Assembly (NCBI GenBank): GCA_031763025.1
Contig: JASSKH010000028.1
Location: forward strand, 7,017,324 to 7,081,323
Reading direction: 5' to 3'
Length of the DNA: 64,000 bases
Source: Macrocystis pyrifera
Lineage: Eukaryota; Sar; Phaeophyceae; Laminariales; Laminariaceae
Of this stretch, positions 1 through 64,000 are shown piece by piece (positions within the stretch are counted from its first letter, which is position 1; every line of letters starts with the position of its first letter). The translations under genes were made by a program, and so were the position numbers. The notes under the pieces are model-generated. The model had not been told where the DNA came from. It saw only the letters and a list, made by a program, of their open reading frames with translations, and searched no databases.

Positions 1-1
1 A

Positions 2-240
2 GCTCCAGATCGAATAGATGACGCGGTGCTTGCAGCAGCACGCCACGACGCTCGACGACAGCACCGCCAGGAAGAGCGTAACAAGGCAATAATCCGTGGA
101 GCAGAAGAATAGCGCCAAGATTTCGACGCAAACTTGCGTGATGGCGACGTTCCGAGCATGAATCATCTCCACCGGATCGTTTACTGTAATCTGAGTAGAC
201 AAGGGCGGGAAAAAAAAACAATTTTGTTTGTTTGTCGAGG
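2..240 (+). pseudogene. Possible remnant of an unrecognised coding region, cut by the window edge
   Basis: One frame reads a charged Arg/Gln/Asp-rich segment for 36 codons, meets one stop near base 110 and stays open for about 35 more codons. The text after the stop (beginning RQDFDANLRDGDVPSMNHL) looks more protein-like than chance. I do not recognise the family. It could be the degraded end of a transposon protein that starts before the window, or chance. Confidence 0.2.
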
Positions 241-2370
241 GCGGAACAGGGGGAGAGGATGGGTGCGTACCAGGTATGTACAATAGTGGCGCAAATCGTC
301 GGTACGCTATACTGTCGAGCAACCCTCATCATTATCACTCAAGAATATCATCTCGCGCCTGGTAGTGGTGTTCGTTTGGGGGACTACTTGTTGTAATGAG
401 AACGATCGGTTGGAAACTATGAGCTGGTTGAGCGCACGTCGACAGCGGATGATGCGAGTCGTTGTAACATGTTGCTGGTGTTATTATTGATACTGTTGTT
501 CTTGTTCTTGTTGTTGTTCTTGTTCTTTCATCTTCAAATTACGCATTGTATTGTTTACCAGTGAGTAACCTGCACCCTCCTTGCTTGTGCTTTTTTCGTC
601 GATCACAGTTACACATTGTATCATTCTCCATAGTGACCAGCTCTCCCAGGGTCCACATTACCATCTGTGCTTCTTTTTCTTTTTAGGGAAATACCACAAG
701 TATCTCCCTAGATAGAGGGACCGTTTGGAGTAACTAGTAAAATTTTGCAAGTTTTTTTCTTTTTACGGACAGAGCGGTACCAGTTTCTGTGGCTACGAAA
801 AGGCACAGGGAGTCCTTACAGAAGAACCAAAAAAAAAGGTCGGGCGGGATCCCTTGCGTAAGCACCAGGTGTTGAATACATTTCCGCCCCATCCCTTTTG
901 TTTTAACAGATTACCAGTACTGTTTTAGTCACCTGCGAGGTCGACAGGGTCGGTCATTATTTGCGTGACTGGTTGGTCTCTCGTGTTCTACGTACAAGCC
1001 TCGTGATGGACGTGCAGGCGGCCTCGGCAGTACCTTTCGCACACACAAGCACGAAGGTGCACATGTTTTTGTGCACAAATTTCGAGGTGTTTGCGGTATT
1101 CCAATTTCGACGGACGATAAAAAGTATTTGAAACCGACCAACACACGAGGAGCTGATTGGTTAAGCAGGTGAATCAGACGTTGCTACGTGTGGCAACCAA
1201 CTTACAGAGAACCCAACCCAATAATTCTTCCTGTAGGTTGAAAGCGTAATTTGGGTCACTTTTTCTGACAGCGCTTAATGTTTCCGAGGGTCGGGGTTGC
1301 TTTAGTATGCCGTACGTAGGAAACAGGCTAAAAGAACCCAACCCAACCAAAAATTTCGCGAACACCCTACAGATTATCGCATAAGCATGCATACGTCACG
1401 ACCGTGAGAGTTCCAACCGTGATACACTGCTCATCCCTCGCACTGGCAGTACGTAGGAAGCAAACAGCGAGGGAAACAATCCCGAAAGGTAGACGTTAAC
1501 CTCCATCCCTCGCTTGAATTCCTATCATAGCAACAACCACACCCCCATCCCGTCCCGCCGTGAACTGAGAATTTTCGATGAACTACACACATAACGCTCC
1601 CGGCGCTGCGCGACACTAACAATCTCCTCGTCACATATGCCGCAGGAAAACCTACCGCTGACTGCAACTCAATGCGCGGTTCATGGATTGATTAGTGCCG
1701 ATATAGAAGTCAACAGTACCCCGAAAACTGCGATCCGCTGCTCTTTTCTACTGTGCGACATCGCAGTTTTATGGTCGTGTCCCTTCGCGGATGCTGCTCA
1801 CGCCTTCCGTCTCATCCAAGCCACCCTTGTTTCGCCCCCCACACACGCTCTCTTCGCCGACGCGTTGCAGTCGTTTCCCTGCTTCTCCTTGTCGACCGAT
1901 GCAAAGGAAGGCTGCAACATCGTAGGTAGAGCCTGCTGTAACCTCTCGGTTTACTGTATAGTACTGCAGTACTGCTACAGTATCTGCAAGAGCTCGAAAT
2001 CTCTGTACGTATACGAAAGCACGCCCGTATATATTCGTAGTCCTCTGACACTGCGCGTCGGCGACCGATCCTCACGCGCATCCCTTCTTGTCGTGAAATC
2101 TAGCACACTATTAATATTAATACTGTACGTACGATATAATAACATGGACGGACGAACGCTGTCTGTATCAAGATGGCTCGGCTACTACGAGTACGTGTTT
2201 TTTTCTTTCGCGACGGTGTCATTCTGCTGTGTCACACTAATCCCCGCGATTTTACAAGCAAAGTCATCGACTTCCTCGCACGCTGCGACCAGTTCGCACT
2301 CGTGTACAGACGTGGCGGCATGGCTTCCTTCTGTGCATGCTAGAGGTGTTATCCGACGAGCACCCGTCTT
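241..2370. other. Intergenic stretch, no gene recognised
   Basis: Frames are short and lack recognisable domains. A 283-codon frame on the + strand (1637-2488) begins in non-coding-like sequence, has no domain and runs into the repeat at 2.4 kb, so I treat it as chance. The 9-mer TACCAGGTA, enriched across the window, occurs at 268-276. Confidence 0.5.
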
Positions 2371-2880
2371 AAACGGTCAGTCGCCAACCTTGGGAAAAAA
2401 TGTCCAGGTACTCGCGAGTATTTACGGCCATTTGGGCGGGTACCCGTTTAAAGGCGGCTACCCGTGTCACACCCGGGTACCCGTCTAACAGCCGGGTACA
2501 CGAGTGTCCGGGGCACAAATACTCGGCGAGTATGAAGTATTAGCCGTGCCCCTGACGGGTATTAGCAAGCCGGGTACTACTCGCGAGTACCCAGGCAATT
2601 GACAAAAAGGTAACACTTCTAGTATGGTGTGAGGCGTGAGGCATGAGACAGCGTTTTCATTTTGAAACGGGTTTCCTCGAGAGTATGTGGCAAATACTAC
2701 CCAGGGGAGGTGATTTAGCGGATGATAAGTTGCCATTTCCGGAATTTCGGTGATTCAACGGGTACCTGGGTACCCGGGCACCCGGATCCCAAATACTCGG
2801 CGACTATTGAGTGTTACTCGTACCCGTGATGAGTATTAACAAGCCGGGTAGTACTCGCAAGTAATTGGCAAAGGGTGACA
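2370..2880. repeat. Degenerate repeat rich in CGGGTACCCG palindromes, left copy
   Basis: Short palindromic blocks of the type GGGTACCCG and ACTCGCGAGTACCC recur every 20-60 bases. A related stretch lies at 63600-64000. Both contain the ordered landmarks TTTTGAAA, GGGTTTCCT and TACTACCCAGGGGA. This is a dispersed repeat of unknown class with no coding frame. Confidence 0.6.
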
Positions 2881-3092
2881 CTACCAGGTCATGCATTGTA
2901 AACACGATCTGCAGTTGCGCTCGATACACCGCCGCCCCTGGCCCATCTCTACCATTGAGCAAGACCAAGACGTGGTCAGTAGACGTGGTCTGTTTACGCG
3001 TATATACGAGGTACTGTACCGGTATATATCAGGTATTAGAGTTGTACAGTAACTCATGGGGGAGGGCGTATTTCCGTCTGGAATAAGGCTTT

Positions 3093-3440
3093 TAAGCTAC
3101 TTTTTTCTTTTTTGAATCATAATTTTCACTTTCCAGCTTAACTCGTAGGAGGTTTTACCCTCAGCGGTCTTCTTCTGGACAAGCCGTGGTCACAGGTGTC
3201 GTCCCTTCTCCCCCCCGGTACGTGCCTCCATTTTTTGTCGCGCATAGGGTTCAGCGTTCCCACTGATCGTCGATTTTCATCGGATGTAGCGAACTCACGC
3301 TTTCGCGCTTTCCGCTAATCAATTTCTTTATGCTAGAAAAAGAAAAAGTCCTTACGAATATGTACTCGGTGAGACTTGAACCCACGAAATTGATCTTTGT
3401 AGGCACGCGGACCAGCTACTAAGCCACCGAGGACGCCGGC
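3093..3440 (-). mobile_element. tRNA-derived SINE, copy 1 (nearly full length)
   Basis: Read on the minus strand, this starts with a tRNA-like head. An A-box-like segment TGGCTTAGTAGCTGG lies at about 3412-3426 and a B-box GGGTTCAAGTCTC at 3371-3383, the spacing expected of an internal RNA polymerase III promoter. Five pairs of an acceptor stem (CTCGG with CCGAG) can still form. A body of about 250 bases and an A-rich tail (T-rich on the + strand near 3100-3112) follow. The body matches copies at 42.75 kb and 47.4 kb. Mobilisation by a LINE partner is known for tRNA SINEs in general; here it is inferred. Confidence 0.75.
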
Positions 3441-3524
3441 ACCACCTGTGAAGAAGACCGCTGAGGGTAAAACCTCCTACGAGTTAAGCTGGAAAATGAA
3501 AGTGATGATTTAAAAAAAAAAAAG
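3441..3524 (+). mobile_element. tRNA-SINE 3' fragment, inverted relative to copy 1
   Basis: This repeats the last ~80 bases of the SINE in the opposite orientation to copy 1, with the landmarks CCGCTGAGGGTAAAACC and CTACGAGTTAAGCTGG, and ends in an A-run at 3512-3523. Both outer ends of the pair abut the same heptamer (AAGCTAC at 3093 and GTAGCTT at 3524), so the unit forms an 80 bp stem. 5' inversion during target-primed integration is one way to create this. Confidence 0.65.
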
Positions 3525-3940
3525 TAGCTTAGACCTATATCAATGGAAACGCGAAGTTCAAAAAAATTCTCTTCAAAAGTATTGCTTTTAAAAAACAGCC
3601 GAAAATATCCTCGTCCCGCCGCTGTGGGAAAAAAGTAAAAGATTGAACGGAGGAAATCTGGAGTTTGTGGAGAGGTGTTGAATCGTTGGCATGCTTGGAC
3701 AGAGGGGATGGGCAAGAGGTGCATATAAATCATGACGGGTGCAGTTGGTTGAACTAGGGAGACAGGCTGGGAAGGGTTGACACAGCGAGGAAGAAGACCA
3801 GTGAGGAAGAAGACCATCTACCGTAGTACTCTACTCGTGGGGGTGTACGAGCAGCGGGGGTTTGATATCCTTAGAAGATCGGCGAGTTGAAAGAAGAAGG
3901 GAAAAAACGTTTGATTTGATTTTTTTTCTTCTTCTTTTTC

Positions 3941-4050
3941 TATTACGGGGGACCATAGTGAGAGACCAAGTTTTTGTTAGTAAAAATAGGTAAATATATA
4001 GGTTTTTGTGTGTACCGTAGGTACTATTTACTATGGTCCTCCTCAAATAA
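3941..4050. mobile_element. Mariner-like MITE, copy 1
   Basis: A ~110 bp element with inverted ends. The left end reads TA then TTACGGGGGACCATAG; the right end is the diverged complement, ACTATGGTCCTCCTC. The A/T-rich middle (GTTAGTAAAAATAGG) matches the copies at 22.0, 50.5, 59.7 and 62.8 kb. TA flanks and a short hairpin structure are typical of non-autonomous Tc1/mariner elements. There is no coding capacity. Confidence 0.75.
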
Positions 4051-5999
4051 CGACTGCGGGCGGCGCAATTTGTTTTTTCTCGTTCCAAAATGGCAACACG
4101 AAGATAAATATCAGCTCGTGCGACGATAGACGCTCGATCTCGATATAGACTCAGCCCACGGCCAACCCGCTTGGTGTCGGGCAAGGCCAACGAGTATAGA
4201 TGACGGCATAGAAGGCGGATCCATGCTCAACGGGGCGAGAGCTTGCCGGTGGCGTCCTACGGTATCCTCCCAAACCTGAGAAAAAAACTGTTTTTGGCCA
4301 TTCGAGACGGATCGAGAATTTTTGTCTTCTGTTTTTTGCACACCAGCGGCCAATCGTTTTTTTATCGTATGCCTGGCCAGGGCCCGCCACACGTCACTGG
4401 CCATTGTGTGAACACGGTGACCCTAGGGTGGGTCAGAGCCCCTAACGAGCGCACTCCGTTCAGGATTCATGACGCAGTCGTTGGTTTTGTCGATCGATGT
4501 CTGTCGAGGACTCGGAATCTCGCCGCTTCGAATCAAACATCCGCTTGAGATTTCTGAAGCCGATCTTGGGCCAGCATCAGCCAAAGAATTGTTTTTTTTG
4601 GGCTTTTCCAAGAGTTTGGAACTTTCCGTTTGAAGAAACGTGCTCATACGAAGCAAGCTGTACCTGAAAAATTCTGACGGATATCTTTGGAATTCAAACT
4701 TTTTATGGGAACTTTGCGTTTCCATTGGCATATAATAGGCCTTAAAGCCTTATTCCAGACGGAAAACACGCCCTCTCCCATGAGTTACCAGTCCGATTAT
4801 TTCCATCCAGAGGGCCGGCAGGAAACGCCGAAAGCCCTATTCGCACGACGCACAACGAGTAGAAATGACACCCCTGCTGATTCAAATGTGTTCTCTGCGC
4901 AGGGGCCCTCCCTTGCCGGCTAGGAAGCAGCTCGGCACCCCTTGTGGCGGTAACCCGTCTCATAGCCGCTGAACCGCTGTAACACTGCTACCTGGTACCT
5001 GATACGGCTTCTAGGTACTACTAATAAGTACCAGCCAAGTGTCGTGTTACAGAAATTGAGTATTAGTTGTGGCTCGGAGAGCTCGTCCATACGAGATACT
5101 ACTTGCTGATTGTCGACGCCCACGCCCAGGGCCACGACAGCGCGAAAGGTCACAACCAGACTGTGCATAGCGGGGCGGGGCGCCCCGCGAAGATCCGAAC
5201 GTCGTCTACTGTGCTCTGTGGACTACTACTGCTGCAGTCCTCTCGAGCACCCACCCGTATAGAAAACTTGGCGAGAGCTTCAAATTGAAGCTCTCTCCGC
5301 CTGAAAGAGTACATATGTATGATACGGCGCTTGACTAAACAGACAAGAGTGTATCATGCAAAGAACAGAGTGTATGCTACCTGGTATGGTCGTACCGGTA
5401 GGTTACGTGCGCTACAAGCAGCTGGCTGCTGGCCGCTGGTCGCTGGCTATATCACTCACCGGGTAGCAGCATTGTACAGCGCTGTTGTTTCTGACGGGAG
5501 GGTTGGTGGACGACGTAGTGTACTCATAAACAACCACCCGGGCTTGTTGAGGAGGGGGATGGTGGTCGCCTGTCACTTCAATGGCGATGGCCTCGACCAG
5601 ACCACTGCTGTTGTTGTCGTTGCCCTGCTGTGCAGGTTGCTGCTGCGTAGCCTCCAGCTGCTTTTTCTTGCTGTCTGATATCGACTCGGCCATGTTTCAT
5701 CGCTTTCCTGATACTAATTCCAGGATGGCTTTGAAGACAACTGGTACCAGAGGTATAGCTCTACAGCTGGCAGGGTTGGGATTGAGCCGCAGTGTGCAGT
5801 GGTAAGCCGGCCGAAACGCTACTGATACTATCAGGCACCCCGGTACTTTACTGCGGCCAGGAATTTATACGAGGCACCCTCATAAATGCACCCTCGTAAA
5901 TGTCGGTTTCGCCAAACAATCTACGAACGGATACGATCTACGAGTCTACGATCTACGAGAACCTAAAAATAACGATCTACGTAGAGCGCAGCGGGTACG
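4051..5999. other. Intergenic stretch, no gene recognised
   Basis: Overlapping frames of 70-120 codons occur on both strands, without domain, splice-linked partner or composition like the PPR and ankyrin exons. The motif TACCTGGTA occurs at 4989-4997 and 5378-5386. I see no RNA gene or mobile element. Confidence 0.45.
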
Positions 6000-6880
6000 T
6001 GGTGCGCTTTAAAAATAAAAGAAGCCCTCCCTGTACACGTCACGCCGCCGAAACGAATGGAACTCCGTGTCTTGATGCATTAGGCGAAAGGTGCCGTATG
6101 CTCTTCGATAGAGAACAGCGTGCACGGGTGTCGTAGCACATCAAGGGCTGCGTGGTGCCGACGATCGGGAGGCACATGCCCCCATGCCAGAGGGCGCGGC
6201 GCGATTGCCTGCGCGCTCGCAGTCTCCCAGAACATGAAGCGCCGAGGCCAGGCCGACGTCGGCTGTCTGCGAGGGCCTCGTCGATGATCGTCGCCGCAAC
6301 AAGCATCCTGCGCGACCCGATCGAGTGTACAGCCGCCCTCGGAGCGCCCGCGCCCATGGTGAGCCTATCCTCCGAGATATACCGGCCTTGGCCGAGCAGT
6401 GGGGGCGACGGTGGGGGCAGCAGACCTCGACCCTGCCGCAGCAGTCGGCGGGCCCACCTTGCGATGGCATCTTCTGGTAATTGCAACGCGGAGATGGGGA
6501 AGCTCGCGTCGACCGAAGTCATCGCGGCCCAGGGAGGGTGCATGAGCAACGAGCGCGCTAGCGCCGCACCCTCCTTCCCTGGGCGAGAGAGACACCTCGC
6601 CTTCGTGGCTCGGGGCTCGGGGCTGCAGCCTGCATCGCGGGAGGTGGCGAGGCGTGGCGGCCCCGGGACGGCGTTGCACATGAGCCAGACTAGCCCGCAG
6701 GTGTTTCAGCCTCAGGCCGAGAGGCGGGATGGCTCGCCTACCGCCAGTTCCATCGTTGAAGGTGGAGGAGAGGAAGAGATGCATGGTGGTGGTGGTGGTG
6801 GTGGTGGTGGCAGCGGCGGTGGTGGCGGTGGGGGGGCAGTTGAAGTGCGGCACCCCGTGCTTCACCACCATCCAGGTTAG
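6000..6880. other. GC-rich island with long overlapping frames on both strands
   Basis: Base composition shifts sharply to GC-rich. A 242-codon frame on the + strand (6152-6880) ends in a Gly run encoded by a GGT/GGC repeat. A 213-codon frame on the minus strand (6040-6681) overlaps it, with G/C-rich third positions. Neither shows a recognisable domain, so I cannot choose a strand. It may be one exon of an unrecognised gene, or GC-rich sequence that stays open because stop codons are A/T-rich. Confidence 0.3.
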
Positions 6881-7940
6881 TGTTTGACGCCAGTACCAGG
6901 TATCTTGGTAACAGGTATACTCGTGTAATATGTACAAGCAGGATGTGCGTCAACCGCTATTTCATTACCTATTTGTGTGATAATACTTTTCAGTGCGTAC
7001 TCGCAAGTATCATGATCTTGCTTTTGAGTGTGTTCGTAGTGGAACAGCTCGTCGTTCAACTTGCGAGACGTGAGGATAGACACGAGGAGGCAGCTACTGG
7101 GCAGCTACTGCTGTATACGTACGGAGTACCGAATACCAGGTGTGCAGCAGACTTATCATCAAAACAACGACCGACCACGTGCATATTACGCAGATAAACA
7201 GCAGCAGCCCACGTCTGGGATGGCCAAAAAATGTAGTAAAAAATGGCTGACGCTGCTGCTGTAGACTCTACGCCAGCTTTTCCAAGCGGCTTGGCGGCGG
7301 AAGGCAAGCCTTGGTGTGCGGCATATTAAAGCCATGTTGCACTCTGGCGTGGCTATGCACCGCGGCTGATGTTGCGTCGTGCTTTCTCTGCATATTTATT
7401 TAATCGTCATACCACCAGACATCGTACACGAAAATAAAACTGCTGTGTTGTGTATTAATGGTACGAGTACTTCGTGCCGTGTGTATGTTTGTTGCTGCAT
7501 GTTCTCGCCTCGAGACAAAATGGATCACTGCGGCAGCGTCCATCATCTTATCTGTTTTTTTTTTCGTTCTCGCGTACGTATATGTATATATGTATACCAG
7601 TTCAGTGTCTGACACCTGGCGTATAATATCGTCAGTCGTCAGCATCGTCAGATCGTCACTCTGTTTAGTCTCCCCTTTCAATTCGGGAGGGAGCCGGCGG
7701 AGACTTCATTCATCCCACGGGATGCAATGGCGACGCAACTGCAACCTGCACCGATCATACATGCTGCGACCTCCCGCCCCCCCCCCTGTTGTTGCACTGC
7801 TCGTGCACGTGATGTGTGTACCACGCCGAACACACCGAGGGAACCATTTTACCACACAGCAGTTACAACTGTCCGAACGTCCTTACCGATATCTAGGGAT
7901 TTGTTGTGCTCTTCGGCCGCAGCTCTCACCCCCCCGCCCC
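6881..7940. other. Intergenic stretch, no gene recognised
   Basis: Only short frames without domains. It holds TACCAGGTA at 6894-6902 and alternating TA/CG tracts near 7570-7600. It ends at a poly(C)-tailed element fragment. Confidence 0.4.
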
Positions 7941-7946
7941 CACCAG

Positions 7947-7985
7947 CCTGCATGACATGAGTACCCCCCCCCCCCCCCCCCCCCC
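7947..7985 (+). mobile_element. Poly(C)-tailed SINE-like element, 3' tail fragment
   Basis: The sequence CTGCATGACATGAGTA followed by 22 C residues (7964-7985) repeats the last ~17 bases and tail of the full copy just downstream. It is a severely 5'-truncated copy. Confidence 0.55.
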
Positions 7986-8011
7986 GCTATATTATATACC
8001 TGGTATATATA

Positions 8012-8546
8012 TATATATATAGGTTGGGTTGGCGTTGGGTTGGCGTCGGTTGGCGACGACGCTGTAAACCACGCCTCTCACTGTGTGAGCTAGACAGCCA
8101 GGGTACCGTTTTTTTTTCTTTTTTTTTTTTTTCCTTTTTTGGCGGTTACCACGGCTGGCGGTCAAGTTAGATCATTTTCGTGCGGGGAGAACCTTTACCC
8201 CGCACAATGGGGATGATCGAATCACGTATTGTGTATATGGTGAGGCACCCAAGAGGCAGTTACATAGTAAACCCATTTTCTGTCTCTGGAAGTGGCCACA
8301 CCAGACATAAAATCAGTTCATTGATGCTGTCATCCATATGCAAGAAAATCCGCCTCTAAAGCTGTTCTAAGTAGGATGCAGCTCACCCTTCACGCGACTC
8401 GCCCAACACCTCACGGCGCTTCGCGCTTGGTGCAAGCAATGTCTGTCTGGTCGGTGAAAACCCGACGTGCTCCGTCCCGGCATTGTAGGGATGCGAGGGT
8501 CTATAGTCATACGACTACATCCATGCATGATAATGAGTACCCCCCC
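8012..8546 (+). mobile_element. Poly(C)-tailed SINE-like element, full-length copy
   Basis: About 530 bp, starting in GGTTGGGTTGGCG and ending ATGAGTAC plus a C run. Landmarks shared with the other copies, in order, are GTGAGCTAGACAGCCAGGG, GAACCTTTAC, AGAGGCAGTTAC, GCGCTTGGTGCAAGCAATG, AAAACCCGACGTGCTCC and CATACGACTAC. A short frame of about 50 codons is shared by several copies but is probably incidental. The last ~27 bases resemble the 3' end of the LINE in this window, as expected when a non-autonomous element uses a LINE's machinery. I see no clear polymerase III boxes. Confidence 0.75.
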
Positions 8547-8564
8547 TCCCCAACCGCGAAACTC

Positions 8565-9344
8565 GTAAAACAGTTGGAAACAGTACAAATGACAGCAGCT
8601 AAAAAAACCCTAAGATGCTCAAGTACGACTAGTAATACAGTATTAAGAGCAGAACTGGGAATGCGCCCACTCAAGACAAATAGAGACATGAGAAAGTTGA
8701 ACTGGCAATATAAAGTAAGGAACATGCCAAAAAAGAGGTTGCCAGCCTTAGTTGATAGAGCTGTATGGGAGAACGTATCAAAAGGGCGAGCTGGAATAAG
8801 GTGGGATGGCGTAGTTGAGAAAGTATGAAAGGATTTAGGGGGAAACCAAGTAGAGGTGATGTCCGCCGGGAAGTTTGGGAGGTACAAGGCAGAAGTAGAA
8901 GAAAGGATATAAAGAAGGGAAAGGCTAACGCTAAGAAACAAGGTGGAATCGGAAAAACACTTAGAGATATACGGGGGATTGAGGGAAAAAATAGGAATGA
9001 AAACGTATTTGCATGGCCCAATGGACTTCGCGAAAACGCTGAAACTGCGCTTTCGTGTAGGGGACCTGGACCTGCCAGAAAGAAGAAAGAGGTACACCAG
9101 TAGCCGGGAAGAGGAGGAAGTAGACGCACAGATGTGCCCGTGTGGCAAAGCAATAGAGAGTAGAACTCACATAGGAGAATGTGAAATATACAAGGAGGAA
9201 CGGGATGTGTTAGAAGAGGAGATGAGGGAAATAGACGAATGTGACATGGAGGAGTTTAATACAATGAATAGCAGCGAGAAAACGATCGCTATCCTAGGAG
9301 ATAGATGGTGGCCACAGGAGGCCAAACAGGAAGGGGATAAGATT
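8565..9344 (+). pseudogene. LINE (non-LTR retrotransposon) ORF2 C-terminal part, copy 1
   Basis: One frame carries the region downstream of the reverse transcriptase, including the segment MTAAKKTLRCSSTT, broken by two in-frame stops (8826-8828 and near 8910). At about 9134-9180 it has a zinc-knuckle-like pattern, Cys-Pro-Cys, eight residues, His, four residues, Cys, as found near the C-terminus of many LINE ORF2 proteins. The same protein is encoded in degraded form on the minus strand at 60.4-61.3 kb. The copy is 5' truncated, with no polymerase motifs. Its 3' end continues at 10434 after an inserted element. Confidence 0.8.
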
Positions 9345-10430
9345 GGAGTGTTTGCGATTTCTTTTTTTTTTACTTTTACTTCTCTAAAAATTCTCCCGAG
9401 GTAAAATTTTTGAGGTAAATTTCTGAAATAACGGCCGGAAAAGACTTTACCGAAGTAAGGATTTCAGTGAAAGTTACGGTAACTTTTGGCTCTCTGTTTC
9501 ATTGGCCTACACGCACCGAGCATTATCCCGACGCAGAACGCAACTCAAATCTCGAAGGATCAAAACACCGAGCATCTTCCATGCCACCATGCTGCTTGCC
9601 GTACACATCTCGACAACCGCTGGGAGCACAGAGGCTCGAGAGGTGTAGCTTGAGTATAGCGCGCACGAGCGGCGTTGGACCGTGCCAGCGGATCGCCGCC
9701 GCTGCTACGGTACACGCTTTCGCCCGCTTGGTGACGACGTGGAGGATGCGTCGTCCCAAAAAAGGACTCGTATTCACACTCGTACTCGTACTCGTGCTCG
9801 TAGAGAGCGCGACGGCATGACGGCTCGTGTATCATTTCGATTTCACCATACTACGGCTGCAGCAGCAGCAGCAGCAGCAGCGGCAGCAGCGGCAGCAACG
9901 GCAGCAACGGCAGCGGCGGCGGCGGTGGCGGCGGCGGCGGAGCGGAGCGCGCCGGCGCTGTGGCGTGCGTAGGCCGAGCACAGCAGCAGCAGCAGCAGCA
10001 GCAACAGCAATCCAAAAATGGAAGCTGGTTGGTGCTGGTGCTTGCTGGTGCTGGTGCTGGTGCTGACGCTGTTTATTTTTGTTGCTCACGCTGCCCCTAG
10101 CTGCGTCTAGCGCCAGCTAGCTGCTATTGCTGCTTGTAGTCGTGGGATGGCTGTGGTGGCTTCGCATTCAACTGTGCCGCCGAAACGTTGCTGGGCTGCC
10201 GTTGCTACTCGCACGCTGTTTTTTTTTTTTTCCGTTCACAGCGTTCGTTCTTTTTTTGTTTGCCGCGTTGCCTCACCTCCCCACTGCCCTTCTTCTTGTT
10301 TGGGAGGCGTCGCCTGCAGGATTTGATTTACCTCACTCGCCAAACACACCGAAATCAGGAAGGGAAGGAAATTCACTTTTTTTAGCGGAAGTAAAGTTTG
10401 TTTTTTTTTTACCTCTATCGCAAATACTCT
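9345..10430. mobile_element. 1.09 kb inverted-repeat element nested in the LINE, copy 1
   Basis: Ends are inverted: GGAGTGTTTGCGAT on the left, and the complement of the right end reads AGAGTATTTGCGAT (12 of 14 identical). The triplet ATT is duplicated on both sides (9342-9344 and 10431-10433). The second LINE copy (60.4 kb) lacks the insert at this point, showing that it is an insertion. The interior holds CAG and CGG microsatellites (9851-10015) and T-rich blocks. A highly similar copy lies at 52014-53054. The low-complexity frames inside do not look like a transposase, so it is probably a non-autonomous DNA transposon. Confidence 0.75.
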
Positions 10431-10433
10431 ATT

Positions 10434-10587
10434 AGCAAAAAGTTTCTATGGAATTTATGGAAACAACGTAATGAGCGTCCAGTTGTTGGAGATGTCTCTA
10501 TCTCTATTAGGAGTAGGAACGGTGCTCCGTCTCGAAAGGGATGCGTGGTCAATGGTCAAGTGACTAGGGCAAGCAACAAATGAGTAG

Positions 10588-10620
<33 letters not shown>
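10434..10620 (+). mobile_element. LINE copy 1, 3' untranslated end and 33-base poly(C) tail
   Basis: This continues the LINE after the nested insertion. AGCAAAAAGTTTC, GGAAACAACGTAATGAGCG, GGAGTAGGAACGGTGCTCC and GCAACAAATGAGTAG occur in the same order as on the minus strand of the 60.3 kb copy. It ends in an uninterrupted C run at 10588-10620. Confidence 0.8.
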
Positions 10621-10778
10621 TGTACATCCCTCCGTTGGCTGCACAGCTTGCCGCAGACTCATTGCATACATCAGCTACTGCTCTTATTAAAAATCGTTGT
10701 AGAAGTAGACGAGCACCAGTGCCACCAACGCCAGCTTTCTCCATCCTGCCGCCATGTGACTAAATTATCGGCGTCGAC

Positions 10779-10856
10779 CCCCCCCCCCCCCCCCCCCCCG
10801 CCGCCATACGACTACGGCCATGCGTGACAACGAGTACACCTTCCCCCCCCCCCTCA
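10779..10856 (+). mobile_element. Poly(C)-tailed SINE-like element, 3' fragment
   Basis: CATACGACTACGGCCATG and ACGAGTAC match the last ~35 bases of the 530 bp element, followed after a few bases by a C-rich run. A separate C run (10779-10799) precedes it. It lies about 170 bp upstream of the PPR start codon. Confidence 0.5.
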
Positions 10857-11025
10857 CCCCCTCACCCACACCTTCCCCACGCCTCCTCCGTATAGTACCC
10901 CCCCCCGCTCCACCCACCCCCCGACGCCACCCACCAACCTACCCCCCCAAACACCCACCCGCCCACCCACCTTATCACCCCCCCTCGGCCGCGCTTTCTC
11001 GTGAACATTGGTTTATTCCCCCTCA

Positions 11026-11574
11026 ATGCTTCCTTCCTGGGTTGGTTGGTCATGCGCGGCAACGCATGGTACGCACGGAACAGGTGCAGCAGTGGAGCTG
11101 AACGGGGTCTCGCCGCCGCTGCCGCTGCCGCCGCCTCCTTCACCGGCTCTCAACGGCCACCACGCGACTCGTGTGCCGGCCAAGGATACCCACCACCATC
11201 AACACCACCACCACCACCACCACCACCACCACCACGACCACGACCACCACCACGTCCAACATCAGCATCAACAACAAAAGAAGAAGAAGCGGCAGAAGGA
11301 GGGAGATGGGGAGGGAGAAGAAGGGGGGGAGGAGCTACCCGCTCGAAGAATCGTCGAGGATGCCGCAAGGATGAAGGCTTTCGGAAAAGAGGGGAGGTGG
11401 CGCGAGGCGTTGAAAGTGCTGGACAAGCTCAAGGAAGACTCGTCCTTCCCGTCGTTGGTATCCTCATCGGCGCCGGCCCAGGGAGAGGGTGGGGGGATGG
11501 GCGTCCCGGCGCCGGACTTGAATGCCTACAACGCTGCTGTCGGGGCCGTGGCGAAAAGCGGGAGGTGGCACGAG
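11026..11574 (+). CDS. PPR gene exon 1
   Basis: Encodes 183 residues. A Pro/His-rich head with a run of His codons (about 11202-11253) and a Lys/Glu-rich linker precede the first PPR helix (GKEGRWREALKVLDKLKED) and a second unit ending GRWHE. Donor GTAAGA, phase 0. The His run comes from a CAC/ACC microsatellite and is probably length-variable. Confidence 0.8.
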
Positions 11575-12777
11575 GTAAGAGCTCCGTTTCCTTTTTGGCT
11601 TCCTTCGTGTATATGTAGGCGGTGGACGGCCGATTTTTTCCTCGGATTTGTTAAATTTTACCCCCGAGTTTTTTGCTTTTTTTTAGTGCGGCCCCGTGTG
11701 CGTGTTTTCGTGCTGGTCTGCGAGGTCTGGGGTATTTTTGGGTGCTGGTGCGGCCTGCTGTGGTGGTGGCGGCGGTGGTGGTGGTGGGGGCGGGGGAGGT
11801 GGTGCTGCTGCTGCTTCGTTCCTCTTGCTTAGAAGCGGGCCGTTGCTGAAGAAGTCCCACGAAGCTGCGGTATTTTCAGTAGTGGTTACATTTGCCTGAT
11901 GTTGTATCACAGGTTACCTGATGTTGGATGCTAAGGTATTTATTACAAGTAGTCCGTACAAAAAAACAACGTTGCATCAAATTCACTCGAGGCCGCCAAG
12001 GAAGTTCAAGTTTGCGATACTTATCTCGACATGCTGTCTTACCAGTACAGCGTTGGTACCGGTCGCCCCGCTGCCTGTCGGTCGCCCCTGATCTCTCCGC
12101 TGTGATTTTTTGCGCTGGGACGCTGGGAGCCCTAGCAACTATCATATATTTTCGGTTATTTGTTTTTTGGAGGTGCCCAGCTTTTTTTTCTTCCTTTTGT
12201 GAAGATTGATTTCACCTCGACAGCGGCTGATGCCACAGGTGTGCTTGGAATTTTTTTTTCTCAATTATTAATTTATGGTCGGCTTGACGGTTCCGAGTTC
12301 TGAGCGACGTGATCTACGCATGTGTCTTCCGCGTATTTGCAATTGTGTTTCTTGTACCAGGCTGTACAGCAGTACTCACTCAACACCACGTGCGAAATAC
12401 GGAGTTTTAACCCCGTTAGAAACAGCAGTCCCGTTTTGGAGACAATTAACTTCGAATTCGAGTAGTTTGTCCACAAAAACGGGACTGCATTCCTGAAGAG
12501 GGTAAGGATAAGTGGCCGGGCTTTCGTACCAAAAAAGTAGGTATGAAAGATCATAATTATACTGATACTAGTAATAATCGTAAGCGTAAGCAAGCATGAT
12601 CATAATCATATTAATGACAGTCGTGCAGGACACGCCCGACCCCATGTGAGAATTTGAAGCTAGGCCGAAAACGAAGAGGGTTCTTGTGTCGCATGCATAC
12701 TACTGCTGTACACTGGTATGTGTAGATGTCACCCTGTGTTTTGCTTGCGTGTGCTATGAATACGTACATGTTTTAAA

Positions 12778-12809
<32 letters not shown>

Positions 12810-13248
12810 TTTTTTTGTGTTGTTTGGTTCGTTTATTTTCTTCTCTTGCTTATTTCTGCGTTTCTGGTGCTTCTGGGATCTCCTTGAGCGCAGGCACTTG
12901 GTCTGCTGGAGGAGATGCGGTCGGCGGGAATTCAGCCGGACGTGGTGAGACTTACTTTATGATGCGTACCTGTTGTGTGTTTTTGTTTTTCGTTGCTGCT
13001 TGTTTGATCGTTTGCTTGTTTTGTTTTTAGGCACGAAAAGAAAGGTAAACGTTAATCGTAGCGCTAAACTTTACCTGGTGCACCAGGTTTATTTTCGAAG
13101 TTTCGTCGTGCATGCGTTCTTTCGACAACCCAGGTGGAGCGGTGAGAAGGAGCTAGTGTTTTACTTCAACATGGCCAACATAAATATGCAGCAATCGCCG
13201 CTACTGCCCCCGCCGCTATGGCCGCTGGTGCCGCTGCTGCTTTTGCTG

Positions 13249-13279
<31 letters not shown>

Positions 13280-15846
13280 ATTGCTTGCTGCTGCAGGTTG
13301 CAATGCTCGCGCTTTGGCTTGCAAGAGCAGACGGTGTGCCCCCCCCTCGCCTCTCTCCCGAAATCCGAAATAATTGCTCTGCATGATCTCTGCAATGGCC
13401 TCTCTCTCTAGTGTGAGAGGCACGGCTCCGCTCCGCGGCTAGAGCACTGACCTCGGGTAAAGCCGCACCATAGCCTCCCTTGCCCCTCCTCTTCAAGGCC
13501 GCTGGGGTATGATGACTTTCAACTTCATGTTTCGCCGCGCCACCGCGAGTAGGATTGCGTTTCTTTTTGCGCGGTTTTTTTTCTGCGCCGTTTTTTTTTT
13601 TTTTTTCTGCGCTTTTGCGAGATGTACGACGCGCGTGCAGGCAGCAGCACGACGAGACACTAGTACTGCCGCCTGTACATGTTATTCGTGGGCAGGTGCA
13701 CATCTGGGTTCAGATCATGACCTACGAAGTGTAGACCGAGATAAAAGCACAAAAAGTTCCTCATCCTCCGTTGCGAGAGGTTTAGTTGTGTGCAGGAAGG
13801 ATCTGCCTGTGTGTAGGTAGTGCCGTAAGCGCGGATTCAACCCGGGAAACATGTGCTACCGTACGTAGATCATGCAGGTTACACGGCTCCCACTCGGCAG
13901 CGTGAGCTTATAGAGCATACAGATCAGGCATAGATCAGGAATCTATCTGTCTGTCCTGAAAGAGGTAGCCGATGGTCAGTCCGGGGTGTGGGAGGTTGGT
14001 AAGACCGCGCTTGCCGCGTTTAGGTCGCCATGCTGCAAGCAAAAAGTCGCAAAAGAACTGTAATGGCGAAAGGTGTCGGAAGGGGGGGGTCGAGACGGCA
14101 ACAACAACGACAAGAATAGGGGCGCTGCTGTGCGGCAAGACCCGGGGCGATGTCTTGTCTTGTCCACGCGCGGGCGGGCGTTTTTGCCGGGGCGTTTCTT
14201 GGCTCTAGTTTTTTTTTTTTTTTTTTTTCTTGGCGTCGGCGTGTTTTTTGCGTGGTTTTCCGCTAGGCTTTTGCTTTTGGCTTTTGCCTTTGGCTTTTTG
14301 GCTCATATGTGAGTTATGTCCGCGCGTCGCTTTTTGGCTTTCATGTTCGGCTGCGCCTTTGCTTTTGGTTGTGCTCTTGGCTGTGCTTTCGGCTTTTCAA
14401 TTCGCTGTGATGCAGGCTTGGCCGTACGCTTGGCCTGAAGCTTTTGACTTTTAGGCTTTGCTCTTCGCCTTGCTCTTGGCCTGGGTGTTTGCCTTGCTTG
14501 GCTATCGACTTTTGTTTTTGCCTTGGCTTGCCTTGGCTTGCCTTGGCTTAGCTTTTGCTTGCCTCTACTTTCTGGGTGGCATTGCTTTGCCTTGCCTTGC
14601 CTTGCTTGGCGTTTTGCTTGGCTCGTCTTTTAACTCTGGTTTTCGCGTTGCTTTTTTTTTTTTCTTGGCTTGGCTTGGCTTGGCTTGGCTTGGCTCTGGT
14701 CTGATTTTTGGTTTGCTTGGCTGTGGTGTGCGTTTCGCTGCTTGGCTCTGCATTGTTTTGCTTTGTTTGGCTCTGCACTTGTATGCTTTGCTCTGCGTTG
14801 CTTTGTTTTTTTGCTTTTTTATGACCTGCATGGCTATTTCGCTTCCTTTTTTGTTGTTTCACTTGGCCTGCGTTGAGCGGACTCCTCCGGGCGTCCGCGG
14901 CCGGTGGGGTTCCCAAGCGCGAGAGTGTTTCGCGGCCTCAGTAATCAGAAGCGCCACCCTCAAGCGTAGCGCGAAGACATGCTTGGGTTTGGCGGATGCA
15001 GGACGCCCTGCATACGTCGCAGCCGCCACCATCCCCCCCCCCCGCCCGCCGCCGCCGCCGCCGCCCTCCATCCTCGAAACCCCCGGTCGTGCCCCCTCCT
15101 CTCTCCTCTTCCCTGTATGCGCTTCCCCTACGTATGTATCTCTGCCTGTGCCTTCGTCTGTGTCTGTCTTTTGTACTGTGACTGACTGTGTCTTCGCCTG
15201 TGTCTGTGGTTGTATCTGTCTGTCTGTTTTACAACCCCCCCCCCCCCCCCCCCCCTCCTGCCGCTCACTCCCCCCTCAACCCCCCCTCCTTCTCCAGAAA
15301 ACCTTTACGAGCGTCATATCGGCCGGGTCCAGGAGCGGCAGGGTGGCGCAGGCCGAGAAAGTCCTGGACAGGATGCGCCTGGAGGGCGTCGACCCTAACG
15401 CCGCCACCTACAATGCCGTCATCTCCGGGTGCAGCTCCGGCGGTGGCGTGGGCGAGTGGCGACGGGCTCTGCAGGTGCTGGAGAGGATGGAGGCGGAGAC
15501 GCGGCAAGAGGCGAGGCCCGAGGCACTGAGCTACTCCTTGGTGATAAAGGCGTGCGGGAGGGACGGTCGGTGGGAGACGGCCTTGGACTTGCTGGCGGAA
15601 ATGCAGGTGGGTGGGTGGGTGGGTGGGTGGGTGCGTTGGGAGCATTTTTCGTGCCTGCGGCGCGTGTGGCTGCTGCGGAAGATGTCGAATCGTTCGATCG
15701 ATCGCCCTTTTTTTTTCGGGACTGCGTTGACGTTTGTGTTTTCGTTTTTTCGTTGGTCTCTCTGTAATAAACTGCAGCCTTATGTATTGCTTCTTCACCT
15801 TGACTCTCTTTCCCTCCCTCTCTCCCTCCCTCCCTTCCTGCCGCCA

Positions 15847-15886
<40 letters not shown>

Positions 15887-15902
15887 ATCCCCCCCCCCCC
15901 CT

Positions 15903-15933
<31 letters not shown>

Positions 15934-18234
15934 CACCCCCACCCCCCAACCCCCCCCCCCCCCCCCCCCCAATAGGAGAAGAACCTGCAGCCGACAGTAT
16001 TCAGCTTCCGGTACGCCCTCTGGGCTTGCAGCTCTGTCAAGGGCAGCGACGACCTAACCGGGTCGTGGCGGCGCTGCTTGTCGCTGCTGGACACCATGGA
16101 CCGCCTCGGCATTGCTCCGGACAGGCTCTGCTACAGACACGCCGTCGATGCTGCGGCAAAGGTAAGGAGGGGAGGCCGTTCCGACAAGAAAGGCTTGAGT
16201 GAATACGCGGAAAAACTCCGGCCGTTCACGGGTCGGGTCGGGTCTGGTCTGGTCTGATCGGGCGAGGGTGACCCGACCTTACCCGACCCGACCCGACCCG
16301 ACCCGACCCGACCCGACCCGACCCGTGATATTTCAAAACTTCCTGGTCCGATCCGCGCTTCGGGTTATAAGCCGTGACGAGCGATGGAAAAAACGAACCG
16401 GGGTCGAGCCGTCACACGAAATCAAAGCACAGCAGTAGTACGAGAGTGAGTACAGTAAGTAGCGTACGTGTAATAAAGTGTGTGGACAGGGGTTTGTTTC
16501 CGCGTTTCTTTCTCTGCGGAGCTTTTTCTGAAAGAGCAGAAAGGAAAATAATTGAAGGGGGGGGTTGGTAAGGTATGGAGGGATTTGCTTGCTCGTAGAT
16601 GTGGGGAGTCTTGTTCCGTGTTCGACTGGCTTGTACTGATGTGCAGTGTTTTCCCCTCTGGATGTTCCTGTCCGTGTTGACTTGTACTCGTGGGCCGTGT
16701 TTTAATCCCTTCGGACATTCCTGTCGTGTTTTGTCGTGTTTTTTTCTTTTTGCGGTGTTTTTGGTCGTTTTTCGATTAAAGGCTGGCGAGGTGGACGCCG
16801 CGCTGGAGCTGGTGGACCGTATGGAGGCATGCGGGGGCTATGGGGACGCTTCTGCGTACAACCAGGTGAACGAGCGTCAAGAACCTATATAGAACTACTT
16901 ATAGATATCTCACTCTCCGAGCGTGCTCGGTTGGTACATCCCTGGCCTCTCAGTGCTTCCACTTGGGAATCGCCTCCTTTTAATACTTGCCGGACCTTTC
17001 CAGCGGGACTTTGTTTTCTCCATTTTTCTTGGCACTTTCAGTCCTTCTTTCCTTTTTTCTTCTTTCGGTTCGTGTGCGTGCGTGTACTGCGAGCACGGTT
17101 CCGCGGGCGAACCCGGCACCGTCGCGGGTGTCAGCGGGTGCTGGCGGGTAGAGGGGGGGTTGCTAGGAGCGCCGTCGCCGTTTTCGTGGCTGGGCGTCGC
17201 GTGTGCCTCGAGACACGAGATAACCATGAATGGGCTCTGTCTGGCCTCCGTTTGTGATTTTTTATAGATTACGTACGAGTATTTAAGGGTCGTTCGGGAT
17301 TGTAAGATAATGTTCAAGCGGTGCTTATTTTTGCGACCGGGCTGGAAATCACGGAGGGAGGTATCCAGTCTAAGCACCAACATTGTCGAGCTGGCGAACG
17401 AGGTCCACGGTGAGCACCGGGCTTCACGCGAGGCGGGCGACGGGGCGCACTGTGGAAGATACGGAGGAAAGCTTTACCCGGACCGAATCGGTGGCGAGAT
17501 GGTCGCGAGAGGGGCGGGCGGCGTACGAGGCTGAGAGAGAAGATCTGCTGTTTTCTTTTTTCTTTTTTCTTTTTGACCGGGTGTAATAATAAGGTGTTCC
17601 AATGAGGCAGTAAATTGTTACACGAAAGGGGACGGGGATTTTTCTTCTTTCAGAAATTTCGGTGTAATTTTCAATGTTTTGCTGTGCTGCTGTGCCGTGC
17701 TGTGCTTTATCTTTCGTACATACGAGTACAGACACAGAGCGTATCGAAAGAAGAAAATAAGTGCCCTACCTGGGGTATGTACGTACGTACGACATGTGAG
17801 CGAGCGTATAATAGCGGAAAACTGCCCGCGACGGGAAGCGTATGTGGCGTCCGAGGTGTTTTCTCCTGAAGCATGCATGGCGGCGGGACTCTTGACACTA
17901 TCGAGTCGCCAGTTTGCAACTACAATCAACCATGGAAAAAAACTATATTCAACCATGGACCTCTGTCCGCTTCGCATAAATTGATGTACTTTTCCTTCCT
18001 GAGCGAGCGCGTAGCGGGCGGCGTAGGCCGCCCGCGGAGCGAAGCGCCTTGTAAAATATATGTGTTCTTGCTTTGCGACTGCCTCCCAGGGAAGAATCTG
18101 CCCCGTCACCCCCCCCCCCCCGCCGGTGATGCACTCGTTGACGTAGTTTGACACGCTCATTGTTACCATTGCTCTGTCTTGAAAGGGATACGCTGTCAAC
18201 GGTCAAATGACTAAGGCGAGAAACTACTGAGCAA

Positions 18235-18269
<35 letters not shown>

Positions 18270-18341
18270 CCAACTTGCTCCATCTCGAAAGGGGTGCGTG
18301 GTCAATGGTCGAATAACTAAAGCAAGCAACAAATGAGTACG

Positions 18342-18372
<31 letters not shown>

Positions 18373-20653
18373 TTCCCAACTACCTCAGTCCCATCCCCAC
18401 CCTTGAAACCCTAACCTCAGCCCCTCCTCCGCCCGCCGGGAAAAAAAATCGTCACCGTCCGGCACACCTCTTTACACGACTACCATACACTATCCATCTC
18501 ACCGCCAACACCACGATAACAATAACAACAAAAACAAAAACAAAAACAGGTAATCGTTGCGCTCGGCCGCAAGGGGGATTGGCAGCGAGCCGTCTCGACA
18601 CTGGGACGCATACGCAGGGCGGGAGCCGCCCCGGACGCTCACAGCTTCGCCATGGCGATGGCCGCGTGCGCCAGAGGGGGAGAGCCGCGGCAGGCCCTCC
18701 GACTCCTGGACGAGCTGAAGCGGGAGGGGCGCGGCGTGAGGCCGAACACCGTGGTGTACAACACTCTCCTAGGCCTCTGCAAGGGGAAGTCGCTTCGAGG
18801 TGGGGGAGGCGCTGAGAAAACAGGCGCAGCTGAGGAGGGGTCCGGGGCTGGTTCAGGTGTGGAGGTGGAAGCGGGAGGAGGGGCGGGGTCGGGAGGAGGG
18901 GCGAGTCAAAATGGTTTTTTTAGCGGCCGCGGGCCCGGAGGGGTTAATGGTGGTGGTGGTGGTGGTGGTGGTGCTGCTGCTGCTGCTGCTGCTGCTGGCA
19001 GTGGTGTTGATGTGGCCGTGAGCCCGAGTGTGGGGGGACACTTGCCAGACGGTAGGGTGGTGGATGTGGGCGGCGTTGGAGGTGAAGCGGAGGGGGGAGG
19101 TGGAGGAGGGGGGCATGTGACGGCGACGACGGCATCGGCAGCGGTGGCGGCGGCGGCGGAGGTCGGGGTAGGTCTAGCAGCAGCAGCAGATGGACAAGCA
19201 GGAAGCGCGGGTGTAGCGGGGGATCTGGAGTGGGGCCAGCAGCCGGAGGAGCTAGTCAGGACCGCGATCGCGCTCCTGCACGAGATGACCGTCGCGGGGG
19301 GCGACTGCGCGCCCGACAGGATGTCTTTCGAGCTCGTCATGCAGGCGTGCGTTAACGCCGGCCGCCCGGAGTCGGCCCTGAAAGTCTTCAGGGTGATGCG
19401 GCGATCGGTGGAGTCTTCGGACGTCGAGCGGGGAGTGAGGGGGGGACGGGCGCGGAGTAGTGTGAGGGTACGGCCGGAGCGGGCGACGTACAGGCTGGGT
19501 TTGACGGCGGCGGCGGCGGCCGGGGATGGGGCAGCCGCGGCAGTGTTGTTGGAGGAGATGAGGAGCGCTGGGATGGCGCTGGATGAGGTGGGTGGGTGGG
19601 TGGGTGGGGTGAGCAGGGGGGGGTGTACTCGATAGGAGAGATGTACTCGATCTCATGCATGGCCGTAGTCGTATGACCATAGACCCTCGCATCCCTACAA
19701 TGCCGGGACGGAGCATGTCGGGTTTTCACCGACCAGACAGACATTGCTTGCACCAAGCGCGAAGCGCCGTGAGGTGTCTGGCGAGTCGCATGAAGGGTGA
19801 ACTGCATCCTACCAAGAACCGCTTTAGAGGCGGACTTGCATATGGATGACAGCTTCAATGAAAGTTAGTTTCATTTCCGGTGTAGCCACTTCCAGAGACA
19901 GCAATGGAAGTACTATGTAACTGCCTCTTGGGTGCCTTACGTTAAACACTACGTGATACGATCGATTTCCCTTGTGCAGAGTAAAGGTTCTTTACCTCGC
20001 ACAAATGATCTAACTCGACGACCAGATATGGGCGACCGCCAAAAATGAATAAATAAATAAAAAAAACGGTACCCTGGCTGTCTAGCTCACGTTGTGAGCG
20101 GCATGTTGTACAGCGTCATTGCCAACCGACGCCAACCCAACCCATACATATGTAGGGCAGGGGGGGGGGGGGAGAGTCGGAAGGTGCGGGGGGGTGTACT
20201 CATCATCATGCATGGCCGTAGTCGTATGATCATAGACCCTCGCATCCCCCTACAATGCCGGGACGAAGCACGACGGGTTTTCACCGACCAGGGAGGGCGC
20301 GGGGGGGAGATCAGCATGGTTTCGTTAGCGCCGCTGTTGTTGTTGTTGTTGTTGTTGTTGCTGTTGTTGTTGCGTTTGGCGTTTTTTTGTGTTTCTTGTT
20401 AGGCCGCTAATCTCTGATCTGAGGCAGGCAGCACTCGGCGGTAGCTGTGTGTGTTTGGGCCTTGTGACCCTTTTTCTTGGAGTCTTGACGCAGCCGCCGC
20501 CGACGCAAATAACCCGCTATTATTAATAGTAGCTGTTTTTCCCCGCTAGGCTCTCGCGGGACAACGGCGCCGAGCCTTTTGCTCACGTAAAACACGATAA
20601 TTCCACCAACCCGCATCTGCAATTGATATGCAATCCCTCCCCTGCCCCCCGCA

Positions 20654-20685
<32 letters not shown>

Positions 20686-23600
20686 TTCTCTCTCCCTCCC
20701 CCCCCATTCCTCTCGCCCGCATCGCGTCCACCCGCGGCCCTGCGTTTGATGTAAATTTCTGCTTTTTTTTGTCTTTTTGTTTTTGTTTGTTTTGGCCCAG
20801 TCGACCTACCACCTCGCCGCGACAGCCTTCGGGCGCGCGGGGCTCTGGCGCCAGGGGATAAGCCTGGCCGCCATGGCGGAGGAAGAAGGCGCCGTCCTCT
20901 CCCCGAGCACCCTCACCAGCGTCCTCGGGGCTTGCGCAAAGGGTGCTCGCTGGGAAGAGGCGCTAAACCTCATTCGAAAGGCCCGCCCCGTCTTGAGAGA
21001 GGCGTTTTTTTTTGTTGTCGGACAGAGATGGAGACCGGGACGGAGACTGGGACATGGAACAGCTCCAGAATCGTTCCCCGAATCCGGCCACCGCCGCCGG
21101 GGGGGCGGATGGGGAAAAGGGAGCGGTAGGGACCGGGAAAGGCGCGGAGTCGCCGCCGCAGGAGTCCAGGGGGGGGGGAGAGGGTAAGGGGACGGAGAGG
21201 AGGCGGATAAGGGGTGAGGGGGCGGGGAGGAGGAGAGAAGAGGACGTGGTGTCAGCGTATACCCTGGCCATGGTAGCGTGCCGGTCGGCCGGCAGGCACG
21301 CGGAAGGTCTGGAGGTGCTGTCGATGCTCGAAGAGGACGGCGGGGGCAGGCGGCGGGAAGACGAATCGTTTTTCCGGGTGGCCCTCAAGTGCTGCGCGAA
21401 GGCTCCAGCGACCGGGGGCGGTAGAAGGAGCAGGGCGGGGGAGGGAGAGGGTTGGGAGGGGAGCGATGGTGGCGGTGGTGGAGCGACCGCCGCGGACGGG
21501 GTGCTTGAAAGCATGTCCGCCCAGGGGATTCCGTGCCGCGTGGAGGGTTTCACGGACGTTGCGCAGGTGGGAGTCTTTTCGACACGTCAGGGTATGTGTA
21601 GACGGGACGGGAAGGAGAACATTGGGGTCTACGGTGGGTGTGTTTTGTTTTTGTTGTTTCGCGCCTTGCTGTGGGTGTGTGCCCCGTGTCTCCTGAAGAA
21701 TGGCCGCGCCGGGATCTTTTTCCTTGGCGATGTGGTGGGGTGCCTTCGTGGTGTGTGTACCCGGTAGTGTTCTGCTCCGAGCGGGCAACGGCTGGAGGGG
21801 GGGGGGGCGGTGGCGGCAGCGGTGGCGGCCCGTGGCGGCGTTGCCTCGTATTTTCTTTCTTTTTCACAGGCATTCGGGTGTTGAGCCCGGCCCGAGCGGC
21901 GTCTCCTTTTTCCGTTTGGGGTGACTCGCGGTACATAGCCGAAAATAAATCATCTCGTCGCCCTTAAATGTCCTGTAGGGAGTTGGGGGCTGTGTTTTTA
22001 CGGGGGACCGTATTAAATAGGACCTGTGATACACACAAAAACCTATTATATTTCGCTATTTTTACTAAAAATATTTGGTCCTGTTTACTATGGCCTACCG
22101 TAATAGTTAGCGTTGACGGGAACGATATAACGGCAACGAACGATGGTTTGCAGCTAGCGCCATTCCCACACATCGAACGGCCCACGCAATACGAACGACC
22201 CCGGTCCTCGCATTCCCCCCTTTCCTCCCTCCCTCCCTCCCTCCCTCCCTCCCTCCCTCCCTCCCTCCCTCCCTCCCTCTCTCCCTCCCTCCCTCCCTCC
22301 CTTTCTCTCTCCCTCCCTCCCTCCCTCCATTCCTTTCTCTTTCCCTGTCTCCTTCCCTCTCTCCATCCCTGCCTCCCCCGCCCCTCCCCTCTCCCCATCT
22401 CTCTTCCTGCTGCCTCCCCTACCACTCCCCAGCGTGCCCTCCGTGGGGTCTATTTTTTCCCCTTGCTGACCCACAATCGATCATCCAACCCCCCGTTTCT
22501 CCGTTCCGCGCGACAGGCGTACGGCTTGGCCGGGAGGTGGGAAGACGCCCTCGAGCTCCTCCCTCGAGCGGCGGCGACCGGGGTCTCGCCCGACGAGCGC
22601 ATGTACTGCGCGGTCATCAACGCCATGGGCGAGAGCGGCGCTTGGGAGCGGGCGGTGGAGCTCATCCAATCGATGCGACGATCTTGCGGCGGTGACGGGA
22701 GCGGGGGCGGGTCGGGGGACCCCAGCACCGCTACCGGTTTCGCTTCTTCTGCCGCCGCCCCCGGCGATGAATCGTCCGTCACCGCTGTTGATGCCGACGG
22801 TGATTCCGATGCCGTTGTCGCTGATGTCGCTGATGTTGCTGCTGTTGCTGCTGCTGCTGTTTGCTGCTGCTGCTGCTGCTAACGCGGCGACTGAAGCCAC
22901 GGCGGTAGCGGCGTCTTCTGCCTGCGCTGGTTCTGGGTTAGAACCCGGGCCGGTGTTGCCGCCGAAGGCGCCGTTGCCGGGCCGGCCGGCGTACGGCTGC
23001 GCGTGCCGTGCCTGCGCGGTGGTGGGGGGGGAGTGGGCGGCGGTCCTGGGACTGATCGGCGACATGCGGGAGGATGGAGTGGCGAGGGACGCCGCCGTCT
23101 ACGCTTCGGCGATGCGGGCGCTGGTGGAAGCCGGGGAGTGGGAGAGAGCGGTGGAAGTCGTGACGGTTGAGGTGTGTGTATGTGTGAAAGAGAGAAGGGA
23201 AGGGGGGGGGGGGAGAGAGAGGGAGAGAGAACGCGAGAGATACAAAGGCAACTACTGTAGCCCCACCCTTGCCCCCATTCCGATCCTCATCTCTATCCAC
23301 CTCCACCCCCCCCCCCCCCCCCCACGCTCACCTCCACCCCCCCCCCCCCCCCCCCCCCCCGCCTCCAATCCCAACGTCCTGCCTGCCTTGAAGATGGAGC
23401 TCGACGGAGTCCCGCCAGACGCTCTCTCGTACCACCAGGCGCTGAGAGCGTGCCGCGCGGGGGCAAGCGGTGATGGCCGGGCGGCACGGCAGGCGTTGGC
23501 GCTCCTCGCCGAGATGAGAGGGAAAGGGCTGGAGGAAGGTTCTATCGCCCTCGAGGACGTGACCAGGTGGGATGCGATGGGATGGGATATGGGATGGGAT

Positions 23601-26600
23601 GGGATGGGATGGGATGGGATGGGATGGGGAGAGAGATGGGTTGCGATATGGGATTGGATAAGGGATGACACGGGATGGAATGGGATGGGACGGGGTTGAG
23701 ACAAGGTGTGGTGTTGACTTGATGTGACAACAAGTCAGACGTGTTCGTAAGCCAGGTTATTCGATGCGTCGTATGCTGTCTGTGCCCTACGTATCTGTTA
23801 TCGGTTTTTGATCCCTGTTGCTGTTTTTTTTGGTGGTTTCGTTTTTTCAGTTCATTTGTTTCTTTTTGCTCTTGAGGTGAGGTTTTAATTCTTTGAAATA
23901 CAAAACATTCGCTTGTTATAGTTTCTTTTCTTTTCTTTTTTCCCCGGAGGGACAAATTCAAGTCTGGGTTTTTCTTCGGGCTGTTGGCGACGGTGTCAAG
24001 AGCTATCCTGATGAACCTGGTTGCTTCCCCCTCCCCGCCGTACCCGCCCCCCCCGCCCAACCCCACATTGCTTTCCCACCGTCTTGTGTCTTGCCTCTGT
24101 GTGTGTCTCTTCGTCTGTCGCCGTGTTTCTCCTCCTACCTGTTCTTATATATCCGTCTCTTTTACCATGCCCCCAACCTTGGCCCCATCCACCCGACTAC
24201 TCCCCAACAACTTCACGCCTACGAAAATACTACAAAAACTAAAACTCTCAACTCGTAAATAAACAACCAAAACAACGAACAACAAACAAAACAAACGGCA
24301 CACCACCGAAAAGCAGAGCGTGTCTAGCGGACGGCCAATACGACCTCGGTCTCGAGGTCATTTCCGAGGCCTTGGAGCCTTGGCCGCGAGGCACTAGTAG
24401 TGATCAGATGATGGTACCAGGCGGAGGGGAGGACGCGGACGGGGCAGCAGCAGCAGCAGCAGCAGCAGCGGCAGCGGCGGCAGCGGTGGACTGTGGCAGA
24501 CGTCCAGCGGCTTGAGACGATGCGGATCGCGCTGCTGGGCCGCGCGGGGCGGTGGGAAGAGTCCCTCTCTGTGCTGGATGCGATGAGGGCCAAACATGGC
24601 GACGAAGAGTTGGACGAAAGGTGCGGCGGAGGAAAAGTATTAATTTAACTTATTTAGGACCGCACTCTCTTTTCGCGGATAAATTGCTTTGAGAGTTTAA
24701 GAGTAGCACATAGGTCTCTCTGACAGTGCAGCGCTGAAACGGTTACAGTCCTTCACCGCTCTTGTCCGGAAATACGAGGACAGGTGTTGCTCGTGTCCGT
24801 GTCCCTCGCCGGTAACGACGCTCGGCGCGGAGAGCCAAAAAAGGCGTTTCCAACCCCGGTGCTAAATATTCGAGATTGTTTATTCCATGCAAGGCACGAA
24901 CGAACTCCCGGGCATGACTCGATTCAATGCGATGTCTAAACTGTTGTGCTTGCTGCGTACCTACCTACCTACCTACCTGGTGCGTAGTGAAGTTGGGCAT
25001 GTGCGTAAAACAGATTTGTGTGAACACCCAAACCTGTATTATATTCTACGTACGAGTAGTGTCAATATTGATATCCCCAAGGTGTTAACCTAGCATCTCT
25101 AGTTCAGAACCCACATGCTTGTCGGATTCGCCATCAAGCGTCTGTCTCCCGGTGGCCTCCACGTGTTTTTTTTTTTTTTCTTTTTTCTTTTCACGTGAAT
25201 CAATATCGCTGTATTTTTTTCTTTTCTTTTTTTTATCTTCCAGGTATGTCGGAGTGGTGTATCGCCATCAGGCGTCTCCCGGTGGCCTGCACGTTTTTTT
25301 TTTTTTTTTTTTTTACGTAGATTAATATCGCTGTATTATTTTATTTTTATTTTTTTATCTTCCGGGTGTATTGGGGTGGTGTTTTTCGCCAGTTGACCGC
25401 TGTATCGAGGATATCCGCCACAAAAGGCAGCTTTTATCGGCAGCGCTCATTTAGCCAAGGCATACCGTCAATCCCCATCCCCCTTCACCCTTCCTTCTCC
25501 CTCTTCCCCCCTTCCCTCATCCTTCCTCCCCCCTCCCTCCTCCCGTCCCTCCCCCTACCCTTCCCCCCCCCCTCTTTGATCTCCGTTCCGTTCCATTTCG
25601 CCTTTCATCGTCTCGGGGGACCGCAGGGCGTACGTTTCCGCGGCGTACGCCTGCGCCTCCGCCGGAAAATGGTCCGTCATCCAAGTTTTGCAGTCCGAGG
25701 CGGCGGCGGTGGCGGCGGCGTCATCGGACGGGGACGTTCCGCTGCTGTCCCCGGGGGCGATGTGGAACATGCGGCGCGCGCTGCTCTCCGGCCTGGCGAC
25801 GGCGGGACTCTGGCGACTGGCGGTGATAGAGGTCCAGAGCATGCACGGCCGAGAAAGGACGGACGCTGCTGCGGGCGGGAGCGGGGACGGGAATAGGGCC
25901 GAGGAAGCCGAAGATAGTTTCGGCGGCGCGCTGACCTCCCAGGGTTTAGACGAGGGTAGGATTGGGGGCGGGGACGGGTGGGAGATGGTGGACACGTCCG
26001 TGCACTGGCAGGTACGTTGAGGGAGAAATTAGGTATATTGGCTCTGAGTAGCGTTTATGGCCTTTGACCCGGCTGCGACAAAATGGTTGATGGTGCTCAT
26101 TACGTCTTCATCCCGAGAAAATTCGGAGTAGATTCCCAGACAGCCGAGGTTAGGGTTTGGGGGTCTAGGGTTTAGGTTTAGCGTCAATACCAGGTATGTT
26201 TCAACCGTCTTGTCGGAGCTGGCCCAATCAAGGTCTTGACAGCCATCGTCTAGCTATGGCTGGTCTAGGGGTTTTTTGTGGTGTTTTTTGGTTGACCGGG
26301 ACGAGGCGCGAAGAAAGGTCTGGTCTTGCCAACCCCCTTGCCACTGCAATGTTTTCCAACTCTAGCGTTTAGCTCCCAAGAAATGTTTGTGCCCAAATCG
26401 TGGGTGCAAGGCTAAAGAGGGTTCGTGTAAAGGGGAAGGTCTCTCGCTTGAACGAAACGTTCTGTTCGTTATAAAAAAAAGTCGGCGCCGCATCGAATGG
26501 TCACTCCACTTGATATTCCATTTGGATGCGTCTGAGATCCTCCTCCTCTTCCTCCTCCTGCGTCGGGCGGTCTGTCTAAAAAATAAATAAAAAAGTCCGC

Positions 26601-27584
26601 GCAGCGGAGAATGTTTTTTTACAGCTTCTCTCCCCCCGCGAGGTTACTGTCGGCCGTGAAAGCGGGAGAGGGTTTTACGTATATTTGTCGCGTGTCCGCC
26701 TACAGAGAGCTCGGGTCGCACGAAACTGCAGGTAGGGGTTGACCGGCGGCGTGGCTGCTGATGTACAGCACTATTACACGTACGTGTCACGTGGACTCGC
26801 TGCGAGTCGCAGTCGACTGTGCTATGCTCGACCGGTTCGACTGACTCCTTAAGGGATGTGTGCCGGCGACGATCGAGTATTGCCATGGGCACGCGCACAC
26901 ACCCGCACATGTATGCACACGGGGCGAACCGCTGCTTATTCTCCACCTCAGGGTATATATATATGCTCGTGAGTTACAAGTATGAATAGGAAAACGATTC
27001 CGCACACAGCTTTCGACTAAGCAGTAAATAGGAGCATGCCTCTTCAAAAACTTGACGAAACCCTTGATATGTAACAACCCCACCAACATCCCCGTCCCGC
27101 TCCCCCCCCCCCCCCTCCCCCCCGACCCACCCGCCCGCTGCCCCCCCCCCCCCCCCCCCCGATCTCACTTGCCGCCTCCCCTTTTTCCACCGACCAACGC
27201 GCGCTCTTAAATATAAACACTTAACACACTTAACGCAAACAACATTAAAATTAGCGCCGCATGCTGAAGGACTACCGGACAGTCATGCACGCGTGCCTCC
27301 GCTGCGGTGCGTGGGAACCCGCGCTGGCGCTGTGGTCCGAGCTCAGGGCCCAACCGCACGCGCCGCCACCCTGCATCCGCACCTACGCCGCCGCGCTGCG
27401 CGCCTGCGGCGCGCTCGGCCGCTGGGAGACGGCGCGCGTTCTGCTGGCCGAGATGAGGGACGCTGGTGGCGAGCTCACCCCCGGGGCGCATCATTACGCG
27501 CTCGCGGCTTGCGCCGCGGCCGTCGCGGATGACCGCGCCTTTGATGAGAGGGCGGCGCTCGATGGGCGCGGCTGGGGCGACGGC

Positions 27585-27630
<46 letters not shown>

Positions 27631-29142
27631 TAGCTTGAACAGCGGCAGTAGTATCAGCAGCAGCAGCAGTAGCAGTAGTGACGGTGGTAGTGGGGGGGGC
27701 ATGGCGGAGACGAAGGGCGGTGGGCGGCAGGAGGGCCACGGAGCGAGGGGGGAGGAGGAGGAGGAGGAGGAGGAGCAGGGAGAAGCGCTGTCGCTCGTGC
27801 TGTCCGAGATGTCCGCCGAAGGGATCGGGGTGGGTTGGCAGGCGTACGCCGCGGTGTGCTGGGCGAGGAGTCAGCAGAAGCACTGGTCCAGGGCGTCGCT
27901 GGGGGTCCTCGGGCTCATTCGCGACTTCGGGCTGCGAGATGGCCGCGGACCGGAAACAACACGAGATAACGCCGTGGGTGCCGCGGCGCCGGGAGCGACG
28001 GGTGATGTCAGTGGCGGTGGTGGTGACCCCCGCCGCCGCCCCGAGGGCCGCGTGGAAGGGATGCGCAGCCTGTACGTTCGTCTCCTCTCGGCCGCGGGAA
28101 AAATCCCGCGTTACGTGGAGGGGGGAGAGGGGGCGGCATCCGTCGTGCGGCAAGTGCTGGCCGACGCGGACGATCGTCTGGCCTCCACCGCCGCCGCCGC
28201 CGCCACCGAGGACCGAGGGGCGGGCGAAGGAGTGGGCCCGCAGGTGCTCGCGGCCGCGGCCCGCGCGTTCGCCCGGTCGGGGGACTGGGAAGGGGCGCGA
28301 GACGTGGCTCTGCGGTTCGATTCTCGCAGGGAGGGGCCCAGATCGGCGAGTTGCAGCGGCAGCAAAAGCGGCAGCGGCGGCGGCAGAGAAATCGTGGAAG
28401 GCGGGGGTCGCACCGGGGGGTTCGCGGCGATCAGCGCGGCGGTTGCCGCGTGCGCCCACGCGGGGGAGTTGGACGAGGCGGAGGCGCTGGTGGATTTTGC
28501 CAAGGACTTTGCCGAGGACTGCGTTGTTGCAGCCGCCGCGATTGGTGATGACGTTGACAGCAATGTCGGTGCTGGAGCCCTGGAGGGGATGGGGGGAAGC
28601 ACGTGGTTCGGTCTCGACGAGAAGTCGTGCCTGGCGCTGGCTCGAGCGTACGAAGAAGACGGCCGGCTTGCCGACGCCGAAGGCCTGCGCGTGCGCTTGC
28701 AGAGACGGCTCGCGGACAGCCTTGGGCTGGAGAGAGGACCCGGCGGCGCCAGGGGGGAAGAGGGGGCGTTGCCGAGCGTGGGGAGGCGTGTTCGTGAGGG
28801 TAGCGGGCGCCACCCGGAGGGGGAAGGGGGTAGGCGGCGACGAGGGTTGGGCGAAGGAGAGGATGGGGAGGAGGGGGAGGGGGGGGAAGGGGAAGAGCGG
28901 GAAGGGGAGTTGGAGGCGAGGGAGAAGGCGTATCGGACGCGGTAGATGGCAGCGACGAGTACGATTTATTCCTCGAGTGGATGGCGATCGACGAGGTGGA
29001 AGAAGAGGCGGGGGGGGGAAGGGGGGAGGCGTTGTGGGGTGCCGAGTCCGAGGGGGGCGGGGCGGCTGGCGCTGTACCTGGAACACCTGCCGTGGAGGAG
29101 ATGGGGTGGGATGTGACCATCCGAGAGCTGGAAGGGTGGTGA
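11026..29142 (+). CDS. Large pentatricopeptide-repeat (PPR) protein, 12 exons, frame-broken at five simple-sequence sites
   Basis: Joining exons at eleven GT-AG introns gives about 2,100 residues with about twenty PPR units (pattern W-x-x-A-L-x-L-L-x-x-M-x-x-x-G-x-x-P-D, then Y-N-x-x-I-x-A-C). PPR proteins bind organellar RNA one base per repeat in editing, splicing, stability or translation; the target cannot be read here. Introns are phase 0 except after exons 9 and 10 (phase 2), and the PPR register runs across every junction, which supports the model. The start is the first ATG after an in-frame stop at 11002-11004; no clear targeting peptide is visible. Low-complexity inserts (His, Gly, Ala, Ser, Glu runs) separate repeats. 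One-base frame breaks occur at 21005-21013, 22860-22862, 24452-24493, 27585-27630 and about 28870-28890. They could be assembly errors, alleles or true decay. No DYW, E or SMR domain is seen. Confidence 0.88.
12894..12944 (+). CDS. PPR gene exon 2 (17-codon micro-exon)
   Basis: Reads ALGLLEEMRSAGIQPDV, exactly the second half of a PPR unit, between acceptor GCAG and donor GTGAGA, phase 0 on both sides. It completes the unit begun by GRWHE of exon 1 and leads into KTFTSVISAG of exon 3, so this short exon is well supported. Confidence 0.85.
12945..15297 (+). other. PPR intron 2, with low-complexity CTTGG-type sequence
   Basis: A 2.35 kb intron. From about 14250 to 14850 it is a degenerate array of CTTGG, CTTTGC and TTTTGG words, including perfect TTGGC pentamer repeats near 14667-14695. 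Long frames through it have repeat composition and no domain. A TTG/TGC tract lies at 13240-13285. The 3' end has a run of about 22 C (15234-15255) and C-rich sequence up to the acceptor. Confidence 0.7.
15298..15606 (+). CDS. PPR gene exon 3
   Basis: 103 codons, phase 0 at both ends, acceptor CCAG, donor GTGGGT (start of a GGGT repeat). It holds three consecutive PPR units, including GVDPNAATYNAVISGC and ALSYSLVIKACGRDGRWETA, near the plant/algal PPR consensus. Confidence 0.88.
15976..16161 (+). CDS. PPR gene exon 4
   Basis: 62 codons beginning EKNLQPTVFSFRYALWACSS and ending DAAAK, with one complete PPR unit and parts of two. The acceptor AATAG follows more than 100 bases of nearly pure C. 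Donor GTAAGG, phase 0. Confidence 0.83.
16285..16325 (+). repeat. (CCCGA)n pentamer microsatellite in intron 4
   Basis: About eight tandem CCCGA units inside the 620 bp intron 4, preceded by GGGTC/GGTCT words on the same strand that can fold back on it. Confidence 0.8.
16782..16865 (+). CDS. PPR gene exon 5
   Basis: 28 codons, AGEVDAALELVDRMEACGG then GDASAYNQ: a PPR helix pair continued from exon 4 and into VIVALGRKGDW of exon 6. Acceptor TAAAG, donor GTGAAC, phase 0. Confidence 0.83.
18169..18264 (+). mobile_element. LINE 3' end with 27-base poly(C) tail, in PPR intron 5
   Basis: A diverged copy of the last ~70 bases of the LINE (GAAAGGGATACGCTGTCAA, GACTAAGGCGAG) followed by C at 18238-18264. 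Everything upstream is truncated, as is common for target-primed LINE insertions. Confidence 0.7.
18276..18372 (+). mobile_element. Second LINE 3' end with 31-base poly(C) tail, in PPR intron 5
   Basis: It starts 12 bases after the previous tail and repeats the same 3' segment (CTCGAAAGGGGTGCGTGG, AAGCAACAAATGAGTACG) plus C at 18342-18372. This tail lies about 180 bases upstream of the exon 6 acceptor, in the intron's C-rich 3' part. Confidence 0.75.
18550..19587 (+). CDS. PPR gene exon 6 (largest internal exon)
   Basis: 346 codons, phase 0 at both ends. It starts VIVALGRKGDWQRAVSTLGR and includes PDAHSFAMAMAACARGG and NTVVYNTLLGLCKG. A ~140-residue Gly/Ala/Ser-rich insert follows (GGT, GCT and GCA microsatellites at 18947-19000 and 19140-19200). 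PPR text then resumes at about 19240 (PDRMSFELVMQACVNAGRPE) and ends SAGMALDE. The insert probably loops out between helices. Confidence 0.85.
19614..20150 (-). mobile_element. Poly(C)-tailed SINE-like element in PPR intron 6
   Basis: A full-length minus-strand copy of the 530 bp element: the G run and TGTACTCGAT lie at the left (its 3' tail) and CCAACCCAACCC at the right (its 5' end). The 3' end carries a variant with GTACTCGAT duplicated about 20 bases apart, shared with the 31.15 kb copy. Confidence 0.75.
20158..20310 (-). mobile_element. Truncated SINE-like element in tandem with the preceding copy
   Basis: Starts with G-rich tail sequence and TGTACTCATCATCATGCATGG, then the CGTAGTCGTATGATC and GGGTTTTCACCGACCAGG landmarks, and stops abruptly. 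Same orientation as the full copy next to it. Confidence 0.65.
20801..21566 (+). CDS. PPR gene exon 7, with frame break at a T run
   Basis: Starts STYHLAATAFGRAGLWRQG after acceptor CCCAG and carries LTSVLGACAKGARWEEALNL. At a nine-T run (21005-21013) the open frame shifts by one base; after it the text continues with a Gly/Glu-rich linker and PPR sequence (VSAYTLAMVACRSAGRHAEG) to FTDVAQ. Removing one T would make the exon open throughout. Donor GTGGGA, phase 0. Confidence 0.78.
21996..22105. mobile_element. Mariner-like MITE, copy 2, in PPR intron 7
   Basis: Left end TTACGGGGGACCGTATT, right end GGCCTACCGTAA then TA; the middle has the AAAAACCTATTATATT and TTTTTACTAAAAATA words of the family. 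Ends are more diverged than in the 50.5 kb copy. Confidence 0.65.
22213..22400 (+). repeat. (CCCT)n pyrimidine microsatellite upstream of exon 8
   Basis: Nearly uninterrupted CCCT/CCTC tetramers, C-rich on the sense strand, in the last 300 bases of intron 7. It may lengthen the polypyrimidine tract. All frames through it are repeat artefacts. Confidence 0.85.
22517..23171 (+). CDS. PPR gene exon 8, with frame break in a GCT tract
   Basis: Begins AYGLAGRWEDALELLPRAAA and ERMYCAVINAMGESGAWERA. An Ala/Val-rich tract of GCT/GTT codons ends in a stop (22880-22882) because one extra T in GTTT (22860-22862) shifts the frame. One base later the frame is open to SAMRALVEAGEWERAVEVV and VTVE. Donor GTGTGT, phase 0. 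Confidence 0.78.
23394..23566 (+). CDS. PPR gene exon 9
   Basis: 57.7 codons: MELDGVPPDALSYHQALRAC to ALEDVT. The acceptor TTGAAG follows a C-rich block. Donor GTGGGA starts a GGGAT minisatellite. It ends in phase 2, which exon 10 completes. Confidence 0.82.
23567..23695 (+). repeat. (GGGAT)n minisatellite abutting the exon 9 donor
   Basis: Tandem GGGATG/GGGATAT units begin at the first bases of intron 9, so the donor site is itself the edge of a repeat. Length changes would alter the start of the intron but not the splice junction. Confidence 0.8.
24317..24620 (+). CDS. PPR gene exon 10, with frame break in a CAG tract and NAGNAG acceptor
   Basis: With acceptor CAG at 24314-24316 the text is RACLADGQYDLGLEVISEAL; the alternative AAG three bases earlier adds one Ser in frame. 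The first frame passes through GCA repeats (24452-24493) and stops at 24513-24515. The next frame continues VADVQRLETMRIALLGRAG and RWEESLSVLDAMRAK. A small intron across the repeat is possible but less likely than a one-base change. Donor GTGCGG, phase 2. Confidence 0.75.
25120..25385 (+). repeat. Tandem duplication of a ~130 bp T-rich unit in PPR intron 10
   Basis: The ordered landmarks GCGTCTCCCGGTGGCCT, CACGT, a T-run, AATATCGCTGTATT and ATCTTCC occur twice. The T runs differ in length, as expected after slippage. Confidence 0.75.
25627..26011 (+). CDS. PPR gene exon 11
   Basis: Completes the split Arg codon (AG plus G), then AYVSAAYACASAGKWSVIQV, an Ala-rich linker, MWNMRRALLSGLATAGLWRL and a Gly/Asp/Glu-rich linker ending DTSVHWQ. 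Acceptor CGCAG, donor GTACGT, phase 0 at the 3' end. Confidence 0.8.
26012..27254 (+). other. PPR intron 11
   Basis: 1.24 kb without recognisable exon. C runs at 27106-27160 precede the acceptor. TACCAGGTA occurs at 26188-26196. Confidence 0.6.
27255..29142 (+). CDS. PPR gene exon 12 (terminal), two frame breaks
   Basis: Begins RRMLKDYRTVMHACLRCGAW after acceptor TTAG and has two clear PPR units (TYAAALRACGALGRWETARV). In a CAG tract (27585-27630) poly-Ala meets a stop at 27636-27638, while the frame one base back reads poly-Ser and continues to 28945 with weaker helical repeats (AYAAVCWARSQQKHWSRASL, FARSGDWEGARDVALRF). Near G runs at 28870-28890 a third frame opens, with acidic text (DAVDGSDEYDLFLEWMAIDE) ending ELEGW and a stop at 29140-29142. 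The true C-terminus is either 28945 or 29142; the second looks more protein-like. Confidence 0.72.
27660..27780 (+). repeat. CAG/AGC and GAG microsatellites inside exon 12
   Basis: AGC/AGT triplets encode Ser, and a GAG run at about 27749-27776 encodes eight or more Glu. These purine-rich coding repeats flank one of the frame breaks. Confidence 0.75.
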
Positions 29143-29352
29143 TGGGGTGATATTTGCGGAGTGACTTAAAGGTGTTTTTTTTTTTTTTTCATTTTTTCCG
29201 TAGTATTTTTGAAGGGGGGTGAATGGGGGGGTGGGGGGGGGGGGAGAGCAGGAGGGATTGTACAGGGAGGGCTGGTTTTGTCTAGGCACGTGTAGCCTGA
29301 TGGAGGGAGAGCACGGTCGGTCGTGGATGAACGTGGGCGTGTGAAATTGACG

Positions 29353-29384
<32 letters not shown>

Positions 29385-30240
29385 CATTTTAGGGCGAGCA
29401 CCGAGGGTATAAGTATAGCGCGCTTGCACGAGGTACCTGGTATATTTTTTACCTGCGCGGCACGTTTTGACAGAAGAAGGGACACAGGGGCAGCGACCAC
29501 TTCGCTGAGACGAGAGCGAAATGAATCAAGGGCCGGTTCCGCCGTACAAAAAAAAAGTAGTATTTTCATATTTTTCTCACTTAGCATGGCCGGCCGGTCG
29601 TTCGCCCTTGCGTCGCTCGTTCGCTCGCCGAGTTCCTTCGTCTTGTGCGTAGTTCGGTTGGGTCTGCGGTGCGATGTGGTGTGTGGCCCTACCCTTACGG
29701 CTGGACAAAGCGTTGCGCCCCAAGGACGCGCTTTTGAGTTGCCTCCGATCCCTTCCTTGCTCCCGCGCGTCTCGCACTACCGCCCCCGGTTTCGCGTCGC
29801 GAGAAGCTTGCGCGGTGTCAGTACGTGTTGCGTTTTTTTTTTCGAACGCCGGTGGGGGAGGGAGAGGGGGGGTTGACGGGGGAGGAGGGGGGGGGGCTGG
29901 CCTAGGGTTGAACAGACGCGCGAGATGGTTTATGCGCGGCATCGATGGGGGGGGGCGTGCTCGCAGGAGTGCTCGTCGCGTGCGGGAGGTGATTGGTGTC
30001 ATTTTGCCGCTCACATAATTGAAAAAAAAAAAAAAAATGTGAAGAAGGTCGAGAGCAGTGCGCAGTGCGTATATCTCTACGGAAGATAAAGGAAAGGGCG
30101 GTGAAGTACGTGCATCCAGCAGTGAAAGTACGTTCGAATATTTGCTCTGCAGGGTTATGCCGTTTTTTTTTTTTTTCGGCCACCTGCGCTAGGTCGGTCT
30201 GGAGCTACGAGCGTTTCGCTCGTTTTTATTTTTTTGGGCG
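29143..30240. other. PPR 3' flank, no gene recognised
   Basis: Contains a perfect GCCT tetramer array (about 29353-29386) and T runs. Frames on both strands are short and repeat-derived. No polyadenylation signal can be placed with confidence. TACCTGGTA occurs at 29434-29442. Confidence 0.5.
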
Positions 30241-30258
30241 TGGGGACGGGGGAGGGGG

Positions 30259-30259
<1 letters not shown>

Positions 30260-30346
<87 letters not shown>
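30260..30346 (+). repeat. Uninterrupted run of 87 G
   Basis: Bases 30260-30346 are all G, bordered by GGGC on the left and CGGG on the right. It is the longest homopolymer in the window. Neither edge carries the ATGAGTAC element end seen at other C/G runs. Strong G-quadruplex potential is expected from composition. Confidence 0.9.
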
Positions 30347-30561
30347 CGGGAGACACACATCCTGCGTGGAACTTGACAGCTGGGCCTTGACATTCATTTG
30401 CACGACCAAACCATCCTTCATACTATGCTGTTTTTAGACGTTGCGAGTGAGGATTGAGGTGCCAGCCGTATTACGTTGAATCATTCCTGGTGCCCGACTG
30501 ACGCGTGCTCTGGCCGAGCGCTATCTACACTACGTATGTAGCCGCCGAAACGCTGTGATAT

Positions 30562-30730
30562 TTTCGAGTTCAGCGCCACCTTCTGTGCCGGCTGTCTTGC
30601 GATTATTTCAAGCCGCAATCATCGTGAACGCCTGTCCAAGGCGGTCCGAGTGCAGCGCCACCGTCTGCACCGGCTCTCTTTTCGTTTTTTCAAACCGTCA
30701 TCATCGCGAAGGGCCTGTCCAAGGCTGTCC
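30562..30730 (+). repeat. Two tandem copies of an ~84 bp unit
   Basis: The word order GAGT-CAGCGCCACC-TCTG-CCGGCT-TCTT, then TTTCAA-CCG-CATCG, then CTGTCCAAGGC occurs twice in succession with about 15% difference. Confidence 0.7.
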
Positions 30731-31058
30731 AAAGTTGTTGTGGTTTTTGTTGTGTTCCGTGGGATTTTTTTTTTTTCACTTCATAACAGCAGCTGACCGG
30801 CACCAACACACACGCGCAAAACAGTTTTTTTTTTTTTTTTTTTTGCGGACACACGGACGGGCGATGATGAGATATTTGCTTTATACTGTTATGGTACTGC
30901 TCCTACCTTGAACTTAGCCACACTACTCTGGCCGGAAATATTGGGATTTTTCATACATCACTATGAATACGAAGCGGTCCTTACTTTCCGTCCAAAGTGG
31001 TATGTAGTACGCTTGTAGGGTGTTGTATACGTGCCACGGCGGGACAGCAGCGGTATAT

Positions 31059-31141
31059 GGGGGGGGGGGGGGGGGGGGGAGTACGCATTTGTTGCTTGCC
31101 TTAGTCAATTGACCATTGATCACGCATCTCTTTCGAGATGG
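31059..31141 (-). mobile_element. LINE 3' end with 21-base poly(C) tail, minus strand
   Basis: G at 31059-31079, then GTACGCATTTGTTGCTTGCC, TTGACCATTGATCACGC and CTTTCGAGATGG: the complement of the LINE's last ~60 bases. It abuts a SINE-like copy directly, in the same orientation. Confidence 0.7.
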
Positions 31142-31650
31142 GGTACTCCATAGGAGAGATGTACTCGATCTCATGCATGGCCGTAGTCGTATGACCATAG
31201 ACCCTCGCATCCCTACAATGCCAGGACGGAGCATGTCGGGTTTTCACCGACCAGACAGACATTGCTTGCACCAAGCGCGAAGCGCCGTGAGGTGTCCGGC
31301 GAGTCGCATGAAGGATGAGCTGCATCCTACTAAGAACCGCTTGTAAGGCGGAGTTGCATACGGATGACAGCTTCGATGAGTTAATTTAATTTCCGGTGTA
31401 GCCCCTTCCAGAGACAGCCATTGGAGTACTATGTAACTGCCTCTTGGGTGCCTTTACCTTGAACACTACGTGATATGATCAATTCCCTTGCGCAGAGTAA
31501 AGGTTCTTTACTACGCACAAAAGATCTAGCTCGACGACCAGGTGTAAAAAAAAAAAAAAAAAACGGTACCCTGGATGTCTAGCTCACGTAGTGAGCGGTA
31601 TGTTTTACAGTGTCGTTGCCAACCGACGCCAACCCAACCCATGTGTATAA
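31142..31650 (-). mobile_element. Poly(C)-tailed SINE-like element, near full length
   Basis: Shares all family landmarks in order from GTACTCGATCTCATGCATGG to CCAACCGACGCCAACCCAAC. A TATA-rich stretch and another G run (31672-31689) follow its 5' end. It carries the duplicated GTACTC 3' variant also present in the PPR intron 6 copy. Confidence 0.75.
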
Positions 31651-31689
31651 TATATAGTAGGGAGGGCGAGACGGGGGGGGGGGGGGGGA

Positions 31690-32744
31690 GGGTATTTTTG
31701 TTATTTGGAGCCGAAAACGAAAGTGACTGACGCAAGGGGCTCCTCGAGTAACCCTTTTAGTGCTACTGCACTCACTGCTGAACATTAACCTCTAGATGAC
31801 TCTCATTGCGAGTAATTTGTCCCCAAAATGGGAGTGCGGGCCTCAAGGGGCTAAGTCAGGGATACATGGTGCTTTTTTTTGTTCGTTACCCGGTACGAAC
31901 TAAAATAATCGCTCTTCTGCAGGTTGCGCAACATAGGTCTCCGGCCTTAAGGGTAAATTTCCGTGGTGAAGAACCTCTTCGTGCGAGCGCCCAACCATAA
32001 TATTTTTAAGCACTACACAGTTGTGGGACATCAGAACGCATATCGGCTATGCTGTTCAAAGGTATGTACATGCCAGAACGATCAATGCCTCATACATCTA
32101 ACCTTAAACATTACCTCGTACCTGGTAGGGAACAGCAGAGCGACGAATATCGTTGGATCTGCTCTACAGTTCCCCATCATAGGTTTACCGATAGAGAATA
32201 AATAGAGAGACGTTTTCAGTAATCGAAAGTCCAAAAGTCTCCGCCTATTGATAGTATAATTCCAATTAAGTGGTATACCATTTTTTGTTGGCCAGTTTAC
32301 GGTATAATTCCACGTTTCGGCAGTACAAGTCCCCCTCAAAAACACTTCGAAACTTCGGTACGCAGACTCGTATATCCCCGGTATACCGTTTTCTGTCATA
32401 GGGTCCACATCAAACAATGTGTGCTAAACATGTGCTCAAAAGTACTACTAATTTAACACCTCAAAAGCTCCAAACGGGCTACTCGGGAGAAAACAATGCA
32501 ACCTCCGCCTCGCAAAATGTCATTCAGCATGAAGTGCTCGGGACAGAACAATGCAGCCTCCGCCTCGTAAAATGACCTATGAAGCGGTATTATACCGGTA
32601 AGTTTTACGCCGGTTTACGGTAGATAAAAGTCTTATTCCCAGGTTCCCCGAGAGATACACGGAGCAGCAGCTGGAGCGATGTAAAGAAGATTTGGGTAAA
32701 AGCTGAGGTAGATATACTATGACTTGACGGACAGGGGGCCGGGA
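31690..32744. other. Intergenic stretch, no gene recognised
   Basis: Near-neutral composition and short frames only. Weak internal duplications (CTCGGGA with AACAATGCA, CCTCCGCCTCG, at 32480-32570) are present. TACCTGGTA lies at 32119-32127. Confidence 0.4.
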
Positions 32745-32959
32745 CCCCCCCCCCCCCCCGCCGCCGCTTGCGCAATATATATGGGCGTAAAACAATACCT
32801 GGTATATATATTGTGGAGACGTTGAATAATGCAGCACACACCACTAAGCGTATCGAATTGAGAGGTCGTGTCAACACACCTTGTGTTGCGTGGGTTCGCT
32901 GCATTGTTCAATGTCTCCACAAGGGTATTTTTTTACGCCCACATTGTGCAAGGGGGGGG
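32745..32959. mobile_element. Hairpin element bordered by poly(C) and poly(G), copy 1
   Basis: The left arm runs from 15 C through TTGCGCAATATATATGGGCG to GTGGAGACGTTGAA. The right arm is its diverged complement, from TTCAATGTCTCCAC through TTTACGCCCA and TTGTGCAA to a G run. Arms are ~75-85 bp around a ~50 bp loop, and the C/G runs are part of the inverted repeat. A related copy lies at 47569. Confidence 0.65.
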
Positions 32960-34300
32960 AGGGGGCGGCCACTTTACGCCGTACCTAGTACTGATGTGCT
33001 TTGCTATTCTGTGCCTACGTACAACAATGCGTGCAGCAATGCTGTGTTGTGCCGCTTTTCATGCGCACCCTCGACGCTCACTTCCTCCCAAAGGGAAGCA
33101 CGCGTTTTTATCCCCGAGCATATACTGCTGTAAAGTACCAACGCCCCTCCCCGCCGTCCCGCTATGCATCCCCCCTCTTCAGATATATATACTCGTATAC
33201 CTGGAACAGCACTACTACTGCACTACTACTGTAACAGTAGCAGATAGTAGTCGGAGATAGTGCCGGCTGCCGTTACTATAGTGCCGGTATTGTTGGCTGT
33301 GACGCATACCGGCGCTATATGCTGGTGGCGGGGGAATCCAATCGCAGAGAAAAAAGCTGCCGGCACGAAATACCTCGCTCTGTACGTCGTATTATTACTA
33401 GACACATTTAATCAACATTGCGCCATGCAGTTTCTTCAAATCCCTCAATCCCCCAAAAGGCCCCAATCTACAGGTATTTGCGGCCCTCTCCACCAGCGTT
33501 GGGGGGAGCCAGTCGTGGCGGTGACTGTTATGACTGCTCTTAATACCAAAAAAAGGGGGGGTAGAAGCATCGCCGACCTACATCCTGAGCAACAACATAA
33601 TAACACCAGATAGATGTTTAATGACTCCCTTTTTTCCTTCGAGTAACACTTTTTTCTTGAAGGAAGACGAGGCGAGTGAATGAGATAAAAAATGAACGCT
33701 AATCTGTATAGCTGCTCCAAGCAACGGGGCGCAACTCTTCCTTCAAACACCAAGCAACTGACGGCAGTTCTCGGCCAGAGCACGGTGAGACCATTCCAAG
33801 TCAGGTTACGCAAAAAAAGACAACAGTATGAGGGATACTACTGATTTACGTAAGGATGTATTCGGTTTGTATAGGAACGGCCTCCACGCTATATGTTGTC
33901 GGAAGGCAAGCATAATAATATTATCGGTACACACACAGCAGAAGGTATACCATGCATGCTATAACTATTAATACTAGGGGGTCGCGCCAGAGAGAACGAT
34001 TTTTTATTAATAAGACAAATGACAGTCATACTAAGCCCTATACTATTAAGGGCGGAAGAGGTAACCACTTACTTGATGACCGCGGACAAAGCAGTCTACA
34101 GAGCAGAACACAGTTCTGGCGCACATAAGAAGAGTTACTTATCTATCTATACGCACGGTGCACCTGCGTGCAGAAACGACTCGTTTAAAAAAAAAACTGT
34201 GACTGTCGAGACAGTTAGTTAACCTTTGTTACGCGGCTCTACTTTCGCTAGTTGTTGCTAACCTACACTGTACGTGGCACGACAGGAAGTGCCGCACAGG
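32960..34300. other. Intergenic stretch, no gene recognised
   Basis: Frames of at most about 130 codons without domains. I see no repeat relationship beyond short words. Confidence 0.4.
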
Positions 34301-36567
34301 GAGGCCACATCATTATTTGGTAAATGAGTGGAAGCTTCCACTCGACTTCCAAAACTTCCAAAACTTCCATTTTGAAACGGAAGTTATGGAAGTGAAAATG
34401 GAAGTTGTGGAAGTCAAAATGAAAGTTGTGGAAGTCAAAATGGAAGTCGGGCGGAAGCTTCCAAATGGAAGTTGTGAAACTTCCAACTAGAAGTTGTGGA
34501 AGTCCAAATGGAAGTTTGGGAAGTCAAAAAGGAAGGTTTCGAATAGTTTTGGAAGTCGAGTGGAGATTTCCATTTAGTCCATGGAAGTTTCCATTTTGGA
34601 AGCTAATGCAAGCCAGTAGAAGTTTCCAAAGTGGAAGCCAATGGAACAATGTTGGCGAGCCATGCGGCGGCCACCGGTCGCGCAAAAGGAGTGGTCCTCA
34701 TTATTTGGTAAATGATTGGAAGCTTTCACCACTTCCATTTGGAAGTAAAAAACTTCCAAAACTTCCATTTTGACTTCCAGATGGAAGTTTTTCACTTCCA
34801 AATGGCAGTTGTTGTGAAAGTCAAAATGGAAGTTTTTTACTTCCTAATGGAAGTTATGGAGGTCAGAATGGAAGTTTTTTTACTTCCAAATGGAAGTTGT
34901 GAAAGTCAAAATGGAAGTTTTGGAAGTTTTTTACTTCCAAATGGAAGTTGTGATTTTTTTTTACTTCCAAATGGAAGTTTTGGAAGTCGAGTGGAAACTT
35001 CCATTTAGTCCGTGGAAGGTTCCATTTTGGAAGCTAGTGCAAGCCATATCAAAATGGAAGTTTTTTACTTGCAAATGAAAGTTTTCACTTCCAAATGGAA
35101 GTTGTGAAAGTCAAAATGGAAGTTTTGGAAGTTTTTTACTTCCAAATGGAAGTTGTGAATTTTTTTTACTTCCAAATGGAAGTTTTGGAAGTCGAGTGGA
35201 AAATTCCATTTAGTCCGAGTTTCCATTTTGGAAGCTAGTGCAAGCCAGTCTAAGTTTCTAAAGTGGAAGCCAGTGGAAGCAAAGTGGAAGCTTGCACTGC
35301 CATGCCCGGTAGAAGCTTCGTCCAGCTTCCACTAAGCTTCCGTACACCTTGATATACTTTCACCTACTACTGTCACTCACTTCCACTACGCGCCTAGAAG
35401 TTTCATCTGACTTCTACCTTCAAGGAAACTTCCATCGGCGTCCGTAGAATCTGCTGTCCACTTCCATCCTCAACCGTAACTTCTACTTACTTGCACCTAC
35501 TCGCATCCACTTCCATCCAACTTCCACAAATTTCGTCTGGCTTTTAAAACTTCCATTTTACATTTATATATATGGTGATATGAATTTCCGTGTAAGTAGG
35601 GGTTGCATATAACCTTGGAAGTTAGATAATTGGAAGCGGATGTAAGTAAGTGGGATTAGGTGGAAGGCAAGCTTGAAAGCAGGAATGGATGGAAGCGTCT
35701 GCGGACGTGCGTGGAAGTTTCCATTGACATGGAAGTTAAATGGAAGGTAAATTAGTAAGCAACATGTAGCCATTGGAAGTTTAATGGAAGTGCGTAGGAA
35801 GTGCGTACAGATAGGTGGAAGTCGCGCTAGAATATGGGGGGAGTGGTCAGAAGATTCTACGTACTCAGATGCGAGTTTCGTTGAAACTAAATGTAAAATG
35901 GAAGTTTTAAAAGCCAGACGAAATTTGTGGAAGTTGAATGGAAGTGGATGCCAGTAGGTGCAAGTAAGTGGAAGTTACGGTTGAGGATGGAAGTGGACAG
36001 CAGATTCTACGGACGCCGATGGAAGTTTCCTTGAAGGTAGAAGTCAAATGGAACTTCTAGACGCGTAGTGGAAGTGAGTGACGGTAGTAGGTGAAAGTAT
36101 ATCAAGGTGTATGGAAGCTTAGTGGAAGCTGGACGAAACTTCTACCGGGCATGGCAGTCCAAGCTTCCACTTTGCTTCCACTGGCTTCCACTTTGGAAAC
36201 TTCTACTGGCTTGCACTAGCTTCCAAAATGGAAACTTCCATGGACTGAATGGAAGTTTCCACTCGATTTCCAAAACTTCCATTTGGAAGTAAAAAAAAAT
36301 CACAACTTCCATTTGGAAGTAAAAATCTTCCAAAACTTCCATTTTGACTTTCACAACTTCCATTTGGAAGTAAAAAACTTCCATTCTGACCTCCATAACT
36401 TCCATTTGGAAGTAAAAAAGTTCCATTTTGACTTTCACATTAACTGCCATTTGGAAGTGAAAAACTTCCATCTGGAAGTCAAAATGGAAGTTTTTTGGAA
36501 GTTTTTTTACTTCCAAATGGAAGTTGTGAAAGCTCCCAATCATTTACCAAATAATGAGGACCACTGG
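34301..36567. mobile_element. Foldback element built of AACTTCCATTT motifs
   Basis: A 2.27 kb block made largely of GGAAGT and ACTTCC words. The left arm (34690-35566) and right arm (35888-36565) are inverted copies around a 321 bp centre. The match extends from TAAATGTAAAATGG at the inner edge to TCATTATTTGGTAAATGATT at the outer edge. Within each arm, AAATGGAAGT and ACTTCCAAAT alternate, so short hairpins nest inside the long one. The left side also has a second outer-end copy at 34307. GCACAGG occurs at 34294-34300 and 36568-36574, a possible target duplication. No transposase frame is seen. It resembles foldback transposons with internally repetitive arms. Confidence 0.75.
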
Positions 36568-38760
36568 GCACAGGCAGGCAGGCAGGCAGGTGCAGTGGCG
36601 AGGTCCTACTACATGTGGGCTGAATAAACCCCTCGCTCGTCCCGACTACAATGAAAATGGTAGACACAAACAGTGTACAAGACCAATAGAACCAACCCTA
36701 ACAAAGGCAGAACCGAACAAGCCAATCAGAGCAAAGAAGTAATCTCGAAAAAGTGGCAGAAGATCTCTCTACTACAGTACTATTAATAATACTGTCTTCA
36801 CCGGGCAAAGATGCCGGAGACATGTTAAGCAAGGCAAAACGTGCGCTGCCAAGGGTGTAGGGCCAAGTGTTCCACACTAAAACCTAGCAGTTTGGTGTCG
36901 GTCAAGGCAAGTCAAGGCAAAGTTGCTGTCTGTCAAGGGGTGAAAATGCTGTCTCCTAATATATTTGTCACCAGCAGGCAGGTACTCGTATCGTAAATAT
37001 GTACGGGTTGGTATTGATATATTGTTGTATCCGAAACCGTCGAAACGGTAAAAGAAATGGCATCAGAAAAAAACGACAAAACGGCATAATTACCTCTGGA
37101 GGTTGTTTTTGTGCCCATAGACGACTTGATCACATACGCGGTGGTGGACGACTTATCCCTTGCCACAGTGTACACAGTAGACCAGGGATCGTCCTACATC
37201 GAGTACGCACGACAGTGCAGCAGCACGGCAAGCAGCTCGGTACGAGTGCACCAGCTTGAGGTACGAGTATAGATAGACTGCTAATATGAACGGGGGAAAA
37301 ACCTGACACCATACGAATATGACACACACTGTTAATAGTCCCTTCATCGTACGTATCCGAAAGGGAGTACCAGGTAACACAACACCCATGAAATCAATAC
37401 TTATGGTAGCTTGCGACGTGGTACACGGGTACCATACCAGATAAGAGGTACCGGACAAGGCAGGTATTATTATACTATCGTTCAAGGTATGAGTTCTTGC
37501 CTCCCTCGTGCAAGCTACGATTGATTGCATCTATCTACCGTACTGCGTCTCGTGTCCACGGGATGACAAGAGACCGAAATCATCTATCTGGAGAAAACAT
37601 GTCTCTAAAGTGTTATCGTGCGGTTGACCCTGGTCAGCACCCAGGGGAGTCACCGGCCGGTATCCTTCACGACGAGGGATGTACAGTATAGTAGCGAACG
37701 CGCGACCGATCGATGTATCGCGCACAGCTTGCAAAGTTGAATACCGGTTGAAAATCTGCAGTGAAAATGTTGGGCTGGAGCATATATATGTTTTGTCCGA
37801 ATTACGGGCAAAGCGTCCTACCCGCCGGAGGCTGTATACAGGTTGCTGCTTTCCGCACCGGCGGCTATGTGCGGCTTGCTACACATCGTATGTACATGTC
37901 ATCCTTTTTTAAAATCTCTCTGCACAAAGCAAGTCTGGGAATTGCGTCCGTTTGGCTGCAGGCGGAAATATCTTTGGGGGTCTTTTTCGCCCGAAAGCGA
38001 TTTCGTGTGAGACACCCTTTGCGATGCTGCTCGCTCGACACATTCGTGCCTGATTCTACTCCATGACAACAAGGAACTTGATTGATTTGTCTTGTGGATT
38101 TCGGGTCAAAATTTCGCCGGTTTGCTCTCCCTGAGGCCGAAACAGACAGGCTTCGAAAAGCTCACACATAGGTTTGCGGCCCGGCCGCCTAATTATAACA
38201 ACCAACCCCAGTATCGACCGATCGGGAGAACTCACAACTTACTACTACTGTATGTACGTGTATCACCTGGTACTACTGTAACTGTACTTGGTACACCAGA
38301 GATATCAGGAGACGGTTGTGATGACGGACGGCCGTATACATTAAACTTACGCACTACAACAGTACGTAGTTTTAGTGTAGAGGCTCTGAAGACGTGACTC
38401 ACAACCCCCGAAACTACTGCCTGCGGTATCCTACTGCCGGGCGGGTGGGATGTTCTTAGGGATTTCGTGCCAACTCTGGTCACGAGGGCAAGGGAGCGAA
38501 AAAAAAAAGGACTGCCCCTTTGCTACACGTACAATACAAGTCCCAAGATATTTCGAAACATTCCGGGGTTCCATTATTTGTACAACACCAAATTCGGCCC
38601 TCTTCAGGGATCGGCTTTTTTACAGTAATAAGAGTGCAGCAGTGGTCCCGCACATGTGCTGGTAGTATTTTCTTTTTTAGATGCTGCGATCCTCTTTCGA
38701 TGATTTAGATATTTGAACCCAAGGGTGGAAATGATGACGTACGGAATTTCCGCCTCTGGG
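36568..38760. other. Intergenic stretch, no gene recognised
   Basis: A CAGG tetramer array (36571-36590) adjoins the foldback. Other frames are short. TACCAGGTA occurs at 37368-37376. I see no mobile-element family member. Confidence 0.4.
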
Positions 38761-38765
38761 TTCTA

Positions 38766-38960
38766 TTCCGTACCCCGTATCCTGTATCCTGTATCCTGCA
38801 TACTCTATCCTGTATCCTGTAAACTGTAAACTGTATCCTCACCAGGTATCCTGTATCCTGTGCTATGTATCCTGTATCCTGTATCCTGTATCCAGTATCC
38901 TGTATCCTGTGCTGTGTATCTAAACTGTACCCTGTTATCCAATATCCTATAAATATCCGT
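38766..38960 (+). repeat. (TGTATCC)n heptamer minisatellite
   Basis: Repeated TGTATCC units with AAACTGTA interruptions cover about 190 bases. Confidence 0.85.
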
Positions 38961-39974
38961 ACCCTGTACGGATATGCGAGCGCGGGCGATAACTATTTTC
39001 AGTCGCCGTTGTCCTGCGCCTATCATGTAGATGGGATGTCTTCATTTGCAAAGCAGTACAGTAGTACGTACCAGGTACATGTAGTACTACGAGCTGCTGA
39101 ATTCCGAAACCAAATTGGAGGGTTCGATCCTACAGCATTTAGATATTGCACTATCAATACCTCCCTTCTGTCGTCGCTGTCCTGGTTATCTTTGGAGGTA
39201 TATCCTTTGAAGATACTGCACCGGAGTACAAGCACTACGCCAGGGAGGATGCACGTGCTGTAGATACTGTAGATGCTATTGATGGATTCGGTGGCTGGTC
39301 ACTAGAATCAGAAGCTGCGCTGACAAGTTGCCGGCCAGAAAAGAGAGAAAGTACAGCGAACGACCAAGCGCTACGACGATGACGGTCACGGGGAATATAT
39401 TGGGCTGAGACTCCTGCTGTTTGCTGCTGTTGCTATGGCGGCGAGAGCAACCTCCCGACAAACCAGAACTCGAAAGACAAAGAGAAGAGGCACGGGGCAA
39501 AAATACTCCCAGCTTTACGTCGTATAAAACCAGACGAATGAAGAATTTGACGGTGCTTTCAGTCTATAAATACGCAAAGCTCTGTGTAGGGGTGTAGGGT
39601 GCAGCGTGTAGGGTCTTTCAGGTATTTCTCTGCTCATCTTGACTCAACCATGGAAAAAATTTTCAATGCACCTCTTGGCAGTACCGTCGCACTTACGGCC
39701 TCGATTTTCCTACATCCTTGACCATTACGGACGTGTGCGGAGCCGCAGGCGGGTATCAGCCTACCGCGGCGAAGCCTCCTTGTATACGAGTACATTTTCC
39801 TTCGTGTTCTTGTTTTAGTATATTATCAAGTGTACGACATCGCGATGTCACCTTTTGACGTTTTCCATTGCGCTGCGCGCATCGTTGTGCTCTCCGCTCT
39901 CTATCTTCAACAGCAGCAGTACGATCTACGAGTATATTGGCACGAAACGCATCCATACCGGTTCTCTCAGCGCG
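38961..39974. other. Upstream region of ankyrin gene 1
   Basis: No further gene is recognised. The frame of the ankyrin gene stays open ~40 codons upstream of its first ATG without ankyrin text. CTTGTTTTAG at about 39811-39820 could be a 3' splice site of a 5' UTR intron. TACCAGGTA lies at 39069-39077. Confidence 0.4.
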
Positions 39975-41495
39975 ATGGCTCGCGCTCGTGACCAGCGCCC
40001 AGCAGCTAGCACCTTCACAGTGAAGGAGAAAGCGAAGATGTGGGACGATACGCTCGTACGCTTGAGGGATGCGGAAGAGCTGGAAGCGTTTCTGGGTCAT
40101 CCGCTCGGACTCGCTGCAGCTGCCGGCAACGTTACCCTGATGAAAAAACTGTTGGCGCTTGGCGCCTCAGCGAACACCACATGTTCCGACGGGGATTACA
40201 TTCTGCACAAATTTGCTGCCAGGGGAAACAAGCGCGCAGTGCAGATACTTCTCGAGCATGGCGCGCTTGTGGACGCGCCAAATGAGAGCGGCCGCACTGC
40301 GCTCCACGTAGCCGTCGAGTGTGACAGCCCCCAAACGGCCGCTCACGGAGGATTCTTCGGGGTCATCAAGACCCTCCTCCGGAAAGGGACGGACGTTGAT
40401 AATGCCAGTCTCAACGGATCTACAGCTCTGCACGACGCGGCCTTGAGCAACAACGTCGACGCGATCAGGGTGCTCGTGAAAGCTGGGGCGGATGTTAACA
40501 TGCAGGGGCCATTCGGGGTGGCGCCTCTACATTTTGCTTCGCAGAAGAACTTTCCCGAGTCCGTGGCAGCTCTGTGCGCGTTCGGAGCAGACAGGAACGC
40601 GACAAACTTGCTCGGCAACACGCCACTCAAACACGCGGTTTTGAACGGGAGCTTGTGCGCGATGAAAGCTCTCCTGGACGCTGGTGGCGTGGATGTTAAC
40701 CTTCGCCAACTTTCCCTCACAGAAACGGCGCTGGACGTGGCAGCCCGCATGGGGGACGTGGACAGCGTGAAGTTGCTGCTACGGTACGGAGCGGACGTCA
40801 ACGCTGCCGACTGGGAGGGCCACACGGCCCTGCACAGGGCCGCTTTCCACAACAAGGCCGGCGTAATCGACGCGCTTGTTGGGGCGGGAGCGGACGTGCA
40901 TGCCCTGGGCCGGACGGACAAGCGAACGCCCCTGCACATCGCTGCCGGGATCCGGGCCGTCAGCGCCGCGCGCGCACTCTTGCACCACGGCGCTAGCGCC
41001 AACGCGCTCGACGTGTCGGGGCAATCGCCGCTCCACCGGGCAGCTATGATGTCCGAAGATGACAGGTCCGCCGAGATGGTCGAGCACTTGCTATGGTGGG
41101 GCGCGGACGAGAAGGTCGTCGACCGCGGCGGCCGCACTCCGGCGCAAACGGTACCAGGAGACAGCAACCCGATCGTGTTGGGTCTGCTGGCCAAGGCCCC
41201 CGCGGACAGGGCCTGGCGACGACGGGGCGTGGCGGTAATGTGCCGCTCTCGCCTCAGCAGGGAACCGCCAGACCCTCCGGAGCGAGAAGTATCGCCTCGC
41301 CCGGCGAAGTCTCCGAGGATCGAGGGTGGAATCGAGGGCAAGGTCGAGAGGGGTGATGATGCAGTCAGTAACAGCGGCGGGTCAGGAGTCGCCCACCAGG
41401 GAACCGCGGAGCAGGCGAGCGTGACTGATGTGGTCGCAAGAGTGGCGGGGATGGGGGAGTTCGGCGTGTTCGAGAAGGTGATGAAGTTCGTGTGA
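39975..41495 (+). CDS. Ankyrin-repeat protein 1
   Basis: A single open frame of 506 codons from the first in-frame ATG, with no intron. After a ~45-residue head come about eleven ankyrin repeats (for example NGSTALHDAALSNNVDAIRV, EGHTALHRAAFHNKAGVIDA), carrying the TALH and GADVN signatures, to about residue 390. Ankyrin repeats bind other proteins; no catalytic or membrane segment is visible, so the partner is unknown. The last ~110 residues have the motif VMCRSR followed by an Arg/Pro-rich stretch, and end FEKVMKFV. The same tail ends ankyrin gene 2, 18 kb away, marking a duplication. Repeats 3-5 include an insert (CDSPQTAAHGGFFG). High GC3 resembles the PPR exons. Confidence 0.92.
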   Translation: MARARDQRPAASTFTVKEKAKMWDDTLVRLRDAEELEAFLGHPLGLAAAAGNVTLMKKLLALGASANTTCSDGDYILHKFAARGNKRAVQILLEHGALVDAPNESGRTALHVAVECDSPQTAAHGGFFGVIKTLLRKGTDVDNASLNGSTALHDAALSNNVDAIRVLVKAGADVNMQGPFGVAPLHFASQKNFPESVAALCAFGADRNATNLLGNTPLKHAVLNGSLCAMKALLDAGGVDVNLRQLSLTETALDVAARMGDVDSVKLLLRYGADVNAADWEGHTALHRAAFHNKAGVIDALVGAGADVHALGRTDKRTPLHIAAGIRAVSAARALLHHGASANALDVSGQSPLHRAAMMSEDDRSAEMVEHLLWWGADEKVVDRGGRTPAQTVPGDSNPIVLGLLAKAPADRAWRRRGVAVMCRSRLSREPPDPPEREVSPRPAKSPRIEGGIEGKVERGDDAVSNSGGSGVAHQGTAEQASVTDVVARVAGMGEFGVFEKVMKFV

Positions 41496-42130
41496 AGCAG
41501 GTAAGAAAAATCATTTTCGCCCTCCTCTGGCATGATATGTACTTAGTATAATGAGTAGGACTGCACATACGAACACTTGATTGATGTCGGAGTGTGAAGA
41601 GAGGTGGTATAATGTCGCATTTTGCCTGCACAGGGTTTTGTTTAACGCCAACGATTGTTTACGTTTTGTTTTTAAATCGTTGAATACGACTCTATCTCGG
41701 GTGAAGAAAAAGAGCTCCACACAGCCTGCAACGCGCCTTCATCTAATATTTGAAAGGCAGGGTGCAAATTGAAATTTGACCATTTTTCGTAGTATTTTGT
41801 TTTGGGTTTGTTCGGATTCGGTGTGTCTCGTGCGCGAGGGCATGTGCAGTACACAGCTTGGTGTTTGTCGTGTTATTCGTATTGAGAGCCGATTGTTCCA
41901 GCGCAATCACGGCACTTCATCGCATTGCATACTTTTGCACTGCGAACATTGCCGTGTATCTTGGCTAAATCAGTATGCCACTACAGGACGTAGAACCGCT
42001 AATATAGCTGCCATTCCTGGACTGGCTTGGACTGTTGTAGGGTACCGACTTCACGTAACGCCTTTCGTAATCGGTCGCTCACGGCGCCACATGCATCCCT
42101 CCTATTAATAGCCGATGCTGTATCATAGCA
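41496..42130. repeat. 3' flank of ankyrin gene 1, related to the flank of ankyrin gene 2
   Basis: CTCCTCTGGCATGAT and GTAGGACTGCACA occur just after the stop, and TATGCCACTACA, CATATGCAT/CACATGCAT and the block GCCGATGCTGTATCATAGCAACC occur farther on. The same order appears after ankyrin gene 2 (59455-60005), where a MITE interrupts it. Confidence 0.6.
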
Positions 42131-42187
42131 ACCTATCGTCTCGGGGTAGTAAGGGGGGGACAGCAGTGCCCACATTTTACGGTACAG

Positions 42188-42225
42188 GGGGTGTACTCGA
42201 TATCTTGCACGGCCGTAGTCGTATG

Positions 42226-42256
<31 letters not shown>
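42188..42256 (-). mobile_element. SINE-like element 3' tail fragment beside a G run
   Basis: TGTACTCGATATCTTGCA and CGGCCGTAGTCGTATG match the family's 3' end. A G run of about 29 bases follows immediately (to about 42256), so G tracts lie on both sides of the fragment. Confidence 0.55.
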
Positions 42257-42259
<3 letters not shown>

Positions 42260-42470
42260 CCCTCTTCACGGTAGGGAGTGTACCCCAATTTTACGGTAAG
42301 GGGGGAGGGTAAGCCCATTTTACGGTAGGCGGGAGAGGACCCCCCTTTATGGTAGGGGGGGAGAGGATCCCCCTTTTACGATACGGGGGGCACCCCCATT
42401 TTGCGGCAGAGGGGGGGTACCTCCATTTTACGATTTGGGCGGGGGGGGGTAACCCCCATTTTCACGACCG
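42255..42470 (+). repeat. G/C-block minisatellite, about eight 24-33 bp units
   Basis: Units follow the plan CCCC-ATTTTACGGTA-GGGGGG-(A/G)GG-TAC. Alternating C and G blocks let each unit pair with its neighbours. An isolated unit lies at 42168-42188. Confidence 0.8.
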
Positions 42471-42744
42471 ATTTCAGGCCACTCGTGCGAGTGGCTCCGT
42501 ATCTCACTCAACATCAGACGTGAAAAGCTATTTGCTGCTTTGACGCAGCGTAACACAACGATTTATGGTTGCGTATATCACCAAACAAAAAGTAAACGAA
42601 ACGAAACAAAAACAGCAAGACGGGTGCACGGTAAAACGAAACTCCGACACCCCACTATCCATTTTCAAGATCCAGACAGGAGGGGAGAGTAGAAACTAAA
42701 ACATAAAATAAGGTGTAGCAAAACCTATTAAATATATTCAATAT

Positions 42745-43066
42745 CGTCCCCGGTGGCTTGGTAGGTGGTCCGCGTGCCTATGAAGATCAATTTGGTGGGT
42801 TCAAGTCTCACCGAGTGCATGCTCATAGGGACTTTTTCCTGCATAAAAAATGATAAGCGGAAAGCACGAGAGCGTGAGTTAGCTGCATTCGATGAAAATC
42901 GATGAGCAGTGGGAATGCTGAACCCTATGCGCGACAAAAAATAAAGGCACGTACCGGGGAGGGAGAAGGGACGACACCTGTGACCACGGCTTGTCCAGAA
43001 GATCGCTGAGGGTAAAACCTCCTACGAGTGAGGCTGGAAAGTAAAAGTGATGAATAAAAAAAAAAA
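42745..43066 (+). mobile_element. tRNA-derived SINE, copy 2 (full length)
   Basis: A-box-like TGGCTTGGTAGGTGG at 42754-42768, B-box GGTTCAAGTCTCA at 42798-42810, family body (AAATCGATGAGCAGTGGGAA, CCTATGCGCGACAAAAAATA, GAGGGTAAAACCTCCTACGA) and an A tail at about 43054-43065. ATCGT precedes the head and follows the tail, a possible 5 bp target duplication. It is the most complete copy in the window. Confidence 0.82.
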
Positions 43067-43599
43067 TCGTAACTTCGTCCAAACCTTCCACTCCCATTGG
43101 TTTTGTTTTTCATTTATGAGCTTGTTAGCAATGTGGTGTTGTATTGTTTATTTATTTATTTTTTGTCATGCACCCCTGTTATAACGGCGACTAAACAGGG
43201 GAGCTAATCGCCCGAGTGGCTCTGAGGCGCTGACTAAAACAGACCCGAAAAGCGACCCCCCTACGTACCGTTTCCCGTGATTTAGTCGGTTTGACAGGTT
43301 GAAGGGGGGCAGGCAATGGTCTCAACACAGAACCTCTAGCACAGCTGCGCAAACGCGTAGAATCCCTTGTTATATGTTGCTCGAAGCTCGTGAGCGTTCT
43401 TTTGAGATGCGTGGCATCCCAAGAAAAATCTTCAACAAATCCCAACATGATACCCAGTAGCGTTCTTGTTTTTCTCCATCTTCTTTTGGTCCCACGCCCT
43501 GCGAAACGGAAGGTACTCACCTTTTGAAAGTGCTCAAAAAACGGTAGCGAATCAAATTATGCTCCCGACATGTTTCGCCATTCGAACGATGGCGATTCG

Positions 43600-43815
43600 T
43601 TCTTGCCGCCCACTCCTCCCCGGAACTTACGAACGATTTCCGTGCGCTATTTTCTGCCTCCACGGTGCAACGATTTTTGTCCCAGCTCGAATCGAACGCC
43701 GGACCGGGCGCGGCATGGAGAGCAGCATGATGTGTTTCGCCGTCGCACCGTGGGTCTGAAGATATGGTGCTGGATGGATGGACGCAGTTTTCACCGCGTG
43801 TTCGCCCCGTGCTAA
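43600..43815 (+). repeat. Dispersed repeat related to 63090-63310
   Basis: The words CGGAACTTAC, GGACCGG, CGCGGCATGGAGAGCAGCA, TTCGCCGTCGCA, CTGAAGATATGGTGCTGGAT and GTTTTCACCGC recur in the same order near the right end of the window, with about 20% difference. No frame is shared. Confidence 0.65.
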
Positions 43816-43816
43816 G

Positions 43817-44060
43817 GAGGGGAGGGGGGGGGGGGGGGGTACTAATGTCATGCATAGGCCGTAGCCGTATGACCATAGACTCTCGCATCCTGACGGTGCC
43901 CAGACGGAGCTTGTCGGGTTTTCACCGACTGGGAAGACATTGCTTGCACCAAGCGCGAAGAGCCGTGAGGTTGTTGGGCAAGTAGCATGAAGGTTGGGCT
44001 GTATCTTACTAAGAATGGCTTATGAGGCGAACTTTTTTGCGTATGGATGACAGTGTCGAA
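43817..44060 (-). mobile_element. SINE-like element, 5'-truncated copy
   Basis: A G run at 43817-43838, then GTACTAATGTCATGCATAGG, TGTCGGGTTTTCACCGACTG and GCTTGCACCAAGCGCGAAGA. The similarity fades at about 44060. Confidence 0.68.
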
Positions 44061-44099
44061 GCGGTTGGGGGCATGATATTTTAAGCACACCGACGATGT

Positions 44100-44485
44100 G
44101 ACATTTAATGCCATTTCCCGCGCGTTTTCCGGTGCTGAGTATCTCGCAAGGGGAGGGAGTTGTTTGAGACACACTGCCCTTTTTTTACATATACCGCGTT
44201 TTTTTTTTCCGAATTGGAACCTCGGAGGGAAGGGCGGGGGGGGGTATTTGAAGCGCATAAAAAACTTTGACAATTCCCTCGTTTTTTGCCCGTGTCAAGA
44301 ACCTTGGACAGGGAGGGAGGTACTAGTAGCGCGAAAAGATTTGGGACAGTACAGCGTTTTCCCCGTGTTGGGAACGTCTGAACGGGGGTGAGATATTTGA
44401 AACGCGCAGACATTCTCGGCATTTAACGCGATTTTTGCCCCATGTTGAAAAGCCCGGAGGGGGCAGCGGGGGATATTTGGGGCTG
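44100..44485 (+). repeat. Degenerate array of ~70 bp units around CCCGTGTTG
   Basis: About five units follow the plan GCGTTTTTTCCCCGTGTTG-GAACCT-GGAGGG-GG-TATTTGAAGCGC. The plan recurs at 63270-63560, next to the same dispersed repeat that lies near this array. Confidence 0.6.
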
Positions 44486-45530
44486 TTAGATGATAATAAT
44501 TCGTGATACACCGTATAAAGCCTGTCAAAGCGTCAGGGTCAAGCCAACAGAGGTACACAGACAACGTAGGCATGGCGCACTGTAGACGGCGGAGGGTGGC
44601 TGGTGTGGCGGTAGCGGCGTACGACGCGGCGATAGTGACGGGGTGGGGGGGTGGCGTGGCGGCGGCGACATCGAGTGGTGGCGGACATAGTGACGTTTGC
44701 GGTACTGCTCGTAGGTTACTGCGCGAAACTCGTTGGGGAATACGATTGAACAATCCAACCCATCGTTTTTCACCTTCGCCATGTCTATGTAGCGCGTGGC
44801 GTTAGGACTGTTTTCTCTAGTTCGTAGAGAGGCAGCAGTAGCAGTAGCAGCAGCAGAAACAGTACAAACAAAAATGTTTACGACAAGGGGCAGCGTACAA
44901 TGTAAAACTGTCAGCGCCAAGACACGTTTTGGTGTCCTGCGCCTTGGTGGCTACGCAAAATTGGTGGCGGTGTGTCGGTAGAGTTTTGGCACCGTCTGTA
45001 GTCAACGAGGGGGGGTGATGGGGGAGAGCGGTGGACGGGGGGCCAAGGCAGTGTTTTATAGAACGTGTATGGCATAGTATCCGCTGTTGTGCTTAGAGAA
45101 GCCTTGGGCGACGTCTCGTGACGGCCTAATATAGTGTTCCCGTCTCTATGCGACAGGTGGATAGCAGCATGCGTCGGGTACTGTACTACAAAAACTCGCG
45201 CGTTGGTAACATCCGCGGGTGCATTGAAAGCTACAGCTAGTTTGTTTAACGCAGAAAACCAAGTTGAAGGGACACATGCTGTGTGAGGTGGTGGTGTGGG
45301 TGGGTGGAGTGGGGGGGAGTAGAGTGGATGAGTGAGTGGGTGGGTAGGTGTAGCTGCGGGGATATTGTGTGAGTTGGGCAGGCGGTTGGGTGTTGCGTGG
45401 GTGGTTGGGTAGTAAGTGGTTGAGCGGCGGTTGGCTAGGCGGTGGGTGGGTGAGAGTGTTCTTGTTCATTCTTTTTTTCTGAGAGGGGGTTAGATGCCCG
45501 CAGCCGGAGTTGCATGTCGGGCCAATTGCC
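44486..45530. other. Intergenic stretch, no gene recognised
   Basis: Frames of about 100-130 codons overlap on both strands near 44525-44920, without domain. GGGTG-rich sequence lies at 45290-45450. Confidence 0.4.
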
Positions 45531-45539
45531 GCGTGAGAG

Positions 45540-46200
45540 TTCTCACATCGTGCTTGAGTTTCCTCGGCCTCATGTTAGGGCCAGGAGCTTGAGCAGGGGA
45601 GTTTTGTTTTCGCCTAGGCATGTATCTTGCTGGGTTTCCTCGGCCTCATGTTAAGGCCGGGAGTCGGAGCAGAGAAGTTGTGCAGTGCCGAGTCGTGTAT
45701 ATATCGTGCTTGAGTTTTCGCGGTCTCATGTTAAGGCCGCGGGTCGGAGCAGGAAATTCTTACAGTGCCGAGGCGTGTATATATCGTGCTCGAGTTTCCT
45801 CGGCCTCATGTTAAGGACGGGAGTCGGAGCAGAGAAGTTGTGCAGTGCAGAGGTGTGTATATATCGTCCTGGGGTTTCCTCGGCCTCATGATAAGGCCAC
45901 GGGTCGGAGCAGGGGAGTTTTGTTTAGCCGAGGCGTGTATCGTGCTTGGGTTTCCTCGGCCTCGTGTTAGGGACGAGAGTCCGAGCAGAGACGTTTTATA
46001 GTGCCGAGGCGTGTATATATCGCACTTGAGTTTCCTCGGCCTCATGTTAAGGCCACAGGTCAGAGCAGAGGAGTTTTGTTTTGCCGAGGCGTGTATCGTG
46101 CTTGAGTTTCCTCGGTCTCATGTTAAGGCTGGCCGTCGGAGCAGAGAAGTTTTATAGTGCCGAGGCGTGTATATATCGTGCTCGAGACTGCTCGGCCTCC
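45540..46200 (+). repeat. Tandem repeat, about 8.5 units of 76-81 bp
   Basis: Each unit reads roughly GTGCTTGAGTTTCCTCGGCC, TCATGTTAAGGCC, GGTCGGAGCAGAG and GTGCCGAGGCGTGTATATAT. CCGAGG near the end of a unit and CCTCGG in the next can pair across the TATATAT spacer, making a hairpin at each junction. Unit lengths are not constant multiples of three, so it is not a coding array. Confidence 0.88.
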
Positions 46201-47375
46201 TCTTAAGTCCACTTCAGGTCAAGTCAGAAACGAGGTCACGTGGCATACGAATTAACTCTACATGTTCCAGATGTGACCAGGACGTGAGACTGCTATGAAT
46301 AAGTGTGTTGCATCATCACACCAGCCGAAAACCTTCTTCTGTGCTGCTCGTCTCTGTAGAAGCTGACGGTTTTTCTCGAACGGTACTTGGGTATCACTAA
46401 AAGTCTTGAGTACTGATTTCCGCTTTCTGAAAATAGAATATCCCACCCACCGCACACAGAAACAGCGATTCGACAAATGCTGCCTGCCGAAGACAGACAT
46501 TTCCAGCGTGCCGCTCCTCTCACACACCACCAATGTCATAAAGGGCGGTGCTCAATTTCGTGGCTTTCGGTCGCTGTTGTGGCTTGTGCGCGAGTCATCC
46601 ATCCGCGACCTCAGTTTTTCGTTTCCAAACAAGACTTGCTTGTGTTTCGTGTTTCTCATAATTCTCATAATCTCTTTTATCGTTTCCTCAGGAGCATCGA
46701 GCCAGTAGAGCCAGACAGCTTTACTGGTACAGTACTTCAACATTAGGGGGGGCATAGTACTGCATAGTACTGCAGAACCCATGATGGACCCAAAAACCGT
46801 GTATTACACTACCAATACTATGCCTACCACTATGTCGGAAGCTACTGGGTGTCTACTGGAAGCTGCTGAGTTCTACGGAGAGCTTCCTCTACAGTAGACG
46901 AATTCAGTCCCAGCACACGGCGACGAGTCACGCCGCACACAGCAGCTTCTTCCACCCGTGATCGGCTCCTATATCTATGCTTGGGAGCCCGACTGCAAGG
47001 TGACTGTCTTCGCCAGGAGCATCTGAATCGTGGGAGGGTGCGACACCGAAAAGAAACGGCGGCGGTTATCGTGAGGGACGGGGGGGCAGGGGGGGGGGGG
47101 GGGGGGGGAGTGTTGGAAACCACCACTGCCGTGCGACGGAAAGCAGAGTCAATTCAAGGATGACGAAGGGTGTGTGGGGGGGGGGTGGTAGAACAGCTGG
47201 GTGGTGTTTTCGTCTAGCCAGACTGGTACGGCGTTTACTGCGAGAAACCGAGTGGCAGGCGTTCAACAAAAATGCGCCTACAGACAGTACCCGTGCGTCG
47301 TTTTTATTTTGTTTCGTTTCATCCGGAGCATTGTACGTGCACAGGTAGGTGGTCAGGACCCGCTCCTTGGACTTT
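46201..47375. other. Intergenic stretch, no gene recognised
   Basis: Short frames only. A G run lies at 47088-47108 within CGGGGGGGCAGG, without the element ends seen at other G runs. Confidence 0.4.
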
Positions 47376-47557
47376 TAGTTTTTTTTGCTTATCATCAGTT
47401 TTACTTTCCAGCTTTACTCGTAGGAGGTTTTACCCTCAGCGACCTTCTGGACAGGCCGAGGTCACAGGTGCTATCCCTTCTCCCCCCCTGCGCGTGTCTT
47501 CATTTTCTTGTCGCGCATAGGGTTCAGCATTTCCACTGCTCGTCGATTTTCATCGTG
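47376..47557 (-). mobile_element. tRNA-derived SINE, copy 3 (5'-truncated)
   Basis: TACTCGTAGGAGGTTTTACC, GTCGCGCATAGGGTTCAGCA and CGTCGATTTTCATCG match the complement of the SINE body. The tRNA head is missing, and the A tail survives as a T-rich stretch at its left edge. Confidence 0.75.
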
Positions 47558-47568
47558 AACGTACAAAC

Positions 47569-47701
47569 ATCCTTGTGGGGACATCGAACAATGTTGCACA
47601 CCACTATCCGTACCAAATTTAAAGATTGTCGAAACCTTGTTGTGGGGTTTGCTACATTGCCCACTGTCCCCACAAGGAAGTGCTTAAGCCCCCAATATGC
47701 A

Positions 47702-47732
<31 letters not shown>
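47569..47732. mobile_element. Hairpin element with poly(G) end, copy 2
   Basis: CCTTGTGGGGACA at 47571 is the complement of TGTCCCCACAAGG at 47665, with further pairing of AACAATGTTGCACACCA with the right arm. The right side continues to a 31-base G run (47702-47732). Related to the 32.75 kb element, but the left C-run end is missing. Confidence 0.65.
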
Positions 47733-47733
<1 letters not shown>

Positions 47734-49400
47734 CCGGTCACCTGTGCTGCGCCACCTCCGGTAGCAAAGACGGCTTCGGCTTCCCAGACAAAACAACTGA
47801 ATTCACAACAGGTAAATAATTGTCATGTATACGCACGAAATACAAGTACTACTGACTGCGAGTCGCTGACTTCCGCCCTTCATTTTCGGGGTGCCGTTCT
47901 ACAATTAGTTCTGGCGGGCCATGGGTTGGTCTATCGGTACACCGTTCACATCTTCTCATTACCTGTACATACTCCTACGACATATAATACAGCAGTAATT
48001 GTGATTACCGAGAGGCCTGGAGCTAAAATCTAAAAAAACAAAACACACCGACGGAGCGGAGCACACGATAGGAGGTACCAGCAATGATAGAAGGCTCGGC
48101 GTCGGCGGCGACTTATTTTTTGCATCGCTACAAAGTGAAGCACCAGAAATCAATTAACGCAAGTTCCGAGAGAATCACACGACACGTACATATCGCGTCC
48201 TCCATTTTCGTCGCCTGTCGACACTTGTAAAGGGCAAAAGTACGAGCCCTTAGCCTTAGCTACCGGCCTGTTCGCAGCATCCCCTGCGCCCTTCTTCTCT
48301 CTGCGCCATCGATTCATACAAACACAATCACGCTACGCGTATAAACACGAATGTGCGAAGAACACAACACCTTCCCTCTCAAAAAAAAAAGCCAGTACTC
48401 CGGTACTAATCCCGACTTATTATACCGCTCTCGAAACCAGGGGAAACACTCCGTCCCGGATAAAACAAAATCCATTGCCATCATACCAGGGTACTTCACT
48501 TCGCACACATACCGTAGGCAAGGCACATGCTGGCCGCGAGCAGAAAGATGAAGTCGCCGTCTCTTCCATCCGCCCCAGGCTTGTATTTTTTTTTTTTTCC
48601 CGGCCACATCTCAGTGGTGGCCCGCCTGCTCCAGTGCCCCCCTCCCCTCCCCTCCTCCCCGCGCGCGCTCCGAGGACTTCGCTTCTCACCGACTGGATCG
48701 ATCGCAGCTCGCAAAAAGCTTTCTTCTGGCGTTTAATATTCGGAGTTTCTTCACGAGAGGCCCCAACCCGAGATCGAGGTCGTGGTCGGCCATGCTCAGA
48801 CCCTCCGTGGAGAGTTAGGGGTGCTCAAGCGCTCCAGCCGCCATCATTCGCTCAACTGTGTGCACCCTCGCCAGTTTGTTTCATCATCATGTCCTATTCT
48901 AAATTGTCAAATGGCGTCGACAGTCCGAAAAAAACAGAGAAGAAAGAGGGAAGCGGTAGGGGGAGAGGGGGAGGGCGGGAGGGGGATGGGGGGGGGGGAG
49001 AGAGGGAGGGAGGGTGCGTAAAGAGCGTTTCAGTTTGTGCCTGAAAGAAGATTCGTACGAGGCGCTCGCCCGGCTCCCCGAGATTGGTGCATATTAACGT
49101 TGCATCGTTCAGGTCGGAAATATAGAGTGCGTTTGCACATTCGGACACATTCCCTAACGAACTCTATATTTCTGGACAGAGTAGCAAACCACAACCTTGT
49201 ACAAACCCGAGCGCCCACACGCGTTTTTAGGTCCCTTTTTCACGGGTGTTTACGCTCCAGGACTCGTCCCGTCCCTGAATATACCTGACGGCGTCCAAAA
49301 GGATGCCGCGCAGGTTTCTCGACTGCCTCTCCGCGTAGTAAAACTTGCTCTTTCGCGTCGATCCAGGTACAAAGCAGAAATAGAGGTTCAGAATAACAGG
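47733..49400. other. Intergenic stretch, no gene recognised
   Basis: A 189-codon frame (48475-49044, +) has Pro/Arg-rich and then Gly/Glu-rich text, including a GGGAG-type low-complexity run, and no domain. A 12 bp stem (GAAATATAGAGT at 49117-49128 and its complement at 49161-49172) encloses a 32-base loop of unknown meaning. Confidence 0.4.
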
Positions 49401-49419
49401 TAAAAGGCTGGGCGGGGGG

Positions 49420-49930
49420 GAGGGGGGTACTCATTATCATGCATGGCCGTAGTCGTATGACCATAGACCTTCGCATCTCTACAATGTCGGGACGGAGCAC
49501 GTCGGGTTTTCGCTGACCAGGCAGACATTGCTTGCACCAAGCGCGAAGCGCCGTGAGGCGTTAGGCGAGTCGCATGAAGGGTGAGATGCATCCTACTAAA
49601 CACCGCTTTAGAGGCGGGTTTTCTTGCATATGGATAACAGCATCAATGGATTGATTTAATTTCTGGTGTGGCCACTTCCAGAGACAGCAATGGGTTTACT
49701 ATGTAACTGCCTCGTGGGTGCCTCACCATACACACACTACGTGATACGATCATCCCCCTTGTACGGAGTAAAGGTTCTCCCCGCACAAAACTGATCAAAC
49801 TCGACCGCCCGCCGTGGTATCCGCTAAAAACAAAACAAAACAAAAACGGTACCCTGGCTGTCTAGCTCACGTAGTGAGAGGCGCGTTTTACAGCGTCGTC
49901 GCCAACCGACGCCAACCCAACCTATATAAA
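49420..49930 (-). mobile_element. Poly(C)-tailed SINE-like element, full-length copy
   Basis: The G-rich tail and GTACTCATTATCATGCATGG at the left, and CCAACCGACGCCAACCCAAC at the right; all family landmarks present. TAT-rich sequence follows the 5' end, as in the other full copies. Confidence 0.78.
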
Positions 49931-50519
49931 CATATCTATTTTTTTGTGTCGAGTGGTCCGTATTATCGTTGCCGGTTACTTGCCCGGACATTTGTTCTTT
50001 TTTGCGTTTGTTTCTGTTACGAATTTTGCATGTCGGGTAGGTTACTGTATATAGATACCATTTCGTTTTCAGAAAGTAAGGTCGGTGTTACTTGCAGTAA
50101 TAATTACGGCCCTCCCTTTACCCAACGAAGTCGTCCTTCCACCAGTGCTTTTACGACTTTTTTTTTTCTTTTAGCTCTTGGCCACCATTTCACAGGCAGA
50201 ATGCCGCAACACGTCCCGCACATTTTTTTTAGTTGGCGTGGTTGTTCACCCTTGCTTGGGTGACAAGACGTCACACTACGGCCCTCTGGCCCCCACTCCC
50301 ACCTCGCGCATATACGGTCCCACAGCAGCACAGTACAATACTCGGTAGTATGGCTGTTAGGTGAGCGTACGTATAGTACGCCAACTGGAGTCGTCTACTG
50401 CTTCAATAGCTATACCTGGTAGGTATGATAGTATGATAGGTACTCTCTTCAGCACCAGCGCCGACGAAACGCTAGAGACTTTGCCTACCAGGTACGTAGG
50501 TGTGCATACATACTGGCAC

Positions 50520-50628
50520 TATTACGGGGGTCCATAGTTAATAGGACCTGTGGCATACATAAAAACCTATATATTAACGTATTTTTACTAACAAATTTTG
50601 GTCCCGTTAACTATGGACCCCCGTAATA
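50520..50628. mobile_element. Mariner-like MITE, copy 3 (best preserved)
   Basis: Nearly perfect inverted ends: TTACGGGGGTCCATAGTTAA on the left, and the right end is its complement, both flanked by TA. 109 bp in total, with an A/T-rich centre. Confidence 0.85.
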
Positions 50629-51060
50629 GCTGTGCATATTATTTTACAGTACAAATACAACGCAACAAACATATCAATTCAACAGAAAAACAACACGAGT
50701 GAGGGTGCACCAGCTTCCGCGCGCTGGGTAACCCACAGCAGGCAGGAGCGGCAGCAGTATACCAGCAGCAGTACTGCAGTAGTAGAAGCGGTAGCTGTGC
50801 GTATGCGCATATTACTGTGCTGCTGCTGTTGTTTCGTATGTTGTTGTTGTTGCTGCTGCTGCTCCTTCGAAAAGTGGCGCGGGGGGGGGGGGGGGACTCA
50901 TTTTCGTAAAATAGTTACAGCAGTCTGCAGCAGTACGAATACGTCGAAAGATTCCATTATTTTTTCACGCGGGGCAATTAGCTTTCTCCTAAACTATATA
51001 TCAACACGCTGAGAAACATCAGCTCATTCATGCGATGACCGATTTTTTTTTTAGAGCAAA
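50629..51060. other. Intergenic stretch with TTG/TGC microsatellite
   Basis: CAG and TGC triplet tracts at 50745-50870 and a G run at 50881-50894; no gene recognised. Confidence 0.4.
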
Positions 51061-51899
51061 TGCCAAAATCAGGTATACCTGGCCCGTTTCAGCCAAAATC
51101 AGGTACATGCTAAAACCAAGTACAAAACGCGCGCCACGAGCGGTGTGATGTCCATGACAATCCGGTAAAAAAAGAATGCGCCTGAAGCATTAAGCGTGCC
51201 ACATGGCCTCCAAAATCTGAATTGTTTTTTTTTCTTCAGAGTGTAGGTACACGGGCTCCACTTGGACCTGCAAAGAGTCACTATTAATATGCTTCGTTTG
51301 TTTCGCCACGGCGGGAGCGCCAAGAGTATTTACTCTGCCCCCCCCCCGTTGACAGCTTTAAAGCTTCCAGACCGTCCTCGCGGAACCGCCTGCTCGGCAC
51401 GAAATTATCTTGCCGTACCAAACCTGAGACCACCTCGACGCGGGGTGGTGCAGACGAAGCGCCGAGAGTCCATGGTGCTATAAAGACTGCTGTGAACATA
51501 GAAAACAACAGAGTACACACAACAACTAACTGAAGCACATCGCACACCCCCAAGGAGAAAAAGTGAAACCAGCGTACGCATGTATGCATGTATATACGTA
51601 CTTTTACGTACGACGTACGAGTACAGAGTTTGTACGTCAATACAGAAGAATTTCAACCGAGGGAGGGCAGACGCATACGGAGAGAAAAGACAGTGTACGT
51701 ATTGCCTCTCTGATTGGTTCAAAGTTGGCCAAAATCAGTTGAAAGCTAGACAGAGTAGAAAAAAACAGGTGTACCTTGGCCTTTTCGTGCCAAAATCAGT
51801 TACAATGTCAGCTTGGCCAATAGCAGGTGTGTTTTGTACTTGATTTCAGTATGTAACTGTTTTTGGCACGAAAGTGGCCAGGTATACCTGATTTTGGCA
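51061..51899. mobile_element. 839 bp element with perfect 24 bp inverted ends
   Basis: Bases 51061-51084 and 51876-51899 are exact inverted copies. They start TGCCAAAATC and contain the 12 bp palindrome CAGGTATACCTG. Partial end-like words (GCCAAAATCAGTT) also occur at 51730 and 51790. No target duplication or transposase frame is visible, so the class is uncertain. Confidence 0.65.
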
Positions 51900-52013
51900 A
51901 GAACCCAATAATTAACTCTATATCCAGTACGATATACAGAAGTCGGAAATTTTAATTATTTAATTGTGCGTTTTGACCAGATTGCATCCCCGAATCGGAA
52001 AATAACTACTAGT

Positions 52014-52620
52014 AGAGTGTTAGCGATTTTTTTTTTTTTTGTACTTTTACTTCTCTAAAAATTCTCCCGAGGTAAATTTTTGAGGTAAATTTCTGAAAAA
52101 ACGGCCGAAAAGTACTTTAGCGAAGTAAGGATTTCAGCGAAAGTTACGGTAACTTTTGGCTCTCTGTTTCATTGGCCTACACGCACCGAGCATTATCCCG
52201 ACGCAGAACGCAACTCAAATCTCGAAGGATCAAAACACCGAGCATCTTCCATGCCACCATGCTGCTTGCCGTACGCATCACGACAACCGCTGGGAGCACA
52301 GAGGCTGGAGAGGTACAGCTTGGGTATAGCGCGCACAAGCGGCGTTGGATTGTGCCAGCGGGCCGCCGCCGCTGCTACGGTACACGCTTTCGCCCGCTTG
52401 GTGACGACTTGGAGGATGCGGCGTCGCAAAAAAGGACTCGTACTCCCTCGTATTCGTACTCGTGCTCGTACAGAGCGCGACAGCATGACAGCCCGTGTAT
52501 CATTTCGATTTCAACATACTGCGGCAGCAGCAGCAGCAGCAGCGGCGGCATCAGCACCCGCGGCGGCGGCGGCGGCGGCGGAGCGGAGCGCACCGGCGCT
52601 GTGGCGTGCGTAGGCCGAGC

Positions 52621-52660
<40 letters not shown>

Positions 52661-53054
52661 CAACAGCAATCCTAAAACGGAAGCTGGTTGGTGCTGGTGC
52701 TGGTGCTGACGCTGTTTATTTTTGTTGCTCAAGCTGCCCCTAGCTGCGGCTATCGCCAGCTAGCTGCCGCTTGCTGTGCTGCTGCTTGTAGTCGTGGGAT
52801 GGCAATGGTGGCTTCGCGATCAACTCTGCCGCCGAAACGTTGCTGGGCTGCCGCTGTTTTTTTTTTTTTCCGTTCTTCTTTTGTTTGTTTGCCGCGTTGC
52901 CTCACCTCCCACTTCCCTTCTTATTTCCGGAGGCGTCGCCTGCAGGATTTGGTTTACTTCACTCGCAAACACACCGAAATCAGGAAGGGAAGGAAATTCA
53001 CTTTTTTTAGCGGATGTAAAGTTGTTTTTTTTTTACCTCTATCGCAAACACTCT
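52014..53054. mobile_element. 1.04 kb inverted-repeat element, copy 2
   Basis: Highly similar throughout to the element at 9345-10430, with AGAGTGTTAGCGAT on the left and AGAGTGTTTGCGAT as the complement of the right end. CAG and GGC microsatellites (52522-52670) differ in length from copy 1. A frame starting MPPCCLPY occurs in both copies but is low complexity. Flanking triplets (AGT, ATT) do not match. Confidence 0.75.
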
Positions 53055-53539
53055 ATTGACGTATAAACTCTGTACTCGTACGTCGTACGTAAAAGTACGT
53101 ATACACATGCATACATGCGTACGCTGGTTTCACTTTTTCTCCTTGGGGGTGTGCGATGTGCTTCAGTTAGTTGTGCAGTAACTACGTGATTTACAGCAGT
53201 AGGTACGATACTCAGTAGGTCTCGTATCTTGGGTGCAGCACAAACTTAGGTTCGTATCATATACCAGGGTCGTAGGCACGTATCATACGTCCAGCAATTG
53301 GCACAGCATGCATGCAGAAGGTGCGTACTACAAGTACTAAATCAGTACCAGCTGATGTACCAGGTACACATATATACGGACACAGACACGGGCCGCACTA
53401 CATAGGGCAACGCAGGGCTATATACACCGCCCCCCTCGCTTCCTCGGCAAGGCATGCTGCGAGGCATGCCCTATCGGGCTTATAGCGAGTGGGGTATACT
53501 AGATATTTCTGGCGGGTGTAAGGCCGGACTCACCCTCAA

Positions 53540-55490
53540 GTGATACTTCCTCAAGGAACCGAAAAAAAAAAAACACGACTCGTGACTTTTTGGCATGACA
53601 GAAAATTACGATCCGTGACATTTCAGTTATAACGAAAAGAGCGCGTGACTTGTTGGCATGACAAAAAAATCCCGATCCGTGGCATTTCAGTTCTGACGAA
53701 AAAGGCCGAAAAACGTCGTTTCGTGATATTTCAGATTGTAAAAATCCCGATATTACAATTTCAGATTGTAAAAATCCCGATATTACAATTCCAACGATTT
53801 TAGATGGTGGAGCCAATTCTCGCGAGTGGGGAACGGCCAGGCCGGTGGGCGGACCGCGCCTGGTCCGGCCCGTGATAGATTCGAATCACGGGGCGAACCC
53901 TGACATAGCCTGCGAGATTCCAATCTCATCGACCGTCGGCCAAGCCCAGTCCGCGAGATTCCATCTCGCGGGCCGTCTGCCCAGCCTGGCCTGTGACATT
54001 CTCAGATCATTTTCACTTTTGCCTTCGAGATGTGGCTCCTGTTCTTCGAAATTTCGAGGCCACAACGTGCTCGTTAGCCCGTGCCCAGCGGTGTCTTTGA
54101 GTAGCCGCCCGTTGTCCACAGGCGGCGTACGAAGCAGAGCCTGCCATGCCCCCATACCGATGTTCGGATTCCGTTGGTACGCGTGGGTTGCGTGCCTTGA
54201 TCAGGCGTATTTCGAAACACGACAAATGTCACGAATGGTGATTTTTGTTTTTTTTCAGGGAACAGCTGAAATAAAGTGGCGTCATGAATCGTGATTCTAA
54301 AATCTCGATTCAAGACAAAATTCTCACGTGATTTTTTTAGTTCGTTGGGAATGGCCCATGCCTGTGCCAATAGAGGTGGGTAGGACGAGGTGCGTGAGGC
54401 TCGGACACCTACGATTAGAGCGTCTTTTTTGGGCAGCAGTGGCAGAGTAGTAATGCTCAATCGGGATATCCGTGCGCGGATGAAGGCGCCACCACAGACC
54501 AAATTACGGCACAGTCTAACTGCGCCGGCAGGAGGCTGGATTCGACTACGAAGGAGGAGGGAGGCAAAGCATCGACGAGCGGGGAAGAGACGGATTGAAC
54601 TCACCCTGCGCGATTTTATTTGTTTTTCAGATCAGAACCGTAAGTGCGAGGAGCATATTGTTTTCGGGTCGGGGGAGAAGGGGGACCGACCCGGAGGGAG
54701 TGGTAACAAGAGCACATGCGAAGGAGCGGGCCGATTGGGCTAAGGGCCACTCCTGACGAACGAAAAAAAAACACGATTCGTGATATTTTTGTCTTGAATC
54801 GTGATTGTTTTGTCGTGAATCATGACAAAAAAGATCACGATTCACATGACATGACGCCAATTTTTTCAGCTTTTCCCTAAAAAAAAGCAAAATCACGATT
54901 CGTGGCATTTGTAGTGTCCGAAATACGCCTGATCAAGGCACGACACAACCCACGCGCACCAACGGTATCCGAAGACCGATTTAAGGGCATGGCAGACTCC
55001 GCTTCGTAAGCCGCTTGTGTACAACGGGCAGCTACCCGAAGATACCACTGGGCGCGGGCTAACGAGCACGTTGTGGTCTCGAAATTTCGAGGAAGAGGAG
55101 CCACAGCTCGAAAATAAAAGCGAAAACGATCTGAGAAAATCACAGGCCAGGCCGGGCAGACGGCCTGAGAGATGGAATCTCGCGGACCCGAAGGTCGGTG
55201 AGATTGGAATCTCGCAGGCTGGGTCAGGGTTCGGCCCGTGATTCGAACATATCACGGGCCGGGCCGACCGCGCCTGGCTCGGCCCGGCCTGGCCGTGCCC
55301 CACTCGCGAGAGTTGGCTCCACCCGCAAAAAACCGTTGGAATTGAAATGTGTGAATTCTTGCAAGATGAAAATCACGAAACGTGACGTTTCTCGGCTTTT
55401 TTCGTTAGAACTGAAATGTCACGGACCGTGATATTTGGTCATGTCAAAAAGTCACTAATTGTGATTTTTTGTTCCTTTCGTTAGGAACGG
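53540..55490. mobile_element. Foldback element with ATCACGATTCGTGAT-type motifs
   Basis: The left arm (about 53540-54363) and right arm (about 54738-55490) are inverted copies, diverged by an estimated 20-25%, around a ~375 bp loop. Shared landmarks in inverted order include GACTTTTTGGCATGAC, GAGATTCCATCTCGCGG, GAAATTTCGAGG, CAACGTGCTCGTTAGCCCG and GATCAGGCGTATTTCG. Small palindromes (CACGATTCGTG, GAGATTCCAATCTC) are nested in the arms. It differs in sequence from the 34.3 kb foldback but has the same architecture. Confidence 0.75.
54390..54743 (+). other. 117-codon frame in the loop of the second foldback
   Basis: A basic, Arg-rich frame from ATG to stop covers almost exactly the unpaired centre. 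No domain recognised. It could be a passenger or chance; the opposite strand is also open. Confidence 0.2.
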
Positions 55491-57787
55491 CCCCAAGGCG
55501 GTTAGGCGGCCATGGAGAACGGCAGCAGGACGGCACACGGAGACCTACGACCGGCGCGCACACCATCATGAGAGCAGCAGCCATCGTTATTTTTTCTGCT
55601 TTTGCTTTTTACGAGGCAGTAGTACGTACCTGTTGTTTACGTCACCGATCTTTGCAGTTTGGGCGAGTTGTATGCCCTTCATCGGGAATGACCCCCGCAA
55701 TTGTCGGGGACGTGGTATCATAGCTGCGCTGCACCTTTTGTCAGACAGTCCGGGAAGACGTGGCTATCGTTGATATCTGTATGGTGGTTTTTGATACTAT
55801 TGCTCATTTTTCACTGCATGTGCGCGAGTCGTCACTCTGTGAGGCTGTTTCCTATGGGGTTCGATTTCGAGCTTCAGATTTGTATTTTTCGATCTCAAAA
55901 ATGAATGACCCTGTTATGCAGTCCAAATATGCAAAACCCGACCGAAAAAAAATGGATTGGAGAATCCGATGACCCAAGTCGTCGGATTTCGGGCCAAAAT
56001 CCGACGACTTGGGTCATCAGATTTTCAAATTAAAAATGGCATGCTCTCTAAATTCAAGATGCTATCCGCGACAGCAAACGGCACCAGAACGATCGATGAG
56101 TTTTATGGTGACACAGCTGTATAGCGACGTTGCTTCGCGCCCGACGCGGTCGGCGGGCGGGGCCTCCCTCCGTGGCCAGACGACAGTCAGTCGGGTGGCG
56201 CGGGCTCGGGCCTAGAGAGAAGCGCACTCGGCGCCCACCTCTCCATGACGAGCTTGTAGAGTACGCTGCTGCACAGCAGCAGAAGAAGAAGCAGCAGCAG
56301 CAGCAGTCAGTCAGTCACATTATGAAACACAAAATACCAAGACAGGTTGACTCTAGCGCACTCGGCACGTCTCTTCGCCACCAGACCAGAGGCAGTCAGC
56401 CTTGGCTAGGACGCTTGGGTCCTACGAGCAGGGGGGCAGCGCACCCAGCGCGTCTCTTCGCGGCGCCAAACCGCAACAACAGCAGTTGGTCAAGGCGTTT
56501 GCTCGGATCTCTGCAGGCACAATAAATCTGTTTTTTCTGCATGGGAAGACTGTTTCGATTTGCCAAGTTCACATCTGAAAATGCGATCGGGTCAGAATCT
56601 GAAGCCCAAGAATCGAACCGCACAGGAAAACGGCCTGACAGCACCCCAGACAGCAGGCGTGTTTCTCTCTGCGTCCACGACTATGGTGCGTTTCGTACGT
56701 GCATGTGAGAACAACATCAACAACAGTACTGTGATGTGAGAAATATCGTAGCGCAACGCGCGGAGCCGTGGGCTCACCGCTACGTAGTAGTTATATTGAA
56801 GAGAGGCTTTGGGAGTTCTCCTCGCAGCTCGTGTCCAAGGTATGTATGTACTCGTCTTGCCGTATGGTGTGTGTACACAGCAGTCGGTGACCACCGCTAT
56901 TACATCAGAACGCCGATTAAAAGCGACGACTACAGCGACCGCAACTGCTGCGTGATTGGGGGATGGTACAAGTACAAGAACAACTTGGTGTCATACGTGC
57001 TACTGGGCGTTGACAACACCAAAGCTATACGAGTGGCACAATGGCACCAGGTATCAGGTCGTACCGTAGTTGATTTGGTCACTATTTCGGAGTCCCCAAC
57101 ACTGCTGTACGCTGTACTCGTACAATGTACTTTACAGAACTCACCGTGGCAACGCCGCCAAGACCAGCTAGTTGACCCACCTGCTCCGTTGTCAGGCTCG
57201 CCATCAGTGTACCGTCACCAGCCTTACGGACTGGTATCACGAAGACAGAGGAGAGCACAGAGCTAAGAGCTAAGAGCACAGAGCATAGAGCATAGAGCAT
57301 AGAGCACAACAAAGCACAAGGAAGCACACAGAGGACAGAGCACAACGCACAACGCACATCACACCGCTTTTTCGGCCACATTGCACCGCGTTTTACGACC
57401 TTTGTAGAAACCCTTGGGGGGGGGCACGGGAACGGGGACCGGGGACACGAATCAAGCCTGTGCGGATGAAAGTGTTTCATTGGCCAAACGATAAACACTA
57501 GACCGCGCTGATTAAATATTGTTGATTCGGACGGTTTCACAAATTCGGTGTTCCGTGTTCATCCACCAGGTCCATATCTTGTTCGTACCAGGTATATTAT
57601 TTTACAGTAACTGCTGCTGTACATATCATACGCTAGAGCTGGTACGAAGCAGCGTGATTCTGCTTTCCCTGGGTGTGCATCATCAAGCGGCCGAGGAAAC
57701 TTGGTCGGAGGTTGGAACATCGCTGGCAGCTAAACTCCAGACAAACCTCTTGCATTTGAGCCCCGCTCTTCGAACTCCAAAGGCACC
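55491..57787. other. Intergenic stretch upstream of ankyrin gene 2
   Basis: No gene recognised. AGCAGC repeats lie at 56270-56310 and an AGAGCATAG/AGAGCTA array at 57260-57305. CCGACGACTTGGGTCAT forms a short inverted repeat at 55970-56025. TACCAGGTA lies at 57586-57594. Confidence 0.4.
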
Positions 57788-59437
57788 ATGCCGCGCAGCA
57801 ATGACGACGAAGGTCTGAATGCCTTGGCGATGCGCGACAAAGCGCAACTCTTCGACGCGCTCTACCACCTCTGTGCTCCAAACAACCGAGCGGTTTTTCT
57901 GGCCCCTGTGCTTCGACACGCTGCTGCTGTCGGCGAGCCGGGCCTACTCAGGAAGGCACTTAAGGCTGGTGCATGCGCCAACACCCTCCAATCAAACGGA
58001 GAACCTATGCTGCACTTGGTAGCTGCCGGCGGCAATGCCAAGGCCATACAGGCACTCCTCGATCATGGTGCGGTTGTAGATGCGCCAGGTACGCTCGGAC
58101 ACACTGCGCTGCATCTAGTAGCACACGATAAAAGGGACTACGCTGGCGCGGCCACCGCTCTCTTGGCGGCCGGAGCAAACGCCGGCCTCCGCTTTCGCCA
58201 CCAGCACGGCCGGACGCCCCTGGAACTCGCCCTCGAGAAAAGATGCATTGGCGTCGTCATGGTCCTCGTGAAGCACGGGGCGAACGTCCACGATACAACC
58301 CGTGACGGGCTGACCGCTCTGCACCTCGCAGTTCAGCGCAGGCACAACGATGCGATCAGCGTTCTTGTCAAGGCTGGGGCAGATATCAATGCGCCAGACG
58401 AACATGGGTTGACGCCTCTACACGTTGCCACGAACGCAAACAATCCCGAATCCATGAGAGTTCTGTTGGAACTTGGAGCAGAGATTGACAAGCGCAACGG
58501 ATCAGGCGACACGCCGCTCCACTGCGCGATCAGGCAGCTGACACCCCGCGTGGCGGCTGCGTTGCTGGAGGCTGGCGCGGATGTCAACCTCCGGCAAGAC
58601 GACGACGACAACTTCTCGGCGCTGGACCTGGCCGCCATGGGAGGACAGGTGGGCATGTTAAGGAGGCTTATCCGGCACGGAGCGGACGTCACCGCCGCCG
58701 ACAGAAAAGGCTACACAGCGCTGCACCACGCCGCCTACAGGAACCAGACAGCCGCGATCCACGCGCTCGTCCAATCTGGAGCGAACGTGGACGCTCGCGA
58801 CTCGGACGGCCAAACGCCCCTCCACGGCGCCTCCAGGCGGCAGGAGGTCCAAACTGCGAGCGCTCTCTTGCGCCACGCCGCTAGCGTCAACGCGCGGGAC
58901 AAACTCGGGCAGCTACCCCTCCACCTCGCAGTTCGCATCTCCCGCGAAGACAGCTCCGCTCGGATCGTCGAACGTTTGCTGCGGTCAGAGGCCGACGAGA
59001 GGGCCGTCGACGACCACGGTCGCACCGCGGCAGCCGTGGTTGGACTCGACGCACCACACGGGTTGCCCGGAGGAGGCCTGCCCGGCAACCCTGCCGTGCT
59101 GAATCTGCTAGCCAACGCCCCCGCCGAAAGGATCGAGAGGAGGTGGCGCCGCCGTAGCTTCCTGGTGATGTGCCGGTCACGCCCCAACAGGGCGCCGCCA
59201 ATGCCTCCGGAGCGCGCCGACGAAATGTCTCGCCCGGCTGACGACGTGAGGGTCCGGAAGAGGGCGAGATTGGCCGGGGTGAAGGGGGGGGGGGGGGGCG
59301 ATGCGGTCGGTGCTGACGGCGGAGGGGGAAACGCCCTCCGGGGAGCCGCGGAGCGCGCGAGCGCGCCTGATCTTGTTGCGACAGTGGTAGGGATGGAGGT
59401 GGACATCCTCTTCCGGCATGTGATGTCGTTTCTGTGA
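57788..59437 (+). CDS. Ankyrin-repeat protein 2
   Basis: A single open frame of 549 codons with ATG in the context CACCATGCC and no intron. About eleven ankyrin repeats span residues ~45-410 (for example HGLTPLHVATNANNPESMRV, KGYTALHHAAYRNQTAAIHA), then a basic segment (ERRWRRRSFLVMCRSRPNRA), a Gly run coded by G-rich DNA (59283-59300), and the end FRHVMSFL. Architecture and tail match ankyrin protein 1, while repeat sequences have diverged substantially, indicating an old duplication. The likely role is protein-protein scaffolding; no enzyme domain, signal peptide or membrane helix is seen. Confidence 0.92.
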   Translation: MPRSNDDEGLNALAMRDKAQLFDALYHLCAPNNRAVFLAPVLRHAAAVGEPGLLRKALKAGACANTLQSNGEPMLHLVAAGGNAKAIQALLDHGAVVDAPGTLGHTALHLVAHDKRDYAGAATALLAAGANAGLRFRHQHGRTPLELALEKRCIGVVMVLVKHGANVHDTTRDGLTALHLAVQRRHNDAISVLVKAGADINAPDEHGLTPLHVATNANNPESMRVLLELGAEIDKRNGSGDTPLHCAIRQLTPRVAAALLEAGADVNLRQDDDDNFSALDLAAMGGQVGMLRRLIRHGADVTAADRKGYTALHHAAYRNQTAAIHALVQSGANVDARDSDGQTPLHGASRRQEVQTASALLRHAASVNARDKLGQLPLHLAVRISREDSSARIVERLLRSEADERAVDDHGRTAAAVVGLDAPHGLPGGGLPGNPAVLNLLANAPAERIERRWRRRSFLVMCRSRPNRAPPMPPERADEMSRPADDVRVRKRARLAGVKGGGGGDAVGADGGGGNALRGAAERASAPDLVATVVGMEVDILFRHVMSFL

Positions 59438-59683
59438 ATCATGTGAGATCCATTTGCACACTCCTCTGGCATGATGATGCTGCTGTAGGGTGGGTAGGAC
59501 TGCACACACACAACACTGTGGGTGGTAGCGAATTTTTGCTTTTCGTTTTTGGTCGAATGTGGTTCGTCTTGTACGCGAGGGTATGCTATTATTGTTATGT
59601 TCACATCTCGGCGTTTGTCATACATACCTGGTATGTCAAATACTACAATAGCCCACTGTTTCAACGAAATTCTGAGACAGCAG

Positions 59684-59792
59684 TATTACGGGGGTCCATA
59701 GTTAACGGGACCAAATTTTGTTAGTAAAAATAGGAAAATATATAGGTTTTTATGTACAGCATAGGTCCTGTTAACTATGGACCCCCTTAATA
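59684..59792. mobile_element. Mariner-like MITE, copy 4
   Basis: TA flanks, left end TTACGGGGGTCCATAGTTAA, right end TTAACTATGGACCCCCTTAA. The A/T-rich centre is inverted relative to copy 3. It interrupts the 3' flank that ankyrin gene 2 shares with gene 1, so it inserted after the duplication. Confidence 0.85.
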
Positions 59793-60242
59793 GTATTTCG
59801 CAATATGCATTTCTATGTCGCGCGTTCTTCACCAACATGCCACTACAATACTTTCTTGTGTTGGCTCGTACTTCAGCGTAGTGTGCCGACTACTGTTGTA
59901 AGCAACGCTTTCCATTGTAGCGCTTCGTACAGAGCGCCATATGCATTTCTTCTGTCACCAATCAATAACCGATGCCGTAGCAACCGAACCTGTCAGTCGT
60001 TTTGGAAGGCTGAAGGCGAGGGCAATGATCCCCACACCGGGTATCTTGCACGGCTGCGCAAACGTCCGAACCACGATTCCATAGACTTGCTGCAACTCCC
60101 CTTCCCCATCCTTTGTTGTCGCTCGAAGCACGTGGACGTCGTTTTGAGGCGCGTGATCCTTACCAAAGAACAACAAACCCAAAAAAATATTCCGAACACT
60201 TTTTCATATTGGTAAAAACCCCACGGCCCGCCAGACAGGGGA

Positions 60243-62834
60243 GGGGGGGGGGGGGGGGGCGTACTCATTTGTTGCTTACCTTAGCAATTTGACCATTGGC
60301 CACGTATCCCTTTAGAGACGGAGCACCGTTCCTACTCCTAATGGAGACACCTCCAACAGTTGGGCGCTCATTACGTTGTTTCCATATATTACATAGAAAC
60401 ATTTTGCTATTATTTTCCCCTCCCTATTTGGCCGCCTGTGGTCACCATCTATCTTCTAGGATAGCGATCGTTTTCTCGCTGCTATCTAGTGTATCAAACT
60501 CCTCCATGTCATATTCGTCTATGTCCCCCATCTCCTCTTCTAACACATCTCGTTCCTCCTTGTACATTAACATTCTCCTACTACGCAGGTTCTACTCTCT
60601 ATCGCTTTGCCACACGGGCACATCTGTGCTTCTATTTCCTCCTCCTGGCTACTGGTATATCTTTCTTCTTTCTGGCAGGTCTAGGTCGCCTACATGAAAT
60701 CGCAGTTTCAGCGTTTTCGCGAAGTCCATTGAGCCGTGCACATGCGTTTTCATTCCTATTCCTTCGCTCAATTCGCCGTACATCTGTAAGGGCTTTTCCG
60801 ATTCCACCTTGTTTCTTAGCGCCAACCTTTCCCTTATTTCTATCCTTTCTTCTACTTCTGCCTTGTACCTCCCAAACTTCCCGGCGGACATCACCTCTTC
60901 TCGGTTTCGCCCAATTTCCTTCATGCTTTCTCACGTACGCTATCCCACCTTATTCCAGCTCGCCCTTTTGTTGGTTTCTCCCATACAGCTCCATCAACTA
61001 TGGCTGGCAACCTCTTTTTTGGCATGTTCCTTACCTGGTACTTTATATTGCCATTTCAACTTTTTCATGTCTCTATTTGTCTTCGGTGGGTACATTCCTA
61101 GTTCTGATCTTAATACTGACTGTATTCCTAGTCGTACTTGAGCATCTTAGGATTTTTTTAGCTGCTGTCATCCGTACTGTTTCCAACTATTTTACGAGCT
61201 TCGCGTTCCCTTCCCGTACTTCTCCTGCATATTCTAGCTTTGGTACTACCACCTTCATCAGGATACATCTCTTAATCCCAGTGTCAAGGTGCGAGTCTGT
61301 TAGGATCGCACCCATCTTTCCTACGTGTGCTTTTTCCTTGCCTATTACTTTTGCTATGTGTATCCCAAGAGTAGTCGTCTGATATCGCTACGCCAAGGTA
61401 CGTATACTGGTCTACGATCGGCAATTCATCTTCTCCCCGCTTCCAAACGAAATTTACCGGGTTCACCGTATCTTCGTTACAAACCAATTACTGCGCATTT
61501 CGATCGCCGTCACCCTCCATTTCCTAGTGTGTTCTAGCGCCTTCTCTATTTATTTCTGCAATCCTTCGGGTGTTTCTGATACCCCCACGAAGTCATCCGC
61601 AAACATCAATCCCGACACCGTATCTTCCCCTACCGTGACTCCCTTGCTTGCTGCTTCGACTGCTACTATCAGGTCGTTAATGTATATCTTGAATAGGTTA
61701 GATGACAGTGTACATCCCTGTGCAGCTCCTTGTAGAATATCAACAAACTTCGATATTTCCCCGTCCAGCATCACAGCACTTCTCGCACATTCCGTCATCT
61801 TTTTTCATCATCCTCCACATCTTTCCTATTTCCCCCAGTTTTTTCCACAATCCATTTCTCCATACTGTGTCGTAGGCTTTCTGCACATCTAGAAAGAAAC
61901 AGGATGTTGTTAGTCCCGCGTCTTTGTTACCTTGGGCAATCTCACCTCAGGTGTACACATGGTCTACTCAGCTACGGTTTGGCCTAAACCCTGCTTGCCC
62001 TTCGCTTATTTTGTCTCCCTTCTCTTATCATCGTTCCCGTTCTATCGTTCAGAATCTTAACAAAAAAATTGCTTACTGTGCTTAGTAGCGTTATCCCTCT
62101 GTAGTTCCCCGGGTGAGCCTTATCTCCTTTCTTGAATAAGTTTACTACTGCTCCTTCTCTCCTCCTCCTGGGCGCGTACTCGTTTTTCCATATCCAGTTA
62201 TCCAACATAGCCACTCATGATGAGTATTCCTTCTCCCCCCCACTTCATGAATGCATTCACTGTTTGGTCTGCCCCTGCTGCCTTTCTCTTCTCAAGTTTA
62301 GCTGCACACTTATTTGCTTCTTCCCTTGTGAACTCTCTCTGTAACCCTCCTGAACCACTGTCTTCCCTTTCTGATGCATCCACGTTCGTTGTTGCCCACG
62401 CGTTGATTTCCTTCTCGAATTCTGCGTCGAACGTTTAGTTGGCTGTGCGTGTTCCTAGCTTGCGGTAATGCTCTACTAATAATAGTACTTCTCGTTTTCC
62501 CCTTCGAACTACTAACCATTATACCGTTCTGTGCTCGTAAAGTAGTTATTCCCGTGTCTACCTCTCCTGCTAGTTTGCCCAGTATCCCTTTTGTCCTTAC
62601 CCACAGCTGCTTCTTTCCGCCCTCGAAGGCTTCATCTTTTAGTTACTACGGTACGAGTTTCCATATCCCTTTCTTCTTCTTCTCTACCATCTCTTTTACT
62701 TTCTTTCTAGCTACAGCATATTCCTCCCGTCCTGTTGTAGTTTTACCCGATGTATATATTGCGTGTGCCTTTCTCCTTGCTCTTACAGCCTCTTTCACTT
62801 CCTCATTCCACCATTTTACTGCTCTGTTGCATGC
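60243..62834 (-). pseudogene. LINE (non-LTR retrotransposon), longest copy, with poly(C) tail
   Basis: Read on the minus strand, the order is: an endonuclease-RT linker (KWWNEEVKEAVRARRKAH, near 62760-62830), a reverse-transcriptase core with NYRGITLL (62079-62106), QGCTLSSNLF (61691-61720) and the catalytic FADDF (61589-61603), a thumb/linker region (VDQYTYLGVAISDD), the Cys/His zinc knuckle near 60610, a 3' UTR and a poly(C) tail (G at 60243-60259 on +). Many stops and frame changes make it inactive. The endonuclease domain is absent: the copy is 5' truncated or cut by the MITE at 62835. Confidence 0.88.
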
Positions 62835-62920
62835 TATTACGGGGGTCCATAGTTAATAGGACCTATGGTATACATAAAAAACTATATACTTGCCTATTTT
62901 TAGTAACAATATTTGGTCCT
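62835..62920. mobile_element. Mariner-like MITE, copy 5 (right end lost)
   Basis: TA then TTACGGGGGTCCATAGTTAA at the left; the family middle follows, and the sequence breaks at ATATTTGGTCC, so about 25 bases of the right end are missing. It sits at the 5' edge of the LINE. The words TTGCGTGTGCCTTTCTCC occur both within the LINE (62759-62776) and just beyond the MITE (62926-62943). Confidence 0.7.
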
Positions 62921-63089
62921 TTATCTTGCGTGTGCCTTTCTCCATACTGTTATGACGAAGGGGGAGGGGGGGGGAGCACCTCCCTGAGAAGCGCCACAAA
63001 TCGACAGCGAAACAGACTGCACGGCCGACCTACGAAATATATATGTATATATTATACCGTGCGAGCGAACGCGTCGTGCTTGCTATTCA

Positions 63090-63560
63090 TTCCAGCGGCT
63101 TGGAACTTACCAACGCGTCTGTGCCCTGTGTCCTGCCTCTCCAGCACTGCGGACTGCTGTCCCACGCCGCATCCAACGCTGGACCGGACGCGGCATAGAC
63201 AGCAGCAGTACGTGGTTCACCGTCGCGAAATGGCTCTGAAGATGCGGCGCTGGATGGGTGGGCGGAGTTTTTACCGCCTTTTTCCCCGTGTCGACGACCA
63301 CAGAAGGGGTAGGAGGTACTTGAAGCGCACAGGGATATTTTTCACGTTCGCCGCGTTTTTTCCCCGTGTTGAGACCCTCAAAAGGGAGGGGGGGTGGGGT
63401 ATTGAGGCAGACTAGAGGCGTACCCCGCCGAGTATAATCGCGGTCAACTCGTACTCGCCAATGGTTTGTTGAGAAGCCCTCGCGGGTAGTTTTGCCGCGT
63501 TTTTTCCAAGAGGGGAAGGGAGGGGTATTGAGGCAGACTAGAGGTGTACCCCGCCGAGTA
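63090..63560 (+). repeat. Dispersed repeat plus CCCGTGTTG-type array, right copy
   Basis: 63090-63310 repeats the 43.6-43.8 kb sequence; 63280-63380 repeats the CCCCGTGTTGA plan of 44.1-44.5 kb. A ~130 bp unit with TATTGAGGCAGACTAGAGG, TACCCCGCCGAGTATAATCG and ACTCGCCAATGG then occurs twice (63399 and 63528). Confidence 0.65.
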
Positions 63561-63599
63561 TAATCGCAGCCAACCAGCACTCGCCAATGGCTTGATGAG

Positions 63600-64000
63600 A
63601 ACCCCCGGGTCCTCGCGGGTAGTTTCGGTCGTTTTGGGCGGGTACCCGAGTGTCCGTCTAAGGTTACTCGTGTGCCCGGGAGATGCGAGGTATGTGAGAG
63701 AAAGATGATAGTTTTGAAATATTTTTCATGGATATGTTGTACGAAAGTTACTGCCAAGAGAGCGTGTGATTACGGACTAAAAGTTGCCATCCCCGGGTGA
63801 TACCCGAGTATCCGGGTACCCGTGGGTTTTCGCGAGTACCCGGGTTTGTGGCGCAAAGGATAACCTCTTGTGTAAAAGGCAGTAAAATCGCCCGTTAGAT
63901 CTTTTGAAATGGGTTTCCTAGAGAGGTGTGTACCTATTTATATGAATAGTTGTGTACGGAATACTACCCAGGGGACGCTATCTACGGGAAGCGTGTGTCC
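63600..64000. repeat. CGGGTACCCG-type degenerate repeat, right copy
   Basis: GGTACCCG palindromes, TTTTGAAATGGGTTTCCT and ATACTACCCAGGGGA match the left-end repeat at 2370-2880. It continues past the window. Confidence 0.6.

Follow-up and report, generated by a model that had tools for sequence, protein, structure and literature searches.

The window, by which we mean the whole stretch of 64,000 nucleotides from the kelp Macrocystis pyrifera analysed here (contig JASSKH010000028.1, positions 7,017,324 to 7,081,323), contains copies and 3' fragments of a LINE together with copies of its short non-coding partner, for which we use "SINE" as a loose label (Table 1). The segment given in the preliminary description (8012-10620) turned out upon self-alignment to be mixed, comprising a SINE (7988-8540), two parts of a LINE (8555-9345 and 10430-10587) and another repeat (9346-10433). 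The latter, ~1.1 kb long, splits LINE copy A and recurs at 52015-53057; its ends (TTTGCGAT and ATCGCAAA) resemble, by eye, short inverted repeats. Elements of the LINE and SINE type form same-orientation chains at 7964-8555, 18238-18372 and 31059-31642, with a C-run between the neighbours.

Table 1. LINE and SINE-like elements of the window, their C-runs, and unoccupied relatives of one insertion site
Feature	Position	Strand	Remarks
Unoccupied relative of the L035 site	3097..3341	+	C7 at 3210-3216
C22	7964..7985	+	left: GCATGACATGAGTA end; right: directly SINE 7988..8540
SINE-like non-autonomous element, near full length	7988..8540	+	C22 on 5' side, C7 (8541-8547) on 3' side
LINE copy A, 5' part	8555..9345	+	ORF C-terminal region with stops; starts behind SINE C-run
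LINE copy A, 3' part	10430..10620	+	C33 at 10588-10620
C22 + short SINE 3' fragment (10805-10836) + C11	10778..10853	+	
LINE 3' fragment, ~64 nt, with C27	18170..18264	+	
LINE 3' fragment, ~64 nt, own C31	18276..18372	+	11 nt behind C27; chain
SINE copy, duplicated CGAGTACA end, C8	19626..20146	-	5' side: C13 (20160-20172)
SINE 3' fragment	20196..20295	-	
LINE 3' fragment with C21 (31059-31079)	31059..31141	-	chained to SINE at 5' side
SINE copy ending in C4	31153..31642	-	
Short SINE 3' fragment	42190..42256	-	5' side: C30 (42227-42256)
Further unoccupied relatives of the L035 site	42833-43065, 47373-47555		
SINE, 5'-truncated, C16	43824..44053	-	
SINE copy with C6	49417..49926	-	no C-run seen on 5' side
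LINE copy B, RT with FADDF at 61603, C17 (60243-60259)	60243..62837	-	

Other repeats in the window include a MITE-like family with the ends CTATTACGGGGGTCC and GGACCCCCGTAATAG (3940-4046, 21998-22106, 50518-50633, 59677-59796 and 62831-62919), one copy of which lies inside LINE copy B and is followed on its far side by a short piece of the LINE (reference 1620-1651); a dispersed repeat (3094-3435, 42745-43075 and 47371-47555), which is the source of the unoccupied reference sites for the LINE insertion L035 discussed below; and a tandem array (45547-46250) with units of ~76-80 bp, or 156 bp as doublets. The SINEs at 19626 and 31161 represent a variant with a doubled end (CGAGTACATCTCTCCTATCGAGTA), as if a second 3' end had been acquired. 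Very long runs occur as a cluster of C39, C30 and C21 (15848-15970) and as G87 (30260-30346), and no element border was found adjoining them. In a strict check, which misses at least those at 7964 and 43824, 9 of the 47 window C- or G-runs of at least 9 nt sit at an element border, which leaves many C-runs without an insertion or with another origin.

The identity of the window LINE is based on the RT match (FADDF on the minus strand) and on self-alignment. Copy B is broken and its Pfam RT scores fall under the curated cut-off; L072, a longer copy from elsewhere in the genome, matches RVT_1 with 97.9 bits (cut-off 29.6), and its RT matches L1 ORF2p (E 2.9e-20). Upstream of the RT of L072, in the order expected for an APE-type LINE, lies an endonuclease-like region, for which PF03372 scores 23.0 bits (cut-off 24.5 bits) and PF14529 scores 20.6 bits (cut-off 27.4 bits); neither profile reaches its cut-off. 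By analogy with the RTE-X LINEs of Ectocarpus (PMC12477816), the kelp LINE, with its APE-like endonuclease a candidate from these below-cut-off profile matches, probably belongs to the RTE-X clade. A 3' simple repeat other than A, which is an RTE-X trait, is present; the trait is found in other clades too and so is not decisive. The features of the LINE class, namely a fixed 3' end, variable 5' truncation and target duplications, were all found. The last ORF of both L072 and copy B stops at the TGA within AAATGAGTAC, which leaves these copies almost no 3' UTR. By eye, the 5' region of L072 (222-700) appears to comprise several units of ~75 bp, and some LINE copies reach further upstream than L072.

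The SINE-like partner is ~525-550 bp long. The similarity of its 3' end to that of the LINE, pointed out in the preliminary description, holds in an alignment of ~120 LINE nt with 135 SINE nt (score 68, against a maximum of 33 in 500 shuffles). As to the origin of the SINE head, Rfam gave no match up to E 1 and ARAGORN found no tRNA in 7985-8560; a 5S-rRNA ancestry of the SINE end was considered and dropped in view of the lack of an Rfam match. The last 67 nt of the LINE are predicted to fold better than shuffled sequences (z -2.4), with an outer stem in which GUGCUC pairs with GAGUAC, and the signal is weaker for the SINE end (z -0.9) and for a longer LINE piece (z -1.7). RNAalifold returned no pairs. 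Counted over 69 copies, the predicted structure keeps 94% of its pairs, with covariation not beyond that in shuffles. The LINE 3' RNA structure, which may exist, is regarded here as a lead only. At the 5' edge of the predicted fold, 13 of 48 LINE truncations fall within a 12-nt span (reference 4066-4077, ~64 nt from the 3' end; window examples at 18170, 18276 and 31141), a cluster to be read bearing in mind that locus choice by the 3' end favours short copies. This cluster may mark a point where the RT stops, or else a distinct mini-element, and the region of the modelled fold may serve the RT as a recognition domain and stop site.

All five C-runs reported behind LINE-derived 3' ends in the window were recovered, with lengths of 33, 27, 31, 21 and 17 C. 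The ATGAGTA(C)G-type end said to precede them is present in three cases, but the run at 18238 follows GAGCAAGCG and that at 31059 follows ATGCGTACT. Likewise, nine SINE-type 3' ends with a C-run can indeed be counted (near 7963, 8539, 10836, 19626, 20197, 31161, 42194, 43840 and 49428), but six of them carry C4-C8 only; two (7963 and 43840) carry at least C16, and one (10836) reads CACCTT followed by C11. Exact ATGAGTAC is found in four of the nine, the rest being variants.

Outside the window the same association recurs. Genome-wide counts, made in the assembly of 537,376,219 bp and 223 contigs, yielded 4406 occurrences of ATGAGTA(C)9 (reversed control: 14) and 4883 of the exact LINE 3' end GCAAGCAACAAATGAGTA (control: 0), with the next bases reading C-V-CCC in 3868 of these 4883 (79%). 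This C pattern at 3' ends lies far above chance. The RT stretch as a query gave 3554 first-look candidates genome-wide, of which 150 were scored, and the SINE query gave 6481, of which 40 were scored. Among 30 loci picked by RT similarity alone, 25 (the window's own copy included) have the 3' end within the stretch and five do not; each of the 25 carries at least C5 (range 6 to 123), so that C and not a poly(A) tail of the L1/Alu type is found there. The larger copy sample was taken from the collected genomic loci and the window, with three viral contigs left out, and comprised 181 3'-complete copies, or 125 after removal of shared flanks (65 LINE, 60 SINE); as the loci were mostly picked by similarity to window elements or by their 3' end, it is not random. 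Here, 60 of 65 LINE and 48 of 59 SINE copies had a 3' run of C5 or more (one SINE being too close to the stretch end), the longest LINE run being C167. C-run-associated LINE and SINE 3' ends are real and widespread, and the fixed 3' end with variable 5' truncation, noted earlier for both elements, was borne out across copies. Two probes of 21 and 26 nt, taken from the two 3' ends, had no match in IMG/VR, and a LINE peptide had none outside this genome. Three IMG/VR contigs with a 17-mer of the LINE end were taken as chance matches, because none runs on into C.

The 5' side of the copies is bordered by C as well. Runs of at least C5 lie within 25 bp of the 5' end in 40 of 48 LINE and 44 of 57 SINE copies (20 of the 125 being too close to the locus end), against a background of ~4% of window 25-mers. 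The corresponding numbers for LINE and SINE copies are 0 and 1 for G-runs, 1 and 1 for A-runs, and 2 and 4 for T-runs. By source, a 5' C-run was recorded in 28/31 copies from RT-selected loci, 20/24 from 3'-anchor loci, 19/23 from SINE stretches, 9/10 from the first pattern loci, 4/7 from L072-L074 and 4/10 from the window itself; the last score is partly due to alignments that start inside the element (at 8034, the true SINE start being 7988, preceded by C22) or at an internal break (10431). In one counted copy (L012), the C5 comes from a MITE-like repeat that has inserted there. With C5 missing from the 25 bp next to the aligned 5' end in 25 of 104 copies, a C-run target is a preference and not a rule. 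Exact SINE 5' ends occur 369 times genome-wide, 172 of them directly after CCCCC. LINE truncation points are scattered across the reference, so that the element itself does not encode the 5' C-run. A repeat on both sides of insertions, as looked for in elements that target simple repeats, is thus present.

Sites related to four insertions (L035, L081, L089 and L017) were found unoccupied; they are paralogous sites or adjacent repeat units instead of alleles, and already carry C-runs of ~C5-C14. The relatives of the L035 site (3097-3341, 42833-43065, 47373-47555 and L065) contain C7, C3TC4, C7 and C8, respectively, with the run between TTCT and the right flank, while the site occupied by the LINE has C14 on the left and CG plus C32 on the right, followed by the same flank GGTACG. 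The SINEs L081 and L089 sit in minisatellites whose adjoining insert-free units carry runs of ~C5-C14 (L081) or of C8-C10 and more (L089), and the LINE L017 lies at the end of a repeat that reads GGACCCCCGTAATAG elsewhere. The 5'/3' runs are 14/32 in L035, 10/10 in L081, 18/5 in L089 and 10/6 in L017; with the 3' run long relative to the 5' run in L035 alone, it is the only one of the four that suggests an added tail.

Target duplications, which the preliminary description had proposed to look for, are clear in seven cases (L059, L036, L020, L013, L017, L072 and L109/L110) and consist of the C-run plus ~4-10 bases, which recur after the 3' C-run. When 37 flank pairs were compared with tolerance for mismatches and gaps, 0 of 300 pairing shuffles reached their mean similarity, and 4 of the 37 scored at least 6, against 0.5 expected; in a stricter exact-match test the mean was above the shuffle mean, though not above every shuffle. 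The end pairs of ten further long copies, in most of which the 5' end lies outside the stretch, included one clear duplication. Fewer than 3 bases separate the 5' C-run from the element in 43 of 78 copies, so that C would mask any duplication in them.

The original claim of a LINE and partner mobilised by target priming and associated with C instead of A is therefore upheld, being supported by the common 3' end, the fixed 3' end with variable 5' truncation and some target duplications. Its reading of the C-run as a simple tail is not: the 5' side carries a C-run about as often, and C-runs at unoccupied sites, which the same description had named as evidence against a tail, are there at all four insertions examined for them. 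We propose, with a probability of about three in four, that the LINE and its SINE-like parasite insert by target-primed reverse transcription into pre-existing C-runs in a fixed orientation, which accounts for the C-runs on both sides of most copies examined. The endonuclease would nick the G strand where a C:G run ends, and the freed GGGG-3'OH would pair with C at the RNA 3' end and prime the cDNA, in keeping with the fixed orientation. The RT would often stop early, giving the 5' truncation that is observed, and the second nick would fall inside the run or a few bases past its end, as the duplications show in part; the duplication would then be the C-run alone or with ~4-10 further bases, and the copy would lie between two C-runs. 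The new C-runs would be reused as targets, in an order of events that would lead to the same-orientation arrangement seen in the chains, and LINE 3' ends might in addition gain C by slippage or from the template. As to a fuller version, in which C homopolymers serve the pair for landing as well as for priming, and in which it renews its own targets, we see the odds as even. If targets are renewed, each insertion makes two C-runs from one and may lengthen it, the elements chain head to tail, and the genome is enriched in oriented C-runs.

The lengths of the runs bear on the alternative that most of the C is tail, either added as the RT slips or encoded in an RNA that ends in C, as the preliminary description has it, with the 5' C-runs resulting from insertion into older tails, which we consider unlikely. 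In 78 copies with both runs, the longer one is at the 3' side in 36 and at the 5' side in 36, and the two lengths are not correlated. LINE runs are longer at 3' (median 17 vs 11, p 0.009), as an added tail would have it, but SINE runs are equal on both sides (11 vs 12, p 0.17); an extra C tail is not needed for the SINE and none is seen, while one in the LINE, by slippage or from the template, is possible. Given these LINE runs, and C32 at L035 against C7-C8 in its empty relatives, the target alone may not explain the LINE tails, but the 3' run does not exceed the 5' run in L017, L081 and L089, and the related unoccupied sites carry C-runs of their own. Insertion into older tails would agree with the 3'-end-like motif found just before the 5' run in 32 of 79 copies, which is an upper estimate, as the check used a loose motif match in the same orientation only and gave at least one false positive (L081, a minisatellite); the remaining 47 of 79 5' runs are not behind such a motif. 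The reading accordingly moves from a poly(C) tail to a C-run target, perhaps with an extended tail.

The shared orientation of the window chains and the C-run between their neighbours would also follow if the RT switched to the 3' end of a second RNA, so that neighbours arrived together; such template jumping is very improbable as an explanation of the whole, since it covers the chains only, and neither the 5' C-runs outside chains (the same 47 of 79, by the loose check) nor the C-runs of unoccupied relatives. Homopolymer lengths are imprecise in long-read assemblies, and this, together with the uncorrelated run lengths, could suggest that the C-runs are assembly artefacts or products of later microsatellite growth unrelated to insertion. 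We find this scarcely credible, because it is C, not G, that flanks the element, read on its sense strand, on either side, at many truncation points and in thousands of copies. A cut-and-paste or Helitron origin was also considered and dropped, as it fits poorly with the fixed 3' end, the variable 5' truncation and the duplications.

If insertion into pre-existing C-runs is correct, a LINE/SINE pair of great success, with thousands of copies, can take a homopolymer other than A as its priming partner and its target signal, and part of the C-runs of the genome is tied to a retrotransposon. The pair would further provide a natural test of the fit between endonuclease preference and RNA 3' end, and annotators of kelp genomes would gain a mark of insertion borders.

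In human L1/Alu, elements with a 3' homopolymer and common machinery, a target run of the complementary base primes synthesis, duplications begin with the run, and insertion into older tails occurs. The kelp pair appears to be alike in its way of working, as a C-based counterpart of this poly(A)/T-run system, but with C/G in place of A/T and with a partner that carries LINE 3' sequence. Microsatellite-specific LINEs were reportedly also treated by Kojima and Fujiwara in 2004. One such element, Togen, is described in the excerpted source as specific for (TG)n and near the NeSL clade (PMC4640811); it shares with the kelp LINE the insertion into a simple repeat, whereas the kelp repeat is a C homopolymer and the kelp LINE has a candidate APE-like endonuclease. 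The stringent type is represented by UnaL2, which ends in TGTAA repeats, and by the eel SINE with its LINE-derived 3' end, for which slippage is discussed in the excerpted text (PMC3747384); the LINE-derived SINE end and simple 3' repeat are as in kelp, and the TGTAA repeats differ. According to the same excerpts, green-algal RTEX LINEs end in simple repeats other than A, such as (CA)n, (CAA)n or (CCAT)n (PMC3747384), with (C)n not among the repeats listed there. Our literature search on C tails or C-run targets, in which the usual spelling poly(C) was not searchable, found no C-homopolymer LINE/SINE pair among the papers listed.

The closest known pair is RTE-X and RTEX-N1 of Ectocarpus, where, in the excerpts of its description, the RTE-X LINEs RTEX-1_Ec32 and RTEX-2_Ec32 have their 3' end in common with the non-autonomous RTEX-N1_Ec32, of ~600 bp and more than 6000 copies (PMC12477816). 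These excerpts name neither C-runs nor target choice (PMC12477816); by description, both systems combine a brown-algal LINE with an abundant non-autonomous partner that has a common 3' end and a 5' part without traced origin. A LINE/partner pair as such is thus already known in brown algae, and the main new fact in kelp is the choice of target.
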